A stretch of DNA of 64,000 nt from Arthrobacter sp. 31Y (GTDB taxonomy: Bacteria > Actinomycetota > Actinomycetes > Actinomycetales > Micrococcaceae), in contig NZ_JAFW01000001.1 of NCBI RefSeq assembly GCF_000526335.1, forward strand, positions 1,736,001-1,800,000, written 5' to 3'. Shown here in pieces: positions 1-64,000 of the stretch. Under the pieces are notes generated by a model. It was not told where the DNA came from. It did not search any database and saw nothing but the letters and a program-made list of their open reading frames with translations. Each line of letters opens with the position of its first letter. Positions within the stretch are counted from its first letter, which is position 1. A program made the translations under genes and the position numbers.

Positions 1-1662
1 CCTATCCAACGCCAAGCCGTACCCGGGAACCGCGCAGACCGAGCTCACCACCGAAGACGCAGCGTCCACCGGCCAGCCACCAACCCGCAGCGCAGCATCC
101 TCGCCACCCGAGAAAGCACCGGTAACACGCACCAACCTCAGCTCAACGGCCCCCCGCGTCACCGAAACCACCGTCACTGAAGGGCCAGGCGTTGCAGTGC
201 CGGCCACCCCGCTGCCGTGATCCGGGCCGGCGTCGGGATCGGGTTCGATCCAGTGCGCCGTGAACCGGGAAGCTCCCACCTGGAACCCGCCTTCGGAGAA
301 CGAGCCGAGGTGCTCAAAACCCGTCCGATGCGTCAGCCGGCCAGAGGAATCAACGAACGCCACCGCATTGTCCACGGACTCAGGCACCAGGTCAGGGAAC
401 GTGTGCGTGGAGTACCCGATCCTTGCGTACAGGGGCGAGTCAGCCACCACAGCACCAACGACAGCGTGATCCGTGGCATGGTTCCGGATCCGGACCACAC
501 CGTCGGCACGAGTCCCATCAACCTGCCAGCCCGGCGCCACGATCAGTCTCTGAGTGTCGGCAACCTCAACGGGCAAAGGAGCCTCAACGGAAGTCCAGGC
601 CACGTGATCCGCCGGCAGCGCCAACCCCAGCATGCCCTTAGCAGCCCAATACGGTGATCCTGCACCGGAGTAAGCCTGCTTCATGCCAGCGAATTCTCCG
701 TGCCAACCGATGGACAGGAGCCCTTCCTCAGTGATCGATCCATGACGGGCAAAGTAGTGGAGCATCCCGGACGCTGCCCGGCGCGCCAGGCCCGGCGCCA
801 AACGCGTGTGCCCGGACAACTCCCCCACCCAGAATGGTGCCGCCGCCGCGAACCGGTAGATCAAGCTCCGGCCTTGGATCAGCGGAGCTCCGTTCGCGCC
901 GACGAGGAAGGCGGCGTCGTCCAGGAAGTCAGCCAGCCGGTCGCCGTCGAGCTTCTTGCGGGCGGCAACTCGCGGATCGTTCGGTGCCATCAGTGCCCAG
1001 AGCTGCGGATACACCTGGAACGCCCAGCCAACGTAGTGGTCGTAGGCCCGTTCGGGTCCGTCGGCGAACCAGCCGCCGCCCCGGTACAGCGAATCGTGGA
1101 TGGCGAGTCCGGCGTCGATGTCCTCATCCGAGTATCGGCCGCCCACGGACGCCAGGAACGTCTCCACCACAATCTGGAACCACACCCAGTTGATGGGCGG
1201 GTACTCCTCGCCGATCACGGTCTCGAACCAGGCAATGAGCTGTTCCTGCACGCGCTCGGTCAGCTTGTCCCACAGCACGTCGCGGGTCAACGCCAAGCCA
1301 ACAGCCAACGACGCCGCCTCAACCTTCGCCTGCCCCAACTCACCTGGCGTCGGCCACCGGTCAGGATTCGCGGGGTTGGTCCCGGCGTCGAGGCCGGCGG
1401 CATACCACTCGGCGATCCACCCGGTGTTGGCCGGGTCGCCGGCAATCCGGAACGAGGCCAACAGGAACGTCCGGGCGAAGGCTTCCAGTGAGTCACTTCG
1501 CGGGCCATACCGGCTGTTGGCTCCAGGCAGGTGGATGTTGGCGTGGTCCTCGGTGCCAAAGCGGTGGGCCGAGCGCAGGAGGTGATCCGCATACGCGCAC
1601 CAGTGCTCGCGGGTCAGCCCGGTGAAGGGGGAAAGCTTGTGGTCCAGGGGCGGCAAAAGCAT
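1..1662 (-). CDS. DUF2264 domain protein (C-terminus beyond window)
   Basis: Partial gene. The ATG at 1662 opens a frame that is still open at base 1, giving about 554 residues of a family usually near 600-650. The N-terminus reads MLLPPLDHKLSPFTGLTREH, followed by a DSLEAFARTFLLA segment, and the middle carries MKQAYSGAGSPYWAAKGMLG; all three are hallmarks of DUF2264. Family members sit in bacterial polysaccharide-utilisation loci, but I know of no firmly assigned reaction. The start overlaps the stop of the upstream regulator as TGATG, so the two are translationally coupled in one leftward operon with the heparinase-like gene. A role in degrading or handling a glycan is inferred from context only. 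Confidence 0.85.
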   Translation of the reverse strand, partial: MLLPPLDHKLSPFTGLTREHWCAYADHLLRSAHRFGTEDHANIHLPGANSRYGPRSDSLEAFARTFLLASFRIAGDPANTGWIAEWYAAGLDAGTNPANPDRWPTPGELGQAKVEAASLAVGLALTRDVLWDKLTERVQEQLIAWFETVIGEEYPPINWVWFQIVVETFLASVGGRYSDEDIDAGLAIHDSLYRGGGWFADGPERAYDHYVGWAFQVYPQLWALMAPNDPRVAARKKLDGDRLADFLDDAAFLVGANGAPLIQGRSLIYRFAAAAPFWVGELSGHTRLAPGLARRAASGMLHYFARHGSITEEGLLSIGWHGEFAGMKQAYSGAGSPYWAAKGMLGLALPADHVAWTSVEAPLPVEVADTQRLIVAPGWQVDGTRADGVVRIRNHATDHAVVGAVVADSPLYARIGYSTHTFPDLVPESVDNAVAFVDSSGRLTHRTGFEHLGSFSEGGFQVGASRFTAHWIEPDPDAGPDHGSGVAGTATPGPSVTVVSVTRGAVELRLVRVTGAFSGGEDAALRVGGWPVDAASSVVSSVCAVPGYGLALDR

Positions 1663-2810
1663 CAGAGCGAATCCTCCACAAGAGCTCCGGAGAGCCCCCG
1701 TGGCGCTCCCAACGACGAATCGCGCACGATCAGCTCGGGGTTCAGGTCAATACGATGCACAGGGCGCATCCTTCCTTCGGCCAGGCGTGCAGCCATCAAC
1801 TGCACCGCCACCTTGCCCACGTAGCTCTTAGGCGGCCGGACCGCGGAAATAGCGGGCTCGGCGAGGTAGGCCACTTCGTCGTCGTATCCAACGATCGCCA
1901 TGCTGCCGGGTACATCCACGCCGCGGTCCACGCAGTGCTGCACGAACGCCACGGCCTGGGTATCCGAGTGCACCAGCATTGCCGTGGTCCCTGATGAACG
2001 GCAGAGCTCCAGGACTCGATCAAAGTGCTTGGCCCGGTCACCGTTGTCCTGCTTGGCCGAGTCCTCATGGATGGACTTTTCCAGCGGAATCTTCAGGGCA
2101 GCAAGGGCCTGCTTCCAACCGCGGACCACGTGGGGACTGGTAGGGCTCGTGGAATCAGTGAGGCAGCCGATCATCCGGTGGCCCTCCTGCCACAAGTGCC
2201 GTACGGCCATCCCCGCACCGAAGGAGTGATCCGTGGCCACCCACTCCAGGCGATGGGACGGGATCTCCGACGGCGCCCGACGCTCAGCCATGATCACCGG
2301 GATGGGCAGGGCGTTCAGCCAGCGGAGAAGTTCCTTGCCGTGCTCACCACCCATATCCGGGGCCACGATCAAGCCGTCAATGTTCTGCGTATCAAGGAGC
2401 GCCTGGACCTGGCGGCGGTTATCGGCAGCGTCATAGGCGGAGCCACGGACCAGGATACGGAGATTCTGCACCTCGGCCTCTCCACGTGCCCCGGAAATCA
2501 CCTGCGGCCAGTAGTAGTCCAGTGACGGGACCACCATGCCAATGGAGTAACTGTGCGCCGACGGCCTCCCCACAGCCGCCGATCGATCCAACGGGCTGGG
2601 CAACGTGGCACCGCCGTGAACACGCGACACCAGGCCTTCATCGGCCAGCGTATTCACGTCCCGCCGGATGGTCAGTTCGCTGACGCCCAGCTTCGCGGCA
2701 ATATCTCGCACGGTAATGGCACCATGCGCACGCAACTCCTCCATGAGCCGCTCACGACGTTGCAGCGAAAACAACGACTTCCCGGGTTCGGGGGTTGTTT
2801 CGTTAGTCAT
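1662..2810 (-). CDS. Transcriptional regulator: DeoR-type HTH fused to LacI-type sugar-binding domain
   Basis: A 382-residue regulator. Residues about 15-70 form a DeoR-type winged helix (LGVSELTIRRDVNTL, then VSRVHGGA). Residues about 90-375 are a LacI/PBP1-like sensor (YSIGMVVPSLDYYWPQV, VGYDDEVAYLAEPAISAVRPP). This hybrid layout is common in Arthrobacter sugar clusters. The start is set at the ATG at 2810, where the HTH family normally begins, although the frame stays open upstream inside the neighbouring gene. It overlaps the end of the heparinase-like gene by 8 nt. It probably senses a breakdown product of the substrate handled by the flanking genes. A paralogue lies at 55795-56874. Confidence 0.88.
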   Translation of the reverse strand: MTNETTPEPGKSLFSLQRRERLMEELRAHGAITVRDIAAKLGVSELTIRRDVNTLADEGLVSRVHGGATLPSPLDRSAAVGRPSAHSYSIGMVVPSLDYYWPQVISGARGEAEVQNLRILVRGSAYDAADNRRQVQALLDTQNIDGLIVAPDMGGEHGKELLRWLNALPIPVIMAERRAPSEIPSHRLEWVATDHSFGAGMAVRHLWQEGHRMIGCLTDSTSPTSPHVVRGWKQALAALKIPLEKSIHEDSAKQDNGDRAKHFDRVLELCRSSGTTAMLVHSDTQAVAFVQHCVDRGVDVPGSMAIVGYDDEVAYLAEPAISAVRPPKSYVGKVAVQLMAARLAEGRMRPVHRIDLNPELIVRDSSLGAPRGLSGALVEDSL

Positions 2811-4824
2811 TTGTAGCCTCCACTGTGAGGGTGAACGCGCCTGACGCGCGGTTTTCGGCGGGCATACGGAAACGGAGCCTGGTGAGCTTTTCGCCCCAGA
2901 TGTCGCTGAGGAGCGGATCGTCGAGGTGCCATTCGTCCACCAGCACGACGGCGGTGGCCGGCTTCCAGCGAAGATGAAGTCCCTTGGTGGTTTCCGCAGT
3001 CGGAATCCCCTCGGGCGTGATGGTCGCCGTCGCGTCTGTACCGACGCTGACGGTGCCGCCAACCAGGTAGGTGATGTCGACGTCGTGCGTTTCCCCAGGC
3101 GGGTGTGGTCCGTCAGGCGGGGGTGCTCCCTCCGCTGGGGGCGCTCCCTCCGGAGGGTAGACCGGCAGGTTCCAGCGATCGTCAATCACCACGGATCCCT
3201 GCTCCCGGTTCATCAAGGAGGTTCGGATCCATTGCTCAGGGTGGCCCAGGCCGTAGGCGGCCCCGAGACCCAACGCCAGGGTCGGCTCCTCCGGGGTGGG
3301 CTCCTGCAGAACGGTCGCCGCAAAGGAAGACCCGGTCCCCTGTTCCAGCCCGAACGGCGCGGGAACGCTATGCCAGGCACTCTGCATGGCGCGGATCTGG
3401 TACCGATCAGGTCCGAACGTTTGAGCTGTGTACGTGGGTTGGCCGGCGTCGACCAGCAGCGGCACACCGTCCACGGCAACCACCACGGAGCCGACGTCGC
3501 GGTGGTTGTGGTGCTCGCCGTTGTGTCCGCCCTTGGCCGCGAGCGTGAGCCCATCGGAGGAACCCGGAGTTTGCCGCGCCACCATGATCTGGACCGAGGG
3601 CAGGTACGTCCCCCAACTGGGTAACAGCACGTGTCCTAATGAGCCCTCATTGCGACGTTTGCTGTCACCCAGTTGGGTGCGGGAGGTGAGTTGGGTGAGG
3701 ACGCGGCCCAGTCCGGCGGCGGCGTTGGGTTCGGGTTCGACGGCGGCAAACGTTGCGGCAACCTCGACGGCGGCGGGGTCGCCCAGCCGGACGGCCCAAC
3801 GGTGCAGCATTCCCCACGGCAGTCCTTCATGGGCGCGGGCCGGGCCGTCGGCGACGTTGAGGAACCATCGGTGGCCCAGGTGCATCCGGTGCGGGAAGGC
3901 CACCAGCGCACGGATCACGGGCAAGTCCGGGTTCAACACACCGCCGCTTGCCTCCTCCAGCAAAGCTAGGCCTTCCAGCGCGCGGCCGGCACCGTTCCAC
4001 CAGTACGCGAAGCCTTCGTCGATTGCACCGTCCGCCGGGATGGAGGCGAGGAAGCGGTCCAGGCCTTCGATGCACCGGGCAACAACCTCCGCCTGCAAAC
4101 CAGGGTCATCAACCAGCAACAGCGCTGCCACGATGATGTTCGAGTGGATCCACGGGTTCCAGTTGTGGACGTCGCCGTCGAGGCCCAGCCAGTGCCAATC
4201 GAGCCGGTCCAGGAAGGGGCGAATGACCCGATCGTTTGCTTCCTCGCGGAGGCGTTTCCGCAGGCCGGGGGCCCGCTCATCCAGAGCGTCGCCCAGCACA
4301 TGATCCAGCCAGGCAAGCTGCGCCACCACCTCACCTGCGCCGAGATCCAGGTACGGCTGGGAACGATCCGGCACGACGCCGCCGCTCCGCGTGAACACGT
4401 CATCGTGCGCTGCCCAACTCCAGGAGCTCTGCTCACACAGGAGGTAAGCGCCATCAATCACTTCGTCGAGCCAGCCGTCACCAGAGGGTCCACCCAAAGC
4501 AGCCATCACGACGGCGCGGGTCAGCCGCTGCTGTCGGCTCGCCACCAGTGCCTCGTACGCAGTGCGGTTGCCGTCGCGGAAGTAGCGCGCGTAGTGCGAT
4601 ACCAATGGTTGGGGCCACGGGGCACCCTTCTCTGCCTCCGATTCGGCGCGTAGTTCCGAAAGGGGGCGGGCAGCAGTGCGCTGCCATCCGGCGTCGGACG
4701 CTGGACGAATAGTGAGGCGATCACGGGCGCCGCGGAGTGAATCCATCAAGGAGGAGGCGTCGGCGCTGGAGCTCCAGGCGCTCAGGAGAGGTGGCGCTTG
4801 AACGGCGGCGGTGCCGGTTGCCAT
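2803..4824 (-). CDS. Heparinase II/III family protein
   Basis: A 673-residue protein with an N-terminal (alpha/alpha) toroid-like half and a C-terminal beta-sandwich half. The diagnostic segment is GGHNGEHHNHRDVGS near residue 430, which matches the heparinase II/III-like motif with clustered His/Asn, followed by VDGVPLLVDAGQPTY. HNWNPWIHSN near residue 225 fits the toroid active site. Polysaccharide lyases of this fold cleave uronic-acid-containing glycans by beta-elimination. No signal peptide is visible, so a cytoplasmic role on imported oligosaccharides is likely. It is first in a leftward operon with the regulator and DUF2264 gene. The RBS GGGAGAA lies just upstream. Substrate is unknown; it may not be heparin. 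Confidence 0.8.
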   Translation of the reverse strand: MATGTAAVQAPPLLSAWSSSADASSLMDSLRGARDRLTIRPASDAGWQRTAARPLSELRAESEAEKGAPWPQPLVSHYARYFRDGNRTAYEALVASRQQRLTRAVVMAALGGPSGDGWLDEVIDGAYLLCEQSSWSWAAHDDVFTRSGGVVPDRSQPYLDLGAGEVVAQLAWLDHVLGDALDERAPGLRKRLREEANDRVIRPFLDRLDWHWLGLDGDVHNWNPWIHSNIIVAALLLVDDPGLQAEVVARCIEGLDRFLASIPADGAIDEGFAYWWNGAGRALEGLALLEEASGGVLNPDLPVIRALVAFPHRMHLGHRWFLNVADGPARAHEGLPWGMLHRWAVRLGDPAAVEVAATFAAVEPEPNAAAGLGRVLTQLTSRTQLGDSKRRNEGSLGHVLLPSWGTYLPSVQIMVARQTPGSSDGLTLAAKGGHNGEHHNHRDVGSVVVAVDGVPLLVDAGQPTYTAQTFGPDRYQIRAMQSAWHSVPAPFGLEQGTGSSFAATVLQEPTPEEPTLALGLGAAYGLGHPEQWIRTSLMNREQGSVVIDDRWNLPVYPPEGAPPAEGAPPPDGPHPPGETHDVDITYLVGGTVSVGTDATATITPEGIPTAETTKGLHLRWKPATAVVLVDEWHLDDPLLSDIWGEKLTRLRFRMPAENRASGAFTLTVEATND

Positions 4825-4987
4825 AGGAATTTTCTCCCATTTGTTCGAGTTTGAATGTTTCAGATCAAGCTCGATTGAGTTGAATGAACTGTCTTGTTTA
4901 TGAGTATGTACTGATTATTAGATGTGATGCAACACATAAATCATGGTCGAACAGACCGCCGTTAGTTTCGAAAGGAGGATCCCCTCA
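4825..4987. promoter_or_regulatory. Divergent promoter region between heparinase-like and hydroxyacid dehydrogenase operons
   Basis: An AT-rich 163-bp gap that must hold both promoters of the polysaccharide island. It contains TGTTCGAGTT at 4842-4851, TGTTTCAGAT at 4856-4865 and, on the minus strand, TGTTCGACCA at 4953-4944. These are degenerate relatives of the tandem TGTTTGAAAA motif found upstream of other sugar operons here. No clear perfect palindrome was found. An exceptionally good Shine-Dalgarno, AGGAGG at 4973-4978, sits at the right end. Confidence 0.5.
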
Positions 4988-6001
4988 ATGTCGCTCAAGC
5001 CCCAGGCTCTGCTGGTCATGAATAGCGGAACCTTTGCTGACCAGTTCGATTCCACACGACTGGAGCGGCTGGCGGGAATGGTGGATCTCGGTGATCAGCC
5101 GTGGACGGATTCCTTGGACGCCCCCGAACTTGCGGGCCGCCTGGAAGAGGTGGAAATTCTCCTCACCAGCTGGGGAGTTCCGCAGCTCAACGCAGAGCGT
5201 CTGGAGCGCATGCCCAAACTCCGGGCAGTTTTCCACTGTGCAGGAACAGTGCGCAGCTTCGTCAGCGAGGAACTCTGGGATCGCGGCATCACGGTTACCA
5301 ACGGTGCCGACGCCAATGCGATCCCGGTTGCCGAGTTCACGTTCGCTTCAATAGTCCTCGCGGGCAAAAAGGCCCATGTGCTGGCCAATGATGCCCGCAT
5401 GTACCGGGAAGACTGGAACTACATCGGCAACCGTGGCGAGCTGGGCAACATTGGACGGGTGATCGGCGTCATCGGGTTCTCCCGCATCGGCCGCCGGGTG
5501 GTCCAGCTGGTCCAGCAACTCCAGGACGTCACCTGCCTGGTGAGCGATCCCCACGCAGATCCGCATGAAGTCGCAGCCATGGGCGCCAAGTTGGTCACGC
5601 TCGAAGAGCTCCTGCCTGTGTCCGACGTCGTGACCATTCACGCACCTGCCCTGCCTGAAACCCGCAACATGATCAGCACCGCTGAACTGCAGTCCATGAA
5701 GGACCACGCGACGCTCATCAACACCGCCCGCGGTTCACTCATTGACACTGAAGCACTCGAAAAAGAGTGCGCTACCGGACGGATCACAGCCCTGTTGGAT
5801 GTCACGGAGCCCGAGCCGCTGCCCGCGGAATCCACCCTGTACAACCTCCCCAACGTGATCATCACCCCGCACATCGCAGGTTCGCTCGGGACAGAAACCA
5901 GGCGGATGTCCGATGCCGCACTGGATGACCTGGAGCGGTACCTCGCTGGCAAGGACCTCCTGGCCCAGGTAGTCCACGCGGATCTTGGACTCAGCGCCTA
6001 G
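4988..6001 (+). CDS. D-2-hydroxyacid dehydrogenase family protein (copy 1)
   Basis: A 337-residue NAD-dependent D-2-hydroxyacid dehydrogenase fold. The nucleotide-binding loop reads GVIGFSRIG, a variant of GxGxxG. The catalytic residues are present: R248 in NTARGS, E276 in EPEPLP and H295 in TPHIAGS. The start is the ATG at 4988, set by AGGAGG nine bases upstream; an earlier in-frame start at 4943 would lie before that RBS. The protein lacks the usual GxGxDNID segment and has HCAGTVRSFVSEELW instead, as do two paralogues at 33698 and 62562. It is the first gene of an operon with a sugar ABC importer. It probably oxidises or reduces a sugar acid from the imported glycan; substrate unknown. Confidence 0.85.
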   Translation: MSLKPQALLVMNSGTFADQFDSTRLERLAGMVDLGDQPWTDSLDAPELAGRLEEVEILLTSWGVPQLNAERLERMPKLRAVFHCAGTVRSFVSEELWDRGITVTNGADANAIPVAEFTFASIVLAGKKAHVLANDARMYREDWNYIGNRGELGNIGRVIGVIGFSRIGRRVVQLVQQLQDVTCLVSDPHADPHEVAAMGAKLVTLEELLPVSDVVTIHAPALPETRNMISTAELQSMKDHATLINTARGSLIDTEALEKECATGRITALLDVTEPEPLPAESTLYNLPNVIITPHIAGSLGTETRRMSDAALDDLERYLAGKDLLAQVVHADLGLSA

Positions 6002-6065
6002 ACCCCGTCAAACCCAAAGCCGCAGCCGCGGCAGACTTAGAAACCCAGTACTAAAGGAGAACGCA

Positions 6066-7346
6066 ATGAAGCGCACAACCCTCGCCGCAATCGCCCTTGC
6101 GGTGACTGCAGGGCTTGGACTCACCGGCTGCGCAGGCGCTGCCGGTCCCGCCGAACCACAGGCAGCCGAAGGCAAAACCCGGCTGACCGTCTCGGTGTGG
6201 AACTACGAGGGCACCCCGGAGTTCAAGGCCCTCTTTGACAGCTACGAGGCCGCCAACCCCACTGTGGATATTGAACCCGTGGACATCCTTGCTGATGACT
6301 ACCCCCAGAAGGTCACCACCATGCTTGCCGGCGGCGACACCACCGACGTCCTCACCATGAAAAACGTGATCGACTACTCCCGCTACGCCAACAACGGCCA
6401 GCTCCAGGAGATCAACAGCGTGGTGGACAAGCTGGGCAAAGACAACCTGGCCGGCACGGACGCCTTCAACATTGACGGCAAGTACTTCGCGGCCCCCTAC
6501 CGCCAGGACTTCTGGCTCCTGTACTACAACAAGGACCTGTTCAAGGCTGCCGGAATTGAAGATCCCAAGGACTTGACGTGGGAGAAGTACACCGAGATCG
6601 CCAAGAAGCTTTCCTCCGAGGCCGGCGGCAAGAAGACTTACGGCACCTACCACCACATCTGGCGTTCAACGGTCCAGGCCATCGCGGCAGCCCAGAACGG
6701 TGCTGACCAGAACAGCGGCGACTACGGCTTCATGGAGGACCAGTACAACACCGCGCTGGACCTGCAGAAGTCCGGTGCCACCTTGGACTTCGGCACCGCC
6801 AAGAGCCAGAAGACAAGCTACCGCACCATGTTCGAGTCCGGCCAGGCAGCCATGATGCCCATGGGTACCTGGTACATCGCCGGCATCCTCCAGGCCAAGA
6901 AGGACGGCAAGACCAACGTCAACTGGGGCTTGGCTCCCATGCCGCAGAAGAACGACGACGGCAAGGTCACCACGTTCGGTTCGCCCACGGCCTTCGCTGT
7001 GAACAAGAACGCAACCCACTCCGATGAGGCCAAGAAGTTCATCGAGTGGGCTGCCGGAGAAGAGGGCGCCAAGGCGATCTCCAAGATCGGCGTAGTCCCG
7101 GCCCTGCAGAACGACGCCATCACCGCTGAGTACTTCAAGCTCGACGGCATGCCCACGGACGAGTTGTCCAAGAAGGCCTTCACTCCGGATACCACCGAAC
7201 TGGAAATGCCCGTCAGCGACAAGTCAGCCGCAACGGACAAGATCCTCAACCAGGAGCATGACCTCATCATGGTGGGCGAGCGCTCAGTCAGCGATGGTAT
7301 CGCCGAGATGGGCAAGCGCGTCACGAGCGAAGTGCTGGGCAAGTAA
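6066..7346 (+). CDS. Sugar ABC transporter substrate-binding lipoprotein (family 1)
   Basis: A 426-residue extracellular solute-binding protein. The N-terminus MKRTTLAAIALAVTAGLG ends in a lipobox, LTGC, predicting lipid attachment outside the membrane. The body has the family-1 sugar-binder pattern (SVWNYEGTPEFKALFDSYEA, MFESGQAAMMPMGTWYI). The start at 6066 follows AAAGGAGA. It lies 64 bp after the dehydrogenase and 123 bp before the first permease, with a hairpin in the second gap. It should capture an oligosaccharide or sugar acid released by the secreted enzymes of this locus. Confidence 0.92.
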   Translation: MKRTTLAAIALAVTAGLGLTGCAGAAGPAEPQAAEGKTRLTVSVWNYEGTPEFKALFDSYEAANPTVDIEPVDILADDYPQKVTTMLAGGDTTDVLTMKNVIDYSRYANNGQLQEINSVVDKLGKDNLAGTDAFNIDGKYFAAPYRQDFWLLYYNKDLFKAAGIEDPKDLTWEKYTEIAKKLSSEAGGKKTYGTYHHIWRSTVQAIAAAQNGADQNSGDYGFMEDQYNTALDLQKSGATLDFGTAKSQKTSYRTMFESGQAAMMPMGTWYIAGILQAKKDGKTNVNWGLAPMPQKNDDGKVTTFGSPTAFAVNKNATHSDEAKKFIEWAAGEEGAKAISKIGVVPALQNDAITAEYFKLDGMPTDELSKKAFTPDTTELEMPVSDKSAATDKILNQEHDLIMVGERSVSDGIAEMGKRVTSEVLGK

Positions 7347-7375
7347 TCCTGCCAGGCAAGCAACTCTCCCCGGTC

Positions 7376-7406
7376 CCGGTGCTGCGTCCTTGAGGCGCAG
7401 CACCGG
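7376..7406 (+). terminator. Intercistronic hairpin after the binding-protein gene
   Basis: An 11-bp inverted repeat, CCGGTGCTGCG at 7376-7386 and its complement at 7396-7406, with a 9-nt loop. No T-tract follows. In sugar ABC operons such hairpins usually protect the binding-protein message and lower permease expression, rather than ending transcription. Confidence 0.6.
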
Positions 7407-7469
7407 AACCGGATCTGAACTCTCCGGATCCTGAAATGGAGGAACGCCCCCGCCCCGGGAGCGGTCATC

Positions 7470-8396
7470 ATGACTACAGAAACAATCCCCCAGGCACCTG
7501 CCCCCGTGCAGAGCCGCGGCAACAGGAAGCAAGCCAGGCGTAACACGCTGATCGGCTGGACGTTCATCCTTCCGAACTTCCTTGGCTTCCTGGCCTTCAC
7601 CCTCATTCCCGTCGTGGCCGCCTTCGCGCTCTCCTTCATGGAATGGACCTCATTCAGCGCTCCCAAATGGATTGGCCTGGCCAACTTTGAGCGCATGTTC
7701 GCGTCCGACTCGTTCTGGATCGCGCTGCGGAACACTGTTGTTTACGCCTTGGGCCACGTCCCGCTGACCATGGCCCTGGCACTGCTCCTGGCCATGCTGC
7801 TGAACCGCAAGCTCAAGGGCATCGGCTTCTTCCGGGTTGCCATCTTCTTCCCGTACATCACCTCTTTGGTTGCTGTCGCCGTGGTCTGGAACATGCTGTT
7901 CAGCCCGGACAGCGGGCCCATCAACCAGTTCCTCGGCGCAATCGGCATCGCCAACCCACCTGGCTGGACTTCGAGCTCGGATTGGGCCATGCCGGCTGTC
8001 ATCATCACCAGTGTGTGGCGCGACATGGGCTACTACATGGTCCTGTACTTAGCCGGCCTGCAGGCGATCCCCACCGAGCTGTACGAAGCGGCCGAAGTGG
8101 ACGGTGCCAGCGCCTGGCAGCGCTTCTGGAACGTCACCATCCCGTCCCTGCGTCCCACCACGTTCTTTGTGGTGGTCATGCTGACGGTCTCCAGCTTCAA
8201 GGTGTTCGACCTCATTGTGGTCATGACCAACGGTGGCCCCGGACGGTCCACCACGGTGCTGTCCCAGCTGATCTACCAGGAAGGCATTGGCGAAGGTAAG
8301 TTCGGTTACTCCTCGGCCATCTCGCTGGTCCTGTTCATCATCGTGCTGACGGTCACCGTCCTGCAGTTCAAGATCCAACAGCGGAGGGAACGCTGA
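7470..8396 (+). CDS. Sugar ABC transporter permease (MalF/UgpA type)
   Basis: A 308-residue inner-membrane permease with about six membrane segments. The EAA loop, ELYEAAEVDGASAWQRFW, marks the cytoplasmic contact with the ATPase. It partners the permease that begins at 8396, whose start overlaps this stop as TGATG. No ATP-binding subunit is encoded here; a shared MsiK/UgpC-type ATPase elsewhere in the genome is the usual solution in actinobacteria. The ATG at 7470 is preceded by GGGAG. Confidence 0.93.
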   Translation: MTTETIPQAPAPVQSRGNRKQARRNTLIGWTFILPNFLGFLAFTLIPVVAAFALSFMEWTSFSAPKWIGLANFERMFASDSFWIALRNTVVYALGHVPLTMALALLLAMLLNRKLKGIGFFRVAIFFPYITSLVAVAVVWNMLFSPDSGPINQFLGAIGIANPPGWTSSSDWAMPAVIITSVWRDMGYYMVLYLAGLQAIPTELYEAAEVDGASAWQRFWNVTIPSLRPTTFFVVVMLTVSSFKVFDLIVVMTNGGPGRSTTVLSQLIYQEGIGEGKFGYSSAISLVLFIIVLTVTVLQFKIQQRRER

Positions 8397-9337
8397 TGAC
8401 CAACATGGCCGAAGACCTCAAAGCCACTCATGTGACGGACGCAGCGCCGTTCCCGAACGGCGCACCTACTGCGGAAGACCGTCGTCGTACTGACCGCAAG
8501 CGTTCCCCGCGTGAGCAGAAGAAACGCACCGCGAACATGGTCATCTACGGTGTCCTGGTGGTCCTGGTGGTGGCGCTCATGGTGCCGTTCATCTGGATGC
8601 TCTCTTCCTCGCTGAAGGAAAACAACCAGGTCCTCACCGTACCCATCCAGTGGATTCCGCAGGAGTTCGTGTGGAGCAACTACACGGACATCTGGACGCG
8701 CATTCCCATGATGGGCTACCTGCAGAACTCGCTCTACCTCGCCGTGATCATCACGTGCCTGCAGGTCCTGACGGGCTCGCTGGCTGCCTACGGTTTCTCC
8801 AAGGTCCGCTTCCCGGGCCGCGACGTGTTGTTCCTTGCCTACATCGGCACCATCGCCGTTCCGTGGCAGGCCTACATGGTGCCGCAATACATCATGATGC
8901 AGAACCTTGGCCTGACTAATAGCTTCAACGCCCTGATCCTGCTGCAGGCCTTCGGCGCTTTCGGTGTGTTCCTGATGCGCCAGTACTACATGACCATCCC
9001 GGACGAGCTCTGCGAAGCCGCCCGCATTGACGGCCTCAGCGAATACGGGATCTGGGCCCGCGTAATCCTGCCCCTGTCCAAGCCGGCCCTGGCCAGCCTG
9101 GCGCTGCTCACGTTCGTGAACACGTGGAACGACTACATGGGTCCGTTCATCTACCTCACGTCCAACCGCCTCTGGACAGTCCAGTTGGGCCTGCGCTCCT
9201 TTGTGGGCCAGTTCGACGCCGAGTACGCCATGATCATGACCGGCTCGGTGATCTCCGTGATTCCCATCCTCATCATCTTCCTCATCGGCCAGCGTTACTT
9301 CATCCAGGGCATCGCGACGAGCGGAATGAAAGGATGA
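8396..9337 (+). CDS. Sugar ABC transporter permease (MalG/UgpE type)
   Basis: A 313-residue permease with a charged N-terminal tail of about 45 residues and about six membrane segments. The EAA loop reads ELCEAARIDGLSEYGIWARV. It forms the heteromeric channel with the preceding permease. Its stop overlaps the next start (ATGA at 9334-9337), so all are translationally coupled. Confidence 0.93.
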   Translation: MTNMAEDLKATHVTDAAPFPNGAPTAEDRRRTDRKRSPREQKKRTANMVIYGVLVVLVVALMVPFIWMLSSSLKENNQVLTVPIQWIPQEFVWSNYTDIWTRIPMMGYLQNSLYLAVIITCLQVLTGSLAAYGFSKVRFPGRDVLFLAYIGTIAVPWQAYMVPQYIMMQNLGLTNSFNALILLQAFGAFGVFLMRQYYMTIPDELCEAARIDGLSEYGIWARVILPLSKPALASLALLTFVNTWNDYMGPFIYLTSNRLWTVQLGLRSFVGQFDAEYAMIMTGSVISVIPILIIFLIGQRYFIQGIATSGMKG

Positions 9338-10041
9338 GTGTTGTGAGCGCTAAACCGCGGCGGTGGGCCGGGCTGGGATTCGAGACCTTCGGGAGCATTT
9401 TCGGGTTCATTTACACCTTCCTGGCCGGGAACGTCCTGCTCGCAGCGGCCAACGCTCCCCTGGTCCTCAGCCTTTCACTGGTGGCCGACCCCGCTGCCGC
9501 CTGGCCGTTTTTCCTGGCACTCTCGGTCACCATTGCACCGTCCCTCGCCGGCATCTTCGCTGCCTTCAAGGCATTGAACGACGACGGCGGTGCGGTCAAG
9601 CCGATTGCCGCTTTCCTTCGGGGATACAAGCGCAGTTTCGCGAAAGCCGCACTGCTCGGCGTGGGTGCCGTGGCCATGCTGATGTTCCTTGGCGTGGACC
9701 TGGCCGTCATCCAGAACAACGCCGCCGCCATTCCGGGCGCGGCACTTCTGGTTCCCCTGATCGTCGTAGCAGCCGCCGTGACGGTGACCCTTTCCGTCAC
9801 GGCGATTGCCGGCGTCGTACTTCTGCCCGAAGCGAAGCTGAAAATCATCCTCAAGGCCTCGCTGTACCTGGCCGTTCAACGCTGGTACCTCAGCTTGGCC
9901 ATGCTGATCCTGCTGGGAATCATCGTTTCCGCGGCCGTGCTGCAACCGGTCTTGGGCATCGCGCTGGCACCGGCCCCGCTGCTGTTCGTGATCTGGAGCA
10001 ACGCTTCGTACGCTTTCCACGCCGTGCTCCGTACCCCGTAA
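9334..10041 (+). CDS. YesL/DUF624 family membrane protein
   Basis: A 235-residue protein with five or six hydrophobic segments. Opening residues such as RWAGLGFETFGSIFGFIYTF and the loop PSLAGIFAAFKALNDDG fit the DUF624/YesL family. These proteins recur next to sugar ABC permeases in pectin, rhamnogalacturonan and glycoside loci (Bacillus YesL), and an accessory role in uptake is assumed but not proven. The start ATG at 9334 overlaps the permease stop. GH35 follows after 17 bp. Confidence 0.72.
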   Translation: MSVVSAKPRRWAGLGFETFGSIFGFIYTFLAGNVLLAAANAPLVLSLSLVADPAAAWPFFLALSVTIAPSLAGIFAAFKALNDDGGAVKPIAAFLRGYKRSFAKAALLGVGAVAMLMFLGVDLAVIQNNAAAIPGAALLVPLIVVAAAVTVTLSVTAIAGVVLLPEAKLKIILKASLYLAVQRWYLSLAMLILLGIIVSAAVLQPVLGIALAPAPLLFVIWSNASYAFHAVLRTP

Positions 10042-10058
10042 AACTGTTAGGACCTTCC

Positions 10059-11813
10059 TTGGACAAGTTCGAAATCGGAGATCAGGACTTCCTCCTGAAC
10101 GACGAACCTTTCCGCATCCTCTCCGGAGCCATCCACTATTTCCGGGTGCACCCCGATCTGTGGGAAGACCGGATCCGCAAGGCACGGCTCATGGGGTTGA
10201 ACACCATCGAGACGTACGTTCCATGGAATGAGCACTCACCTTTTCCGGGTGCTTTTGTTGCCGACGCCGGGCTTGATCTGGGACGTTTCCTGGACCTTGT
10301 AGAGGCCGAGGGCATGAAGGCGATTGTCCGTCCGGGTCCGTACATCTGCGCTGAGTGGGACAACGGAGGGCTGCCGGCGTGGCTGTTCACCGACCCCACC
10401 GTGGGCGTTCGCAGCAGCGAGCCCGGCTACTTGGCAGCGGTCTCTTCCTACATGGAAGCGGTTCTCGCTCTGGTGGTGCCGCGGCAGATTTCGCAGGGCG
10501 GTCCGGTGATCATGTTCCAGATCGAGAACGAATACGGCGCCTACGGGGACGATAAGGCCTATTTGCAGCATCTGGTTGACCTGTCCAAGCGCCTGGGTGT
10601 TGACGTCCCGCTGTTCACCTGCGATCAGCCGTTCGGGACCATGATCGAGGACGGCTCCCTGCCTGACCTGCACAAGACCGGGACCTTTGGATCGCGTTCG
10701 CTTGAACGTCTTGGGTTTTTGAGGGAGAGGCAGCCCACTGGACCGCTGATGTGCGCTGAGTTCTGGAACGGCTGGTTCGACAACTGGGGAACGCACCATC
10801 ACACCACCGACGCCGCTGCTTCCGCCGCCGAACTGGACGCGCTGCTGACCGCCGGGGCTTCAGTAAACATCTACATGTTCCACGGCGGCACCAACTTCGG
10901 GTTCAGCAACGGTGCCAACGACAAGGGCATCTACGAGCCCACCATCACCTCCTACGATTACGACGCACCGCTCTCCGAAGACGGGCAGCCCACCGCCAAG
11001 TACTTTGCGTTTCGGGACGTCATTGCCAAGCACTTCCCGGTTCCTGCCGAGGTGCCAGCCGGTCGAGTTCATTCTCCGGATTCCGTGGTGGCCGTTTCCG
11101 GGTCCGCGCCTTTGCTCTCTGTTCAGACCACTAAGCAACAGGTTCCCTGCCCGGTGCCGCCAGTCGAGGTGACTGGGCGGTACCGGGGCTTCTACCTATA
11201 CGAGGTGTTGCTGCAGGGCGGCGGAGTTCTGTCCTTCTCCGAGGTGCGGGACCGAGCCCAGTTCTTCCTGGACGGAGTGCCCGTGGGGGTGCTGAGCCGG
11301 GAGCTGGGCGAGCGCGCTGTTGTGATCCCCGGTGGTGGCCGCCTGCAGGTACTTCTGGAAGACCAAGGCCGGGTGAACTACGGGCAGAGGATTGGGGAGG
11401 CCAAAGGGCTGATAGGGCCTGCGTTGCTCAACGGTATGGAGATTCTTGACTGGGAAGTCGGAGCTATTGATGTGGAGTCGCTGGATGCCTTCCGGGATGC
11501 CGCGCTGCCGTTCCCGCCCGGCGACCCCGCACACGCTGGCGTGGCCGGTCCTTCCATCTCCTTTGCCACCTTTGAAGCCGATGGCCCGGGAGACAGGTTC
11601 CTCCGCCTGGACGGCTGGACCAAGGGCAATGCATTCATCAACGGCTTCAACTTGGGCAGATACTGGAGTCGCGGTCCGCAGCGCACGCTGTACGTGCCCG
11701 GTCCCCTGATCCGCGAGGGCGCCAACGAGCTCGCCATCCTGGAACTCCACGGAAGCGCGACGCGTGAGGTGAGTTTCGTCGTCGGACCTGACCTGGGCCC
11801 CGACGAAAAGTAA
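10059..11813 (+). CDS. GH35 family beta-galactosidase
   Basis: A 584-residue glycoside hydrolase family 35 enzyme. The TIM barrel carries the acid/base Glu in MFQIENEYGAYG and the nucleophile Glu in LMCAEFWNGWFDNWG. HGGTNFGFSNGAND follows, and a C-terminal jelly-roll ends near WSRGPQRTLYVPGPLI. No signal peptide is present, so it acts in the cytoplasm. I chose TTG at 10059 because TTAGGA lies 6 bases upstream and the mature fold begins there; the same frame extends upstream only as an overlap with the YesL gene. It should remove beta-galactosyl residues from imported oligosaccharides, the last gene of this operon. Confidence 0.9.
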   Translation: MDKFEIGDQDFLLNDEPFRILSGAIHYFRVHPDLWEDRIRKARLMGLNTIETYVPWNEHSPFPGAFVADAGLDLGRFLDLVEAEGMKAIVRPGPYICAEWDNGGLPAWLFTDPTVGVRSSEPGYLAAVSSYMEAVLALVVPRQISQGGPVIMFQIENEYGAYGDDKAYLQHLVDLSKRLGVDVPLFTCDQPFGTMIEDGSLPDLHKTGTFGSRSLERLGFLRERQPTGPLMCAEFWNGWFDNWGTHHHTTDAAASAAELDALLTAGASVNIYMFHGGTNFGFSNGANDKGIYEPTITSYDYDAPLSEDGQPTAKYFAFRDVIAKHFPVPAEVPAGRVHSPDSVVAVSGSAPLLSVQTTKQQVPCPVPPVEVTGRYRGFYLYEVLLQGGGVLSFSEVRDRAQFFLDGVPVGVLSRELGERAVVIPGGGRLQVLLEDQGRVNYGQRIGEAKGLIGPALLNGMEILDWEVGAIDVESLDAFRDAALPFPPGDPAHAGVAGPSISFATFEADGPGDRFLRLDGWTKGNAFINGFNLGRYWSRGPQRTLYVPGPLIREGANELAILELHGSATREVSFVVGPDLGPDEK

Positions 11814-11946
11814 CCCTCTCTCACATCCCACCTGCTTGAGGACAACCGTCTCTCACCTCCCATGCCCTTCCCGGCAACCGTCTCTCAATGTCTTCAGGGA
11901 AGTGATAGAGGGTTCCGTTTTTAGGGCCGGAAAGTGATAGAGGGTT
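11812..11946. repeat. Short repeat array with 32-bp period
   Basis: Five copies of a 13-14-bp element close to AACCSTCTMTCAC. Three are direct, starting at 11812, 11844 and 11876, exactly 32 bp apart. Two are inverted (AGTGATAGAGGGTT), starting at 11901 and 11933, again 32 bp apart. The first copy overlaps the last base of the GH35 stop codon. The direct and inverted halves could pair into a long imperfect stem. No matching array was seen elsewhere in the window. Function unknown. Confidence 0.75.
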
Positions 11947-11952
11947 GGGCAT

Positions 11953-11990
11953 ACAGAAGGGGACCGGTTATCCAACCGGTCCCCTTCTGT
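11953..11990. terminator. Bidirectional terminator hairpin
   Basis: A perfect 17-bp inverted repeat (ACAGAAGGGGACCGGTT and its complement) with a 4-nt loop. It lies between the convergent GH35 gene and the lipoprotein gene, so it probably serves both. Confidence 0.85.
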
Positions 11991-12011
11991 GTGTTCAGCG
12001 CGCGGGCGTCA

Positions 12012-12353
12012 TTAGCCGCGGCAGAGCTCGCCGTACTTGGTGCCGGCTTCCTGGTAGGCAGCACCGAGCTCGCCCAGCTTTGCTTCGTCCGGGGTTTCCT
12101 TCGCCTGCTCGTCCAGGTATTCCAGAATGGCAGTGACAACCGGCTTCATGTCCGTGGAAGCCACCTGTTCGATGGGCCGGATGGCGTTGGCCACGCGGAT
12201 GGTGGCCGTCTGGCTCGCGTTCTGGGGGATGCCGGCGGCGGCGACGCCCACGCGGTCGCAGGTTTCCTTGGTGGTCAGCTGCTGCTGGGCGGAACAAGCG
12301 GAGGCCGAGGCGATGAGCCCGGCGGCGATCAGGACAGTGGTGAGTTTCTTCAT
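12012..12353 (-). CDS. Small putative lipoprotein, unknown function
   Basis: A 113-residue protein. MKKLTTVLIAAGLIASAS followed by ACS gives a signal peptide with a lipobox Cys near residue 20. The mature part is helical and charged (YLDEQAKETPDEAKLGELG), with one further Cys pair (KETCDRV and GELCRG) that may form a disulphide. The start at 12353 follows GAGGGAATC. No family recognised. It is monocistronic, with the terminator hairpin downstream. Confidence 0.7.
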   Translation of the reverse strand: MKKLTTVLIAAGLIASASACSAQQQLTTKETCDRVGVAAAGIPQNASQTATIRVANAIRPIEQVASTDMKPVVTAILEYLDEQAKETPDEAKLGELGAAYQEAGTKYGELCRG

Positions 12354-12568
12354 GATTCCCTCAGTGGTCGACGTCCCTTTGATTGTAATCAGAGCAGGCG
12401 TCCGGCCCCGCATCGGCGGTAGTCCGTTTGTCCGCGTTCCTCCCCGGTTACCTCCCTCATCCGACCCAAATGGACGCCGACCCGCCGGTGTCGGAGCCTA
12501 CTTACGGTGACAGCGGGGAAGCAACTGGGCAGGAACGCTGGGCAGGCAAAGTTACCGGGCAGGCAAAA

Positions 12569-14287
12569 TTACAGTGCCGGCGTCCGGGGCGGAGAAGTGC
12601 GGCGCGACCCCGTGGCTTCGAAGGCAGCGGCCAGTGTCAGCAAAGCAGTATCGTCATACGCGCGGCCAGCGAAGGTGAGGCCCACGGGCATGCCAATGTC
12701 CGCCATGGTTCCCATCGGCACAGTGACCGTGGGGATGCCTAGATGCCGCGGGACGAGGTTTCCGTTGGACACCCACACGCCATTGCGCCAGCCTAGGTCC
12801 GCGGAATCAGGGTTGACGTCCATGTCGGCTGGACCCACATCCGCTGCTGCCGGGAACAGGACGGCGTCGAGTCCCAGCCCGTCCATCCACTCCTCCAGGT
12901 CAATCCGCCGGGTCTCCTCCAAACCACGCAGCCCGTCTTCCAGCTCGGGGATCTCGGTGAATCGGGAAACCGCGTGCGCACGGACGTGCCCCGGATACTC
13001 GACAATGTCGTCGTCGAATCCGGCGTAGCGGTCCGGCAAGGCACCCTCAGGGTGCGGGAAAATCCTTGCACCATCAACGCCCGCCAGGCTGCTGAGCGAG
13101 GGATCGCCGTTGGCACGCAGGAAATCGTCCCAGGCCCAGGAGGAAAGGTCCATGATTTCGCGCTTGAGGTATTCAGGGGTGACCAGGCCGCGGGTGGCGA
13201 TGGTGGGTGCGCCGGGGCGGTCGCCTTCGTAGTTTGAGACCACCGGGAAACCCACCAAAACAACCTCAGCGCCAGCGGCTTCAAGATCGCGCTTCGCGGC
13301 CTCCCACAACTCGATCACGGAAGCCCGCGTCTCGATGCGCTGCCCGGTGGGCCCGCCGATGCCCGGTTTCGTGCTGGTCCCGGCGTCCGGGTCTGCGTTG
13401 ATGTACATGCGCGGCACTCCGAAGCGTTTGCCCCGTAGAGCCGACCGGCCGCCGTCGAGCGTTTCCGAAGCCAGCGCCGGGTATGACTCGGGCCGAACCT
13501 CAGACGACTTCGGGATCTGAACCCACGGCTGGGCACGCCAGAAGTCGCCGCGGGTCTCCGCGTCATCGGCCACGATCACGTCCAGTAGCTCCAGCATGTC
13601 CACCATGGTGCGGGTATGCGGGACCACCACGTCCATGGTGGGGACCAGCGGCCAGTTGCCGCGCACCGAGATGACGCCCCGCGAGGGCGTGTAGGCGCAC
13701 AAAGCATTGTTCGACGCCGGTGCGCGGCCACTCGACCAGGTCTCCTCACCAAGGCCGAAGGCAGCGAAACTGGCCGCCGTCGCGGTCCCGGAACCGTTGG
13801 AGGAACCGGAGCCGAACGCTGCCGTCAGGAAGCCAACGTTGTAGGGGCTTTCGGCGCGTCCATAGACGCCGCGCTGCATGCCGCCGTTGGCCATGGGCGG
13901 CATGTTGGTCAGCCCGATCAGCACCGCGCCGGCATCCCGGAGGCGCTCGATGGTGAAGGCATCCCGTTGCGCCACTAAGTGCTCAAAGGCAGGAGATCCT
14001 GCTGCGGCAGTGAGCCCCTTGGCCAAGTAGCTGTCCTTGGCTGTGTAGGGGATGCCGTCCAGCGGACCCCTGACCGAACCCTCAGCCCGGCGTGCATCCG
14101 AGGCCCGCGCATCCGCTACCGCATCTGGGTTCATAACCACCAGCGCGTTGAGTTTGATGCCGTTGTGGTCGTAAGCCTCAATGCGGTCAAGGTATGCCTG
14201 CGTGAGCTGTTCGCTGGTCACCTCCCCTGATTCCAAGGCCTCCCGCAGTTGCGCGATGGAGGCCTCAACGACGTCGAAAGGAGCCAT
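12569..14287 (-). CDS. Amidase signature family protein
   Basis: A 572-residue amidase-signature enzyme. The catalytic Lys is in PYTAKDSY near residue 84, and the Gly/Ser-rich stretch FGSGSSNGSG carries the cis-Ser. The nucleophile region reads GEETWSSGRAPASNNALCAY, matching the family's GTDTGGSxRxPA pattern with changes. The start at 14287 overlaps the stop of the agmatine deiminase gene (TAATG), so the two are co-translated. In the classical agmatine route the product N-carbamoylputrescine is cleaved by a nitrilase-type AguB. An amidase-signature protein in that slot could be a substitute, or could act on another amide. Substrate inferred only from context. Confidence 0.82.
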   Translation of the reverse strand: MAPFDVVEASIAQLREALESGEVTSEQLTQAYLDRIEAYDHNGIKLNALVVMNPDAVADARASDARRAEGSVRGPLDGIPYTAKDSYLAKGLTAAAGSPAFEHLVAQRDAFTIERLRDAGAVLIGLTNMPPMANGGMQRGVYGRAESPYNVGFLTAAFGSGSSNGSGTATAASFAAFGLGEETWSSGRAPASNNALCAYTPSRGVISVRGNWPLVPTMDVVVPHTRTMVDMLELLDVIVADDAETRGDFWRAQPWVQIPKSSEVRPESYPALASETLDGGRSALRGKRFGVPRMYINADPDAGTSTKPGIGGPTGQRIETRASVIELWEAAKRDLEAAGAEVVLVGFPVVSNYEGDRPGAPTIATRGLVTPEYLKREIMDLSSWAWDDFLRANGDPSLSSLAGVDGARIFPHPEGALPDRYAGFDDDIVEYPGHVRAHAVSRFTEIPELEDGLRGLEETRRIDLEEWMDGLGLDAVLFPAAADVGPADMDVNPDSADLGWRNGVWVSNGNLVPRHLGIPTVTVPMGTMADIGMPVGLTFAGRAYDDTALLTLAAAFEATGSRRTSPPRTPAL

Positions 14288-15345
14288 TACGCGGCACCCC
14301 CTGCGAGCCGGGCGCTCCTGAGACGCGGCTGCTGCTGCGTGATGCAATGGATGCCACCGCCGCGGGCAAGGATGGGGCGTGCGTCAACAGTGACAACGCG
14401 CCGGCCGGGGTAGGCCTCGGCCAGGATTTCTGCCGCGAGAGAGTCGGCTCGTTCTTCGCCGTAACCACAGGCGATGACTCCGCCGTTGACTACAAGGTGG
14501 TTGACGTAGCTCCAGTCCACAAAGCCATCTTCATCCCGCAGCGTTTCCGGCGCGGGCAACGGGATAATCTCGAACGGTTTACCCGCCGCGTCCGTCTGGG
14601 TCTCAAGGAACGAGTGCAGTGTGCGGCTGACCTCATGGTCCGGGTGCTCCGGGTTGGTCTGGGAATGCAGCAGGATACGGCCGGGGCTGGGGAGGGTAGC
14701 CACCATGTCGATGTGGCCTCGGGTGCCCAGGTCCTCATAGTCGCGTGTCAGTCCGCGGGGAACCCAGATGACCTTGGTGGCGCCGATGGTGCGGGCCAGT
14801 TCAGCCTCCACTGCTGCCTTGTCCGCGTAAGGGTTCCGGCCTGGATCCAGCTGCACCGTTTCGGTGACCAGCACGGTTCCTTTGCCGTCCACGTGGATGG
14901 CGCCGCCCTCGTTCACCAAGAGGGAGCTGACCAGCTCAGCACCGGACTTCTCCGCAACAAAGCGCCCCAGTCCGGCGCTCTTCTGCCATTCGGACCACGC
15001 CGGCGCACCCCAGCCGTTGAAGATCCAGTCCACTGCGCCAAGCACGCCGGGACGTTCCTCATCCAGCACAAAGGTAGGTCCGACGTCGCGCATCCAGAAC
15101 TCATCCAAAGGCGCCTCGATCTGCTCGATGCCACTGCCCAGCATGCGGGCGGCACGATCACGCTCGCTGGGGTCCACCACCATGGTGACCGGCTCGAACT
15201 CGGCCACGGCATGGGCGACGGCGGTCCACGCCGCGTAGGCCTCTTCGGCCGAGGCGGCGTCGTCGCCGAGGGTCAGGCCAGTGCGGGGGAACGCCATCCA
15301 GGTGCGCTCATGCGGTGCGGTTTCGGCTGGCATTCTCCAAGCCAT
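14287..15345 (-). CDS. aguA: Agmatine deiminase / peptidyl-arginine deiminase family
   Basis: A 352-residue guanidino-group hydrolase of the PAD_porph/AguA family. Active-site segments are visible: FWMRDVGPTF, NEGGAIHVDGKG, the His of GTRGHIDM, and the C-terminal GGGIHCITQQQP with the nucleophilic Cys. The likely reaction is agmatine to N-carbamoylputrescine plus ammonia in the cytoplasm. I start it at the ATG at 15345 behind AAGGAGT rather than at longer in-frame options that run through the operator. It heads an operon with the amidase and is divergent from a TetR gene. Confidence 0.85.
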   Translation of the reverse strand: MAWRMPAETAPHERTWMAFPRTGLTLGDDAASAEEAYAAWTAVAHAVAEFEPVTMVVDPSERDRAARMLGSGIEQIEAPLDEFWMRDVGPTFVLDEERPGVLGAVDWIFNGWGAPAWSEWQKSAGLGRFVAEKSGAELVSSLLVNEGGAIHVDGKGTVLVTETVQLDPGRNPYADKAAVEAELARTIGATKVIWVPRGLTRDYEDLGTRGHIDMVATLPSPGRILLHSQTNPEHPDHEVSRTLHSFLETQTDAAGKPFEIIPLPAPETLRDEDGFVDWSYVNHLVVNGGVIACGYGEERADSLAAEILAEAYPGRRVVTVDARPILARGGGIHCITQQQPRLRSARLAGGAA

Positions 15346-15385
15346 GGGTGACTCCTTCGTCTTCTTACGCGATGGTGCAATCATC

Positions 15386-15407
15386 TTGTTGATCGCACGA
15401 TCAACAA
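15386..15407. promoter_or_regulatory. TetR-type operator, perfect palindrome
   Basis: TTGTTGATCG at 15386-15395, centre CA, and its exact complement at 15398-15407. It lies 40 bp from the deiminase start and 30 bp from the TetR start, in the only gap between the divergent genes. This is the expected place for a repressor that controls both directions. Confidence 0.85.
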
Positions 15408-15437
15408 TGGTGAAAACGTAATCTAGACTGGTCCTTG

Positions 15438-16073
15438 ATGTCAAGCACTCCAGAGAAACGCGCACTCCGTAAGTCACCGGCAGAGCGCTCCGCAGAAATC
15501 CTCGAGGCCGCCCGCGAGATCGCGCTCGAGGAGGGCCTCACAGCACTCACGCTGCGCAATGTTGCCGCCCGCGTGGGCGTCGCTTCCGGTCTGGTGGCGC
15601 ACTACCAACCCACTATGGACACGCTCGTTTCAAGCACCTTCGCCACCATCGTGGCGGCAGAAACACAGGAAGTAGCTGGCTTGCTGAGCCAGCAACCTGG
15701 ACCACCCGAACGCCTGAGCCTGCTGGTGGAAACGCTTCTGGACAACAGCAGGCTGGACGTCACCGCAATCTGGGTGGAAGCCTGGACGCTCGGACGCCGC
15801 AACGAAGCCTTGGCCGCTTCCGTCCGCGAGCAGATGGATGCCTGGCAGAAGGTTTTCCAAGGAGTAGTAGAGGATGGAAACGCGAGCGGAGCCTTCAACG
15901 TTTCCGATGCCGCCGCCGTCGCCTGGCAGATCCTGGGCATGGTGGACGGCCTGAACGCCCAGGCCTTGGTCCGCTGGAACGGCATCACCGATCGCGGCAC
16001 GCACCTGGCCCACGCCGTCGAAGGAATGGTGGGCGCCGCCCGAGGCTCCCTGGTGACCAAACCGGGTGTGTGA
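15438..16073 (+). CDS. TetR family transcriptional regulator
   Basis: A 211-residue repressor. Residues about 13-60 hold the TetR HTH (ILEAAREIALEEGLTALTLR, then VASGLVAHY), and the rest is the helical ligand-binding and dimerisation domain. I use the ATG at 15438; a TTG one codon earlier is also possible. It probably represses the divergent deiminase/amidase operon and itself through the palindrome at 15386-15407. Its ligand may be a polyamine precursor, by context. Confidence 0.88.
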   Translation: MSSTPEKRALRKSPAERSAEILEAAREIALEEGLTALTLRNVAARVGVASGLVAHYQPTMDTLVSSTFATIVAAETQEVAGLLSQQPGPPERLSLLVETLLDNSRLDVTAIWVEAWTLGRRNEALAASVREQMDAWQKVFQGVVEDGNASGAFNVSDAAAVAWQILGMVDGLNAQALVRWNGITDRGTHLAHAVEGMVGAARGSLVTKPGV

Positions 16074-16135
16074 GCCGGCTTCATACCTGGGCCGATCTTC
16101 GAAAGCCACGCCCACACTGCCCTAGGCTGGGGAGC

Positions 16136-16786
16136 ATGGCGATCATTCACAAGGCAACCCTGTCCCCGTCCAAGCTCGAACTCATCGCTGACTACCTCCC
16201 GAAGCAGCCCTGGTTCATCCAGGAAGGCGCACCGGAGCTTATCGGCGCCTACCGCTTCGACGATCCCGCCGGCGAAGTGGGCCTCGAGACACACGTCGTC
16301 ACCGCCGGCGAGCGCGTCTACCAAGTTCCCCTCAGCTACCGTGGCTACGAATTGGCCGGCGCTGAGGAGTGGCTCATCGGCACCATGGACCACTCGGTCC
16401 TGGGCAAGCGCTGGGTCTACGACGCCTGCGCAGACCCCATCTACGTCAAGGCCCTGGCCACCGCCATCCTGACCGGCCAGCAAGAGGCCGAGCTCATTGT
16501 CGACGGCGAGCTGGGACCCCGGCCCAGCACGGTCACGGTAAAGGGCAGCGGAAAGCTCGACGACGTTGTCCCCGCCTTGAGTGCCTCGGCGCCGGTATCC
16601 GGCAGCGGCGTGACCATCATTGATGCGGGCGAGCTGCGGCTGAAGATAACCCGGGTTCTGGATGTGGCAGCGGATACTTCGGCAAATACCGCCGCAGCCC
16701 CGGAGCTTCACGGGGACTTGATCCTCAATGGAACGTGGGCCGGCCTGGAGAAGCCGGTGGAACTGGCATCGGTGGTTCGGAACTGA
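16136..16786 (+). CDS. Maltokinase N-terminal cap-like domain protein
   Basis: A 216-residue protein. Residues 1-110 (MAIIHKATLSPSKLELIADY, VPLSYRGYEL, GTMDHSVLGKRWVYDA) resemble the N-terminal cap found on actinobacterial maltokinases, but no kinase domain follows. The start at 16136 follows GGGGAGC. Stand-alone members of this group are common in actinobacteria and have no established function that I know of. Confidence 0.72.
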   Translation: MAIIHKATLSPSKLELIADYLPKQPWFIQEGAPELIGAYRFDDPAGEVGLETHVVTAGERVYQVPLSYRGYELAGAEEWLIGTMDHSVLGKRWVYDACADPIYVKALATAILTGQQEAELIVDGELGPRPSTVTVKGSGKLDDVVPALSASAPVSGSGVTIIDAGELRLKITRVLDVAADTSANTAAAPELHGDLILNGTWAGLEKPVELASVVRN

Positions 16787-16871
16787 CCTTCAACGCTGGG
16801 GGCATCTGTTGGCCACAGATGCTGCAGCGTAGGCTGGCAAGCAAGCCGTCTAACCACGTGAGGGGTTAAGC

Positions 16872-17294
16872 ATGTACAAAGCGCAAAGCATCATTCCGGC
16901 CGCCCAGGATCTTGCACGGGAGTGGGTAACGCATGCAACAGAGGGCACATCCGCACAGACAGATGCCGTGGTGAGGTGGGCTTTGGCCCGGATCAACCAC
17001 GCCGATGTCCCTTCCGTGGTCCAGGGCGTGATGCTCACCCTGACCGGGAACAAGAAGGTTGCCAAGGAAGCTAAACGCACAGCGACCAAGGCAGTAAAGA
17101 AAGCCACCCAGGCGCTCAGCCGGAAGACCACACAGCGCAGCTCAAGCCGCGCCGTATGGTTCACCGCCATTGCTGCTGCCCTGGCGGGAGCCGGCGCAGT
17201 GTTTGCTTGGCGCATGATGATGCCTCCGGGCGAACCTGAGCCGGCCAAGCAGCCGGAAACCCCAATCCAACCTCCGGTGCCCCCAGTTCCCTAG
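16872..17294 (+). CDS. Hypothetical single-span membrane protein
   Basis: A 140-residue protein. A basic middle (KKVAKEAKRTATKAVKKATQ) precedes one membrane segment at about residues 95-115, and a short Pro-rich tail follows (about 118-140). No family recognised. It shares its C-terminal layout, a TM segment followed by MxxPxxEPEPAK-like residues, with the protein at 17848-18249, so the two may be distant relatives. Confidence 0.6.
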   Translation: MYKAQSIIPAAQDLAREWVTHATEGTSAQTDAVVRWALARINHADVPSVVQGVMLTLTGNKKVAKEAKRTATKAVKKATQALSRKTTQRSSSRAVWFTAIAAALAGAGAVFAWRMMMPPGEPEPAKQPETPIQPPVPPVP

Positions 17295-17336
17295 CGCCTG
17301 CCAAGGGTGGCCGAAGCGATTCAGATACCGGACCAG

Positions 17337-17639
17337 TCAGGGTGCCGGGTCGTCGTCGTGCGGTGGTGTTCGCCTCCGCAGCGACGTCCCGGCCAAGAGC
17401 CAATACGCCCCGCCGCTGGCCAGCAGGAACCCCACCACGCCCAGAATCACCAGCTGAGTAACGATCCCGACGATGACCATGACGAAACCGGCCAGAACGG
17501 CCACACTGCCAAGAAGATTGCGCGCCACCGCTCCACGTGGGCGGCCGGACTTCAGCTCATAGGCGAGGTCGGGATCCGTTAGAGCGAGATCCCGCTCCAG
17601 CTCTTCCAAGCTCTTGCGTTCTTCATCCGACAATGACAT
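17337..17639 (-). CDS. DUF3040 family membrane protein
   Basis: A 100-residue actinobacterial DUF3040 protein. It has the typical start MSLSDEERKSLEELERDLAL and two adjacent membrane segments at about residues 42-85. Function unknown in the family; members often lie near cell-division genes, which are not present here. It is convergent with the small membrane-protein gene to its left. Confidence 0.82.
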   Translation of the reverse strand: MSLSDEERKSLEELERDLALTDPDLAYELKSGRPRGAVARNLLGSVAVLAGFVMVIVGIVTQLVILGVVGFLLASGGAYWLLAGTSLRRRTPPHDDDPAP

Positions 17640-17847
17640 CGGAGTTCCTCACCACGCGAGCAGGCCGCCAACCGTGCGTCGATGCTCAGAACATCCGCAC
17701 GAGCCCTGCATGCCGTGCTATGCCTTCATTATCTTCCCGTTGCGGCGTTCTTACCAAAGGTTCTAAGCATGCTTACGATGGAAGGGCGGGACTCTGACAC
17801 ACCACGAATACGGAACCCCGATCGCCGACCGGAAAGTTGAACTCCCC

Positions 17848-18249
17848 ATGGCACGACGAAGCGCTAAGAAAGCACCGAGCATCACTGAAGCGGTTCCTGG
17901 GCGCCGCGGACCCCGAAAGGCCATTTGGCTTATTGCCGCGGGCCTCGTCGCTGGCATAGCCGGCGGAGTCTTCGGCTTCCGAATGCTGGTACCGTCCAGC
18001 GAATCTGAGCCGGCCAAGACACCGCAGCGGCAACCCGAGGAGATTCTGGTCAGGGAGGAACCTGTGGAGATCTCCACCAGAATGCGCCCGGGTGAATGGA
18101 CCGAGGAGTCCTTGCAGGAGCACCTTGAGGATTACAAGCAGCAGATCCGGGACATGGGAGCCAAAGAGTCGCAGATCGTGGTGAACGTAGAGCGGACCGA
18201 AGCGGGCGCTGCCCGTGTAGTGGTCAGCTGGGACCGCAGCCTGGCTTAG
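17848..18249 (+). CDS. Hypothetical single-span membrane protein
   Basis: A 133-residue protein with a basic N-terminus (MARRSAKKAPS), one membrane segment at about residues 25-47 and an acidic external or soluble tail of 85 residues. The tail ends in a VVNVERTEAGAARVVVSW strand pattern. No family recognised. It converges on hspR with only 5 bp between stops. Confidence 0.6.
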   Translation: MARRSAKKAPSITEAVPGRRGPRKAIWLIAAGLVAGIAGGVFGFRMLVPSSESEPAKTPQRQPEEILVREEPVEISTRMRPGEWTEESLQEHLEDYKQQIRDMGAKESQIVVNVERTEAGAARVVVSWDRSLA

Positions 18250-18254
18250 CCGAG

Positions 18255-18677
18255 CTAGTCCCCCGCCCGTGGCCGCCACACCACAACAGCCTGCGACCGT
18301 GCCCGGGGACGCTGCCCACGGGCCAGGCTGACGACGTCGCCCGCCGCGCCCGCCGCGAAGATCCGAGCATCCACAGGTGAGCGGCGGCGCGACAACTCCT
18401 CCGTGAGCTCAACTACCCGGTACTGCAGCGCAGCAACCTGGTTTTCGAGGTCCAGGATGCGTTTGATGCCCTCGAGGGAGACGCCGGACTGCGAGAGGCG
18501 CTGGACCTCCCGCAGTTTGTTGACGTCGTTCTGAGAATAACGGCGGGACTTGCCCGGCGCACGGCTGGGCGAGACGATGCCCAGGCGGTCGTACTGGCGC
18601 AACGTCTGCGGATGCATGTCGGCAAGCTCCGCAGCAACGGAGATGACAAAGATCGGCTGGTTGACGTCGATAGCCAT
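18255..18677 (-). CDS. hspR: HspR heat-shock repressor (MerR family)
   Basis: A 140-residue MerR-type regulator. Residues 8-75 form the winged helix (MHPQTLRQYDRLGIVSPSRA, SRRYSQNDVNKLREVQRLS) with the dimerisation helix behind it. HspR binds HAIR sites and, with DnaK as co-repressor, shuts off the dnaK operon. It is the last gene of dnaK-grpE-dnaJ-hspR, 10 bp after the DnaJ-like gene, the standard actinobacterial arrangement. Two HAIR sites lie at the dnaK promoter. Confidence 0.95.
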   Translation of the reverse strand: MAIDVNQPIFVISVAAELADMHPQTLRQYDRLGIVSPSRAPGKSRRYSQNDVNKLREVQRLSQSGVSLEGIKRILDLENQVAALQYRVVELTEELSRRRSPVDARIFAAGAAGDVVSLARGQRPRARSQAVVVWRPRAGD

Positions 18678-18687
18678 GACCGCCTCC

Positions 18688-19671
18688 TTACAACCGGGCC
18701 TTCGCGGCCAAGTCGTGACGCGGGTTGGCGTCAGTGGTGGCAGCAGCGAAGGCCTTCACGGCTTCTTCCGCTTCCTTGTTCAGGTTCTGCGGAACCGCGA
18801 CGTCGATGGTCACCAGCAGGTCGCCGGTAGCCTTGGACGTCTTCACGCCACGGCCCTTCACCCGGAGGGTTCGGCCCGACGGAGTTCCGGCCGGAACGCG
18901 CACCTTGACGGTGTCGCCGTCGAGCGTTGGCACCTCAATGGTGGCGCCGAGCGCCGCTTCCGCAAACGTGACGGGCACGTGGATGCGGATGTTGTCTCCG
19001 TCGCGGTGGAAAAAGTCGTGGGGCTTCACGCTGACCGTGATGATGAGGTCGCCATTGCCGGCCGGGCCAACATTGCCCTTGCCGCGCTGACGGACCTTCT
19101 GCCCATCCTTGATGCCCGCGGGAATCTTGACGTCAATCACGTTGCCGTTGCTCTCGCGCAGGCTCACAGTGGTGCCGTTGATGGAACCGGCAAACGAGAT
19201 GGACGTTGTAGCCGTCCGGTCCGAGCCCTTCTGCGGGGCGCGCTGGAACCCTGTGGGGCCGGCACCGCCGAAGCCACCACCAAACAGGTCGGCGAACTCC
19301 GGAGGAATGCCACCGCCGCCCGCAGGCTGACGAGCACCAGGGCCACCGCCAAATAGGCCACCGAACAGGTCCTCAAACCCGCCGTTAGCGCCAGCACCAC
19401 CGCGGCCGGCGCCGGCACCCGGAGCAAACCGGGCACCACCCATGGCACGGATGGCGTCATACTGCTGCCGGTCCTCAGCGCTCGACAACACCGAGTAAGC
19501 CTCGGAAATGTCCTTGAACTTCTTCTCCGCAGCAGCATCCCCGGCGTTGGTATCCGGGTGGTACTGCCGGGCTAGCTTGCGGTAAGCCTTCTTAATATCC
19601 GCGTCGGACGCGTCCTTGGCGATACCAAGGATCGCGTAAAAATCCTTTTCAACCCAGTCCTGGCTGGCCAA
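18688..19671 (-). CDS. DnaJ-type co-chaperone without zinc fingers
   Basis: A 327-residue J-protein. The J-domain occupies residues about 10-75, with HPD in ARQYHPDTNAG. A Gly-rich stretch follows at about 80-145, then two C-terminal substrate-binding domains. The CxxCxGxG zinc-finger repeats of canonical DnaJ are absent, so the architecture is CbpA/DnaJ2-like although the gene sits in the dnaK operon. Start TTG at 19671, with AAAGGA about 8 bases upstream. It stimulates DnaK ATPase and delivers clients. Distance to grpE is 151 bp, with a strong hairpin. Confidence 0.92.
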   Translation of the reverse strand: MASQDWVEKDFYAILGIAKDASDADIKKAYRKLARQYHPDTNAGDAAAEKKFKDISEAYSVLSSAEDRQQYDAIRAMGGARFAPGAGAGRGGAGANGGFEDLFGGLFGGGPGARQPAGGGGIPPEFADLFGGGFGGAGPTGFQRAPQKGSDRTATTSISFAGSINGTTVSLRESNGNVIDVKIPAGIKDGQKVRQRGKGNVGPAGNGDLIITVSVKPHDFFHRDGDNIRIHVPVTFAEAALGATIEVPTLDGDTVKVRVPAGTPSGRTLRVKGRGVKTSKATGDLLVTIDVAVPQNLNKEAEEAVKAFAAATTDANPRHDLAAKARL

Positions 19672-19749
19672 GAGCGTTTCCTTTCAATTCAATAAAAAAC
19701 GTGCGGCTGCAGTCATCGCGCCTCTGGCGAGCTTACAACCGACGCGGAA

Positions 19750-19807
19750 CCGGATATGGGGCGGCGGTGTGGAGGGCACCGCGAAGCGGGCACCGCCCCA
19801 TATCCGG
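19750..19807 (-). terminator. Intercistronic hairpin between grpE and dnaJ-like gene
   Basis: A 15-bp perfect inverted repeat (CCGGATATGGGGCGG at 19750-19764, complement at 19793-19807) with a 28-nt loop. There is no T-tract. It probably attenuates or processes the message, so that dnaJ-hspR is made at lower level than dnaK-grpE. Confidence 0.6.
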
Positions 19808-19822
19808 TGAAGCGTCTGCTAG

Positions 19823-20482
19823 TTACGCCGGAACCGCGACGATGACCTGGGCCGCACGCAGGACCCGCTCCCCCGAGCGGTATCCGGAGCGCAGCACCTG
19901 GCTGACCGTGTCAACCTCGATGTCCTCGCCGGGCTGCTGGATGAGTGCTTCGTGGATGGTGGGGTCGAATTCGACTCCGGTGTCCGCGATGCGTTCCAGT
20001 CCGTACGTCTTCAGCGCGTTCTCCAGCTTGGTGGCGATGGCGGCGAAGGGGCCGCCCTCGAGGTCACCGTGCTGGCGTGCGGCGTCGACGTCGTCCAGCA
20101 CCGGGAGCAGGGAGTTGAGGACGCCGATGACGGCCATCTCTCCTGCTACGGCGCGGTCGCGTTCGACGCGCTTGCGGTAGTTGACGTACTCAGCCTGGAG
20201 GCGAAGGAGGTCGTTGCGGAGTTCCGCTGCCTGGGCTTCCGCCGCGGCACCGGAGGCTACCGATTCCTCAGCCGGCACCTCTACCCCGTTGAGGATTTCC
20301 TCAGCCTGGGAGAGGGCGTCGCCGTCTGTGGGAGCGGTGTCGCCTTCGGTGGGAGCCGCAGCTTCGCTGTCGGGGTGACGGGCTGCCCCGGTCTCCGGAT
20401 CAACCTTGCGGTTGTCCCGGATCACGGGCTTGCGCGGCTCGTTGCCTTCTGAGTGCTCTGCTTCGTTGCCGTGGTGAGGCAT
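19823..20482 (-). CDS. grpE: GrpE nucleotide exchange factor
   Basis: A 219-residue GrpE. An acidic, disordered N-terminus (residues 1-75) precedes a long helix and the C-terminal head. The family segments NYRKRVERDR and LLPVLDDVDAARQHGDLEGG are present, followed by the KTYGLERIADTGVEFDP stretch. It releases ADP from DnaK. It starts 2 bp after the dnaK stop. Confidence 0.95.
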   Translation of the reverse strand: MPHHGNEAEHSEGNEPRKPVIRDNRKVDPETGAARHPDSEAAAPTEGDTAPTDGDALSQAEEILNGVEVPAEESVASGAAAEAQAAELRNDLLRLQAEYVNYRKRVERDRAVAGEMAVIGVLNSLLPVLDDVDAARQHGDLEGGPFAAIATKLENALKTYGLERIADTGVEFDPTIHEALIQQPGEDIEVDTVSQVLRSGYRSGERVLRAAQVIVAVPA

Positions 20483-20484
20483 GA

Positions 20485-22350
20485 CTACTTCTTCGCTTCG
20501 TCTTCGTCGATGATCTCGGCGTCGACGATGTCTTCATCGTCAGCAGCCTTTTCACCGGCGGGAGCGCCTTCTGCACCGGCACCCGGAGCGTCAGCTGCGG
20601 AGGCCTGCGAGTAGATGGCTTCGCCGAGCTTTGTCTGGGAAGCCTGGAGCTTCTCGAATGCAGTCTTCACAGCGGCGTCGTCGGTGCCTTCCAGCGCGGA
20701 CTTGAGGGCGTCGACGTCGGCCTTGACCTCGGTCTTGACTTCCTCGGGCAGCTTGTCGTCGTTGTCGGCGATGAGCTTCTCGACGGAGTAGGCGAGCTGC
20801 TCTGCGGAGTTACGGGTGTCCGTAGCTTCGCGGCGGGCCTTGTCCTCAGCAGCGTGCTCTTCGGCTTCACGGACCATGCGGTCGATGTCGTCCTTGGAAA
20901 GTGCCGTGCCACCGGTGATGGTCATGGACTGTTCCGTGCCGGTGCCCTTGTCCTTGGCGGACACGTGGACAATGCCGTTGGCGTCGATGTCGAAGGTGAC
21001 CTCGACCTGCGGAACGCCGCGCGGTGCCGGAGCGATGCCGGTCAGTTCGAACGTGCCCAGCGGCTTGTTGTCGCGGGTGAATTCACGCTCGCCCTGGAAG
21101 ACCTGAATGGCCACGGACGGCTGGTTGTCATCAGCGGTGGTGAAGGTCTCGGAACGCTTGGTGGGGATGGCGGTGTTGCGCTCGATGAGGTGCGTCATGA
21201 CACCACCCTTGGTTTCGATGCCGAGGGACAGCGGGGTGACGTCGATGAGCAGGACGTCCTTGCGCTCACCCTTCAGGACACCGGCCTGGAGGGCTGCACC
21301 AACGGCCACAACTTCGTCCGGGTTGACGCCCTTGTTGGGCTCCTTGCCACCGGCGAGTTCCTTGACGAGCTCGGAGACAGCAGGCATGCGGGTGGAGCCG
21401 CCGACGAGGACGATGTGGTCGATGTCGGAAACCTTGATGCCGGCTTCTGCGATGACATCCTGGAACGGCTTCTTGGTGCGGTCCAGCAGGTCCTTGGTGA
21501 GGTCCTGGAACTTGGCACGGGTCAGCTGCTCGTCCAGGTGAACCGGGCCGTCGGGGGTGACGGACAGGTACTGGAGGGAGATGTTGGTGCTGGTGGAGGA
21601 GGACAGTTCCTTCTTGGCCTGCTCTGCAGCTTCGCGGAGACGCTGGAGGGCGATCTTGTCCTTGGAGAGGTCGATGCCCTTGACCTTGAGCTGGCTCAGG
21701 AGCCACTCGACGACGCGGTTGTCCCAGTCGTCGCCACCGAGGCGGTTGTCACCGGCGGTTGCGCGGACCTGGATGGTGGAGAAGTTGTCTTCGTCCTTGC
21801 CAACCTCGAGGAGGGAGACGTCGAAGGTTCCGCCACCGAGGTCGAAGACCAGGATGAGTTCGTCTTCCTTGCCCTTGTCCAGGCCGTAGGCCAGTGCAGC
21901 TGCGGTGGGCTCGTTGACGATGCGGAGGACGTTGAGGCCTGCGATTTCGCCGGCTTCCTTGGTGGACTGGCGCTCGGCGTCGTTGAAGTAGGCCGGAACG
22001 GTGATCACAGCGTCGGTGACCTTTTCGCCCAAGTAGCTCTCGGCGTCGTTCTTGAGCTTCATGAGGATACGCGCGGAGATCTCCTGCGGCGTGTACTTCT
22101 TGTCATCGATGGCGACGTTCCAGTCGGTGCCCATGTGGCGCTTGACTGAAGCGATGGTGCGGTCGATGTTGTTGACGGCCTGGCGCTTGGCGATTTCGCC
22201 AACCAGGACTTCGCCGGACTTGGAGAACGCAACGACTGACGGCGTGGTGCGGCCGCCTTCTGCGTTGGCGATGACGGTGGGCTCGCCACCTTCGAGAACA
22301 GAGACCACGGAGTTGGTGGTTCCGAGGTCGATACCTACTGCACGTGACAT
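20485..22350 (-). CDS. dnaK: DnaK chaperone (Hsp70)
   Basis: A 621-residue Hsp70. The ATPase domain starts [18 protein letters not shown] and includes [15 protein letters not shown]. The linker and substrate domain follow ([19 protein letters not shown]), with an acidic tail ending IIDEDEAKK. The ATG at 22350 is the correct start; upstream in-frame codons add six unrelated residues. It also serves as HspR co-repressor. The promoter and HAIR sites lie at 22448-22519. Confidence 0.98.
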
Positions 22351-22447
22351 ATCTTGTTTTCCTTTCAATGGCCAATGTTGGAGATCGCACCTGACAACGG
22401 TCCGCTGGGCGGTTTACGTGCTGGGAGCCTGCTCAACAATCGGCTAG

Positions 22448-22519
22448 TTGAGCGTTCTGCACTCAACTGTACTCAGCCTCAGAATTAAGTCAATCCAAAG
22501 TTGAGTCTAGTGCGCTCAA
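22448..22519 (-). promoter_or_regulatory. dnaK promoter with two HAIR operators
   Basis: Two HspR inverted repeats of the form TTGAG-N9-CTCAA lie at 22448-22466 and 22501-22519; the second extends outward as AAAG/CTTT. Between them, on the minus strand, are a -35 TTGACT (22493-22488) and a -10 TACAGT (22471-22466) with a 16-bp spacer. The first HAIR abuts the -10, and the second lies upstream of the -35. This is the textbook layout for HspR repression. Confidence 0.9.
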
Positions 22520-22652
22520 CTTTGCTTTTTGCCGGATGGAAACCCCCGGAATCACAAGGCTTGAGGGCTGGTTTCGCCCACGGTGAACTGGCAAGCCCAG
22601 GTCAGGTTGGCACTAGGGTCCAGAATGTTCTGCATGAGCAGTGGAAACGAAA

Positions 22653-22690
22653 GAAGGACTCGGCCAGTCTGCTGACTGGCCGAGTCCTTC
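22653..22690 (-). terminator. Rho-independent terminator after the small RelA/SpoT partner gene
   Basis: A perfect 17-bp stem (GAAGGACTCGGCCAGTC and complement) with loop TGCT. It is followed on the minus strand by a T-rich stretch (CTTTCGTTTCC). It ends the leftward pair 22941-23747/22707-22937. The rest of the 356-bp gap to dnaK holds the dnaK promoter; I see no gene in it. Confidence 0.88.
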
Positions 22691-22706
22691 CTCTACGAGG
22701 CATGTT

Positions 22707-22937
22707 TCAGGCGCTTAAAGCGTGAACCTCTTTGCCTGTGAAGTAACGCGAATGAGTCTTCTGGACAGTCTCCAAAGAGTCGCTGTTCAGCGAGACAACT
22801 TCCCAGTCGTCGCTGGGGCGTAATTTCTCCAGTCGCAGACGCTCTAAGAGGGCTGCTTTATGACCATCGGCTCCAGGAAATGCCGTTACCAGCCGATCGC
22901 CGGTAATGCGGTTGTACTCGATAACATAGCCAGGCAT
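22707..22937 (-). CDS. Small protein paired with RelA/SpoT-domain gene, unknown
   Basis: A 76-residue soluble protein. It starts MPGYVIEYNRITGDRLVTAF and contains an ALLERLRLEKLRPSDDWEVV segment, predicting an alpha/beta fold with no membrane segment. No family recognised. It starts 3 bp after the stop of the RelA/SpoT-domain gene and shares its terminator, so the two form a bicistron. It could be an antitoxin or modulator of that enzyme, as in toxSAS pairs; this is inference from layout only. Confidence 0.7.
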   Translation of the reverse strand: MPGYVIEYNRITGDRLVTAFPGADGHKAALLERLRLEKLRPSDDWEVVSLNSDSLETVQKTHSRYFTGKEVHALSA

Positions 22938-22940
22938 GTC

Positions 22941-23747
22941 TCATTCCTTCCTAGTAAGCCGCATGGTATCAAACGAAGCTTTGAGGTTCGCCAGTCCTTC
23001 CAAGACGACATTCTCCGTCTCGTCCATGTCTCTTTCCGCTTGAGTGAATTCTCTCAGCTTGCGCTTGGACGGCTGTTTTTTGGCCTCTTCCAAGCTGCGA
23101 AGCGTGCGGACTTTGCTACGGCGCCGCTCAAGGGTAGAGAGGCCAGTGGTGGAGATGTCTTGTAGGTCAACGACGAACTGTTTCTCCCTGTCGTCCGTGG
23201 GCAACTCATCATATCGGATCCCCCTGCCCAGCACGTCTGCTGCTGCTTCGTAGGTGTTCGCCCATCGGCCTTGGAGGTGGGTTCTGATTTGGACTTCAAC
23301 TCGCGCCGGGAGTTTTAGCCAGAGGTGAAGCGCACGGTATCCACTATGCGGGCTGTCCCGCATGTCGCGACAGCACACCTGCAGATCGTGGCCGAACAGA
23401 CCAGCGATAGCATTCGCCACCCCGTCCTGCTCATCAAGGGTCATTTCTGCTTCAAACCGCACACCAGCGACGTCCTGCACGCTTTGCAAGGGCGTCGAGT
23501 GGTCGCGCCGAAGCTTCTCCCGCAGGGTATCGATGGTCTTAGGGCGGGATGTGACCTCCGGTACGCGCTCACCAAGTAACGGAGTCCAATCCAACGCTTT
23601 GATCTTTGATTGGGTGTCGGCAGCTACGTCGTTGTAGTACACCATTACGGCGTCGTAGGTGGGGAGTGATTCGGGAATTGGCCGGGAGTCCCTGATGCAG
23701 ATGCCCAGTTTACGCAACTGATTGGTGGTCCACGGTAAGTCCGGCAT
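22941..23747 (-). CDS. RelA/SpoT synthetase-domain protein (small alarmone-synthetase-like)
   Basis: A 268-residue protein with only the nucleotidyl-pyrophosphotransferase domain and no HD hydrolase, TGS or ACT domains. Motifs: RPKTIDTLREKLRR at 68-81, QDVAGVRFE with the metal-binding Asp at 92, DSPHSGYRALHLWLK at 131-145, and VEVQIRT with the catalytic Glu at 151. It could make (p)ppGpp or (p)ppApp, or modify tRNA as in toxSAS toxins. I use the ATG at 23747; its RBS is weak. Base composition is visibly lower in GC than in its neighbours, suggesting acquisition. Confidence 0.78.
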   Translation of the reverse strand: MPDLPWTTNQLRKLGICIRDSRPIPESLPTYDAVMVYYNDVAADTQSKIKALDWTPLLGERVPEVTSRPKTIDTLREKLRRDHSTPLQSVQDVAGVRFEAEMTLDEQDGVANAIAGLFGHDLQVCCRDMRDSPHSGYRALHLWLKLPARVEVQIRTHLQGRWANTYEAAADVLGRGIRYDELPTDDREKQFVVDLQDISTTGLSTLERRRSKVRTLRSLEEAKKQPSKRKLREFTQAERDMDETENVVLEGLANLKASFDTMRLTRKE

Positions 23748-23883
23748 TCTGTGATCATATGCGACCCGTCGGCCATGGACCGCCGCTGAACTGCAGGTGC
23801 CACCACAAAGCTTCACCTAACGACACAGCGCCCTCACATTTCAACCTCCGCCCCGGAACAAACTCAGGCGCGGCGTGCCGCAC

Positions 23884-24777
23884 TCAAGGCGCTACGCGGC
23901 GAAGCCCAGGGACCCCGGCAGCGCCAGGGGCGCCAAGCGGCTCCGGCCTATACACCCACGCCACCAGCACCACCGAGATGATCATCAGCAGGAACCACGC
24001 CAGGAGCTTGTCGATGGAGACCGCTTGCCACCCGTTCAGCTGGTTCGGATACAGCCACGCGCGGGACCAGGTGCCGATGTTCTCCGCGAACCAAATGAAC
24101 AGCGCCACCAGCAGGAACGAGACCAGGATGGGCATACGGAAACGACGCCGGAACACCCGGAAGTGCATCACGCACCGCCCGTAGACAAGCACGACGGCGG
24201 CGAGCAGCACCCAGCGGGCGTCGAAGATGTAGTGGTGCGAGAAGAAATTGACGTAGATCGCACCAGCAACCAGGGCCGTGATCCAACGGCGCGGGTAGCG
24301 GTCGAAGCGGAGGTCGAACAGCCGGAACACGCGCACCATATAGGACCCCACGGCCGCATACATGAAGCCGCTGAACAGTGGAACCGCCCCGATCCGGAGG
24401 ACACCCTCAGCCTCGTACGCCCAGGATCCTACGTCCGTCTTGAACAACTCCATCACGGTCCCCACCACGTGGAACAGCAGGATGACCCGCAATTCCCGCA
24501 GCGTCTCGAGCCTGAAGGAGATCATCAGGACCTGGATGACGACGGCGGCAAGGGTCAGGAAATCGTTGCGGGCGAGCGCCACGTTATCCGGATACCAGAG
24601 ACGCGCGGCGATGATCACCGCGAGCAACGCTGCACCGAACACACAAGCCCACGCCTGCTTCAGGCCGAACACTACGAACTCGGTGAGCCCGGCCCGCACA
24701 CGGCCACCGGGGGTTCGGTCCAGGTAACGGTGCGCAAGGGCGTCGATGGACTCTTCCACCGACGTGGAGTTACGCAT
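23884..24777 (-). CDS. DUF817 family integral membrane protein
   Basis: A 297-residue polytopic protein with about eight hydrophobic segments. The stretches FGLKQAWACVFGAALL, PLFSGFMYAAVGSYM and FFSHHYIFDARW fit DUF817. Function of the family unknown. The ATG at 24777 overlaps the end of the DUF2236 gene by 8 nt, so the pair is translationally coupled. Confidence 0.78.
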   Translation of the reverse strand: MRNSTSVEESIDALAHRYLDRTPGGRVRAGLTEFVVFGLKQAWACVFGAALLAVIIAARLWYPDNVALARNDFLTLAAVVIQVLMISFRLETLRELRVILLFHVVGTVMELFKTDVGSWAYEAEGVLRIGAVPLFSGFMYAAVGSYMVRVFRLFDLRFDRYPRRWITALVAGAIYVNFFSHHYIFDARWVLLAAVVLVYGRCVMHFRVFRRRFRMPILVSFLLVALFIWFAENIGTWSRAWLYPNQLNGWQAVSIDKLLAWFLLMIISVVLVAWVYRPEPLGAPGAAGVPGLRRVAP

Positions 24778-25561
24778 GGGGCACCGTGGAATCCACCACA
24801 AGGTGGCCCAAGTAATGGTCGCGGGGCCAGTGCCGGATCCGCTGGGGCAACCGCGGATACACACGACCCATCAACCGCATGGTCCGCTCGAACCGCCGAG
24901 CCTGGGCAGGGCCCCAATCGAATCCGAAGCCTGCACGCACATGGTCCGGCAGCAGGCCTGCGGTGAGGAACCGCGCCATCGGCATGGCCATGCGCAACAG
25001 CCGCGGCCCACTAGCCGGATAGAGAAGGTCCCGGGCTACCTTGAGCGCTTTGTCGTCCGGGCGAAGTCCGCGCACCTGGGATTCCCAGTACGTTGCAAAG
25101 GCGGCCCGATCAGCCGGCCATTTACCCGCCGGAAGCTGGAGTGCTGTCCCGATCCGCGCATACTCGCGGTAGATACGGTCACCGGCATCGTCGTCGAGCG
25201 TTCCATGGACCTGCTGGTACACCGTGACGGCGGTGTCGTAGAGGGTGGCGACCACCCAAAGTTGGGAGTCGGCGTCGAAAGCGCTGTATCCGTGGGAAGC
25301 GCCGTCCGGTCCGCGGCGGACCGGGGCATGGGCACGGTTGACGGCGCGGCGGACGGCCTTCAGCTGCTCCTCCGAGCCGTAAACCACCGCATACACGTAC
25401 GTCATGGTCGCGCGGAGCCGATCCATGGGGCGCTCCGCGAAGTTGCTGTGCTCGGCCACGCCATGACCCACTTTGGGATTGGCGATCTGCAGGAGGATTG
25501 CGCGGCCCGCGCCGGCAAGGAGGACACCCTCCGCACCAATGTCAGCAAGTCCACGAACCAT
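24770..25561 (-). CDS. DUF2236 / MpaB-like oxygenase family protein
   Basis: A 263-residue protein of the MpaB (latex-clearing-like, DUF2236) family. It contains GRAILLQIANPKVGHGVAEH near the N-terminus and LWVVATLYDTAVTVYQ, where family members carry the haem-coordinating region. Some relatives are haem oxygenases acting on polyisoprenes or lipids; the substrate here is unknown. It forms an operon with DUF817, 17 bp after the TetR gene stop, so all three leftward genes may be co-transcribed. Confidence 0.78.
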   Translation of the reverse strand: MVRGLADIGAEGVLLAGAGRAILLQIANPKVGHGVAEHSNFAERPMDRLRATMTYVYAVVYGSEEQLKAVRRAVNRAHAPVRRGPDGASHGYSAFDADSQLWVVATLYDTAVTVYQQVHGTLDDDAGDRIYREYARIGTALQLPAGKWPADRAAFATYWESQVRGLRPDDKALKVARDLLYPASGPRLLRMAMPMARFLTAGLLPDHVRAGFGFDWGPAQARRFERTMRLMGRVYPRLPQRIRHWPRDHYLGHLVVDSTVPHA

Positions 25562-25578
25562 CTGAATACTTTAGCGCC

Positions 25579-26316
25579 CTAGCCTTGGAGCCCCACGACG
25601 CCCTGAAGCACACCTAGCTGATGCTCAAAAAGCTCCTCTCGGGCAGCAAAGGTGTCGGCGCCGTATTGCCCAAAAACCTCGAAGCTAATGGCCCCGAACA
25701 CCGACGTCCACGCCAGGACACCCCTCCCCAATGACGCGTCGGGTGCCGCGAGATTCATCTCGGCGCGAATGGCCGCCAGGTCTCCGGCCAACGCAGGGGG
25801 AATCACGACGGCGGGAGTCACCTCAGCGGCCAAGGCACCTGCGCGGAATGCGGCATCGAAGATCCCGACAAGGCGCACGATGACGCGCGTTCCGGGCACG
25901 GTGGTGCGCTCCCCCGGTGCCTGATACCCGGGGACGGGGCTGCCGAAAAGCAGGGCGTAGCGGGCGGGCTCGCGGATGGCCCAGGCCCGGACGGCGTGGC
26001 CCAAGGCCCTGAACTGCCCGGCAAAATCCTGGTCCGGGACTGACTCGACGGCCGCATCCACTTCATCACCGAGCTCGTTGTACGCATCGATGAGCAGGAG
26101 CGTGAGGAGCTCGTCGCGGTTCTCGACATAGCGATAGACGGCCGAGGATACGACGCCGAGATCCCTCGCCACGGCGCGTAGGGAAAGAGCCGCTGCGCCA
26201 TGGACCGCAAGGTGCTCGCGGCCCAGCCGGATGATGTCGGCGATTGTTTGCGTGCGCGCCCGTTCCCGCGGCGTTGGTGGCTTTGCCTTGGCTACTGCGG
26301 GTTCGGCTGACGTCAT
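25579..26316 (-). CDS. TetR family regulator with WHG-type C-terminal domain
   Basis: A 245-residue repressor. The HTH is at about residues 20-65 (HGAAALSLRAVARDLGVVSS, AVYRYVENRDELLTLLL). The C-terminal domain has the ARYALLFGSPVPGY pattern of the TetR WHG group. The start is uncertain between ATGs at 26316, 26322 and 26334. It is divergent from the SDR gene, and two near-identical palindromes lie in the gap. Confidence 0.88.
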   Translation of the reverse strand: MTSAEPAVAKAKPPTPRERARTQTIADIIRLGREHLAVHGAAALSLRAVARDLGVVSSAVYRYVENRDELLTLLLIDAYNELGDEVDAAVESVPDQDFAGQFRALGHAVRAWAIREPARYALLFGSPVPGYQAPGERTTVPGTRVIVRLVGIFDAAFRAGALAAEVTPAVVIPPALAGDLAAIRAEMNLAAPDASLGRGVLAWTSVFGAISFEVFGQYGADTFAAREELFEHQLGVLQGVVGLQG

Positions 26317-26355
26317 GCCCATAGCTTGCCACAACAGAGAGCGCTGTCAACAAAC

Positions 26356-26418
26356 GAGAGCAGTGCTCTTGACATTAAGGCAGTGAACAATCATTCTGAT
26401 TGAGAGAGCACTGCTCTC
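26356..26418 (+). promoter_or_regulatory. Promoter flanked by paired TetR palindromes
   Basis: GAGAGCA-G-TGCTCTT at 26356-26370 and a perfect GAGAGCA-C-TGCTCTC at 26404-26418 are 48 bp apart. Between them lie TTGACA (26369-26374) and a weak -10 CATTCT (26392-26397) with a 17-bp spacer, reading toward the SDR gene. The left operator overlaps the -35 and the right one covers the start region, as expected for repression by the divergent TetR. Confidence 0.82.
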
Positions 26419-26459
26419 ACTTTGGATTTCCAGCCAACTAACCCGGAAGAAGGCACACA

Positions 26460-27395
26460 ATGAACGTCGTCACAGGAGCAGGTCCCGTTGGTTACACCGT
26501 CGCTGAACAATTGGCCGATCAAGGCCACCAGGTACGCCTTCTGACGCGCTCCGGCAGCGGCCCGGACCACCCCTTGGTGGACCGCATGCGCGTAGATGCC
26601 TCCGACCCAGTGCGGCTCACCGAAGTGGTGGCAGGTGCCACAGCGGTCTTCCACTGCATCCACGGATCCGCATACCGGGCCTCCGCGTGGGCCGCCGAAC
26701 TCCCCCGGGCCGAGCAAGTGGTGATGGATGCAGCGGCAGCCGCGGGCGCCGTCGTCGTGTTCCCCGAAAGCCTCTACTCCTACAGTGAGCCGGACAAGTT
26801 GATGACCGAAGCTGGTCCAAGGACGGCTGCCGGCGGTAAGCGCGGCATCCGGACCGCACTACTGACGGCACGGCAGGCGCATGCGGCCAACACGGTGAGT
26901 GTTGTTGCCGGTGACTTCTTCGGGCCCCGCGTGAAGATGGCACATGCCGGGGAGCGGATGGTGACGCCCCTCATGGCGGGCAAAACGGTGCAGTTCATCG
27001 GTTCCATCAACCAGCCGCATTCGTTCACCTACGTCCCGGACCTGGCCGCCGCCATGATTGCAGCAGCGCAGCGGCCCGAGCTGTGGAACACGGCGCTGCA
27101 CGCCCCCACGGGCATGGCCATCACGCAGCGGGACATGGCTGCAGCGCATGCAGAGGCCGCCGGCGTTACTGCACCCAAGGTGAGCGCCGTGCCCGGATGG
27201 GTGTTGCGGGTGGCGGGCGTCTTCTCCACGGACATGCGCGAGCTGGCCGAATTGCTGTACCAGTTTGAGCACCCATTCGTGATGGATTCCTCGGCGAGCC
27301 AGAAGCTCCTGGGCCTTGAGCCGACTCCCCTGCCGGAGGCCGCATTGGCAACCGTGTCGTGGTGGCGTGGCGCTGCACATCCGGCCAAGGCCTAG
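26460..27395 (+). CDS. NAD-dependent epimerase/dehydratase-like (extended SDR) protein
   Basis: A 311-residue SDR-fold protein. The N-terminal cofactor loop is MNVVTGAGPVGYTVAEQLA, an atypical GxGxxG. The central part has VFPESLYSYSEPDKLM in place of a clear YxxxK pair, so catalytic competence as a classic dehydrogenase is uncertain. PHSFTYVPDLAAAMI is typical of atypical SDRs (NmrA/epimerase-like). Its promoter is controlled by the divergent TetR, which suggests a detoxification or redox-stress role. Substrate unknown. Confidence 0.8.
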   Translation: MNVVTGAGPVGYTVAEQLADQGHQVRLLTRSGSGPDHPLVDRMRVDASDPVRLTEVVAGATAVFHCIHGSAYRASAWAAELPRAEQVVMDAAAAAGAVVVFPESLYSYSEPDKLMTEAGPRTAAGGKRGIRTALLTARQAHAANTVSVVAGDFFGPRVKMAHAGERMVTPLMAGKTVQFIGSINQPHSFTYVPDLAAAMIAAAQRPELWNTALHAPTGMAITQRDMAAAHAEAAGVTAPKVSAVPGWVLRVAGVFSTDMRELAELLYQFEHPFVMDSSASQKLLGLEPTPLPEAALATVSWWRGAAHPAKA

Positions 27396-27449
27396 GCTTG
27401 TCATGATGGCCCCGGCCTAAAGGGGGAACTAAGCAGGAAGGTGCTGGGC

Positions 27450-28301
27450 ATGCATGAAAGTGACTCTGGATGGATCCGTTTTTGGAACCGCGGGACATGG
27501 TGGAAAGCACTTCTGTTCATTGCCGCCTACTGGGGCGTCTATGAACTGATCGGACTGGGTATCGGCACCCTGTTTGGGAGCTTCATCAACCTGACGAACC
27601 CTTTGGCTGATCCGCTCACCGCGTTCCTTATGCTGGCGCTGCCCATCCTGCTCGCCGGAATATTACTGTTCCTCTTTGCACGCTCGCTCGGCTGGGTCAA
27701 GGAGATTTTCGGCCCCCAGCCCCTCCGGGGGAAAGCTTGGATGTGGGTTGTGATCCCCCTCCTCGTCATCCCTATCTTCCTGCGGCTGGTAGCGACCAAC
27801 TGGTCCGCGTACTCGGTGGGACTTGTTCTGGTCATGGTCTTCTTCGGCCTCTGCGTGGGATTCACCGAAGAACTCGCCACACGAGGAATCGTTGTTAACA
27901 TGCTCCGTAACGGGGGCTACGGTGAACGGCTCGTCTTCGTTTTGTCTACCGCGTATTTCGCCTTGCTGCACAGCGGAAACATCCTCACAATGGAGCCGCT
28001 GGTTGTGGCCGTGACCGTGGTCTACACCTTCGGATTTGGTGCCATGATGTACCTCTCCATGCGGGTCACAGGCAGCATCACCTGGGCAATCCTGCTGCAC
28101 GCGGCCACGGATCCAACCACGTTCCTGGCCACAGGTGGCATCGACGCAGCCACCGAATCAGCCGGAGCGGCCGGCCTGATTTCCCTCGCCGGGCTCTTCA
28201 ACTGGGTCTACATTCTCTTGGCATTGCTGGCCATCTTCCTCGTCAAGGGACATGCCACGAGAAAGAAGCTCAACTCCCCCGATTCCATCGACGCGGCCTG
28301 A
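27450..28301 (+). CDS. CPBP-family intramembrane metalloprotease
   Basis: A 283-residue membrane protein with about eight hydrophobic segments. The CPBP (Rce1/Abi-like) signature is FTEELATRGIVVNMLR, with the Glu-Glu pair near residue 137, followed by FALLHSGN and LLHAATDP, which supply metal-binding His residues. ATG at 27450 has AGGAAG nine bases upstream; a GTG at 27441 overlaps that RBS and is less likely. Members cleave membrane substrates or serve in bacteriocin immunity. Monocistronic. Confidence 0.85.
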   Translation: MHESDSGWIRFWNRGTWWKALLFIAAYWGVYELIGLGIGTLFGSFINLTNPLADPLTAFLMLALPILLAGILLFLFARSLGWVKEIFGPQPLRGKAWMWVVIPLLVIPIFLRLVATNWSAYSVGLVLVMVFFGLCVGFTEELATRGIVVNMLRNGGYGERLVFVLSTAYFALLHSGNILTMEPLVVAVTVVYTFGFGAMMYLSMRVTGSITWAILLHAATDPTTFLATGGIDAATESAGAAGLISLAGLFNWVYILLALLAIFLVKGHATRKKLNSPDSIDAA

Positions 28302-28320
28302 TCCCGGGAGCGGCGGCGGG

Positions 28321-29172
28321 TTAGAGCCCGTCGTCGTAATTCCAATGCTCCTGCCATCGCCAGTCGATAGGTTCGCCCAGACGCTGGTAGCGGATGTCGG
28401 TGGACAGGCGCATGGTGCCGTTGGTGTCAGTATTGTCCAACGCGGCGTGGACAATGTGCGCAGAGTGGACCACCACATCGCCCACCTCATAGTCGGTCAC
28501 GAGCCACCTGGCGTCGCGCTGGTTGGCCAGCCCTGGGAGGTCTGCGGTGATTGAGGCGGCCGGCATCTTCAAGCTTCCCGCACGCTCCTCGGCCATGACC
28601 CAGTGGTGGCTGCCCTCCAGATAAGCCAATCCGCCACGTTCCCGCGGGCAATCGCCCAACGGAATCCACATGGAGAGCACGCGATCGCTGCCTTCGCGGA
28701 GATAGACCAGATCGTAGTGGGCTTGCGTGGCCGTGCCAATGCCACTTTCGCCGGGTTTCGTGTGGCGAATAATCTTTCTCCGGTGCAGATGGACGTCACC
28801 GTCGAGAAACCAGGCGAACCAGCCTGCAATCCCTTCAGCAGTGCACAAGGCTTGATACTCCGCCCCGGGAACAACATGATCGAAGAGGCCCCGGCGCAAC
28901 GCAGCACGGTCCACGTCCCCGGGCGCCGCAATGCCCTCACGTGGATCCGTGCCATCCGCGTAGACGTTGGCTCCGCTTAACGAGCGAAAGTAGTACTCCC
29001 TGAAATCCAGCAACTCCCCGGGATTGAGCTGCCCCTTCAAGTAGAGGTAACCGTCCCTGCGGAGCCGTGCCCACAGGGCTTCACGGTCCCGGCGCTGGGA
29101 CGGGGGTACAGGTTCCAGCTCAGCGAGACGGGAATCCGATTCGTCCAGGACATAGCCGTTTGAAGTCAACAT
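28321..29172 (-). CDS. Phytanoyl-CoA dioxygenase (PhyH) family protein
   Basis: A 283-residue Fe(II)/2-oxoglutarate oxygenase. The metal triad is supported by AHYD (HxD) near residue 150 and the distal His in VVVHSAHIVHAAL, and the 2OG-binding Arg by MRLSTDIRYQ. The start is taken at the ATG at 29172 behind GTGGGGAC; an upstream ATG at 29226 has no RBS. It is divergent from an AraC regulator 111 bp away, a pairing often seen for PhyH proteins that act on imported small molecules. Substrate unknown. Confidence 0.85.
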   Translation of the reverse strand: MLTSNGYVLDESDSRLAELEPVPPSQRRDREALWARLRRDGYLYLKGQLNPGELLDFREYYFRSLSGANVYADGTDPREGIAAPGDVDRAALRRGLFDHVVPGAEYQALCTAEGIAGWFAWFLDGDVHLHRRKIIRHTKPGESGIGTATQAHYDLVYLREGSDRVLSMWIPLGDCPRERGGLAYLEGSHHWVMAEERAGSLKMPAASITADLPGLANQRDARWLVTDYEVGDVVVHSAHIVHAALDNTDTNGTMRLSTDIRYQRLGEPIDWRWQEHWNYDDGL

Positions 29173-29283
29173 AGTCCCCACTTTGTCAGTGGCGGGCAGC
29201 CAAGTGAATGGACTCCGGTTCCTCATGACTTGGACTTTTGTGAGGCTTGCCTAGGAGCTTGGCTAAGGGCAGCATGGGGACCC

Positions 29284-30123
29284 ATGGACAATTGGTCAAC
29301 CTATCGGCACCCGGCTCCCCCACTCCGGGACCTTGGTTTGGCGTGCCTGGGCGCCGGTGAACAGGGCGGCCAGTTGCCCTCCTTCGCCGGACGGACCCTC
29401 AGCAGCCACGCCTTGGTATTGGTGTCCGAGGGATCCGGGCATCTCTCAGTGGACGGCAGGCGGTTCGAGGTCCAGGCTCCGGCGATCATCTGGCTCTTCC
29501 CCGGCGTAAGCCACGGGTACGGCCCAGGTCGGAGTGGGTGGAAAGAACATTGGCTGTTGTTCACCGGACCCACGGCGAGGGCCTTGGAGGAGTTGGGAAG
29601 CTACTCCCGAGCCCACCCGATTCTGCAGCTCGACGGCCCGTCAAAGTCAGGCCTAGTGGAAGCACTTGGACTTTTCCCGGCCCTGCGTGCAGCTCTCTCG
29701 GTAGGTGGTCACCACTCTGATGTGGAAGCGTCGGTGCTGTGTCAGAGGGTGCTCTTGGAGGCTGGCAAGCTGCGCAGTCAAGGCGCCGGGGAATCCCCGG
29801 GAGAACTTCTCGCCAAGCTCCACGAGGCGGCACACCTACCGCTCAACCTCGTCCAGCTGGCCGCCCGTCTGCAGGTTTCAGTCCCCGAACTCCGGCGTAC
29901 AGTTCAGGCCGCAACAGGGGTGGGTCCAAAGGATTTAGTGATCCAGCTAAGGATGTCCCGCGCACAGTCGCTCCTGGCGGACACATCCCTTCCCGTTCAA
30001 CGAATCGCGGCGCTCACTGGCTACGACGATCCCGCCTACTTCAGCCGGCTCTTCACGAGGAAGACCGGCTCTTCGCCGAGCCACTTCCGCAGGGAGCACC
30101 AGAGGGATGACTCTCCTGATTAG
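29284..30123 (+). CDS. AraC family transcriptional regulator
   Basis: A 279-residue regulator. An N-terminal cupin-like sensor (about residues 20-130; APAIIWLFPGVSHGYG) precedes a C-terminal double HTH (residues about 180-275; LPVQRIAALTGYDDPAYFSR, LFTRKTGSSPSHFRR). The start is uncertain; ATG at 29284 fits the sensor-domain start, but the RBS is not ideal. It probably controls the divergent PhyH gene. Confidence 0.88.
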   Translation: MDNWSTYRHPAPPLRDLGLACLGAGEQGGQLPSFAGRTLSSHALVLVSEGSGHLSVDGRRFEVQAPAIIWLFPGVSHGYGPGRSGWKEHWLLFTGPTARALEELGSYSRAHPILQLDGPSKSGLVEALGLFPALRAALSVGGHHSDVEASVLCQRVLLEAGKLRSQGAGESPGELLAKLHEAAHLPLNLVQLAARLQVSVPELRRTVQAATGVGPKDLVIQLRMSRAQSLLADTSLPVQRIAALTGYDDPAYFSRLFTRKTGSSPSHFRREHQRDDSPD

Positions 30124-30184
30124 CCCGCTCCGCTGACCCGCGGTGATGTGCCGGAGGTGACGTGCCGGAGCCGTGCACGTGGGA

Positions 30185-30239
30185 TGTCTGAAAATGTTCG
30201 AATCATGGATTTCCTGATGGCTGGCTGAAACGCTGGATG
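30185..30239 (+). promoter_or_regulatory. Tandem operator plus conserved promoter block upstream of beta-propeller gene
   Basis: TGTCTGAAAA (30185-30194) directly followed by TGTTCGAATC (30195-30204), a 10-bp tandem. GGCTGAAACGCTGGATG follows at 30223-30239. Both parts recur at 40191-40245 upstream of nagB with identical 38-bp spacing. The 10-bp tandem also occurs at 59195. These are likely binding sites for a DeoR-HTH or ROK-type regulator and part of a promoter. Confidence 0.75.
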
Positions 30240-30328
30240 AACCGCACAGGACGTCTCCGGAACGTCCCCCACAGCACGAATACCGCTTCTGGAAACACCC
30301 CACGGGACACTCAATGAGGAGATCTTCC

Positions 30329-32344
30329 ATGTCCACTTTCGCCATCAATCGTCGTCAATTGCTGCAGACCGGTGGCATCGGCGGACTCGCCGTAGCACTG
30401 TCAGCAATGCCCTCAGGTGCCGCCCAGGCCGCACCGAAGAAGCAAACCGCAGGTGTCCCGCAGATCACCGACCTTGGACCCGCCGTCGTTCAGTTTTCCC
30501 TGATGAGTTCGCTGCTGGTGGGCGACACCGTCTACATCGGGTCCCGCAACCTGAACCCGGTACGGGTGATTGGATACCACCTCCCAACCGGCACCATCAC
30601 GTCACGGACAGACCTCGGCTCCGGGTACAGCATTCAGGCCCTGACTGCCGACTCCACCGGACGCTACTTGTACGCAGGCGTGCTGCGCGACGGGATGGAC
30701 GGAAAGCCGAACCTCTACCGCTGGGACCTCAGCACACCGAACGTTCCGGCAGTGGGCGTCGGTGAAACCGGCGACCGCGATATTCGGGCGCTGGCTGTCG
30801 CGCCCGACGGCAAGGTCTACGTCGCCGGTGGCGGACAAACCACCAATGCGCCCTCCCTGTGGGAATACGATCCCGCCACGAATGCCATGACCAGCTGGGG
30901 AATCCCCGACCCTGGAGCCACCATTGCCCAGGCCGTGGCTGCCACCGCCAACCATGTGTATTTCGGCACTGGGAGCACACTGGGCGGCGGCAACGGTTCC
31001 AGCCCTGCACGCCTCTTCGCATTCGATCGGACCACCAAGACGTCCACCAACATCCTCCCGGCCGACGTAGCCACGGGTGTCTCAGTGACCTCCCTCAGTG
31101 TGCTGAACGGGCAACTCGGAGTCGGCGTCAAGGGGCCCGGTAAGTCCGTCCTGATCAACCTGGCCAACCATTCCCAGTACACCGTCATCGCCAAGACCGG
31201 TGTCATGTTCAGGCAATTGGGCAACGACGTGTTCTTCGTCAAGGAGCCCGGCGTGTGGTCCTACAACATGGTCACCAAGAAGATCACCCAGATTCTGACG
31301 GAAGACGTTGGCGCCATGTGGGGCCTGGATGTCTATGGCAACAAGGCACTCACGGTCTCCTCTTATGACGTCATTGAGATCGATCCCGTGGCGAAGACGG
31401 CTGTCAAACATGACCTCACCCAGGCCGGGGCACCAGGCGGACCCCAGCTGTGCATGGGCCTCGCTGCGGGCGCCGGGGACGTTTATGTGGGCGGCACCGG
31501 AACCATTGCCCGCCACCAACTGGCCACGGACCAAGTGTCCTATCTCCGCGCAACAGGCGAAGCAAAGGACGCCGTGATCGTGGGCGGAGTCCTTTACACG
31601 GGCCAGTACAACTCACGGGGAATCTACGCGTACGATCCCACCACCGGGCAGCTTCCCTACCAAGTGGCCGCGTTGCCCACCGGGCAGAACCGGCCCTTGG
31701 ACGTCTGCTGGGATGCCGTCAACGGCCTGGTCATAGCCGGTGCCCAGAACGATACAGGCGGCGGTGGCTGCTTCGCCGCGTACAAACCTTCCACCACGCA
31801 GGTCATCACCAAGGTCAACCCGATCGACGCCCTCCAAATGGTCCGCGCCGTGGCAACGAAGGACGGAGTGGCCTACCTGGGTGGCGACAACATCTACGCC
31901 ACCGGCCCCCGAAGCACTGTGGTGGCCTGGGACCCCGTAGCCAACCAGGAGTTGTGGCGCCTGGATCCGGGACAGCCGCAGGGCATCGCAGCAATGGCAA
32001 TCCACGGCAAATTCCTTTACGGCATGTCCCGCAAAGCTGCCGGTCTGTTCGTCGTCGATCTTGACACCCGTCAGGTGGTTCACCGCGGCGACCTCAGCAG
32101 CGTGTGCACCGACTTCGGCGCCCTCCAGGTCAGCCGCGGGATCGTCTACGGCGTCTCCGACACCACAGTATTCCGGATCGACCCCATCACCTTCGCGGTG
32201 TCCGTGGTTGTGGCAGACATCAACGGCGGCTGGTACAGCGGGCCCCACATCACGGCCGACGAGGGCGGCCTGCTGTACACGCTGCGTGGCCCGAACCTCG
32301 TCCGGATTAACGATCAGCAGGCCATGCAGACCATGCGGCAATAG
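30329..32344 (+). CDS. TAT-exported beta-propeller protein (copy 1)
   Basis: A 671-residue secreted protein. The N-terminus has a twin-arginine signal (INRRQLLQTGGIGGLAVAL, cleavage near AQA). The rest is repeated WD/PQQ-like blades: GRYLYAGVL, KVYVAGGG, LWEYDPAT and YAYDPTTG, with VDLDTRQVVHRGDLSSV late. A paralogue of nearly equal length lies at 57003-59024. Propellers of this kind can be polysaccharide lyases, glycosidases or binding proteins; no catalytic motif was recognised. ATG at 30329 follows AGGAG. It lies in a sulfatase/ABC/NagB locus and may process a sulfated glycan outside the cell. Confidence 0.82.
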   Translation: MSTFAINRRQLLQTGGIGGLAVALSAMPSGAAQAAPKKQTAGVPQITDLGPAVVQFSLMSSLLVGDTVYIGSRNLNPVRVIGYHLPTGTITSRTDLGSGYSIQALTADSTGRYLYAGVLRDGMDGKPNLYRWDLSTPNVPAVGVGETGDRDIRALAVAPDGKVYVAGGGQTTNAPSLWEYDPATNAMTSWGIPDPGATIAQAVAATANHVYFGTGSTLGGGNGSSPARLFAFDRTTKTSTNILPADVATGVSVTSLSVLNGQLGVGVKGPGKSVLINLANHSQYTVIAKTGVMFRQLGNDVFFVKEPGVWSYNMVTKKITQILTEDVGAMWGLDVYGNKALTVSSYDVIEIDPVAKTAVKHDLTQAGAPGGPQLCMGLAAGAGDVYVGGTGTIARHQLATDQVSYLRATGEAKDAVIVGGVLYTGQYNSRGIYAYDPTTGQLPYQVAALPTGQNRPLDVCWDAVNGLVIAGAQNDTGGGGCFAAYKPSTTQVITKVNPIDALQMVRAVATKDGVAYLGGDNIYATGPRSTVVAWDPVANQELWRLDPGQPQGIAAMAIHGKFLYGMSRKAAGLFVVDLDTRQVVHRGDLSSVCTDFGALQVSRGIVYGVSDTTVFRIDPITFAVSVVVADINGGWYSGPHITADEGGLLYTLRGPNLVRINDQQAMQTMRQ

Positions 32345-32383
32345 CGCCCCCACACCCCCAAGCGCCCCTCCGATCCCATGTAA

Positions 32384-32431
32384 GTAGCAGCAGATGCCGT
32401 TCTGAGCCCTCAAAACGGCATCTGCCGCTAC
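32384..32431. terminator. Hairpin terminator between beta-propeller and ROK genes
   Basis: An 18-bp stem (GTAGCAGCAGATGCCGTT at 32384-32401, complement with one mismatch at 32414-32431) with a 12-nt loop. It includes the stop codon of the convergent ROK gene at 32428-32430, so it serves both directions. Confidence 0.8.
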
Positions 32432-33564
32432 CCAGTTGGGCTGGCGGTGAACAATCCCGCCAGCACCGAACATGCGGCGCCACGAGCCAGCGCTACCGGA
32501 TCTGCAATGGCTGCATCAAATGACGGAGGCGGAGTATTCGAGTGATCGTATTGGCCCACAAACGCATGCTTGGTCTGCTCGGCAAAAGTCCCCAGATCGG
32601 CTTCGGGCGCGAAGCCGACCACCACCTGCCCAGGGCCCAGGACCTTGGCCGTGTTCGCCATTCCGATGCCCAGATGCATGGCGGCGTCGGCAATCAGGCT
32701 GGAATCGACGTCGGGGTCTATCCCCCGGTCCTGGCCGCTCCGCTCCAGCTCACGCTGCATCCCCCACAGGCTGCCGCGGGTCTCAAAGCAATCGTCCGCG
32801 CCGCAGTGACAGGGCCTGGCCGGACCTGGTCCGGTGATCGCCCGCGAATGGGCGAAGCCCCCTGCCGCACCGTTGAAGCCGCGCTGGATGCGGCCTTCAA
32901 TCACGACGGCGGCGCCCAGGCTGGTGCCAACGCTGAAGATGAGCATCTCGCGGCCTTTGAAAACGTCGTCGAACAGCAGCCCGCGGGCGTAGGCGTTGAC
33001 GTAACTGTCAACGATGACCGGTTGCCCGGAAATTTCCTCCAGGAGCACTTGGAATTTGAGGTCAGCCCAGCCCATCGCCCCGCTGTGCCGCACCAAGCCA
33101 CTGGATTGATCCACCACGCCGGAAACGGCAACACCCACCCCAATAAGCCTGGACTCCAGGTTGCCGGAGGCTGTGTGGACCGCCCGGGCCACGGCCGCTG
33201 CCGCGTCGTCTGGGCCCGTGGACGCCAACGGCTCGCTGTGGGTGGCCACCACGTCACCGCGCAAATCGACGACGACGGCTTGGGCCTCCGTAGCGGACAG
33301 CCTCACCCCCGCCGCGAAAACACCTTCGCGTCCGAGCTCAAGCAGTCGCGCGGGCCTGCCGCCCGTGCTGGGCGCAATCTCGGTTTCAACCAGTAAGCCG
33401 GACTGGATGAGTTTTCCAGTAATCCCTGTGACGCTGGCCGCGCTCAAGCCGGTTTGGACTGTGATTCTGGCCCGGGAGACGGGCGACTGCGTGCGCACAA
33501 TGTCCAGCACAAGGGCCTCGTTGATCTCGCGGATCAGGGCCTTGCTGCCTGCGCGTGGCTTCAT
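32428..33564 (-). CDS. ROK family transcriptional regulator
   Basis: A 378-residue NagC/XylR-type regulator. The N-terminal winged HTH (LVLDIVRTQSPVSRARI, LSAASVTGITGKLIQSGLLV) is followed by a ROK fold. The zinc signature CHCGADDCFE is at about residue 255 and a GVGVAVSGVVD phosphate-loop relative at about 140. The start is set at ATG 33564 because CAGGAG lies 9 bases upstream; the frame is open further, with weaker starts. It is divergent from the dehydrogenase-sulfatase-ABC operon and probably senses an amino sugar or its phosphate, given NagB in the locus. Confidence 0.88.
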   Translation of the reverse strand: MKPRAGSKALIREINEALVLDIVRTQSPVSRARITVQTGLSAASVTGITGKLIQSGLLVETEIAPSTGGRPARLLELGREGVFAAGVRLSATEAQAVVVDLRGDVVATHSEPLASTGPDDAAAAVARAVHTASGNLESRLIGVGVAVSGVVDQSSGLVRHSGAMGWADLKFQVLLEEISGQPVIVDSYVNAYARGLLFDDVFKGREMLIFSVGTSLGAAVVIEGRIQRGFNGAAGGFAHSRAITGPGPARPCHCGADDCFETRGSLWGMQRELERSGQDRGIDPDVDSSLIADAAMHLGIGMANTAKVLGPGQVVVGFAPEADLGTFAEQTKHAFVGQYDHSNTPPPSFDAAIADPVALARGAACSVLAGLFTASPTG

Positions 33565-33697
33565 TGCTGGTGGCTCCTGTTGTTGCGCCGCATGGGATCC
33601 CACCCATTCTGGCATCCGTAGCGCCGTTGATTTCACATTCTCCATAATACTTACTTTAGTCATTGACAAAAGATATTGGAACTGGCAATCTCAACCC
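33565..33697. promoter_or_regulatory. Divergent ROK / dehydrogenase-sulfatase promoter region
   Basis: A 133-bp gap. A TTGACA at 33664-33669 reads rightward but has no convincing -10 at 17 bp (CAATCT). The right part is AT-rich (ATAATACTTACTTTAGTC, 33648-33665), a plausible ROK operator region. No perfect palindrome longer than 6 bp was noticed. Confidence 0.4.
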
Positions 33698-34744
33698 ATG
33701 AACATCAACAACGGCGTTGCATCGACACCCTCGCCACCCGCCCCCACCCGGCTGAAGATTCTGCTGAGTATCCCGGACGCGGAACGGGCGGCCTTCATCA
33801 CCCCCGAAACCCGCACTGCCCTCAACGAGCTTGGCGACGTCACCGAAATCGCCCCGGCAGGGCTCCAGTCCTTGCCTGCTTTCGCGGCTGCTGCCGTGGA
33901 CAAGGATGCGTTCATCACCGCTTGGGGATTCCCCCGTCTCGACGCCGAACACATGGCAGCGGCGCCGAATCTCACGTGTGTTGTCCACGCTGCCTCATCA
34001 CTGCATGCTCTAGTCAGCGACGCCTTCTGGGCCACCGGCATCCCCATCTCCCAAGCAGGCGCAGCCATGGCCCCGGCTGTCGCGGAGCTTTCGCTGGCCT
34101 TCACGCTGAACCTGCTGCGCCGTGTCCACCAGCTCGATCACAGCCTCCGCACGGGCGCCAACTGGGACGACGCCCGCAACGTCAACAGGGCCCGCGAAAT
34201 ATCCGGAGCCCGTATCGGAGTAGTTGGAGCCTCAAGGACAGGACGCCGCTACATTGACGCTTGCCTGGCACTCGGCGCCACGGTGACCGTCTACGACCCC
34301 TACATTCCCCAGGGCGATCCCCTCGCGACCAGTTCCGCCACCTTGCATGACGTGATGGCAAACAGTGACGTAATTGCGGTCCATGCACCGGCCACCAACG
34401 AAACCGAAGGGCTCATCGGTGCTGCCGAACTCGCCCTGCTTCCGGATGGGGCAGCGTTCGTGAACACGGCGCGCTCCACCATCGTGGACATGGAAGCCCT
34501 GTACAAAGAGGTCCACTCAGGCCGGATTGATGCCGCACTGGACGTCTTCGACCAGGAACCCTTGCCCGCGGACAGCCCCTGGCGTTCGCTGCCGAACGTG
34601 CTCCTTACTCCCCACCTCGGCGGAGCCACCATCGACTCCAGACGCAGGGCCGGCGGCATTGTGGTTGACGAACTCCGCCGCTTCATCAACGGCCAGCCCA
34701 TGGAACACGCCCTCACCCGCACCGACCTCGAACGGATGGGCTGA
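33698..34744 (+). CDS. D-2-hydroxyacid dehydrogenase family protein (copy 2)
   Basis: A 348-residue member of the same unusual subfamily as those at 4988 and 62562. The nucleotide loop is GVVGASRTGRRY, and the catalytic Arg (NTARSTIVD), Glu (DQEPLP) and His (TPHLGG) are all present. A Pro/Ser-rich 15-residue N-terminus precedes the fold. It opens the operon dehydrogenase-sulfatase-ABC-oxidoreductase and is separated by 2 bp from the sulfatase. It probably acts on a sugar-acid intermediate. Substrate unknown. Confidence 0.84.
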   Translation: MNINNGVASTPSPPAPTRLKILLSIPDAERAAFITPETRTALNELGDVTEIAPAGLQSLPAFAAAAVDKDAFITAWGFPRLDAEHMAAAPNLTCVVHAASSLHALVSDAFWATGIPISQAGAAMAPAVAELSLAFTLNLLRRVHQLDHSLRTGANWDDARNVNRAREISGARIGVVGASRTGRRYIDACLALGATVTVYDPYIPQGDPLATSSATLHDVMANSDVIAVHAPATNETEGLIGAAELALLPDGAAFVNTARSTIVDMEALYKEVHSGRIDAALDVFDQEPLPADSPWRSLPNVLLTPHLGGATIDSRRRAGGIVVDELRRFINGQPMEHALTRTDLERMG

Positions 34745-34746
34745 CC

Positions 34747-36093
34747 GTGCAGAACATTCTCCTGATCCACTGCCACGACCTCGGCCGTTTCCTGGGCACC
34801 TACGGGGTGGAAACCGTCTCCACCCCCAATCTGGATGCCTTGGCCGATGAATCAGCACTCTTCGAGCAGGCTTTCGCAACTGCTCCCCACTGCAGCCCGG
34901 CCCGGGCCTCACTCTTCACGGGCACCTATCCCCAGACCAACGGTGTCCTCGGGCTGACGCACGAGCCCTTCAGCTGGGATCTCAAAGATCCGACGGACCA
35001 CATCGCCCACAGGCTGAAGTCCGTCGGCTACCAAACCGAGCTCGTCGGCGTGCACCACGAATCGCGCGTTTTGGCGGACGACGTTGTGGCCAGCAGGCTC
35101 GGTTTCGACCACGCCCGTACGGGAGGTGCGCGGGACGTCGTCGTGGATCGCGCCACTGAGGCCTTGCGTCGCATGTCCGGCAGCGACCGGCCCTTCTACC
35201 TGCAAGTCGGCTTCACGGAGCCGCACCGGGTGCCCTCCGAAAGGGATCGCCCTGGGGTGATGGGTTTCCTGGCCGACGGCGTGAACCCGGACGTTTCCCT
35301 GGGGCACACCGTTCCTGCCCACTTGGTGGACGACGACGGCGCCCGCGAGGAAATCGCCGAGCTCCAAGGCGCGGTGAAGCACATGGATGAGGGCGTGGGC
35401 AGCATCCTCGCCGAACTGGATTCCCTGGGCCTTCGCGAGCAGACGCTGGTCCTGTTCACCACCGACCATGGGCTTGCGCTGCCCCGAGCCAAATGCACCC
35501 TGTACGACGCCGGACTGGGCGTTGCACTGATGCTTCGCCACCCCGGTAATCCGGCATGGTCCGGGAGACGCGTAGCGGACATCGTCAGTCACGTCGATGT
35601 CCTGCCCACCCTGTTGGACCTTGCAGGACTGCCAACACCGGACGGCCTCGCCGGGACCACCCTGCGGCCGGCGGTCGAAGCTGGGGAGGCACCACGCAAC
35701 CACTGCTTCAGCCAGTTGAGCCACCACACGTATTACGACCCCAAGCGATCAGTGCGGACATCCACGCACAAGCTGATCGTCAACTTCTCCAACGCACCAC
35801 GCGCCATGGATCCCACCCAATCCTGGATCCACCGCAGCCTGCCGGCAGACCTTGGCGGGCCCACTATAGGGACCAGCCCGGCCGTGGAACTCTACGACCT
35901 CGCAGCAGATCCTGAGGAACTGGACAACATTGCCGGCCATCCGGAGCAGTCGGAGATCCTCAGGGATCTCTCCGCAATCCTCTTCGACTGGATGCGGGAC
36001 TGCGATGACCCCCTCCTCACCGCCCCCGTAGCAGCCAGCCGCCACCACCTTGCGCTCAGCGCCATCCAAGAAGCCACCCTCACCCGAAAGTAG
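34747..36093 (+). CDS. Type I sulfatase (formylglycine-dependent)
   Basis: A 448-residue sulfatase. The modification signature CSPARASLFTG (C-x-P-x-R) near residue 49 carries the Cys converted to formylglycine. Metal-binding residues are visible in the N-terminus (LLIHCHDLGR) and in TTDHGLALPRAK. No signal peptide is seen, so it should desulfate imported, already short sugars. A formylglycine-generating enzyme must be encoded elsewhere. The start is GTG at 34747, 2 bp after the dehydrogenase stop. With NagB in the same locus, a sulfated hexosamine is a reasonable substrate guess. Confidence 0.88.
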   Translation: MQNILLIHCHDLGRFLGTYGVETVSTPNLDALADESALFEQAFATAPHCSPARASLFTGTYPQTNGVLGLTHEPFSWDLKDPTDHIAHRLKSVGYQTELVGVHHESRVLADDVVASRLGFDHARTGGARDVVVDRATEALRRMSGSDRPFYLQVGFTEPHRVPSERDRPGVMGFLADGVNPDVSLGHTVPAHLVDDDGAREEIAELQGAVKHMDEGVGSILAELDSLGLREQTLVLFTTDHGLALPRAKCTLYDAGLGVALMLRHPGNPAWSGRRVADIVSHVDVLPTLLDLAGLPTPDGLAGTTLRPAVEAGEAPRNHCFSQLSHHTYYDPKRSVRTSTHKLIVNFSNAPRAMDPTQSWIHRSLPADLGGPTIGTSPAVELYDLAADPEELDNIAGHPEQSEILRDLSAILFDWMRDCDDPLLTAPVAASRHHLALSAIQEATLTRK

Positions 36094-36098
36094 TCACC

Positions 36099-37385
36099 AT
36101 GTTCACTCGAAAGATGCGCACCGCCACTTTGGCGACAGCCGCCGTAGTCACCGCCGCTTTGACCCTCACCGCCTGCGGTTCCGCAGGCTCCTCAACGTCC
36201 GACGGCGGCCAAGCCAGCGGCAAGGTGACGCTTTGGATGTACCCCGTCATCAAGGACGAGACCGCGAGCAAGAAGTTCTGGCAGGACACTGAGGCAAGCT
36301 TCGAGAAGGCCAACCCCGGAATCGACCTGACCATCGAACTCCAGACGTTCGACAAGCGGGACGCCCAGATCTCAGCCGCGCTGGCCGCGGGCTCGGGACC
36401 CGACGTCGTCCTCATTACGCCCGACCAAGCAGCCACGTACCGCAACGTGCGCGGGCTGTTGCCGGTGGACAAGGCCGTGGAGCAGGACAAGGACAGCTTC
36501 TACCCCGGGACTTTGGAAGCGGCGACGTTCGACAAAGAGGTGTTCGGCGTTCCGCTGTTCCAGAACATCAACACCACCGCGTACAACACCAAAATCTTCG
36601 CGGACGCCGGGATTCCACTACCCAAGACCTGGGACGATCTCCGCAGTGCTGCGCCAGTCTTGGCGGAGAAGGGCATCGCGGTGATGGACTACGCCGGCAG
36701 CCCTGAACAAACCTTGAACCTCTCCTTCTATCCCCTGCTGTGGCAGGCAGGCGGCACGGTGTTTACCGATGACGCCAAGGACATTGCCTTCGACTCCGAG
36801 GCCGGCGTCTCCGCGTTGCAGTTGCTGATCGACTTGAAGAAACTCGGCGGACTTCCCGCGGATGCCGCCACAGACGGCCCCAAGGTTGAAGGTGCGCCCA
36901 TCGCCACCGGCAAGGCAGCAATGCGAGCCACCACTTCACTGCCGGAGCTGAAGCAGATGCGCACCGCCCTCGGCGCCGAAAACGTTGCCTTGGGTGCTCC
37001 GTTGCAGGGCAAGGTCCAGGCCACTTACGGCAACCCCGGATTGCTCGCACTGACCTCCATCAACAAGAAGGAAAACCGCGAGGCTGCCTACAAGGTGATG
37101 AGCTACCTGAGCTCCGCTGAGTCCCAGAAGGCCCTCAACGCCGCGGCCGGCAACCTGCCTACGCGCAGCGATGCCGCAGCCCTTGGCACGGACGCCGACT
37201 CGCTCGCCATGGCAGAAGCTTTGAAATCCGCCAACCCCGGCGAACCGTCGCCTGTTGCACGCCAGGTCATGGGCGCCCTTGCACCGAATATCCAGGCAGC
37301 GCTTCGTGGAGATGTCACTGCCAAGGAAGCTCTTGACCGTGCCGCCAAAGAAGCCCGTGGCATCCTGCAACGCTCGGCATCCTAA
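36099..37385 (+). CDS. Sugar ABC transporter substrate-binding lipoprotein
   Basis: A 428-residue family-1 binding protein. The signal peptide ends with lipobox LTAC near residue 25, and the mature part begins with a Ser/Gly linker then KVTLWMYPVIKDE. It lies 5 bp after the sulfatase stop. Compared with other binding proteins here it is followed closely (29 bp) by its permeases, with no strong hairpin. Expected ligand: a sulfated oligosaccharide or amino sugar. Confidence 0.92.
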   Translation: MFTRKMRTATLATAAVVTAALTLTACGSAGSSTSDGGQASGKVTLWMYPVIKDETASKKFWQDTEASFEKANPGIDLTIELQTFDKRDAQISAALAAGSGPDVVLITPDQAATYRNVRGLLPVDKAVEQDKDSFYPGTLEAATFDKEVFGVPLFQNINTTAYNTKIFADAGIPLPKTWDDLRSAAPVLAEKGIAVMDYAGSPEQTLNLSFYPLLWQAGGTVFTDDAKDIAFDSEAGVSALQLLIDLKKLGGLPADAATDGPKVEGAPIATGKAAMRATTSLPELKQMRTALGAENVALGAPLQGKVQATYGNPGLLALTSINKKENREAAYKVMSYLSSAESQKALNAAAGNLPTRSDAAALGTDADSLAMAEALKSANPGEPSPVARQVMGALAPNIQAALRGDVTAKEALDRAAKEARGILQRSAS

Positions 37386-37414
37386 GTCCAGCCCAACCAC
37401 CGATTGGTCACCCC

Positions 37415-38371
37415 ATGTCTGTAAACACCCGCACCAGAAACACGCTGGCCGGCCGACATCCAGAGTTGGCCGCACCACCACTCAAGCCGTTTGGGGCCAA
37501 GAAGGCCCGTAACCGGGAGGCGCTGGCCGGCATCCTCTTCGTCCTGCCCACCCTGGTCATTTTCGGTCTGTTCAAATTCCTCCCCATCTTCGGGGCCGGA
37601 GCCATGAGCCTGACCGAGTACAGCCTCAACGGCGACTTCGAATTCCTGGGCGCAGACAACTACACACGGCTGGCTGCTGATCCCAACTTCTGGCAAAGCC
37701 TCAAGGTGACGTTCCTCTACGTGGCCATCTTTGTGCCGTTCATTATCGGCGTGTCGCTGGCCGGGGCCGTCCTCCTGGACAAACTGGTCAGGTTCACCGG
37801 GACGTTCCGGGCGTTGCTGTTCATTCCGTACCTCAGCTCCTTCGTCATGGCCGGCATCATCTGGACGTGGATCTTCTCCACGGATGGTCCGCTGAATGCA
37901 GCATTGGTTGGTCTTGGCATGGGCCCTGTGCCCTTCACCTCAGGACCCCAACTCCTGGTCCTGTTGTCCCTGGCCGTGGTGTCAGTGTGGAAAGGCTTCG
38001 GCTACTCCATGCTGATCTTCCTGGCCGGGCTCAAAGCCCAGCCCGCGGAGGTCCACGAGGCTGCCCGTATTGACGGGGCCGGCGCCTGGAAATCGTTCTG
38101 GTACGTCACGCTGCCCCTGCTGAAGCCAGTGGTGTTCTTTGTCCTGGTCATTGAGACGATCGTCGGATTCCAGGTCTTCGACACCATCTACGTCATGACC
38201 GGCGGCGGACCCGCCCGGGCCAGCCACAGCCTCATCTACTTCTTGTTCGATGAAGGCTTCAAGTTCTTCGACTTCGGCTATGCCTCGGCCATTGGCGTGG
38301 TGCTGTTCGTCATTGTGCTCATCCTGTCGCTCATCCAACAGCGCTTCTTCGAAGGTAAGGACTCCAAGTGA
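37415..38371 (+). CDS. Sugar ABC transporter permease (MalF/UgpA type)
   Basis: A 318-residue permease with about six membrane segments and the EAA loop EVHEAARIDGAGAWKSFW. The stop overlaps the next start by 4 nt (GTGA). No ATPase gene is in the operon. Confidence 0.93.
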   Translation: MSVNTRTRNTLAGRHPELAAPPLKPFGAKKARNREALAGILFVLPTLVIFGLFKFLPIFGAGAMSLTEYSLNGDFEFLGADNYTRLAADPNFWQSLKVTFLYVAIFVPFIIGVSLAGAVLLDKLVRFTGTFRALLFIPYLSSFVMAGIIWTWIFSTDGPLNAALVGLGMGPVPFTSGPQLLVLLSLAVVSVWKGFGYSMLIFLAGLKAQPAEVHEAARIDGAGAWKSFWYVTLPLLKPVVFFVLVIETIVGFQVFDTIYVMTGGGPARASHSLIYFLFDEGFKFFDFGYASAIGVVLFVIVLILSLIQQRFFEGKDSK

Positions 38372-39267
38372 CTGCCACCGTCTCCACTCCAACTGTTGGC
38401 GGGCGCCCCGCCAAGGGCGGAGTCCCGGGCCCCGCCGGGCGCAGCCCGCGCCGCAACACCGAGAAACGCCGCCAGCGCACCCTGACCTGGGTGCTTGCGG
38501 TCATCTCGCTCTTCACCGTCGCACCCCTGATCGCCGTGGCCGTGCTGGCGCTCTCCCCCGAAGACGCGCCCACCCTGCCCTACGCTTTGCCGTCGTCGCT
38601 GACGCTGGACAACATTGTCCGTATCTTCAACGTGGGTGAATTCCCGCTCTGGCTCTGGAACTCGTTCCTGTACTCGGCAGTGTCCGTGGTGGTTGTCCTG
38701 CTGACCGCTTCCATGGCCGCCTACGCTTTGGCCCGCAAGCGGTTCCCGGGACGGAACGCGCTGCTGTGGGCCATCATCGCCACCATGATGGTGCCCGTTC
38801 AGGCCACGCTGATTCCCACGTTCATCCTCATCTCCAAGATGGGCGGAGTGAACACGCTGTGGGGCCTGATCCTTCCCACACTGGCCAACGCCCAGGCGAT
38901 CTTCCTCATCCGTCAGTTCGTGCGGGACATGCCCGAGGAACTGTTCGACGCCGCCCGCATTGACGGTGCCGGCGAATGGCGGACCTTCTGGCAGATCGTG
39001 CTCCCACTGATCAGGCCTGTCCTGGCAACCCTGGCAATCTTCGTCTTCCTCTGGCACTGGAACGATCTCCTGTGGCCCTTGGTAGTGGGGCAGTCGGACG
39101 CAGCAAGAACGCTCACTGTGGGCTTGGCAACGTTGAACACCGAGACCGCGTCCACGTCCAACGTCATGGCCGCAACACTGGTCAGCTTCATCCCTTGTCT
39201 GGTGATCTTCGCCCTCCTGCAGAAGCACATCGTCGCCAGCATCACGCACAGCGGGGTGAAGGGATGA
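38368..39267 (+). CDS. Sugar ABC transporter permease (MalG/UgpE type)
   Basis: A 299-residue permease with a basic, Pro-rich N-terminal tail of about 30 residues and the EAA loop ELFDAARIDGAGEWRTFW. GTG start at 38368 overlaps the preceding stop; its own stop overlaps the oxidoreductase start as ATGA. It pairs with the preceding permease. Confidence 0.93.
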   Translation: MTATVSTPTVGGRPAKGGVPGPAGRSPRRNTEKRRQRTLTWVLAVISLFTVAPLIAVAVLALSPEDAPTLPYALPSSLTLDNIVRIFNVGEFPLWLWNSFLYSAVSVVVVLLTASMAAYALARKRFPGRNALLWAIIATMMVPVQATLIPTFILISKMGGVNTLWGLILPTLANAQAIFLIRQFVRDMPEELFDAARIDGAGEWRTFWQIVLPLIRPVLATLAIFVFLWHWNDLLWPLVVGQSDAARTLTVGLATLNTETASTSNVMAATLVSFIPCLVIFALLQKHIVASITHSGVKG

Positions 39268-40175
39268 CTTCCACCGCTCCCATCCGTTTCGGTCTCATCG
39301 GCGTCGACTCTCCGCACGCGCCGTCCTTTACGCGGCTTTTCGGGAATGGCGTCGACGGCGTGGTCCCCGGCGGCACGGTGACGCACGCGTGGAAGGGGGA
39401 AGCGGCGTCGGACTTTCCCTTGAGCTGTGACCGCATTGACCACTTCGCGGACGAGGTGCGTCGGCTGGGCGTGACCCTCTGCGATTCACCGGAAGCCGTG
39501 GCCGAGGCCTGCGACGCCCTGCTCATAGTGGCCTCGGATTCACGGACCCACCCGCGCTACTTTGAGCGGGTGGTGCGGTTCGGCAAGCCGATCTATGTGG
39601 ACACCCGATTCGCCCCCACCCTTGAGGAGGCCCGGAACATGCTCGCCCAGGCGCAGGCCTCCGGAGCCTTGGTCCTGGCAGGTTCCCCCAAGCGCTTCAC
39701 AGCTGAGTTTCAGGCGGCCCTGTCCGGCGGGCAACGTCAGTCCGTTTCCTTGGACGGCCCCCTGCCTACCCAGCCCGGCCACCCTGGCTTGGCTTGGTAC
39801 GGCGTGCACCTGGTGGACCTTGCGGTGGCCGCGCTCGGCGCCGGACCGACAGCAGTCACGGTCGACGCCGGTGGACCTGGAAGCGGTTCAGGCTCCACCA
39901 CCGTGACGGTCGCGTGGGGTGACGGCCGTGAGGCACATCTGGGCGGAGCAGCAGACTGGCACCCCTTCACCACCGGACGCATCGACGCAGGCTCCGAATT
40001 TTCCATCGAGGCCCGCGAAGCAATGCTCGTGGGACTCCTGGAAAGCATAGTGACCTCGTGCCGGACGGGCACCCCGAACGTGCCGCTACGGGAAATCCTC
40101 AGCATCGTCGCCATCGTGGAAGCGGCCAACAAGAGCCTGGAAGCCGGGCTCTTGGTGACTCTGGGCAGCCAGTAA
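39264..40175 (+). CDS. Gfo/Idh/MocA-like oxidoreductase, atypical
   Basis: A 303-residue protein with a Rossmann-type N-terminus (RFGLIGVDSPHAPSFTRLF, then ALLIVASDSRTHPRY). The usual EKP motif is replaced (IYVDTRFAPTLEEAR), so the catalytic Lys is missing. The C-terminal domain is short. It may be a sugar dehydrogenase with altered chemistry or a non-catalytic relative. ATG at 39264 overlaps the permease stop, so it belongs to the operon. Confidence 0.7.
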   Translation: MTSTAPIRFGLIGVDSPHAPSFTRLFGNGVDGVVPGGTVTHAWKGEAASDFPLSCDRIDHFADEVRRLGVTLCDSPEAVAEACDALLIVASDSRTHPRYFERVVRFGKPIYVDTRFAPTLEEARNMLAQAQASGALVLAGSPKRFTAEFQAALSGGQRQSVSLDGPLPTQPGHPGLAWYGVHLVDLAVAALGAGPTAVTVDAGGPGSGSGSTTVTVAWGDGREAHLGGAADWHPFTTGRIDAGSEFSIEAREAMLVGLLESIVTSCRTGTPNVPLREILSIVAIVEAANKSLEAGLLVTLGSQ

Positions 40176-40190
40176 AAAGGTCAGCCTGGA

Positions 40191-40245
40191 TGTCTGAATT
40201 TGTTCGGATGATGGAATTCCGGGTCCTCGGCTGAAACGCTGGATG
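40191..40245 (+). promoter_or_regulatory. Tandem operator plus conserved promoter block upstream of nagB
   Basis: TGTCTGAATT (40191-40200) and TGTTCGGATG (40201-40210) in tandem, then GGCTGAAACGCTGGATG at 40229-40245. The block is the same as at 30185-30239: the second element is a 17/17 match and the spacing is identical. This links nagB and the beta-propeller gene to the same regulator, even though a long operon separates them. Confidence 0.75.
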
Positions 40246-40313
40246 GAATATCCCGAGGGGCTGCATTTGCGCTGCCGTCCCGGCTGTAAGCACGCTCGAA
40301 CTTAAGGAAACCC

Positions 40314-41105
40314 ATGGCAGAAATCATCATTGTCCGCGACCAAGCCGAGGCTGGAAGTGTGGCCGCGTCGATCTTTGCGAAGCAGATCATCGCCAACCCG
40401 GGCACCGTACTTGGCCTCGCCACCGGATCCACCCCTCTGTCCACCTATGCAGCTTTGGCACGGGCAGTCAGCGAAGACCGGATCGATGTTTCCGGCGTTC
40501 GTGGCTTCGCCTTGGACGAGTACCTCGGCGTCCCACCACAGCACCCCGAGAGCTACCGCTCAGTGATCACCCGCGAAGTGGTGGAGCCTTTGGGATTGAA
40601 CCCGAATCACGTGTTTACGCCCAGAGGTACGGGCCCGGACATCACCAAGGCCGGGGCGGAGTACGAAGCAATGATCACCGAGGCCGGGGGCATCGACATC
40701 CAAATTCTGGGCATCGGTTCCAACGGCCATGTGGGTTTCAACGAGCCCGGATCGTCCTTGGCATCGGCGACCCGCATCAAGGCGCTGGCCGAACAAACAC
40801 GCAAGGACAATGCCCGCTTCTTCGGGTCCCTTGAGGAGGTTCCCACCCACTGCATCACCCAAGGCCTGGGCACCATCCTCCGTGCCAGGCAGTTGGTCCT
40901 CCTGGCCTTCGGTGCGAACAAAGCGGACGCGGTTGCATCTGCGTTGGAGGGTCCGGTCTCGTCAGCCGTTCCGGGCTCGGTCATTCAACAGCACGCGCGG
41001 GCTACGGTGATCATCGATGAGGACGCTGCCGCAAAGCTGGCTCATGCCGAGTACTACCGGCACGCATGGCGGTCGGCGCAGGACCTGAATGCAGTAGCTT
41101 TCTAG
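40314..41105 (+). CDS. nagB: Glucosamine-6-phosphate deaminase
   Basis: A 263-residue NagB. Family segments: LGLATGSTPLSTYAAL, FALDEYLGVPPQHPESYRSV, the catalytic-loop region ILGIGSNGHVGFNEPGS and the late EGPVSSAVPGSVIQQH. It converts GlcN-6-phosphate to fructose-6-phosphate and ammonia. Start at 40314 follows TAAGGAAA. No nagA (deacetylase) is seen next to it. It has its own promoter and is the last gene before the sulfoquinovose cluster. Confidence 0.95.
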   Translation: MAEIIIVRDQAEAGSVAASIFAKQIIANPGTVLGLATGSTPLSTYAALARAVSEDRIDVSGVRGFALDEYLGVPPQHPESYRSVITREVVEPLGLNPNHVFTPRGTGPDITKAGAEYEAMITEAGGIDIQILGIGSNGHVGFNEPGSSLASATRIKALAEQTRKDNARFFGSLEEVPTHCITQGLGTILRARQLVLLAFGANKADAVASALEGPVSSAVPGSVIQQHARATVIIDEDAAAKLAHAEYYRHAWRSAQDLNAVAF

Positions 41106-41153
41106 GCCGGCCAGGTTGATTCCCGACTCGTAAAAGAAAATTAGCTGACGGCA

Positions 41154-41215
41154 AACAGAAGCGTTCGACGGCGGGTGCGTACCCGCCGTCGAACGCTTCT
41201 GTTTTAGCCGCGCAG
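41154..41215. terminator. Bidirectional terminator, left copy of a 62-bp repeat
   Basis: A 20-bp perfect palindrome arm (AGAAGCGTTCGACGGCGGGT), loop GCGT, and its complement, flanked by AAAC on the left and TGTTTT on the right. It is suited to terminate nagB (rightward) and the isomerase gene (leftward). The 62-bp unit including trailing GCCGCGCAG recurs at 53911-53972 with two mismatches. The remaining 41216-41347 shows no gene. Confidence 0.85.
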
Positions 41216-41347
41216 GTCGGTCCCTTGGCAGGGGTTAGTCAAAGTGCTCCCCCGGTCCGCCTTCTCCTTTATTGATGTCAGTGCTCGGAGTTTACGCAGC
41301 AGCCTATGGGTCGGCTCGAAGAGATCCCGTGGATTCCCTGCGATCCG

Positions 41348-42604
41348 TTATTGCCCTTGGGCAGCCAGGAGACGCGAGTCCAGCAGTCCTGCCGCGACTG
41401 CCGGAGCGAGCCCGGGAGCCAGCGGAAGCCGCGGAACTACCAGGCAGTGCCACAAGTGATAAATGTCAGCCTTGCCAGACCAGACAGTGGACGCGACGTT
41501 GCCGTGCTCATCCAGCTCTTGTTTCCAGGAACCGTGCTCATAGTCGATGAACCAGTCCCGTGCGTGGTCCCAGATTCGCTCGTACCACTCCGCGTAGGCC
41601 TCGTCTCCGGTTGCCATGTACAGCGCGGCCGCGCCCCCGATTGCTTCCACCGGTACCCAGCGAATGCGGGACGTGACAATGGGCTTGCCCTCCCAATCAA
41701 CGGAGTAAACAAAACCAGGATGGCCATCCGGCTCCCATGCGTCACGGATCGCAGCGGCGAAAAGGCCCTGTGCGTCTTCCATCAGCCACGCAGGAACGTC
41801 CATGGTGCGAGCCTCCAGACCGGCACGGAGGTGCAACAGGAGCCTGGCCCACTCAACCCAGTGGCCGGGCGTGCCACCATAGGCGCGGAACTGGCTGGCC
41901 CGGTCATCGGTGTTGTACTCCGGAATCGGGTTCCAGTCAGGGTCGAAGTGCTCGAAGACCCGGTAGTTGTTATTACGCGCAAACTTGTGGATGAGCACCT
42001 CAGCGATATGGAGTGCCCGCTCAATCCAGCGGTTTTCGCCGGTCACGTCGGCCACAATGAGATAGGCCTCAACAGAGTGCATACTGGCGTTCCCGCCACG
42101 GTAGGCCTCGGTTTCCGTAAACTCGCGATTCCACGAGTCGAAGCACATATTGGCTTGGTGGTCCCAAAACTTCGAGTCGGCGATGTGCAAGGCTTCGTCC
42201 AGCAACTTTTGGGCACCGGGCCGACGGGCCGCGACGGCACTCGCTGCGGCCAGGAGCACGAACGAATGCTGATATCCGGACTTTGTGTCATTCACTGGCC
42301 CGTTTTCGTCCACCTCCGCGTACCATCCACCAAATTCGTGGTCACGGAAGACTCCATTGAGCGCGGCTATGCCATGGTCCACCATGGACGCGGCACCCGG
42401 ACGCCCCATCAACGCCGCAACAGCAAAACTATGGACCATACGGGCGGTGATCCAGAGATGGGTGGGCTTGTCAGCCATGACCTTCCCGTAGTTGTCGAGC
42501 CAGCCAAAGCCCGTGGGGACCTTCGAGCCGGAGGCGAAATTGATGAGCCGGTCTGTTTCGGCTTCGAGCCAACGTGCGTGAGCGGCGCTGTTCAACCACG
42601 TCAT
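41348..42604 (-). CDS. yihS: Sulfoquinovose isomerase, YihS-like (AGE fold)
   Basis: A 418-residue N-acylglucosamine-2-epimerase-fold isomerase. From memory it aligns with E. coli YihS almost end to end: [35 protein letters not shown] and [10 protein letters not shown]. Counting from the ATG at 42604, R55, H176, H248 and H383 fall at the same numbers as the YihS catalytic residues. It should convert sulfoquinovose to 6-deoxy-6-sulfofructose in the cytoplasm. GAGGAG lies 6 bases before this ATG; the ATG at 42610 abuts the RBS. It has its own promoter. Confidence 0.92.
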
Positions 42605-42848
42605 GTGCATCTCCTCATTAAATTTGCGGCCACCAGAGGTAAGGCCTGTTCTTATGCTAATCCCTGGTGATTGAATTCCACCAGATAAAGTTTGTTTTCA
42701 AACAATCAACTGTTAAAGCAGTGCCCCTTGCGAAGGCAGGAGGACATGCCTCTAGCCCAGTGCCACGGAATTTGGTAGCGACAACACGTCGGGCAGTGGC
42801 CCGCTTCGGGGAACGCTAAGACCCGCAGGTCTAAGCGGCGTCAGTGAG
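42605..42848 (-). promoter_or_regulatory. Promoter region of the sulfoquinovose isomerase gene
   Basis: A 244-bp gap with two dyads: CTGGTG-N9-CACCAG at 42664-42684 and TTGTTT-TC-AAACAA at 42692-42705. The second includes TGTTTGAAAA on the minus strand. The first resembles the cluster operator in its core (GAATTCC versus TAATTCC), but its spacer is longer. The regulator gene ends at 42849, so this gap is the isomerase promoter. Confidence 0.6.
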
Positions 42849-43631
42849 TCATTCAGCGACGATCAAACGGACGTTGGAAGCGGACAATGCCGCAGCTACT
42901 TCACGGGGCGGCGGCGCGTCGGTGACAAGAATGTCTACAGCCTCGAAGGAAGCCAACCGTGCCAGCGCGTACCGAAGCATCTTCTGGTGGGTCGCGACCA
43001 CCACAACTTGCTCCGCCGAACCCATCAGCGCCAACTTCGTTGCCCGTTCCACATCCCGCTCAATGTAGAAACCTTCATCATGGATTCCGCTCACCCCAAT
43101 GAAAGCCGTCTTGGCCCGAAGCCCCTGGACGGCGTTGACCGTCATGGGCCCGTTGAACGCCTGGCTATCCAACAACAGTTCACCGCCCAGGCAAATGGTC
43201 CGGGCAGACGTGAGCTGCAGGCACCGTTGTATGGCAGGAGCGGAGTGGGTGATGATGGTGCCCATGAAAGCGGCCGGGAGCTCCTGGGCTATCTGGTAGG
43301 TAGTGGTTCCAGCGTCCAGGATAATCGCGTCGCGCTCGGAGATCAGGTCCACACAGGCCTTCGCGACCCTCTGCTTCGCGTCGGCGTCTTCCCGGACGCG
43401 TGCCGCGAAATCAGCATTTTGGCCGTGGCCTTCAATGGCACTGACCCCGCCATGAACCACCTTGACCAGTCCGAGCTTGGACAATGCACGCGTATCACGG
43501 CGGACCGTCATGTCCGACACGTCGAAAGTACCGGCAAGATCTGCAGTGGAAAGGAATCCCCGCCTGCCAAGCTCGTCCAGAATGGTCTGCTGCCGCGGTG
43601 TCAGCGGCGCCTCTTCTCGTGCGATGCTCAT
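42849..43631 (-). CDS. DeoR family regulator of the sulfoquinovose cluster
   Basis: A 260-residue DeoR regulator. The HTH is at residues about 13-65 (LTPRQQTILDELGRRGFLST, VSDMTVRRDTRALSKLG) and the sugar-phosphate-isomerase-like sensor at about 85-245 (AIILDAGTTTYQIAQEL, IGVSGIHDEGFYIERD). The role equals that of E. coli CsqR (YihW), also DeoR-type. ATG at 43631 lies behind AGAGGGGA. An 18-bp palindrome (43680-43697) lies 48 bp upstream, so autoregulation is likely. Confidence 0.88.
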   Translation of the reverse strand: MSIAREEAPLTPRQQTILDELGRRGFLSTADLAGTFDVSDMTVRRDTRALSKLGLVKVVHGGVSAIEGHGQNADFAARVREDADAKQRVAKACVDLISERDAIILDAGTTTYQIAQELPAAFMGTIITHSAPAIQRCLQLTSARTICLGGELLLDSQAFNGPMTVNAVQGLRAKTAFIGVSGIHDEGFYIERDVERATKLALMGSAEQVVVVATHQKMLRYALARLASFEAVDILVTDAPPPREVAAALSASNVRLIVAE

Positions 43632-43679
43632 GGCTTCCCCTCTTTTGACGCCCCCCGGACCGATCATCGGTGTAGGAAA

Positions 43680-43697
43680 GTGTTGTAATTCCAACAC
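43680..43697. promoter_or_regulatory. Operator 1 of the sulfoquinovose regulon
   Basis: GTGTTG-TAATTC-CAACAC, a perfect 6-bp dyad with a 6-bp spacer, in the 74-bp gap upstream of the DeoR gene. Related copies occur at 44918-44935 and 52445-52462. Confidence 0.82.
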
Positions 43698-43705
43698 AAT
43701 CTTAC

Positions 43706-44863
<1,158 letters not shown>

Positions 44864-44917
44864 TCAGCGTTGAGTGAAGGGGATCGACGTTGCATCCCGA
44901 ACATCACTATACCGAAT

Positions 44918-44949
44918 GTGTTGTTTTTCACACATAGCGTGTGTATATT
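44918..44949 (+). promoter_or_regulatory. Kinase-operon promoter with operator 2
   Basis: -35 TTGTTT (44921-44926) and -10 TATATT (44944-44949) with a 17-bp spacer read toward the kinase gene. The operator GTGTTG-TTTTTC-ACACAT spans 44918-44935, covering the -35; it matches the copy at 52445 at 15 of 18 positions. A nested perfect dyad, ATGTGT/ACACAT, lies at 44916-44935. Binding here would block the main catabolic operon. Confidence 0.82.
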
Positions 44950-44984
44950 TTTTCATTACCAGCCCAACTACAACGAGGTGGAAC

Positions 44985-45884
44985 GTGCCCCAACCGTCAT
45001 CCGGAACCCTGCTTTTCGTCGGGTGTGCCACTTTGGACTCCATCGCTCTCGTACAGGAATACCCTGCCGCCGACAGCCGGACCGTAGCCAACGACTTTGC
45101 TACGGCAGGTGGCGGACCTGCAGCCACAGCCGCTGTGGCTGCAGCCCGAGCCGGCGCCAAGGTTGCCTTTGCCGGCGTCCTTGGTACGGACGAAGAAGGC
45201 GACCGGATCATCACCGGACTCGAGGCCGAAGGCGTGGACACTTCTGCTGTCATCCGTGACCCTCATGTCAACACTGGCGCGAGCGTGATTGTTGTCAGCA
45301 AGGCTACCGAAAGCCGGGCGATCGTCACCCGGCCCGTACCGCCAATCCACTTTCCTGCCGGCAGCCGCTTTCACGATCTCCTTCACGCTGCTGAGTGGGT
45401 CCACGTGGATCACTTAGGCTGGAACGCCATAGCTGATGTGACCGGCCTACGGATCAGCGTGGATGCCGGCAACCCGATTCCATCCTTCAGCCCCCAGGGC
45501 GTTGAGCTTTACGTTCCCACCATCGAACGCCTGCAGGCCGTGTACGGAGCCGATCTCAAACCTGAAGACCTCGTGCAAAAGGCCATTGAAGACGGTGCTT
45601 CAACCGTGGTTGCCACTGCAGGGTCGGAGGGAGCCTGGGGCCTCGAACGGGGCGGCGTCCCCTTCCACATCCCCGCAACCCCCGCCAACATCGTCTCGAC
45701 GCTCGGCGCCGGTGACGTTTACCACGGCGCCATCCTCGCGGCCGTCGCTGCAGGACTTCCGCTCGCGGAGGCTGCGTCGTTCGCAGGCCGTACTGCCTCG
45801 GCTTCCTGCGCTGGCCTGGATGGGCGTTCCATGATCCCCCGCGAGACCTTCACCTCTGTCCTTACCGCTAATCCCACCCTCTAG
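44985..45884 (+). CDS. yihV: Sulfofructose kinase, YihV-like (PfkB family)
   Basis: A 299-residue PfkB-family kinase, the same length as E. coli YihV (298). The N-terminal signature GGGPAATAAVAAARAGA matches YihV closely. The C-terminal signature STLGAGDVYHGAILA contains the catalytic Asp. It should phosphorylate 6-deoxy-6-sulfofructose at O1. I choose GTG at 44985 behind GAGGTGG; an in-frame start at 44874 would run through the operator and promoter. The aldolase follows after 16 bp. Confidence 0.88.
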   Translation: MPQPSSGTLLFVGCATLDSIALVQEYPAADSRTVANDFATAGGGPAATAAVAAARAGAKVAFAGVLGTDEEGDRIITGLEAEGVDTSAVIRDPHVNTGASVIVVSKATESRAIVTRPVPPIHFPAGSRFHDLLHAAEWVHVDHLGWNAIADVTGLRISVDAGNPIPSFSPQGVELYVPTIERLQAVYGADLKPEDLVQKAIEDGASTVVATAGSEGAWGLERGGVPFHIPATPANIVSTLGAGDVYHGAILAAVAAGLPLAEAASFAGRTASASCAGLDGRSMIPRETFTSVLTANPTL

Positions 45885-45900
45885 CTGAAAGAAGCAGCCC

Positions 45901-46785
45901 ATGAGCAACACAGACCTTTCCTCCCTCCAGCGCCCGTCCGGTGCTTTCGCCATGCTCGCCGTCGACCAGCGCGAAGCCATGCGAAACATGTTCGCCGAGC
46001 ACACAGACCAAGCCGTCACTGACGAGGACCTCCGCGACTTCAAACTCGCAGCTGCCCGTATCCTCACTCCTTACGCTTCCGGCGTCCTCATTGACCGCCA
46101 GTTCGCTCTTGATGCGGCCATCGAAGCCAACGTGGTTGCCCCGGGCTGCGGGCTCATCGCTTCCGCCGACCATTTTGAGTCTGCCCACGGAGAGCTTGTG
46201 GGCGAAGTGACAATAGACAGACTGGTTGATCCCAAGAAGTACGCAGCATTGGGCGTCACGGCCCTCAAACTGCTGGTCCTCTACCGCCCGGACGAAGCTC
46301 CCGAAGGTCGCGTAGCGATGGTCCGCGAATTCGTGGAAAGCTGCAAATCGGCCGGGCTCATCAGCATTATCGAACCCGTCTCCCGTAAGCCGCTGGCAGG
46401 AGGCGACTTCGACTGGAACGCCGGCATTCTGGCCGCTGCCAAGGAACTGGGCGATCTTGGGGCCGATCTCTACAAAGCCGAAGTCCCCTTCAAGGGCCAG
46501 GCCTCCGAAGCCGAAGTTCGTGCGGCCTGCGCCGAGCTCACCCAGGCCATCAACGGTCCATGGGTAGTGCTTTCTTCTGGTGTACCCGAGGACATCTTCC
46601 CTGACGCCGTCCGCTGGGCTTGCCTGGAAGGTGCCAGCGGGTTCCTTTCAGGACGTGCCGTTTGGGCGTCCTGCATCGGATCCCCGGATGTCATCGACTC
46701 CTTGTCCACGGACGCAGTCGAACGTTTGCAGCGGCTCTGCGCCGTGGTGGACGAAGTGGTCTCTGCACAGCGAACCACCGCCTGA
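45901..46785 (+). CDS. yihT: Sulfofructose-1-phosphate aldolase, YihT-like
   Basis: A 294-residue class I aldolase (YihT 292). The start SGAFAMLAVDQREAMRNMF is nearly that of YihT. The Schiff-base Lys is K192 in GADLYKAEVP. The LSSGV and GRAVWAS segments (R252) match the region that holds the sulfonate-binding Arg in YihT. It cleaves 6-deoxy-6-sulfofructose 1-phosphate into DHAP and 3-sulfolactaldehyde. It lies directly behind the kinase gene. Tagatose-bisphosphate aldolase is the related alternative, but context favours the sulfosugar. Confidence 0.92.
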   Translation: MSNTDLSSLQRPSGAFAMLAVDQREAMRNMFAEHTDQAVTDEDLRDFKLAAARILTPYASGVLIDRQFALDAAIEANVVAPGCGLIASADHFESAHGELVGEVTIDRLVDPKKYAALGVTALKLLVLYRPDEAPEGRVAMVREFVESCKSAGLISIIEPVSRKPLAGGDFDWNAGILAAAKELGDLGADLYKAEVPFKGQASEAEVRAACAELTQAINGPWVVLSSGVPEDIFPDAVRWACLEGASGFLSGRAVWASCIGSPDVIDSLSTDAVERLQRLCAVVDEVVSAQRTTA

Positions 46786-46861
46786 TCCTTCGGGGCATCA
46801 CGGGTGCCCCTCCCCGATTCCCCAATAACTAGGCACAGCAACACTCAACGAGGAGATTATT

Positions 46862-48151
46862 GTGAGTCAGATTTCACGCAGGCAGGCCATGGCTGTTCTC
46901 GGAGCTCTGGGTTTTGGCGCAACCGCCGCAGCATGCGCAGGACCGGGCGGTTCCACCACGCCGGGTGGAGCCACGGGTCCGGCCGCTCCTGCCACCGGTG
47001 ATATCACCGGGAGGGTGTCCTTCGCCCACTGGCGCGGCGAGGACAAGGCAGTATTCGACGAGCTCATCAAGCGTTTCGCAGCAAAATACAGCGGCGTGGA
47101 GGTGGTTCAAGATATTTCCACTTCCAACGATTACAACGCCCAGGGCTTGCAAAAGGTCCGCGGCGCCGCCATCGGTGACGCGTTTGCCACCTTCCGCGGC
47201 GCGCAGTTCAACAACTTCAGTGAAGCCGGGATCTACACGGAGCTGAAGAACAGCAAAGCCGTTGGCAACTACCAGAAGGGCCTGCTGACAGCTGGACAGT
47301 CCGGGGACAGCCAACTAGGCCTGCCATATCAGGTGGTCTTCCCCATGCCTATGGCTAATACGGACCTCTTTGATAAAGCCGGCGCGGAACTGACACCAAA
47401 GGACTGGGACGCTTTCCTGGGCATGTGCGAAAAACTTGCCGCGTCCGGCGTCGTTCCTATCTCATGGCCGGGCGGCGATGTGGGAAATGGTGGTCAGCTG
47501 TTTAACTGCATGATCGCCAACAACGCCCCCGTGGATGACATGTGTTCGCAGATCGAGCAGGGCAAGCTCAAGTGCACGGACGACTGGTTCATCAAGATGT
47601 TGAACCAGTACAAGGATCTGGTCCCCTACCTGCAGCCCAATGCCACCGGCACCGCGGTGGAGCCAGCGCAGAACCTGTTTTCCCAAGGCAAAGCTGCCAT
47701 GCTGGCCACTGGTTCGTACCACATCGCAGCCGTCCGGAACCTGGGTGCGACGTTCCCCATCGAACTGGTCTTCCCCAACACGTCCACGGATGGCAACGCC
47801 AAGTTTGAGGGCGTCTACAACGCCACATTCATTCTGGGCGTGAATTCCGCGAGCAAGAACCAGGCGGCGTCGGCAGCATGGATTGATTTCCTTTCCGAAC
47901 CCGAGAACGCCGGCTATTACGCCAACGAGACGGCGCAGCATGTGTCCGTCAAGGATGTCGAGTACACCAACGCGGACCTCAAGCGTTTGAGTCCGTGGCT
48001 GGACAAGAAAACTGCCCTGGCCGCCCGGTTCCAGTTCCAGAACCTGGACGTCCGCAACGCCGTCGAAGCCAGTGCTACGGCCGTCATCTCGGGCTCAAGC
48101 CCCGAGCAAGCAGCTGAAGCAGCCCAGAAGATTGTTGACGAACGGCTATGA
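46862..48151 (+). CDS. ABC transporter substrate-binding lipoprotein (sulfoquinovose glycosides, inferred)
   Basis: A 429-residue family-1 binding protein with a TAT-like lipoprotein signal: SRRQAMAVLGALGFG, then AAAC. GTG start at 46862 behind AGGAG. The fold is typical (FAHWRGEDKAVFDELIKRF, AMLATGSYHIAAVRNLG). A small hairpin (GGGGCA/TGCCCC, 46792-46810) lies between aldolase and this gene. The stop overlaps the permease start. By position it captures sulfoquinovose or sulfoquinovosyl glycerol. Confidence 0.9.
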   Translation: MSQISRRQAMAVLGALGFGATAAACAGPGGSTTPGGATGPAAPATGDITGRVSFAHWRGEDKAVFDELIKRFAAKYSGVEVVQDISTSNDYNAQGLQKVRGAAIGDAFATFRGAQFNNFSEAGIYTELKNSKAVGNYQKGLLTAGQSGDSQLGLPYQVVFPMPMANTDLFDKAGAELTPKDWDAFLGMCEKLAASGVVPISWPGGDVGNGGQLFNCMIANNAPVDDMCSQIEQGKLKCTDDWFIKMLNQYKDLVPYLQPNATGTAVEPAQNLFSQGKAAMLATGSYHIAAVRNLGATFPIELVFPNTSTDGNAKFEGVYNATFILGVNSASKNQAASAAWIDFLSEPENAGYYANETAQHVSVKDVEYTNADLKRLSPWLDKKTALAARFQFQNLDVRNAVEASATAVISGSSPEQAAEAAQKIVDERL

Positions 48152-49104
48152 GCACCCATACCGGAATGGCTGCCAAGCGGAAGGCACCGGAAAACACCAC
48201 TCAAGCTGCGTCGAAGAAGCGCCGCTCCCCTACCCGCGTGAACCCTGCACTGTACTTGTTCCCGCTGCCGGCGGTTGCCATCATCGCTTTCTTCCTGGTG
48301 ATGCCTACACTGCAGGCTTTCCAGTACGCCATCACGGACTGGAACGGGTTCTCGGCCGCCTTCAACTACGTGGGCGTGGACAATTTCGTCCGGGCATTCA
48401 CCAAGGATTCACTGTTCACCAACGCCCTGACCAACAACCTGAAGTTCGTTTTGCTGGTGGTCATCGCACAAACTGTGTTCTCATTGCTGCTTGCGCTGCT
48501 GCTGACAAAGAATTCCCGGGGAAACGTGGTGCTTCGTGCCTTGTTCTTCTTCCCCACCATCCTGTCCTCGGTGTCTGTGGCCTTCATCTGGAAGTTCATC
48601 TACGATCCCAATTTCGGTCTCGCCAACTCGGCTCTGGGCGCTATTGGCTTGGAGGGCCTTCAGGGCTCATACCTCGGCAACAATTCCCAAGCGCTGTATT
48701 GGGTTGCTGTGACCCAAGTGTGGTTCCACGCAGGCCAAATGATGGTGGTCTACATCGCCGGCCTCCAGGCCATTCCGCGCGAACTGTATGAAGCGGCAGA
48801 GATGGACGGTGCCAACAAATGGCAGCAGTTCAAGTCCATCACCTGGCCCTTCGTTGCCCCGGCCACATCCATCGTGGTCGCCTACACCACGGTCCAGTCG
48901 TTCAAGGCCTTTGACCTGATCCTGGGTATCGCGGGCAACCCTCCCAAAGGGTCCCTGGACATTCTCTCCACGCGCATCTACAGCACTTTCGCCAACTCGG
49001 AGTTCGGATATGCCGCCGCCCAGTCAATCATCTTCATGGGGATGATCGCCTTGGTCACCTGGCTGCAGCGCCGGTTGCTCCGTCTGACCCCGAAGGGGGA
49101 ATGA
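48148..49104 (+). CDS. ABC transporter permease (MalF/UgpA type)
   Basis: A 318-residue permease with a basic 30-residue N-terminal tail, about six membrane segments and EAA loop ELYEAAEMDGANKWQQFK. It starts inside the end of the binding-protein gene (4-nt overlap). No ATPase subunit is encoded in the cluster. Confidence 0.92.
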   Translation: MSTHTGMAAKRKAPENTTQAASKKRRSPTRVNPALYLFPLPAVAIIAFFLVMPTLQAFQYAITDWNGFSAAFNYVGVDNFVRAFTKDSLFTNALTNNLKFVLLVVIAQTVFSLLLALLLTKNSRGNVVLRALFFFPTILSSVSVAFIWKFIYDPNFGLANSALGAIGLEGLQGSYLGNNSQALYWVAVTQVWFHAGQMMVVYIAGLQAIPRELYEAAEMDGANKWQQFKSITWPFVAPATSIVVAYTTVQSFKAFDLILGIAGNPPKGSLDILSTRIYSTFANSEFGYAAAQSIIFMGMIALVTWLQRRLLRLTPKGE

Positions 49105-49108
49105 CAGC

Positions 49109-49924
49109 ATGCTTGCATCAATCAGCCGCCGCGGAATCCTTGCCATCTATGCGGTCATTATCATCGTCCCCATCACCGTTGTCCTGTTCGGCAGCTTCAA
49201 GTCCACGCAGGAACTCTTCGAGGGTCCATTCAGCCTTCCCCAGTCCCTTGCTCCCGACAACTTCGCGGAAGTCATCGGCGGCCAGGATCTCGGCTCGTCC
49301 TTCCTGAACAGCGTCATCGTCACCGGGATTTCCGTTCCCATCACGCTCTTCATCGCCAGCTTGGCTGGATATGCCGTGGCCCGGCTGAGGGGCTTCGCGT
49401 CGTGGGCCATCTTCGGATTCCTGGTGTTGGGAATGGCCATCCCAGCCCAAGCCAACATGGTGCCGCTGTATGTGCTGTTCGGCCGCATCGGCCTGCTGGA
49501 CAACCTCACCGGGCTCATCGTGGCCAACATCGTCTCCACGCTGCCCATTGCAGTGTTCATCCTGGGTGGATTCATGCGTACGCTGCCTAAAGAACTCTAT
49601 GAGGCATGCTCCATTGACGGCACTGGACCATGGCGGACCTACGTGTCCATAGCGCTCCCGCTCTCGGCGCCCTCCATCGCCGCTGCTGCCATCTTCCTGT
49701 TCGTCATCCACTGGAATGAGCTGCTGTACCCGCTCTTGTTCATCCAGTCTCCCGGAAACCGAACCCTTCCCTTGGCCCTGCTGAGCTTCCAGGGTGAGTT
49801 CCAAACCAACTACCCGCTCTTGTTCGCCGGCGTCATCCTGGCATCGCTGCCCGTTGTGGTGGCCTATGTCTTCCTGCAGCGCTACTTCGTTGCGGGCATC
49901 ACCGCCGGTGCCAGCAAGGGATGA
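49109..49924 (+). CDS. ABC transporter permease (MalG/UgpE type)
   Basis: A 271-residue permease with six membrane segments and EAA loop ELYEACSIDGTGPWRTYV. It lies 4 bp after the partner permease. Together with it and the binding protein it makes the importer of the sulfoquinovose cluster. Confidence 0.92.
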   Translation: MLASISRRGILAIYAVIIIVPITVVLFGSFKSTQELFEGPFSLPQSLAPDNFAEVIGGQDLGSSFLNSVIVTGISVPITLFIASLAGYAVARLRGFASWAIFGFLVLGMAIPAQANMVPLYVLFGRIGLLDNLTGLIVANIVSTLPIAVFILGGFMRTLPKELYEACSIDGTGPWRTYVSIALPLSAPSIAAAAIFLFVIHWNELLYPLLFIQSPGNRTLPLALLSFQGEFQTNYPLLFAGVILASLPVVVAYVFLQRYFVAGITAGASKG

Positions 49925-49982
49925 GGCCACATTCCGGCCGCCGGACACCGCACCTCTCCCAGCCAACGAAAGGCAACATCAA

Positions 49983-51422
49983 GTGAACCTGAAATCAGCG
50001 CAACACCTGATTAACGGAACCTGGCACTCTGCCGGAACATTCAAGGACGTAACGGACCCCGGAAACGGGAGCACCGTAGGCGAAGTGGCCTGGGGAACAG
50101 CTGAGGACGCGGGCAAAGCCGCTGACGCCGCTGCCGAAGCTTTTGGCGATTGGTCCCGGACGACTGCCCGCACCCGCGCCGACCTTCTCCGCAACGCCGC
50201 TGCGCTGTTGTCCGAACGCCGCGACGAACTGGCGCATACCCTGGCGTTGGAAGCGGGCAAACGACTGCCCGAGGCGCAAGGCGAAGTGGACTTCTCAGTG
50301 GAATACTTCCGCTGGTTCGCCGAGGAAGTACGCCGCACAACGGGCACCGTCAGCCCACCCGAACTCCGGGGCCGCCGACACCTCAGCACCAGCAAACCCA
50401 TTGGGGTAGCCCTTAGCCTCACCCCCTGGAACTTCCCGGTATCCATCCAAGCCCGCAAACTAGCCGCCATGCTCGCGGCCGGCTGCACCGTGGTGGGCCG
50501 TGTCTCCGAGAAAGCACCGCTTGCCGCGACCGACCTTTTCGAAATCCTGCACGATGCCGGGTTCCCCGCCGGAGTGATCAACCTCGTGCACGGACCCTCC
50601 CGCGAAATCACCGGCGCCCTGCTCAAGCACCCCGCAGTCCGTGCCGTCAGCTTTACCGGCTCCACCGGTGTGGGCCGTCAAATCATGGCTTCCGCGTCCG
50701 AACGGGTGGTGCGGCCGTTGCTGGAACTCGGCGGCAACGCACCGTTCATCGTTTTCGAGGACGCAGACCTTGACGCCGCCGTTGAGGGGGCAGTACTCGG
50801 AAGGCTCCGCAACACAGGACAGTCCTGCGTCGCTGCAAACCGCTTCCTGGTCCAAGACAGCATCGCGGACGAATTCGGCCGGAAACTGGCCGCGAAATTT
50901 GATGCGATGACCATTGGGCACGGCGTGCCGGACGGTGATTCGCCCGTCCCGGATCTTGGTCCAGTCATTGACGTTGAGCGCGTTACCGCTGTACAGGCCC
51001 TGGTGGACGATGCCCTTGGCCGCGGAGCCCGCCGCCTCACCGAACGCACCCAAGTTCCTGGAGAGGGCTCCTTCATGGCACCCACACTTCTCACGGATGT
51101 TCCCGACGACGCACCCTTGGTGAGCGAGGAAGTCTTCGGCCCCGCGGCGGGCATAGTGACGTTCTCCACTGAAGAGGAAGCAATCAAGAAGGCAAATGCC
51201 ACCGAAATGGGGCTTGCCGCCTACGTCTGGAGCAGCAGCCCCAAGCGTGGCTGGGACATCCCGGAACAGCTGGAAGCAGGCATTGTAGGAGTCAACGATC
51301 CCCTCCCGTCCGTGGCCTTCGCACCCATGGGCGGTGCCAAGCAGTCAGGTCTGGGCCGGGAAGGATCAAGCCTCGGCCTCGAGGAGTTCGAGGAGGTCCA
51401 GTACGTGGCCTGGAAGCCCTAA
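49983..51422 (+). CDS. Aldehyde dehydrogenase, candidate 3-sulfolactaldehyde dehydrogenase
   Basis: A 479-residue ALDH-superfamily enzyme. Catalytic Cys282 is in RNTGQSCVAANR and Glu248 in LELGGNAP; SFTGSTGVGRQI is the cofactor loop. GabD-like relatives oxidise sulfolactaldehyde to sulfolactate in sulfoglycolysis, and the position behind kinase, aldolase and importer fits that job. The usual cofactor-binding KPSE is replaced by GRVSEKAP, so the Lys becomes Arg. GTG start at 49983 with GAAAGG upstream. Succinate-semialdehyde dehydrogenase is the generic alternative. Confidence 0.82.
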   Translation: MNLKSAQHLINGTWHSAGTFKDVTDPGNGSTVGEVAWGTAEDAGKAADAAAEAFGDWSRTTARTRADLLRNAAALLSERRDELAHTLALEAGKRLPEAQGEVDFSVEYFRWFAEEVRRTTGTVSPPELRGRRHLSTSKPIGVALSLTPWNFPVSIQARKLAAMLAAGCTVVGRVSEKAPLAATDLFEILHDAGFPAGVINLVHGPSREITGALLKHPAVRAVSFTGSTGVGRQIMASASERVVRPLLELGGNAPFIVFEDADLDAAVEGAVLGRLRNTGQSCVAANRFLVQDSIADEFGRKLAAKFDAMTIGHGVPDGDSPVPDLGPVIDVERVTAVQALVDDALGRGARRLTERTQVPGEGSFMAPTLLTDVPDDAPLVSEEVFGPAAGIVTFSTEEEAIKKANATEMGLAAYVWSSSPKRGWDIPEQLEAGIVGVNDPLPSVAFAPMGGAKQSGLGREGSSLGLEEFEEVQYVAWKP

Positions 51423-52166
51423 ATGCTGACTACCGGACTCGTTCTGGGCGCAGTGGTCATGGGTGCCGGGATGCAGCGCATTACCGGCATGGGATTTGCG
51501 TTGGTGGCAGCCCCGTTCCTGGTACTTCTCCTCGGCCCCGTGGAAGGGGTGGTGCTGGTCAACGTCTGCGGAGCCGTGACGGCCGGCGCCATCATCTTCC
51601 GCGTCATGAGGGACATCGACTGGAAGAGATACCTGGCACTGGCTTCCTCGGCGCTTTTGGGGATTGTTCCCGCGGCATTCCTCATCCGGTACCTGCCGCC
51701 GTCGGTCCTGGAGATTTCGATCGGGGTGACCCTTGCCTTGGGGCTGACCGTCCTGCTGGTCATGAAGTCAGCCGTCCTGCCCCAGCGTCGCCGCTATCTC
51801 TTCACCGCGGGGGGCCTCAGCGGCTTCATGAACACCGCCGCAGGGGTGGGGGGACCAGCCGTCAGCATTTACTCCATGGCTACCCGGTGGCAGCACAAGT
51901 CGTTCGCCGCCACGATGCAGCCCTACTTTTTCACCATCGGCGCCTTTTCCCTTATTTCCAAAGCGGTAACCGCTCCAGCTTCGTTTCCCGTCCTGCCGAT
52001 GACAATGTGGCTAGCCGTCGCCGCTGCCTGTTTGATCGGGCTTGTCCTGGGTGACCTCGCCTCCAAGCGGGTTTCCACCCGGGCCGCCCAGATTCTCCTG
52101 ATTATCCTGGCCTACCTGGGAGCAGCAGCCACCATCGTTCGCGGTGTGCTTGACGCCATTGGCTGA
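51423..52166 (+). CDS. TauE/SafE-family exporter (sulfolactate export inferred)
   Basis: A 247-residue membrane protein with about eight hydrophobic segments of the TauE/SafE type (MGAGMQRITGMGFALVAAPF, SGFMNTAAGVGGPAVSIY). It starts on the base after the dehydrogenase stop. Members export organosulfonates or sulfite; here the product would be sulfolactate. Its position directly after the dehydrogenase fits the end of the pathway. Confidence 0.85.
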   Translation: MLTTGLVLGAVVMGAGMQRITGMGFALVAAPFLVLLLGPVEGVVLVNVCGAVTAGAIIFRVMRDIDWKRYLALASSALLGIVPAAFLIRYLPPSVLEISIGVTLALGLTVLLVMKSAVLPQRRRYLFTAGGLSGFMNTAAGVGGPAVSIYSMATRWQHKSFAATMQPYFFTIGAFSLISKAVTAPASFPVLPMTMWLAVAAACLIGLVLGDLASKRVSTRAAQILLIILAYLGAAATIVRGVLDAIG

Positions 52167-52218
52167 ACGCTCCTCCAAACAACATTTAGATCCCACCACC
52201 ACCATCGAAAGGACTGCC

Positions 52219-52419
52219 ATGTCCCCCGTTTCATCAAAAATCGATTCAGCAGAAGAACGTACCCTGCGGGTTTCCGCAACCAAGGGTGAACCTGTCGCTC
52301 TGACGATTGATGGCTCCAATCCAGTGTCCGTTCGGCTTGAAATTGACAACAACTGCGGCTGCGCCGAAAGCCCTGTCAGAGTCGGCTCGTATACCGATAC
52401 TGACTTCGGAGGGCGCTGA
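52219..52419 (+). CDS. Small cysteine-containing protein, unknown
   Basis: A 66-residue protein with a good RBS (GAAAGGA, 5 bases before ATG 52219). The first 45 residues predict beta-strands (TLRVSATKGEPVALTIDG, VSVRLEIDN). A CGC motif and a Gly/Ser/Thr-rich tail ending GGR follow. No signal peptide or membrane segment. No family recognised. It is the last gene of the main sulfoquinovose operon, 52 bp after the exporter and just before operator 3. It may be a small accessory or regulatory protein, or a modified peptide. Confidence 0.65.
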   Translation: MSPVSSKIDSAEERTLRVSATKGEPVALTIDGSNPVSVRLEIDNNCGCAESPVRVGSYTDTDFGGR

Positions 52420-52444
52420 GAGGATTAGCTTCCTCCACCTGATA

Positions 52445-52462
52445 GTGTTGGTTTTCCAACAT
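52445..52462 (+). promoter_or_regulatory. Operator 3 of the sulfoquinovose regulon
   Basis: GTGTTG-GTTTTC-CAACAT, 46 bp upstream of the phosphohexomutase start. It differs from operator 1 at four positions. It suggests that the mutase gene has an internal promoter under the same DeoR regulator. Confidence 0.78.
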
Positions 52463-52507
52463 CATCCGTTCGCTTCCTATCATTCAGGCGTGCCCGCAAG
52501 GAGAACC

Positions 52508-53902
52508 ATGGATCTTTCCTCATCTTTCAAGGCCTACGACGTCCGTGGCTTGGTGGATGTTTCCCTCACCGATGAAGTTGCAGAAGCCATCGGGGCAGCA
52601 TTCGTGGACGTTCTGGGCCTCGCGGGCAAGACCGTCTTCTGCGGCGGAGACATGCGTCCGTCCTCCAAGGGGTTCGTTTCTGCGTTTTCACAGGGTGCCG
52701 CGGCCCGGGGCGCCGAGGTATGCGACCTCGGACTCATTGCCACGGACGAGCTCTACTTTGCCTGCGGCGCCATGAACGCGGCTGGTGCCATCTTCACAGC
52801 AAGCCATAACCCTGCCCAGTACAACGGAATCAAGATGGCCAAGGCCGGAGCTGTTCCCATCTCTTCTGACTCAGGACTGTTCGAAATCCGGGACCTTGCC
52901 CAACGCTATCTGGACCACGGGTATCCCAAGGCAGAATCAGCGGGGACCGTTTCGCCGCTTGACGTCCTTAGTGAATATGCGCTCAAGCTGCGTTCGCTCG
53001 TGGACCTGACGGGAGTGAGGCCGCTAAAAGTTGTAGTGGATGCAGGCAACGGCATGGCCGGCCTAACAGTTCCCGCAGTGTTGGGCAGCCAGATTCTGGA
53101 GGACTTGCCCTTGACTATCGTCCCCTTGTATTTCGAGCTGGATGGCACCTTCCCCAACCACCCGGCCAACCCCTTGGAACCGGAGAACCTTCGGGACCTG
53201 CAAGCAGCCGTGCTTGCCCACGAAGCTGACCTTGGGCTGGCATTCGACGGCGACGCTGACCGCTGCTTTGTTGTGGACGAGACCGGTCACCCTGTGACAC
53301 CGTCGGCCATTACTTCCATGATCGCGGTGCGCGAGATTTCAAGGGTTCAAGCAGCGGGCCAGGGCAAACCCGTGGTGATCCACAATTTGATCACGTCCCA
53401 ATCGGTGCCCGAGTTCGTGAAGGCGGCTGGTGGCCGGCCAGTCCGTACACGAGTAGGCCACTCGTTCATCAAGGCACAAATGGCTGAAGAAGACGCCGTC
53501 TTCGGTGGGGAACATTCGGCCCACTACTACTTCCGTGACTTCTACAACGCGGACACCGGGATGCTGGCAGCCATGCACGTCCTTGCTGCCCTGGGCGAGC
53601 AATCCGCGCCCCTGTCCACGCTTGCACGGCAATACGAGCCGTACTCGGCCAGCGGAGAAATCAACTCAACCGTGGTGGATGTTTCCCAAGCCATTTCGGA
53701 CGTGCGCGAAACGTACCAACAAGCGCAGGGTGTCCGCATTGATGACCTTGACGGGCTGAGCGTCATCGACGAGTCAGGCGAATGGTGGTTTAACCTCAGG
53801 GCCTCAAATACGGAGGAACTGCTCAGGCTCAACGTCGAAGCCACCGATGAAATGACTATGGGCCGCATGCGGGATGCTGTCCTGGACATGATCCGGAAGT
53901 AG
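52508..53902 (+). CDS. Phosphomannomutase/phosphoglucomutase
   Basis: A 464-residue alpha-D-phosphohexomutase. The active-site Ser lies in FTASHNPAQYNG, the metal loop is AFDGDADRCF, the sugar-binding loop is FGGEHSAHYYF and the phosphate-binding loop is RASNTEELLRLNVEA. It interconverts hexose 1- and 6-phosphates. ATG 52508 follows AAGGAGA. Its link to the sulfoquinovose operator suggests a role when cells grow on the C3 unit DHAP and must rebuild hexose phosphates. A housekeeping ManB at this place by chance is the alternative. Confidence 0.9.
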   Translation: MDLSSSFKAYDVRGLVDVSLTDEVAEAIGAAFVDVLGLAGKTVFCGGDMRPSSKGFVSAFSQGAAARGAEVCDLGLIATDELYFACGAMNAAGAIFTASHNPAQYNGIKMAKAGAVPISSDSGLFEIRDLAQRYLDHGYPKAESAGTVSPLDVLSEYALKLRSLVDLTGVRPLKVVVDAGNGMAGLTVPAVLGSQILEDLPLTIVPLYFELDGTFPNHPANPLEPENLRDLQAAVLAHEADLGLAFDGDADRCFVVDETGHPVTPSAITSMIAVREISRVQAAGQGKPVVIHNLITSQSVPEFVKAAGGRPVRTRVGHSFIKAQMAEEDAVFGGEHSAHYYFRDFYNADTGMLAAMHVLAALGEQSAPLSTLARQYEPYSASGEINSTVVDVSQAISDVRETYQQAQGVRIDDLDGLSVIDESGEWWFNLRASNTEELLRLNVEATDEMTMGRMRDAVLDMIRK

Positions 53903-53910
53903 CCACAACT

Positions 53911-53972
53911 AACAGAAGCGTTCGACGGCGGGTGCGTACCCGCCGTCGAACGCTTCCGTTTTTGCCGCGCAG
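53911..53972. terminator. Bidirectional terminator, right copy of the 62-bp repeat
   Basis: The same 20-bp arms and GCGT loop as at 41154-41215, followed by CGTTTTTGCC. 60 of 62 positions match the left copy. It terminates the mutase gene rightward and the DHFR-like gene leftward, and marks the right edge of the sulfoquinovose cluster. Confidence 0.88.
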
Positions 53973-53986
53973 TACTCGGTGCGCTG

Positions 53987-54595
53987 TTAGGCCTGGCTGA
54001 TGTCGATCCCCGTGACCGGCGCGCCGGCCCGCTCGTAAACGAGCGCTACGGCGCCTTTCGCGAAGCCCTTTGGTGGCTGCGCCAAGCGGAAGGCTGCGGG
54101 GACGCCGGCGCCGTCGGGGAACAAACGCTTACCCGAGCCGAACGTGAGTGGGTAGAGGTAGAGGTTCAGCCGGTCTACAAGGTCGGCTTCGAGGAGTGAC
54201 CGGGCGAGGTCGCCGCTGCCGATCACGTGGATGTCCTGGAATCGGTCCTTCAAAGCTCCCACCTCCGCAACGTCCGACAACGGTGTGGTGCCCGTCCAGC
54301 CTGGGTCCGTCAGGGTCCTCGAGACAACGAACTTTGGCAGGGCATTGAAGGTGTCGGCAATGTGGTCGCTCTGGTTGGGCCAGTACCCGGCGAAGATGTC
54401 GTAGGTCCTGCGGCCGAGCAGCAGTGCGTCCATGCGGTCGATTCCTGCGACGATCGCCTCGCCGCTTTCTTCATCCGAGTAGGCCGCCTGCCAGCCGCCG
54501 AACGCGAAGCCACCCGAAGTGTCCTCGTTGGGGCCGCCCGGCGCTTGGTACACGCCGTCGAGGGTGATGAAAAGGTCAACGGAGAGAATTCCCAT
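53987..54595 (-). CDS. Dihydrofolate reductase-like (RibD C-terminal fold) protein
   Basis: A 202-residue protein of the DHFR/RibD_C family. It has LSVDLFITLDGVYQAPGG at the N-terminus, LLLGRRTYDIFAGYWP in the middle and DIHVIGSGDLARSLLEADLV in the cofactor region. Such stand-alone paralogues are common in actinobacteria and their substrates are mostly unknown. It is unlikely to be the housekeeping DHFR. The gap 54596-54780 shows no gene. Confidence 0.85.
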   Translation of the reverse strand: MGILSVDLFITLDGVYQAPGGPNEDTSGGFAFGGWQAAYSDEESGEAIVAGIDRMDALLLGRRTYDIFAGYWPNQSDHIADTFNALPKFVVSRTLTDPGWTGTTPLSDVAEVGALKDRFQDIHVIGSGDLARSLLEADLVDRLNLYLYPLTFGSGKRLFPDGAGVPAAFRLAQPPKGFAKGAVALVYERAGAPVTGIDISQA

Positions 54596-54780
54596 GGTGT
54601 GCTCCTCTTGGTGAGTTTCCAGGCCTGGGCTTTGATGCGCGCCATCATAGTCCGGGCGCGGAGCCGGCGGCAGGGTCGCGAGCTACGGCGAGCAGTACTT
54701 GAACTACAAACGCAACGTCCCGGGGTGGTGGCCTCGGCTCACGCCGTGGCGGGGGTGACTTCAATTGTTGGCGTTACCGC

Positions 54781-55747
54781 CTAAGTGGGCTCGGCCTGTC
54801 CCTCGTCAGGATCTGCCCATTCGAGGGCAGCGACAAGGTGGCTTTCGTTGGGCAGGGCTTGCTGTTCGGAGGCCGGGAGCTTGTCGTATGTATAGGCGGC
54901 GACCGCCATGGGTGAGGTTGACCGCCCGAGGCTGTACCTGACGCTGCGGTCGTTCTTGGTGCCGCAGATCAGGATGCCAATCGTTTTGTTGTGATGCTCA
55001 CGGCGAAGCATGTCATCCACAAGGGCAACGTAAAAGTTCAGCTTGCCGGCGTACTCAGGCTGGAACTTTCCTGTCTTGAGCTCTATGACGACGTACCGGT
55101 TCTGGTCCATGTGGAAGAACAGCATGTCGACGTAGTAGTCGTCGCCGTCGATATCGAAGTGGACCTGACGGCCAACGAACGAGAATCCCGGCCCGAGTTC
55201 CCTCAGAGTCTCGGCGATTCGGCTGGTTAGGGCCAGTTCAAGGTCCCGTTCGGCGACTTCCCCCGACAGGCCGAGAAATTCGAAGCTGTAGGGGTCCTTG
55301 GCCACCTGCTGGGCCAGTTCGGAATCTTGTCCAACAAGCCGTTGGACAAAGTTCGACGGCGCCGCGCCTGTCCTTTCCAACGTCCGGTTCATGATCATGT
55401 TCAGCAGGACGTTGCGAGACCAGCCGTGGTCAACTGCGGCAGCCGCGTACCAATCCCGATGCTGTCTAGTGTCTGCCTTGTCCAAAAGTACGGTGACGTG
55501 CCCCCACGGCAATTGTGCAACAACTTGTTGCACAATTGGGTCCGGCCAGGCGTCCCATGACCCCGCTCCCCCATGGCTCCGCCTGCTGGCGCTCCAAGAC
55601 AGTCTTCCCGATCGACCAATACAACTCGATCAGCTGTGTGTTGACGGTTCGACGGGCGGTCTGACGCGCATCGCGCACGCGTTTCTTGAGCGCGTCTAAG
55701 AGATCTTTATAATCTGCGGGTAAAGCCAGGGCACGCGAATCAGTCAT
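54781..55747 (-). pseudogene. Broken YhcG-type (DUF1016) PDDEXK nuclease
   Basis: Two fragments of one gene in different frames. The N-terminal piece (ATG 55747) reads MTDSRALALPADYKDLLDAL, then YWSIGKTVLERQQAEPWGSG, and stops making sense after GVMGRLA. The C-terminal piece in the next frame resumes at AWPDPIVQQVVAQLPWGHVT and runs to 54781, with the nuclease core FFHMDQNRYVVIELKTGKF intact. About 25-30 codons that family members carry between these points are missing, and the net change shifts the frame. It reads as an internal deletion near 55550-55580 that inactivated the gene. Confidence 0.85.
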
Positions 55748-55794
55748 GCACACAAACCTATTGACCGCCACTGACATTTCTCAGAGCAAACCCC

Positions 55795-56874
55795 CTACTC
55801 CGCGTCTTCCCCCGTCACCGTGGACTCCCGGATGATCAGCGTCGGGGCCAGGCTCACACGCCGCAGCGCCGGAGACGCCAATGAGCCGGTCTTCCCGCCC
55901 AGCCGTTCCATGCACATGGCGACGGCGGCATGGCCTACGTCCCGCTTCGGCGGGGCGATGGAGGTCAAGGGTACCGGGGCGAGGTCCGCCACCTCGTCGT
56001 CATAGGCCACGATCGCCAGGTCCTCGGGGACGTCAAGCCCGGATTCCTCGGCGAGGTTAATCAGGGTAATGGCTTCTTCGTCCGGGAGCACCAGGGCCGC
56101 GCGCGTCTCAGTTCGGCGGCAGTCTTTGAGGAATTTCGCGAACTCCTTTTGGTTGTTGCCTGCGCCCACCACTGAACGGACGTATTCCATGATGGGTGCA
56201 TCATTCTCGAGCCCTAGCTTGGCCACCATGCGCTCGTGGCTTTCGCGGAGCCACGGCGCCGTGGGGCTGGTGGCGATGGCAAGTCCAATCCTGCGGTGGC
56301 CCAGGGATGCGAGATGTTCAAGGGCAAGCTCGGCACCATAGCTGTGATCGGACATCACGGATTCAAACACCCGGCTTGAACGTTCCACGAGCACTACGGG
56401 GATTCGCAGCCCGGACAGCAGCTCGAACGTTGGAGATCCGGGTTCCAGGGATCCGGCGGTTGCCAACAGTATCCCGTCCACGGAGTTGGCCACCATGCGT
56501 TGAAGCTGCCGGTGCTCATCCTCGGCAGAGTAGTTGCTGACGCCCAGAATCAGCCGGGCGTTCAATTCCCTCGCGGCTGATTCTGCGCCGCGGATGACCT
56601 CAGGAAAGTAGTAGCCCGTGGTCGGGACAATAAGTCCCAGGGTCGCGAGCGGCTGGCGGGATCTCCTGTGAACGGTGTCGCCTTGCCGTTCAGAGGGGAC
56701 GGGAACGGCACCGCCGTGGACCCGGCGCAGCAGTCCTTGGGCAGCGAGCTGCGTCAGGTCCCGGCGGATGGTCATGGTGGACAGGCCGGTCTTCTCCGCG
56801 AACCCATTGACGGTCAGGGTTCCCCGCATTTCAAGCTCACGCAGAATCTTCTCGTGGCGTTCGCCGCTGAGCAT
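55795..56874 (-). CDS. Transcriptional regulator: DeoR-type HTH fused to LacI-type sensor (copy 2)
   Basis: A 359-residue paralogue of the regulator at 1662-2810. The HTH (residues about 1-55; FAEKTGLSTMTIRRDLTQLA, LLRRVHGGAVPVP) precedes a sugar-binding domain (LGLIVPTTGYYFPEV, IVAYDDEVADLAPVPLTSIA). I start it at ATG 56874 behind GGAGAGG; the in-frame extension to 56928 lies upstream of that RBS. TGTTTGAACA on the minus strand at 56907-56898 sits in its promoter, matching the motif before the neighbouring operon, so it may regulate itself and that operon. Confidence 0.88.
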   Translation of the reverse strand: MLSGERHEKILRELEMRGTLTVNGFAEKTGLSTMTIRRDLTQLAAQGLLRRVHGGAVPVPSERQGDTVHRRSRQPLATLGLIVPTTGYYFPEVIRGAESAARELNARLILGVSNYSAEDEHRQLQRMVANSVDGILLATAGSLEPGSPTFELLSGLRIPVVLVERSSRVFESVMSDHSYGAELALEHLASLGHRRIGLAIATSPTAPWLRESHERMVAKLGLENDAPIMEYVRSVVGAGNNQKEFAKFLKDCRRTETRAALVLPDEEAITLINLAEESGLDVPEDLAIVAYDDEVADLAPVPLTSIAPPKRDVGHAAVAMCMERLGGKTGSLASPALRRVSLAPTLIIRESTVTGEDAE

Positions 56875-56930
56875 GCCCACCCTCTCCGAAGTCCAGATGT
56901 TCAAACAAGCATAGGTGACCGTATGCACGT

Positions 56931-56995
56931 GCGTTGAGGGGCCTGCTCTGCGCGGTTAATACTCGCCAGAGAGCGCAAAGCGGGCCCCTCAACGC
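56931..56995 (-). terminator. Inverted repeat between beta-propeller gene and regulator
   Basis: GCGTTGAGGGGCC at 56931-56943 and its exact complement at 56983-56995, with an inner GCTCT/AGAGC pairing. It lies just after the beta-propeller stop on the leftward strand. There is no clear T-tract, so it may be a weak terminator or a message-processing hairpin. Confidence 0.6.
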
Positions 56996-57002
56996 CGGGC
57001 AC

Positions 57003-59024
57003 CTACCGCCGTGGGTGGTCGTTGATCCGCACGAGGTTCCGTCCCCGCATGGTGTAGAGGTAGCCGTCCTCGTCATTGTTAATGTGTGAGCCGCTGTACC
57101 AGGCGCCGTCGATATCAGCCACCACGGTGGCTACTTCGAAGGTTTTCGGGTCGAAGCGGAAGACGTGGGTATTGGAAACGCCGTACACCACGCCGCGGTT
57201 GGTGACCAGGGCCGCGAAGCCGTAGCTGACCGAGGTGATGTCCGAACGGTGCACAACCTTGCGTTTGGGTAGGTCTATGACGAAAAGACCACCCTTGCGC
57301 GTCACACCGTACAGGTACTTGCCCTGCACGGCGAGGGCTGCGATGCCCGCACCGTCCCCGGCATCCAGTCGCCACAATTCCTTCCCTGCCACAAGATTGA
57401 ATGCCACTACTGTTCCTGCGCCATCGAGATTTGGATTGCCGCCGCCCAAATAGGCCACGCCGTCGCGGGACGCCACCGCCCGGAGCAGCTGCACATTGTC
57501 GATCGGATTCAGGAAGAAGCCCTTCTTGCCCGTCCGGGGATCATAGGTCCACAGCGACCCGCCGCCCTCGGTGTCCGCTTGCGCCGCCACGAGGACCAGT
57601 TCGTTGCGCTCGTCCCAGCAGACGTCCAGGGGACGGTTCTGCTCCTTAGGGAAGTCCGCTACCTGCGTGATCGGCTTTCCATTCCGGGGGTCGTAGCTCC
57701 AGATGCCCTGGCCGCTGTACTGCCCGGTGTATAGGGCGCCGTCCACCACGATCGCGTCCTTTGCTTCACCCGGAGCGCTCATGTTGTTGACTTGCCCGGT
57801 CCGGAGCGAGCGGCGTGCAATGACGCCGTTGCCTCCCACATAGACGTAGCCCGCGCCCGCCGCGATACCCATGACCGATTGAGGATCAGAGGGTGCGCCG
57901 GCTTCGCCGAGGTCGGTGGTCTTGGTGCTGCCGTTTGCGGGATCGATCTCCGCCACGAAGCCGTAGCCCGAGGTGACCAACACCTTGCCGCCCTTGGTGT
58001 CGACGCCCCAGATCTCCCCCAGTGAAGGCCCTTGGTACGGCACCGCCGAGATCGCGTTGGCGGACAAACTATAGGCAATCAGCCCGGTTTCGTTGGCGAA
58101 ATACACTTTGTCGCCAATGGCCGCAAAGTTCTTGGCAGTCTTCCCCTCGGAGAGGGTTTGCACGTAGGTCTTCGGGCTGCTGAGACTCACGGCAGCAATC
58201 TTGGAGTTCTCCAAGGAACCGGCAGAACTTACCATCAGTTTGTCTCCCACGATGCCAAGATCGCGGATGCTGGGATCCTTCAGCATTTCGGCCGGAGTGA
58301 CGTTGGTGAAAGTCTTAGAAGCGCGGTCGTATGCGAACAAGCAGGCCCGGCTTGCGCCGCTTCCACCATTGAGCGTGCTGCCTGCCCCGAAGAAGATCGT
58401 GGAGTCGGTGGCGGCCACCGCACGGGCGAGGGTGGCACCGGCGTCGGGGATTCCCAGGTTGGTGATTTGCCCGGTGGCGGGGTCGAATTCCCACAGCGCA
58501 GGCGCCGTCGGGCTGCCGCCACCCACAATATAGAGGCGACCGTTGGGGGCTACGCTGAGGTCCCGGACGTCCCGGTCTCCGATGTAGCCGATCGCCGTGG
58601 CCTTGGTTCCGAGACTGTTGAGGTCCCAGCGGAACAGGTTTGGCAGCACGCCCGTGGACTTCTGCAGGACACCGGCGTAGAGGTACCGACCGGACGCGTC
58701 AGCGGCCAGGGTCTGGATGGAGTGCCCGTTGCTGATTTCGGTCTGGCCGATGACCTTTCCGGTGGGGACGTGGAAGGCAATGATCCGGACCGGATCCAGA
58801 TTGCGGGAACCGATGTAGAGAACGTCGCCCACCAGCAAGCCGCTCATCAAGGAGAACTGCACGACGCCGGGACCCAGGTCCAGGATTTCCGTCGCCTGTG
58901 GCTTGGACCCCAGGAGGGTGGACGCCGACGCCGGTTGGCCGGCTGCCAACCCGAAGGCTGCGGCGAGCGACGCTGCTCCGCCAACTTGTAGGACTGACCG
59001 TCTGCTGATGTTCGATTTCTCCAT
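57003..59024 (-). CDS. TAT-exported beta-propeller protein (copy 2)
   Basis: A 673-residue paralogue of the protein at 30329-32344. They share, for example, DLGPxVVQFSLMSxLLVGD, YIGSRNLxPVR and ENRPLDVCWD-like stretches. The N-terminus has a twin-arginine signal (ISRRSVLQVGGAASLAAAFG). The mature part is blades of the LWEFDPATG / IWSYDPRNG type. ATG 59024 follows CAGGGA. It is divergent from a sugar ABC operon across a 284-bp gap. It may bind or cleave a polysaccharide outside the cell; no catalytic motif recognised. Confidence 0.82.
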   Translation of the reverse strand: MEKSNISRRSVLQVGGAASLAAAFGLAAGQPASASTLLGSKPQATEILDLGPGVVQFSLMSGLLVGDVLYIGSRNLDPVRIIAFHVPTGKVIGQTEISNGHSIQTLAADASGRYLYAGVLQKSTGVLPNLFRWDLNSLGTKATAIGYIGDRDVRDLSVAPNGRLYIVGGGSPTAPALWEFDPATGQITNLGIPDAGATLARAVAATDSTIFFGAGSTLNGGSGASRACLFAYDRASKTFTNVTPAEMLKDPSIRDLGIVGDKLMVSSAGSLENSKIAAVSLSSPKTYVQTLSEGKTAKNFAAIGDKVYFANETGLIAYSLSANAISAVPYQGPSLGEIWGVDTKGGKVLVTSGYGFVAEIDPANGSTKTTDLGEAGAPSDPQSVMGIAAGAGYVYVGGNGVIARRSLRTGQVNNMSAPGEAKDAIVVDGALYTGQYSGQGIWSYDPRNGKPITQVADFPKEQNRPLDVCWDERNELVLVAAQADTEGGGSLWTYDPRTGKKGFFLNPIDNVQLLRAVASRDGVAYLGGGNPNLDGAGTVVAFNLVAGKELWRLDAGDGAGIAALAVQGKYLYGVTRKGGLFVIDLPKRKVVHRSDITSVSYGFAALVTNRGVVYGVSNTHVFRFDPKTFEVATVVADIDGAWYSGSHINNDEDGYLYTMRGRNLVRINDHPRR

Positions 59025-59308
59025 TGGAATCCCTGTTCTTAGGTAATGACTTTTCAGTAGTCGCCGTTTCGGGTGTCCAGAATTCATAGCAGTGTCGAGC
59101 GACCAACGTCTAGCATTATTGTTCGTTCAAACAGAAGTTGCTGCTGGCTCTTCCCACGAAGTAGCGAGAGATCGCCACTGTCCCACCGCAGGAATGTTTG
59201 AAAATGTTTGAAATCTTGTAGATGTTCGAAGTGCCGCGGTTACATGGATTCATCGCATGTGGCCCCAACCACACTTCTTCGCATCTCAAGTCTTCAAAGG
59301 AGAACACC
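59025..59308. promoter_or_regulatory. Divergent promoter region with tandem operator
   Basis: On the plus strand, TGTTTGAAAA (59195-59204) is followed directly by TGTTTGAAAT (59205-59214), and by TGTTCGAAGT at 59223-59232, 18 bp later. On the minus strand, TGTTTGAACG occurs at 59133-59124, toward the beta-propeller gene. The motif matches those at 30185 and 40191, so both directions may be controlled by the hybrid regulator at 55795. No gene seen in this 284-bp stretch. Confidence 0.75.
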
Positions 59309-60622
59309 ATGAAGCGTCGTCATCTCTTCGCCGGAGTAGCGGGCTTGGCTGCCAGCACTCTGTTGCTGGCCGCCTGCGGCACCGGCCCCACCCCCGCGGC
59401 AGCGCCCACCCCCACAGAAGACCCTTCAGGTTCCATCACCTTCTGGTCCTCGTTGGCAGGCATGGACAAAGTGGCTGAAGCGTTCAACGCCAGCCAGGAC
59501 AAGATCAAGGTCAGCTTCGAAACCATCCCCAACGGTGCCAACGGTGGCTACGCAAAGCTCTCCACCGCCATCACGGCAGGCAACGGCCCGGACGTAGCCA
59601 CCATCGAATACCCGCAGTTGCCTCAGTTCGTCAGCAACAGCCAGGTGATCCCGCTCGATGGCCTGATCAACAAGGCCGAAACAGTGGACAAGCTCACGGA
59701 CGAGACCAAGGCACTGGTCCAGTTCGGTGAGAAGACGTACGCACTTCCGTACGACGCAGCCCCCATGCTCATGTGGTACCGCAAAGACATGCTGGCGAAG
59801 GCCGGCGTCGAGGTCCCCAAGACCTGGGATGAATTCGAAGAGGCCGGAAAAAAGCTCAAGGCCGTAGCGCCTGACTCCTACCTCGCCAGCTTCAACCCCA
59901 ACGAGGTAGCCGCGAGCGCCGGCTTGGCCTGGCAGGCAGGTGCCAAGTGGTTCGGCACCGAAGGCGACAGCTGGAAGGTGGGCGTCAACGACGAAGCCAC
60001 ACAGAAGGTCGCCTCGTACTGGCAGAAGCTGATCGACCAAAAGATCGTCAAGGTCAGCCAGGCCTACAGTGACGAGTGGAGCCTTGACCTGGCCAACAGC
60101 AACGTAGTTGGCGTCCTCGGTGCCAACTGGAGCGCAACCGGTATCCAGAAGCGCACCGAAGCCAGCGGCCAGAAGGGCCAGTGGATCGCTGCGGAAATGC
60201 CCACTTGGGGCGAGGAGTCCGGTGCTTTCTATGGCGGATCCAGCTTCAACGTGACCAAGAGCAGCAAGAACCCGGCCGCGGCCGCCAAGTTCGTAGAGTT
60301 CCTCACCACCAGCCAGGAAGCCATCAAGGCCCGTGGCAACACCGGCTCCGCGTTCCTGGCCTTCCCGGGCCTGACTCCGGTGGCGCAGAAAGCCTATGAC
60401 GCCAGCTACTTCGGCAACGACATCTATGAGGTCTTCAACAAGGCGTACGGCACCATCACCCCGGGCTGGCAGTGGGGTCCCAACTGGGACATCACCAACA
60501 CCGCCCTCAAAGACGCCTACGGCAAGCTGACCACCGGCGGCACCATCCATGACGCCGTCGATACTGCCCAGGACGCCACCGTGGCCAGCCTGAAGCAGGC
60601 CGGCCTGTCCGTCAAAGAGTAA
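59309..60622 (+). CDS. Sugar ABC transporter substrate-binding lipoprotein
   Basis: A 437-residue family-1 binding protein. MKRRHLFAGVAGLAASTLL ends at lipobox LAAC, with an Ala/Pro/Thr linker behind it. The body has ITFWSSLAGMDKVAEAFNAS and NTGSAFLAFPGL patterns. ATG 59309 follows AAAGGAGA; upstream in-frame codons are not part of the gene. A strong hairpin follows before the permeases. Confidence 0.92.
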   Translation: MKRRHLFAGVAGLAASTLLLAACGTGPTPAAAPTPTEDPSGSITFWSSLAGMDKVAEAFNASQDKIKVSFETIPNGANGGYAKLSTAITAGNGPDVATIEYPQLPQFVSNSQVIPLDGLINKAETVDKLTDETKALVQFGEKTYALPYDAAPMLMWYRKDMLAKAGVEVPKTWDEFEEAGKKLKAVAPDSYLASFNPNEVAASAGLAWQAGAKWFGTEGDSWKVGVNDEATQKVASYWQKLIDQKIVKVSQAYSDEWSLDLANSNVVGVLGANWSATGIQKRTEASGQKGQWIAAEMPTWGEESGAFYGGSSFNVTKSSKNPAAAAKFVEFLTTSQEAIKARGNTGSAFLAFPGLTPVAQKAYDASYFGNDIYEVFNKAYGTITPGWQWGPNWDITNTALKDAYGKLTTGGTIHDAVDTAQDATVASLKQAGLSVKE

Positions 60623-60663
60623 CTCCGTCACCGAAGAGCCGCTCACCGAGTAGCCACACAGGC

Positions 60664-60688
60664 AGGGGGCCTCATGATGAGGCCCCCT
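60664..60688 (+). terminator. Intercistronic hairpin after the binding-protein gene
   Basis: A near-perfect GC-rich stem, AGGGGGCCTCAT and its complement, spanning 60664-60688 with almost no loop. No T-tract follows and the permease RBS (TAGGAG) is near, so partial attenuation or message protection is likely. Confidence 0.65.
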
Positions 60689-60706
60689 CCCAGCTAGGAG
60701 AATCCC

Positions 60707-61639
60707 ATGGCCACCCAGGCCCTCACCACCACAGTGCGCCGCCGAGGCCGCGCACTGGCGGGAACCGGCGGAAGGACTGCCGCCCTGTTCCTGGTTCCCT
60801 TCTTCGCGGTCTTCGCGATCGCAATGATCGCACCGGTGATCTACTCCCTGGTGCTGAGTTTCCACTCGCAGCAAAAATCCGGGCTGGGCTTCGGGGAAGC
60901 CAAGACGGTCTTCGTAGGACTAGAGAACTATGTGCAGGTCTTCCAGTCCGAAACGTTCGTGGAAGGCATCGCCCGCCTTGGCTTGTACTGCCTGATCTAC
61001 ATTCCCTGCATGGTGGGCGGCGCAGTGGTCTTCGCCCTTCTCTTGGACGCAACGGTGGCCAAGGCACGCAAGCTCTTCCAGCTCCTGGTGTTCCTTCCCC
61101 ACGCAGTCCCCGGCGTCATCGCCGCCCTCATTTGGGCCTACCTCTACACCCCGGGCATCAGCCCGCTGGTCCAGGCGCTCCAAGGCGGCGGGATCCAGAT
61201 CAACTTCCTCGACGCGCACTTGGTCCTTCCGTCCATCGTGAACATCGGGGTCTGGGAGTGGACCGGCTACAACGTCATCATCCTGTTCACCGCTTTGCAG
61301 GCCGTTCCCCGCGAAATCCTGGAAGCCGCCCGCGTGGACGGTGCCGGCGAAATCCGCGCCGCCATCAGCATCAAGTTCCCGCTGATCCTTCCGGCACTGA
61401 GCGTCATTATGCTCTTCACCATCATCGGAACCCTGCAGCTGTTCACGGAACCGTCCATCATCTCCAAGGCCACAGCATCAGTCACCAGTACGTGGGTTCC
61501 CAACCTCTGGGCCTATGACGCGGCCTTCATCCGTCACAACCTCAACCAGGCCGCAGCCGCCTCCATCATCATCGCCGGACTGGCAGCAGTACTGTCCCTG
61601 GCCGTCACCCGCCTAAGCTCCAGGATGAACAAATCATGA
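60707..61639 (+). CDS. Sugar ABC transporter permease (MalF/UgpA type)
   Basis: A 310-residue permease with about six membrane segments and EAA loop EILEAARVDGAGEIRAAI. Its stop overlaps the partner's start by 4 nt (ATGA). ATG 60707 lies behind TAGGAG. No ATPase gene nearby. Confidence 0.93.
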   Translation: MATQALTTTVRRRGRALAGTGGRTAALFLVPFFAVFAIAMIAPVIYSLVLSFHSQQKSGLGFGEAKTVFVGLENYVQVFQSETFVEGIARLGLYCLIYIPCMVGGAVVFALLLDATVAKARKLFQLLVFLPHAVPGVIAALIWAYLYTPGISPLVQALQGGGIQINFLDAHLVLPSIVNIGVWEWTGYNVIILFTALQAVPREILEAARVDGAGEIRAAISIKFPLILPALSVIMLFTIIGTLQLFTEPSIISKATASVTSTWVPNLWAYDAAFIRHNLNQAAAASIIIAGLAAVLSLAVTRLSSRMNKS

Positions 61640-62565
61640 GCGCCTCAACACTCTCCCGCAGCACAGCTCCCTCCAAACAAGCTCCCCGCGGCACCGGACC
61701 CCGTTCCAACCGCGGCAGTTCCAACCGCGGCGGCGGCTTTGCCAGCAAGCTCACCGTCAACGGGCTCCTGATCATCGGCTCCGCCTACATGGTGGTACCG
61801 GTCCTGTGGCTGGTGTTCGCCTCCACCAAGAACGCAGCGGACCTGTATGGCACCAGCGCCTATGCCTTGGGCAACTTCTCCTTGTTCGAGAACATCGCCA
61901 ACGTGGCCAAGCAGGATGGCGGCCTGTTCTTCCGCTGGCTGGGCAACTCCGTGATGTATGCCGGTGTTGGCGCCGTGCTGGGCAGCCTGATTTCAGTTAT
62001 GGCCGGCTATGCGTTCGACAAATTCCAGTTCCGTTGGAAGGACTCGCTCTTCGGTTTCGTCCTGGTGGGCGTCCTGATTCCCAACACTGCCACGGTGCTG
62101 CCCATGTACCTCCTGGCATCCCTGGTGGGCATGACCAACACCATCTGGGCCGTACTCATCCCGGTCCTGTGCAACCCCTTTGGCGTCTACCTGGCACGGG
62201 TTTACTCCGCCAGCTACGTTCCGGCCGAAACCCTTGAAGCTGCGCGCATGGACGGCGCCGGCCCCATCCGGTCCTTCTTCTCCCTCGGCTTGCCCATGAT
62301 GATGCCGGGCTACATCACCATCGCCCTGTTCCAGTTCGTGGGGGTGTGGAACAACTTCATGCTTCCCTTGGTGATGCTCCAAGACCAGCAACTGCTGCCC
62401 GTCAGCGTGGGCATCTCCATCTGGCAGGGCTACTCAGTGCCGCAGCCCGAATTCACACCCATGGTCATCACAGGTTCGCTGTTGTCCATCATTCCGCTGC
62501 TGGTGGCCTTCATCATGCTGCAGCGTTTCTGGAAGTCCGGCCTCACCGCAGGGAGCGTCAAGTGA
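61636..62565 (+). CDS. Sugar ABC transporter permease (MalG/UgpE type)
   Basis: A 309-residue permease with a basic Ser/Gly/Arg-rich tail of about 35 residues and EAA loop ETLEAARMDGAGPIRSFF. It overlaps both neighbours by 4 nt, the dehydrogenase via GTGA at 62562, so the operon is tightly coupled. Confidence 0.93.
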   Translation: MSASTLSRSTAPSKQAPRGTGPRSNRGSSNRGGGFASKLTVNGLLIIGSAYMVVPVLWLVFASTKNAADLYGTSAYALGNFSLFENIANVAKQDGGLFFRWLGNSVMYAGVGAVLGSLISVMAGYAFDKFQFRWKDSLFGFVLVGVLIPNTATVLPMYLLASLVGMTNTIWAVLIPVLCNPFGVYLARVYSASYVPAETLEAARMDGAGPIRSFFSLGLPMMMPGYITIALFQFVGVWNNFMLPLVMLQDQQLLPVSVGISIWQGYSVPQPEFTPMVITGSLLSIIPLLVAFIMLQRFWKSGLTAGSVK

Positions 62566-63575
62566 CCACCACCGAGCTGAACGTCGCACTGGCCATGGGC
62601 CCCGGCGTCGTATCCCGCGTCTTTCCCCGCCGTCGCTTGGAGTCTTTGCCCCTAGGGCTGCGGCTGCTCAGCCCGGAGCCCATGGAAGATTTCACATCAC
62701 CGCGTTCGCTGGAACTCCTCGCGGAGACGGACATCCTCATCACCGGCTGGGGTTGCCCCACGTTGGACGCCGTTGCCTTGGCGGCGGCCCCGCGTCTGAC
62801 CCACGTTCTCCATGCTGGAGGTACGGTCAAGCACCACGTCAGCGATGAGTGCTGGGAACGAGGCATCCACATCAGCACGGCTGCGGACGCCAACTCCATT
62901 CCGGTTGCCGAATACACGGTGGCCATGATCCTGCTGGCCAACAAGAGGGTCCTGCAGATCGCCCGCAAGCTCCACACGGAGAAGGTCGAGATCGAGCCGG
63001 ACCAGGTGTTTCCGGACATGGGCAACTTCGGCAAGCGTGTGGGCATCATTGGCGCCTCGAGGATCGGCAAGCACGTCATCCGCCTCCTGAAGTCCTACGA
63101 CGTAAAGGTCTTTGTCTCGGACCCCTTCCTGGACCAGGCCGCGGCGGCCGAGCTTGGCGTCGAGCGTCTCAGTCTGGAAGAACTGGTGGCCACGTGCGAC
63201 GTCGTCAGTCTCCACGCGCCGTCGCTCCCTTCCACCTACAACCTGATCCACCAGGGGCTGGTTGAGAGCCTCAAACCGGGAGCCACCTTCATCAACACCG
63301 CCCGCGGTGAACTGGTTGATCAGGACGCGTTGCTCCGACGCATCGAACAAGGCGAGCTGTACGCAATCCTGGACGTCACCACTCCTTGGGTCCTCCCTGC
63401 GGATTCGGGCTTCTACACCCACCCCAACGTGCTGCTCACGCCGCACCTGGCAGGTTCACTGGGAATGGAACTGGAGCGCATGGCGGTCAGCACCATCGAG
63501 GAGGCCGCCCGGATCTCCCGCGGCGAACCTCTCCTCCACAGGCTCAACGCCAAGGACCTCGCCTTCACGGCATGA
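62562..63575 (+). CDS. D-2-hydroxyacid dehydrogenase-like protein (copy 3, catalytic Glu replaced)
   Basis: A 337-residue paralogue of the enzymes at 4988 and 33698, with loop GIIGASRIGKHV. R248 (NTARGE) and H295 (TPHLAGS) are kept. The segment that reads EPEPLP in copy 1 is TPWVLP here, placing Trp276 at the position of the catalytic Glu; the codon is TGG and the frame is clean. It is either a dehydrogenase with altered chemistry or a non-dehydrogenase relative. GTG start at 62562 inside the permease stop makes it the last gene of the operon. Confidence 0.82.
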   Translation: MTTTELNVALAMGPGVVSRVFPRRRLESLPLGLRLLSPEPMEDFTSPRSLELLAETDILITGWGCPTLDAVALAAAPRLTHVLHAGGTVKHHVSDECWERGIHISTAADANSIPVAEYTVAMILLANKRVLQIARKLHTEKVEIEPDQVFPDMGNFGKRVGIIGASRIGKHVIRLLKSYDVKVFVSDPFLDQAAAAELGVERLSLEELVATCDVVSLHAPSLPSTYNLIHQGLVESLKPGATFINTARGELVDQDALLRRIEQGELYAILDVTTPWVLPADSGFYTHPNVLLTPHLAGSLGMELERMAVSTIEEAARISRGEPLLHRLNAKDLAFTA

Positions 63576-63696
63576 CGACGACGACGGTCGCCGACGACGC
63601 CGACAGCGACTTAACGCCGCGCGGCTGGCATACTCATTCCCATCGCACCGCTGTCCGATGACAATCCCTGGATCGACTCAAATAACGGGGGAATGA

Positions 63697-64000
63697 GTGG
63701 AACTCGAGAAGGATCAAGCAGGGGAAGCCGCCCGGCACAAGGGGTCGCCGGAAGAAGGACTGAGTACCGCCGAGGTTGCCGAGAGGGTGGCAGCCGGACA
63801 GACCAACGCGTTTGTCCAGGACACCAGCCGCAGCGTCTGGAGCATCGTCCGTGCCAATGTGCTCACCCTGTTCAACGGCATCATCCTGGCCTGCTTCATC
63901 GTCCTCTTCGCGATCGGCCGCTGGCAGGATGCGCTCTTCGGATTCAGCGCGATAGCGAACGCGGTCATCGGCAGCGTCCAGGAATACCGGGCAAAGCGGG
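63697..64000 (+). CDS. Cation-transporting P-type ATPase, CtpE-like (N-terminus only)
   Basis: The first 101 residues of a P-type ATPase that continues past the window. After a 20-residue acidic tail it reads GLSTAEVAERVAAGQTNAFV, then VRANVLTLFNGIILACF as the first membrane helix, and AIANAVIGSVQEYRAKR. This start is typical of actinobacterial CtpE/MgtA-like calcium or metal ATPases. GTG 63697 follows GGGGG with a 6-base spacing. The catalytic DKTGT lies outside the window, so ion specificity cannot be read. Confidence 0.8.
   Translation, partial: MELEKDQAGEAARHKGSPEEGLSTAEVAERVAAGQTNAFVQDTSRSVWSIVRANVLTLFNGIILACFIVLFAIGRWQDALFGFSAIANAVIGSVQEYRAKR

Follow-up and report, generated by a model that had tools for sequence, protein, structure and literature searches.

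The window analysed here, a stretch of 64,000 nucleotides from Arthrobacter sp. 31Y, contains what we regard, with a probability of about 0.93, as a chromosomal sulfo-EMP cluster of the Arthrobacter type for the use of sulfoquinovose (SQ), together with a palindrome that probably serves its control by a DeoR regulator and, probably, an additional phosphomannomutase gene. The cluster comprises ten genes (41348 to 52166), encoding a YihS-type isomerase, a DeoR regulator, the GH188 enzyme SqgA, a YihV-type kinase, a YihT-type aldolase, an ABC set, a dehydrogenase and a TauE permease. All the genes named in the first-pass annotation are present and open in the span that it covered (41348 to 53902), and the families of its ABC importer, aldehyde dehydrogenase, TauE exporter and DeoR regulator could be assigned; nevertheless, it left without a name both the last gene of that span, the phosphomannomutase, and the enzyme for the cleavage step it had proposed, which is the sqgA gene inside the same span. 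The features are the following:

41348 to 42610, minus strand: sulfoquinovose isomerase, YihS type, AGE family (phmmer E 2.7e-176 to PDB 7AG4; tree; discriminating residues)
42849 to 43631, minus strand: DeoR-family regulator (PF08220 and PF00455)
43680 to 43697, no strand: candidate operator 1, perfect palindrome GTGTTG-N6-CAACAC in the sqgA/deoR gap (conservation)
43706 to 44848, minus strand: SqgA, predicted GH188 NAD+-dependent sulfoquinovosidase (795.8 bits to PDB 8QC2, 380/380 covered)
44906 to 44957, no strand: conserved block in the divergent sqgA/kinase control region (24-sequence alignment)
44985 to 45884, plus strand: sulfofructose kinase, YihV type, PfkB family, GTG start (PDB 7AG6, E 5.6e-29)
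45901 to 46785, plus strand: sulfofructose-1-phosphate aldolase, YihT type, class I, Schiff-base Lys192 (PDB 7AG7, E 2e-80)
46862 to 48151, plus strand: ABC importer solute-binding protein (PF01547)
48148 to 49104, plus strand: ABC importer permease 1 (PF00528)
49109 to 49924, plus strand: ABC importer permease 2 (PF00528)
49983 to 51422, plus strand: sulfolactaldehyde dehydrogenase, GabD/SlaB type, GTG start (PF00171; residues match RlGabD)
51423 to 52166, plus strand: TauE-type permease, likely sulfolactate exporter (PF01925; role proposed in PMC8873060)
52445 to 52462, no strand: candidate operator 2, palindrome with 1/12 mismatches, 45 bp 5' of the mutase ATG
52508 to 53902, plus strand: phosphomannomutase/phosphoglucomutase, second genomic copy (NF007088; shared palindrome)

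The upstream alignment refined the starts of the kinase (GTG 44985), the dehydrogenase (GTG 49983) and the mutase (ATG 52508), and it indicated ATG 43631 as the most likely start of deoR, whose listed open reading frame extends to 43697. We observed the kinase, the binding protein, both permeases, the dehydrogenase and TauE in every one of the 25 named loci that have a related aldolase, while sqgA and deoR were each found in 22 and the isomerase in 21 within the stretches fetched, some of which end at contig ends. The conservation of the gene set across these loci excludes a chance arrangement. The cluster sits on a contig of 4,972,072 bases, in agreement with the lack of a near match to it in the plasmid collection. 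Moreover, an aldolase of at least 80% identity occurs in 49 of the 198 sampled genomes of the genus, its own genome counted, and the trait is therefore common in the genus.

Growth on SQ and release of sulfolactate have been measured for Arthrobacter AK01 and AK04 (Kaur et al. 2022, PMC8873060), whose cluster has the same enzymes, an ABC importer, a sulfolactaldehyde dehydrogenase in place of the reductase, TauE (in AK04) and no classical SQase. The window is syntenic with strains of the SQ pathway, AK04 and MYb23 among them; in particular, each of the ten genes is 95 to 100% identical to its counterpart in MYb23, a strain named in the Fig. 4 legend of the same paper. The isomerase gene follows tauE in AK04, whereas in the window and in MYb23 it is located past deoR on the minus strand and a palindrome-bearing mutase lies 3' of tauE. 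This position to the left of deoR is found in six sequences (the window, L002 to L005, of which L002 is MYb23, and L084), and in L023 the isomerase lies on the minus strand past tauE and the mutase. The yih system of E. coli has a homologous isomerase, aldolase and kinase and a DeoR-family regulator, CsqR, with which the DeoR protein of the window shares 29% identity; different from the window, with its oxidation and ABC import, it relies on reduction, and YihQ, YihR and YihU have no match in the window, the YihU matches of the genome lying outside it at no more than 35% identity. The replacement of the reductive branch by oxidation, as initially annotated, is supported and already published. 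The label sulfo-EMP2 attached to it does not designate the Arthrobacter system (PMC12890257): Sulfo-EMP2, with SqvD, SqiK and SqiA of Bacillus urumqiensis, passes through the same intermediates by means of non-orthologous enzymes, its aldolase being of class II, in contrast to the YihS/YihV/YihT set of the window, which, judged by these enzymes, falls outside it.

With regard to control, an 18-bp palindrome, RTGTTG-N6-CAACAY, occurs directly 5' of deoR in 23 of 23 sqgA-deoR gaps, with at most 2/12 mismatches, and is repeated at as many as three control regions. It is found in the divergent sqgA-kinase gap in 16 of 24 sequences, the copy of the window being degenerate there (44918 to 44935, 3/12 mismatches), and at the cluster end it precedes the second-copy mutase. 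Furthermore, it lies ahead of the mutase on whichever side of the cluster the latter occupies, and ahead of the first gene in Ruania; upstream of the isomerase of the window, every site has at least 3 mismatches. Around the degenerate copy, over 23 rows that exclude L024, 38 of the 54 columns of the block from 44904 to 44957 are invariant; the remainder of the gap has 36 such columns among 72. An interpretation of the divergent region as direct repeats was dropped for the palindrome because the latter is shared by several control regions. The search of the literature returned no description of the palindrome, and a scan for promoter and terminator consensus sequences gave nothing exceeding shuffles. 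Its conservation suggests that the palindrome is probably the operator of DeoR.

The mutase scores 665.7 bits against NF007088 (cut-off 618), is 68% identical to the other genomic copy and is a probable accessory member of the regulon. It is possible to hypothesize, instead, that a different regulator uses the palindrome or that it acts as an RNA feature, the mutase being a mere neighbour. In the 5.08-Mb genome the strict palindrome occurs at two places, both at the cluster, and the reversed control gives equally many matches; a simple terminator scan, which gave no more hits than shuffles, picked out one copy; and the palindrome-bearing mutases do not form one clade in the tree (2 changes), so that their common origin is not shown. 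However, the constancy of the site in front of deoR, its recurrence at several control regions and its presence before the mutase on either side and before the first gene in Ruania make this explanation rather unlikely. We lean, if only slightly, toward an SQ regulon of Arthrobacter-type bacteria in which DeoR would bind RTGTTG-N6-CAACAY and which would extend beyond catabolism to an accessory mutase, switched on with SQ, that would serve to make hexose phosphates from DHAP.

Among the enzymes, SqgA is about 92% identical to the crystallised protein of PDB 8QC2 (29 differences over 380 residues, counted on the printed alignment), given as the GH188 structure in PMC11465081. The substrate and sulfonate residues of the GH188 NAD+-dependent sulfoquinovosidase SqgA have been described (Kaur et al. 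2023, PMC10755693), and eight of the nine that we checked occur at the published numbers, namely the sulfonate-binding Arg166, Leu170 and Lys172 and the substrate-contacting Lys107, Tyr136, Glu189, His193 and His321. The Glu163 of that text corresponds to a valine in the window; since a glutamate is present at 164 and the crystallised protein has the same residues throughout this stretch, this is probably a matter of numbering. Hydrolysis of SQ glycosides has been assayed for SqgA relatives, and the protein of the window is a predicted NAD+-dependent sulfoquinovosidase. The cluster contains no classical SQase; the only GH31 match of the genome, considered as a candidate for this role, covers positions 197 to 328 of a profile of 328, and YihQ matches there with 32% identity over residues 454 to 665. 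The same folds could serve another sulfo-sugar, such as sulfofucose, for which a pathway of related logic has been published (PMC12421959), or sulforhamnose, which YihS interconverts with SQ and sulfofructose (PMC8873060); however, the near-identity of SqgA with enzymes tested on SQ glycosides and the growth of the syntenic strain AK04 on SQ render this highly improbable.

For the isomerase, the kinase and the aldolase, a solved enzyme of the SQ pathway is the best or near-best match. The isomerase is identical to E. coli YihS at 243 of 413 positions (59%) of the MAFFT pair, in which YihS R55, H176, H248 and H383 correspond to R57, H178, H250 and H385. These four residues, cited in the first-pass annotation, are indeed present, but they are not discriminating because the non-sulfo sister clade is also invariant there. 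The two clades are told apart by R315 and Q362 in the YihS numbering, both carried by the window, where they are R317 and Q364, while histidine occupies both positions in 26 of 26 sister-clade rows. The tree, run to see whether the isomerase groups with mannose isomerases, places it among the sulfoquinovose isomerases with support of 100/100. Of the 75 sequences gathered, 73 were used, L008 and L040 being omitted because their tblastn segment contained a stop sign; the 16 unlabelled protein rows were all placed on the sulfo side, and row P0085 was labelled sulfo, though named merely AGE family protein. Compared to YihS, the window has Q for R at 238 and A for Q at 379, positions presumably near the sulfonate, and the same Q238/A379 pair is present in the isomerase of AK04 (L013), which grows on SQ.

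The kinase, the weaker of the kinase and aldolase matches to E. coli, is identical to YihV at 102 of 267 positions (38%) of the MAFFT pair, or 34% by tblastn, and PDB 7AG6 is its best solved relative. The aldolase shares 146 of 291 positions (50%) with YihT, and its DeoC/LacD fold, with K192 aligned to YihT K193, indicates class I. A quick tree, in which support was by SH-aLRT alone, branches were long and LacD was not among the rows, places it among actinobacterial YihT-like aldolases but does not show the split from LacD types, which were compared by score alone: E is 2e-80 to PDB 7AG7, while tagatose-bisphosphate aldolases reach no better than 3e-14. A mannose or tagatose type of pathway, in which ordinary hexoses would be handled by a mannose isomerase, a PfkB kinase and an aldolase resembling those for tagatose bisphosphate, is scarcely tenable, as the top NCBIfam matches that would favour it remain under their curated cut-offs (ManIsomPseudo, D-mannose isomerase NF051846, 514.1 against 600 bits; tagatose 1,6-diphosphate aldolase NF009498, 143.9 against 184, with TIGR01232 at 50.9 against 432.2), the isomerase clade and aldolase scores oppose it, and it offers no evident role for SqgA or the dehydrogenase.

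The importer is represented in the cluster by the binding protein and two permeases, with no ATPase; the genome has the gene for a UgpC-type ATPase at another place. The W151-N152-F153, R160, E250, R278 and C284 of the dehydrogenase (numbered from the frame at 49977) match the positions of RlGabD. We take sulfolactate sulfo-lyase to belong to the PF04295 (UxaA-type) family, of which no protein was found in the genome, and a sulfo-lyase of this kind is therefore absent; the TIGR03457 matches are all under the cut-off, and the same holds for each of the 14 control genomes. Use of sulfolactate within the cell was thus rejected.

From these gene identities we infer a route on SQ in which the importer, with the ATPase from elsewhere, would take up sulfoquinovosyl glycerol or free SQ, and SqgA would release SQ by an NAD+-dependent cycle of oxidation, elimination, hydration and reduction. 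The isomerase would convert SQ to sulfofructose, the kinase would phosphorylate it, and the class I aldolase would split the product into DHAP and sulfolactaldehyde, which the dehydrogenase would oxidize to sulfolactate for export by TauE. This order of steps, already advanced by the first-pass annotation, fits the cluster and the AK01/AK04 pathway (PMC8873060). DeoR most likely represses its own gene and the divergent operons from the palindrome and probably also controls the second mutase gene, whose product may feed hexose-1-phosphate synthesis while the cell lives on triose.

The system is an ordinary one, of the published Arthrobacter sulfo-EMP kind, to which our analysis adds the identity of the glycosidase, a likely control site and one probable extra gene, the regulatory addition being modest. 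The R315/Q362 pair is a useful means of telling SQ isomerases and their sister clade apart, and the candidate operator may be used to find members of the regulon. As the production of SQ is estimated at 10 billion tons per year (PMC8873060), identifying the soil bacteria that take it up is relevant to the sulfur cycle.

The block at 41348-53902, which the first-pass annotation had read as a complete sulfoquinovose (SQ) catabolic cluster, is in substance just that, and adds one more strain to a type of system already in the literature. The gene set is complete and all of the frames are open, running outward from the centre as sqgA, deoR and isomerase on the minus strand and, on the plus strand, from the kinase to TauE and, after a gap, the mutase:

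41348-42610, minus, isomerase
42849-43631 (end 43697 by longest ORF), minus, deoR
43706-44848, minus, sqgA (Gfo/Idh/MocA protein)
44985-45884, plus, kinase
45901-46785, plus, aldolase
46862-48151, plus, ABC binding protein
48148-49104 and 49109-49924, plus, two ABC permeases
49983-51422, plus, aldehyde dehydrogenase
51423-52166, plus, TauE permease
52508-53902, plus, phosphomannomutase/phosphoglucomutase

The ABC importer, TauE and the use of oxidation rather than reduction have already been described (PMC8873060). The closest locus, that of Arthrobacter sp. MYb23 (L002), a strain appearing in the Fig. 4 legend of the same paper, holds ten of ten cluster genes at 95-100%. The label "sulfo-EMP2" was misapplied, since that name belongs to the SqvD/SqiK/SqiA enzymes (PMC12890257), which are not orthologous to the window set. 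Of 198 genus genomes, a set that contains this strain's own, 62 have an aldolase match, with at least 80% identity in 49. Within the stretch fetched for 25 named aldolase-bearing loci, the kinase, binding protein, both permeases, dehydrogenase and TauE are found in 25/25, sqgA and deoR in 22 each and the isomerase in 21. The isomerase gene sits past deoR in the window and in loci L002-L005 and L084. It follows tauE on the plus strand in 16 loci, of which L012 and L083 represent a single cluster; in L023 it is found past tauE on the minus strand, and in the Ruania locus L026 it is the first gene.

The isomerase was placed in a tree of 73 rows, 31 of them carrying a sulfo label (the window and its copy L053, YihS of E. 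coli, isomerases from sulfo-EMP loci and some further proteins) and 26 being order-level relatives. In the grouping test that the first-pass annotation had proposed, all 31 sulfo rows, the window among them, fell opposite the 26 relatives with support 100/100. The approximately 4.2-kb loci of these 26 sister-clade rows yielded weak ABC permease matches in seven and no sulfo-EMP enzyme genes. The residues R55/H176/H248/H383, previously cited for the YihS-like isomerase, are identical in 73/73 rows, on both sides, and thus mark the wider family only. With L053 omitted as a duplicate, the positions that distinguish the two sides include that of YihS R315, Arg in 45/46 sulfo-side rows and His in 26/26 sister-clade rows, and that of Q362, Gln in 46/46 and His in 26/26, respectively; the window isomerase has Arg and Gln. 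The sister clade may or may not consist of mannose isomerases; its members, like the window protein, score under the cut-off of that model. Upstream of the isomerase gene, 42611-42720 is conserved in six related loci and carries, in the window and MYb23, the palindrome GTTTGAAAACAAAC, unlike the candidate operator discussed below.

The aldolase aligns with YihT at 2e-80, compared with 3e-14 or weaker for tagatose-bisphosphate aldolases, and it stays below the curated thresholds of the models for tagatose aldolases. More distantly related to YihT-like enzymes, an aldolase of 30-38% identity occurs in L079-L082 and ten further genus genomes; no other SQ-cluster genes were found in L079-L082, the four such loci fetched. 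The kinase, with 34-38% identity to YihV, is the weakest link of the predicted pathway, although among solved structures sulfofructose kinase matches it best (5.6e-29, followed by 1.9e-20). In the dehydrogenase, W-N-F, Arg160, Glu250, Arg278 and Cys284 (frame from 49977) occupy the positions of the published Trp162-Asn163-Phe164, Arg171, Glu261, Arg289 and Cys295, and the second Cys is absent, as stated for Arthrobacter (PMC10599462).

The first-pass annotation had included a cleavage step while naming no hydrolase; the enzyme is present, as the GH188-type protein at 43706-44848. SqgA-like proteins, the founders of GH188, use NAD+ as a catalytic cofactor in the hydrolysis of SQ glycosides (PMC10755693), and a GH188 structure is available as PDB 8QC2 (PMC11465081). 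The window protein aligns with 8QC2 over all 380 residues (795.8 bits), with 29 differences counted by hand in the printed alignment (92% identity). Lys107, Tyr136, Arg166, Leu170, Lys172, Glu189, His193 and His321 stand at their published numbers; the ninth residue, Glu163, is Val, with Glu at 164, in a stretch identical in the crystallised protein. A second solved relative, PDB 8QC3, scores almost as well (748.7 bits); it is perhaps the "Flavobacterium sp. K172" enzyme of the GH188 study, in which case the strain name may conceal an Arthrobacter relative.

No YihQ, YihR or YihU matches were found in the window, and YihU-like proteins elsewhere in the genome reach at most 35% identity. No protein of PF04295, which we take to include sulfolactate sulfo-lyase, was found in the 5.08-Mb genome, so that sulfolactate is not expected to be processed by a sulfo-lyase. 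The cluster importer must borrow its ATPase from outside the cluster, and we infer that the supplier is the UgpC-type ATPase, the single OB_MalK match in the genome.

The adjoining region 32428-41105 stops 242 bp short of the isomerase gene and encodes a ROK regulator, a 2-hydroxyacid dehydrogenase, a sulfatase (PF00884 and SGSH_C, CSPAR motif), an ABC binding protein, two permeases, a Gfo/Idh-like protein and NagB (370.9 bits, cut-off 326); the set resembles a module that takes up a sulfated amino sugar. Two proteins that resemble beta-propellers and have Tat-like leaders (30314-32344 and 57003-59087; 53% identical over 628 positions) flank the wider region in opposite orientation. The second adjoins a regulator gene (55795-56928) combining a DeoR-type N-terminal helix-turn-helix with a LacI/RbsR-type ligand domain.

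What seems to go beyond the published system is a candidate operator and the mutase gene. An 18-bp palindrome, GTGTTG-N6-CAACAC or near, occupies the sqgA-deoR gap in 23/23 sequences, those of 22 loci plus the window. It is perfect in 14 and never has more than two mismatches of the 12 scored positions (consensus RTGTTG-N6-CAACAY), a limit that 0.2% of mononucleotide shuffles of these gaps satisfy. In the divergent sqgA-kinase gap, 16/24 sequences carry it with one mismatch; in the other eight, including the window, the best site has three, which shuffles reach in 5%. Conservation around this site (38/54 columns invariant) is moderately above that of the remainder of the gap (36/72). The Ruania locus, from a different family, has sites with two and one mismatches before the isomerase, its first cluster gene. 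In the whole genome, matches to the strict form, GTGTTGN6CAACAY, are confined to two places, 43680-43697 and 52445-52462. Their number is no more than chance would give, since the pattern and its reversed control each have two forward matches and one reverse match, and the four window sites with at most two mismatches are also close to chance (2.6 expected); the unusual point is the location of both places in this cluster. The simplest reading of these patterns is a predicted operator of the cluster DeoR, with autoregulation. The words "mutase", "DeoR" and "operator" are absent from the main texts of PMC8873060 and PMC10755693, and no such operator was described in the SQ-related literature covered (DeoR/operator, phosphomannomutase, Paenarthrobacter, Actinobacteria regulon; mostly outside subscription papers).

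The second strict site lies 45 bp before the mutase ATG. Sites with zero or one mismatch precede the mutase in L002, L003, L004 and L084; a perfect site in L020 and a two-mismatch site in L015 do so on the opposite side of the cluster. The L005 site has three mismatches, and no palindrome was found before the mutase in L022 and L023 (best four and five). The window mutase is a second genomic copy, 68% identical to that at C1:3278096. A 6-sulfo sugar has no C6 phosphate for a mutase of the phosphomannomutase/phosphoglucomutase type. It is possible to hypothesize that the enzyme would serve hexose-1-phosphate synthesis fed from triose, and the simplest reading makes it a predicted accessory member of the regulon.
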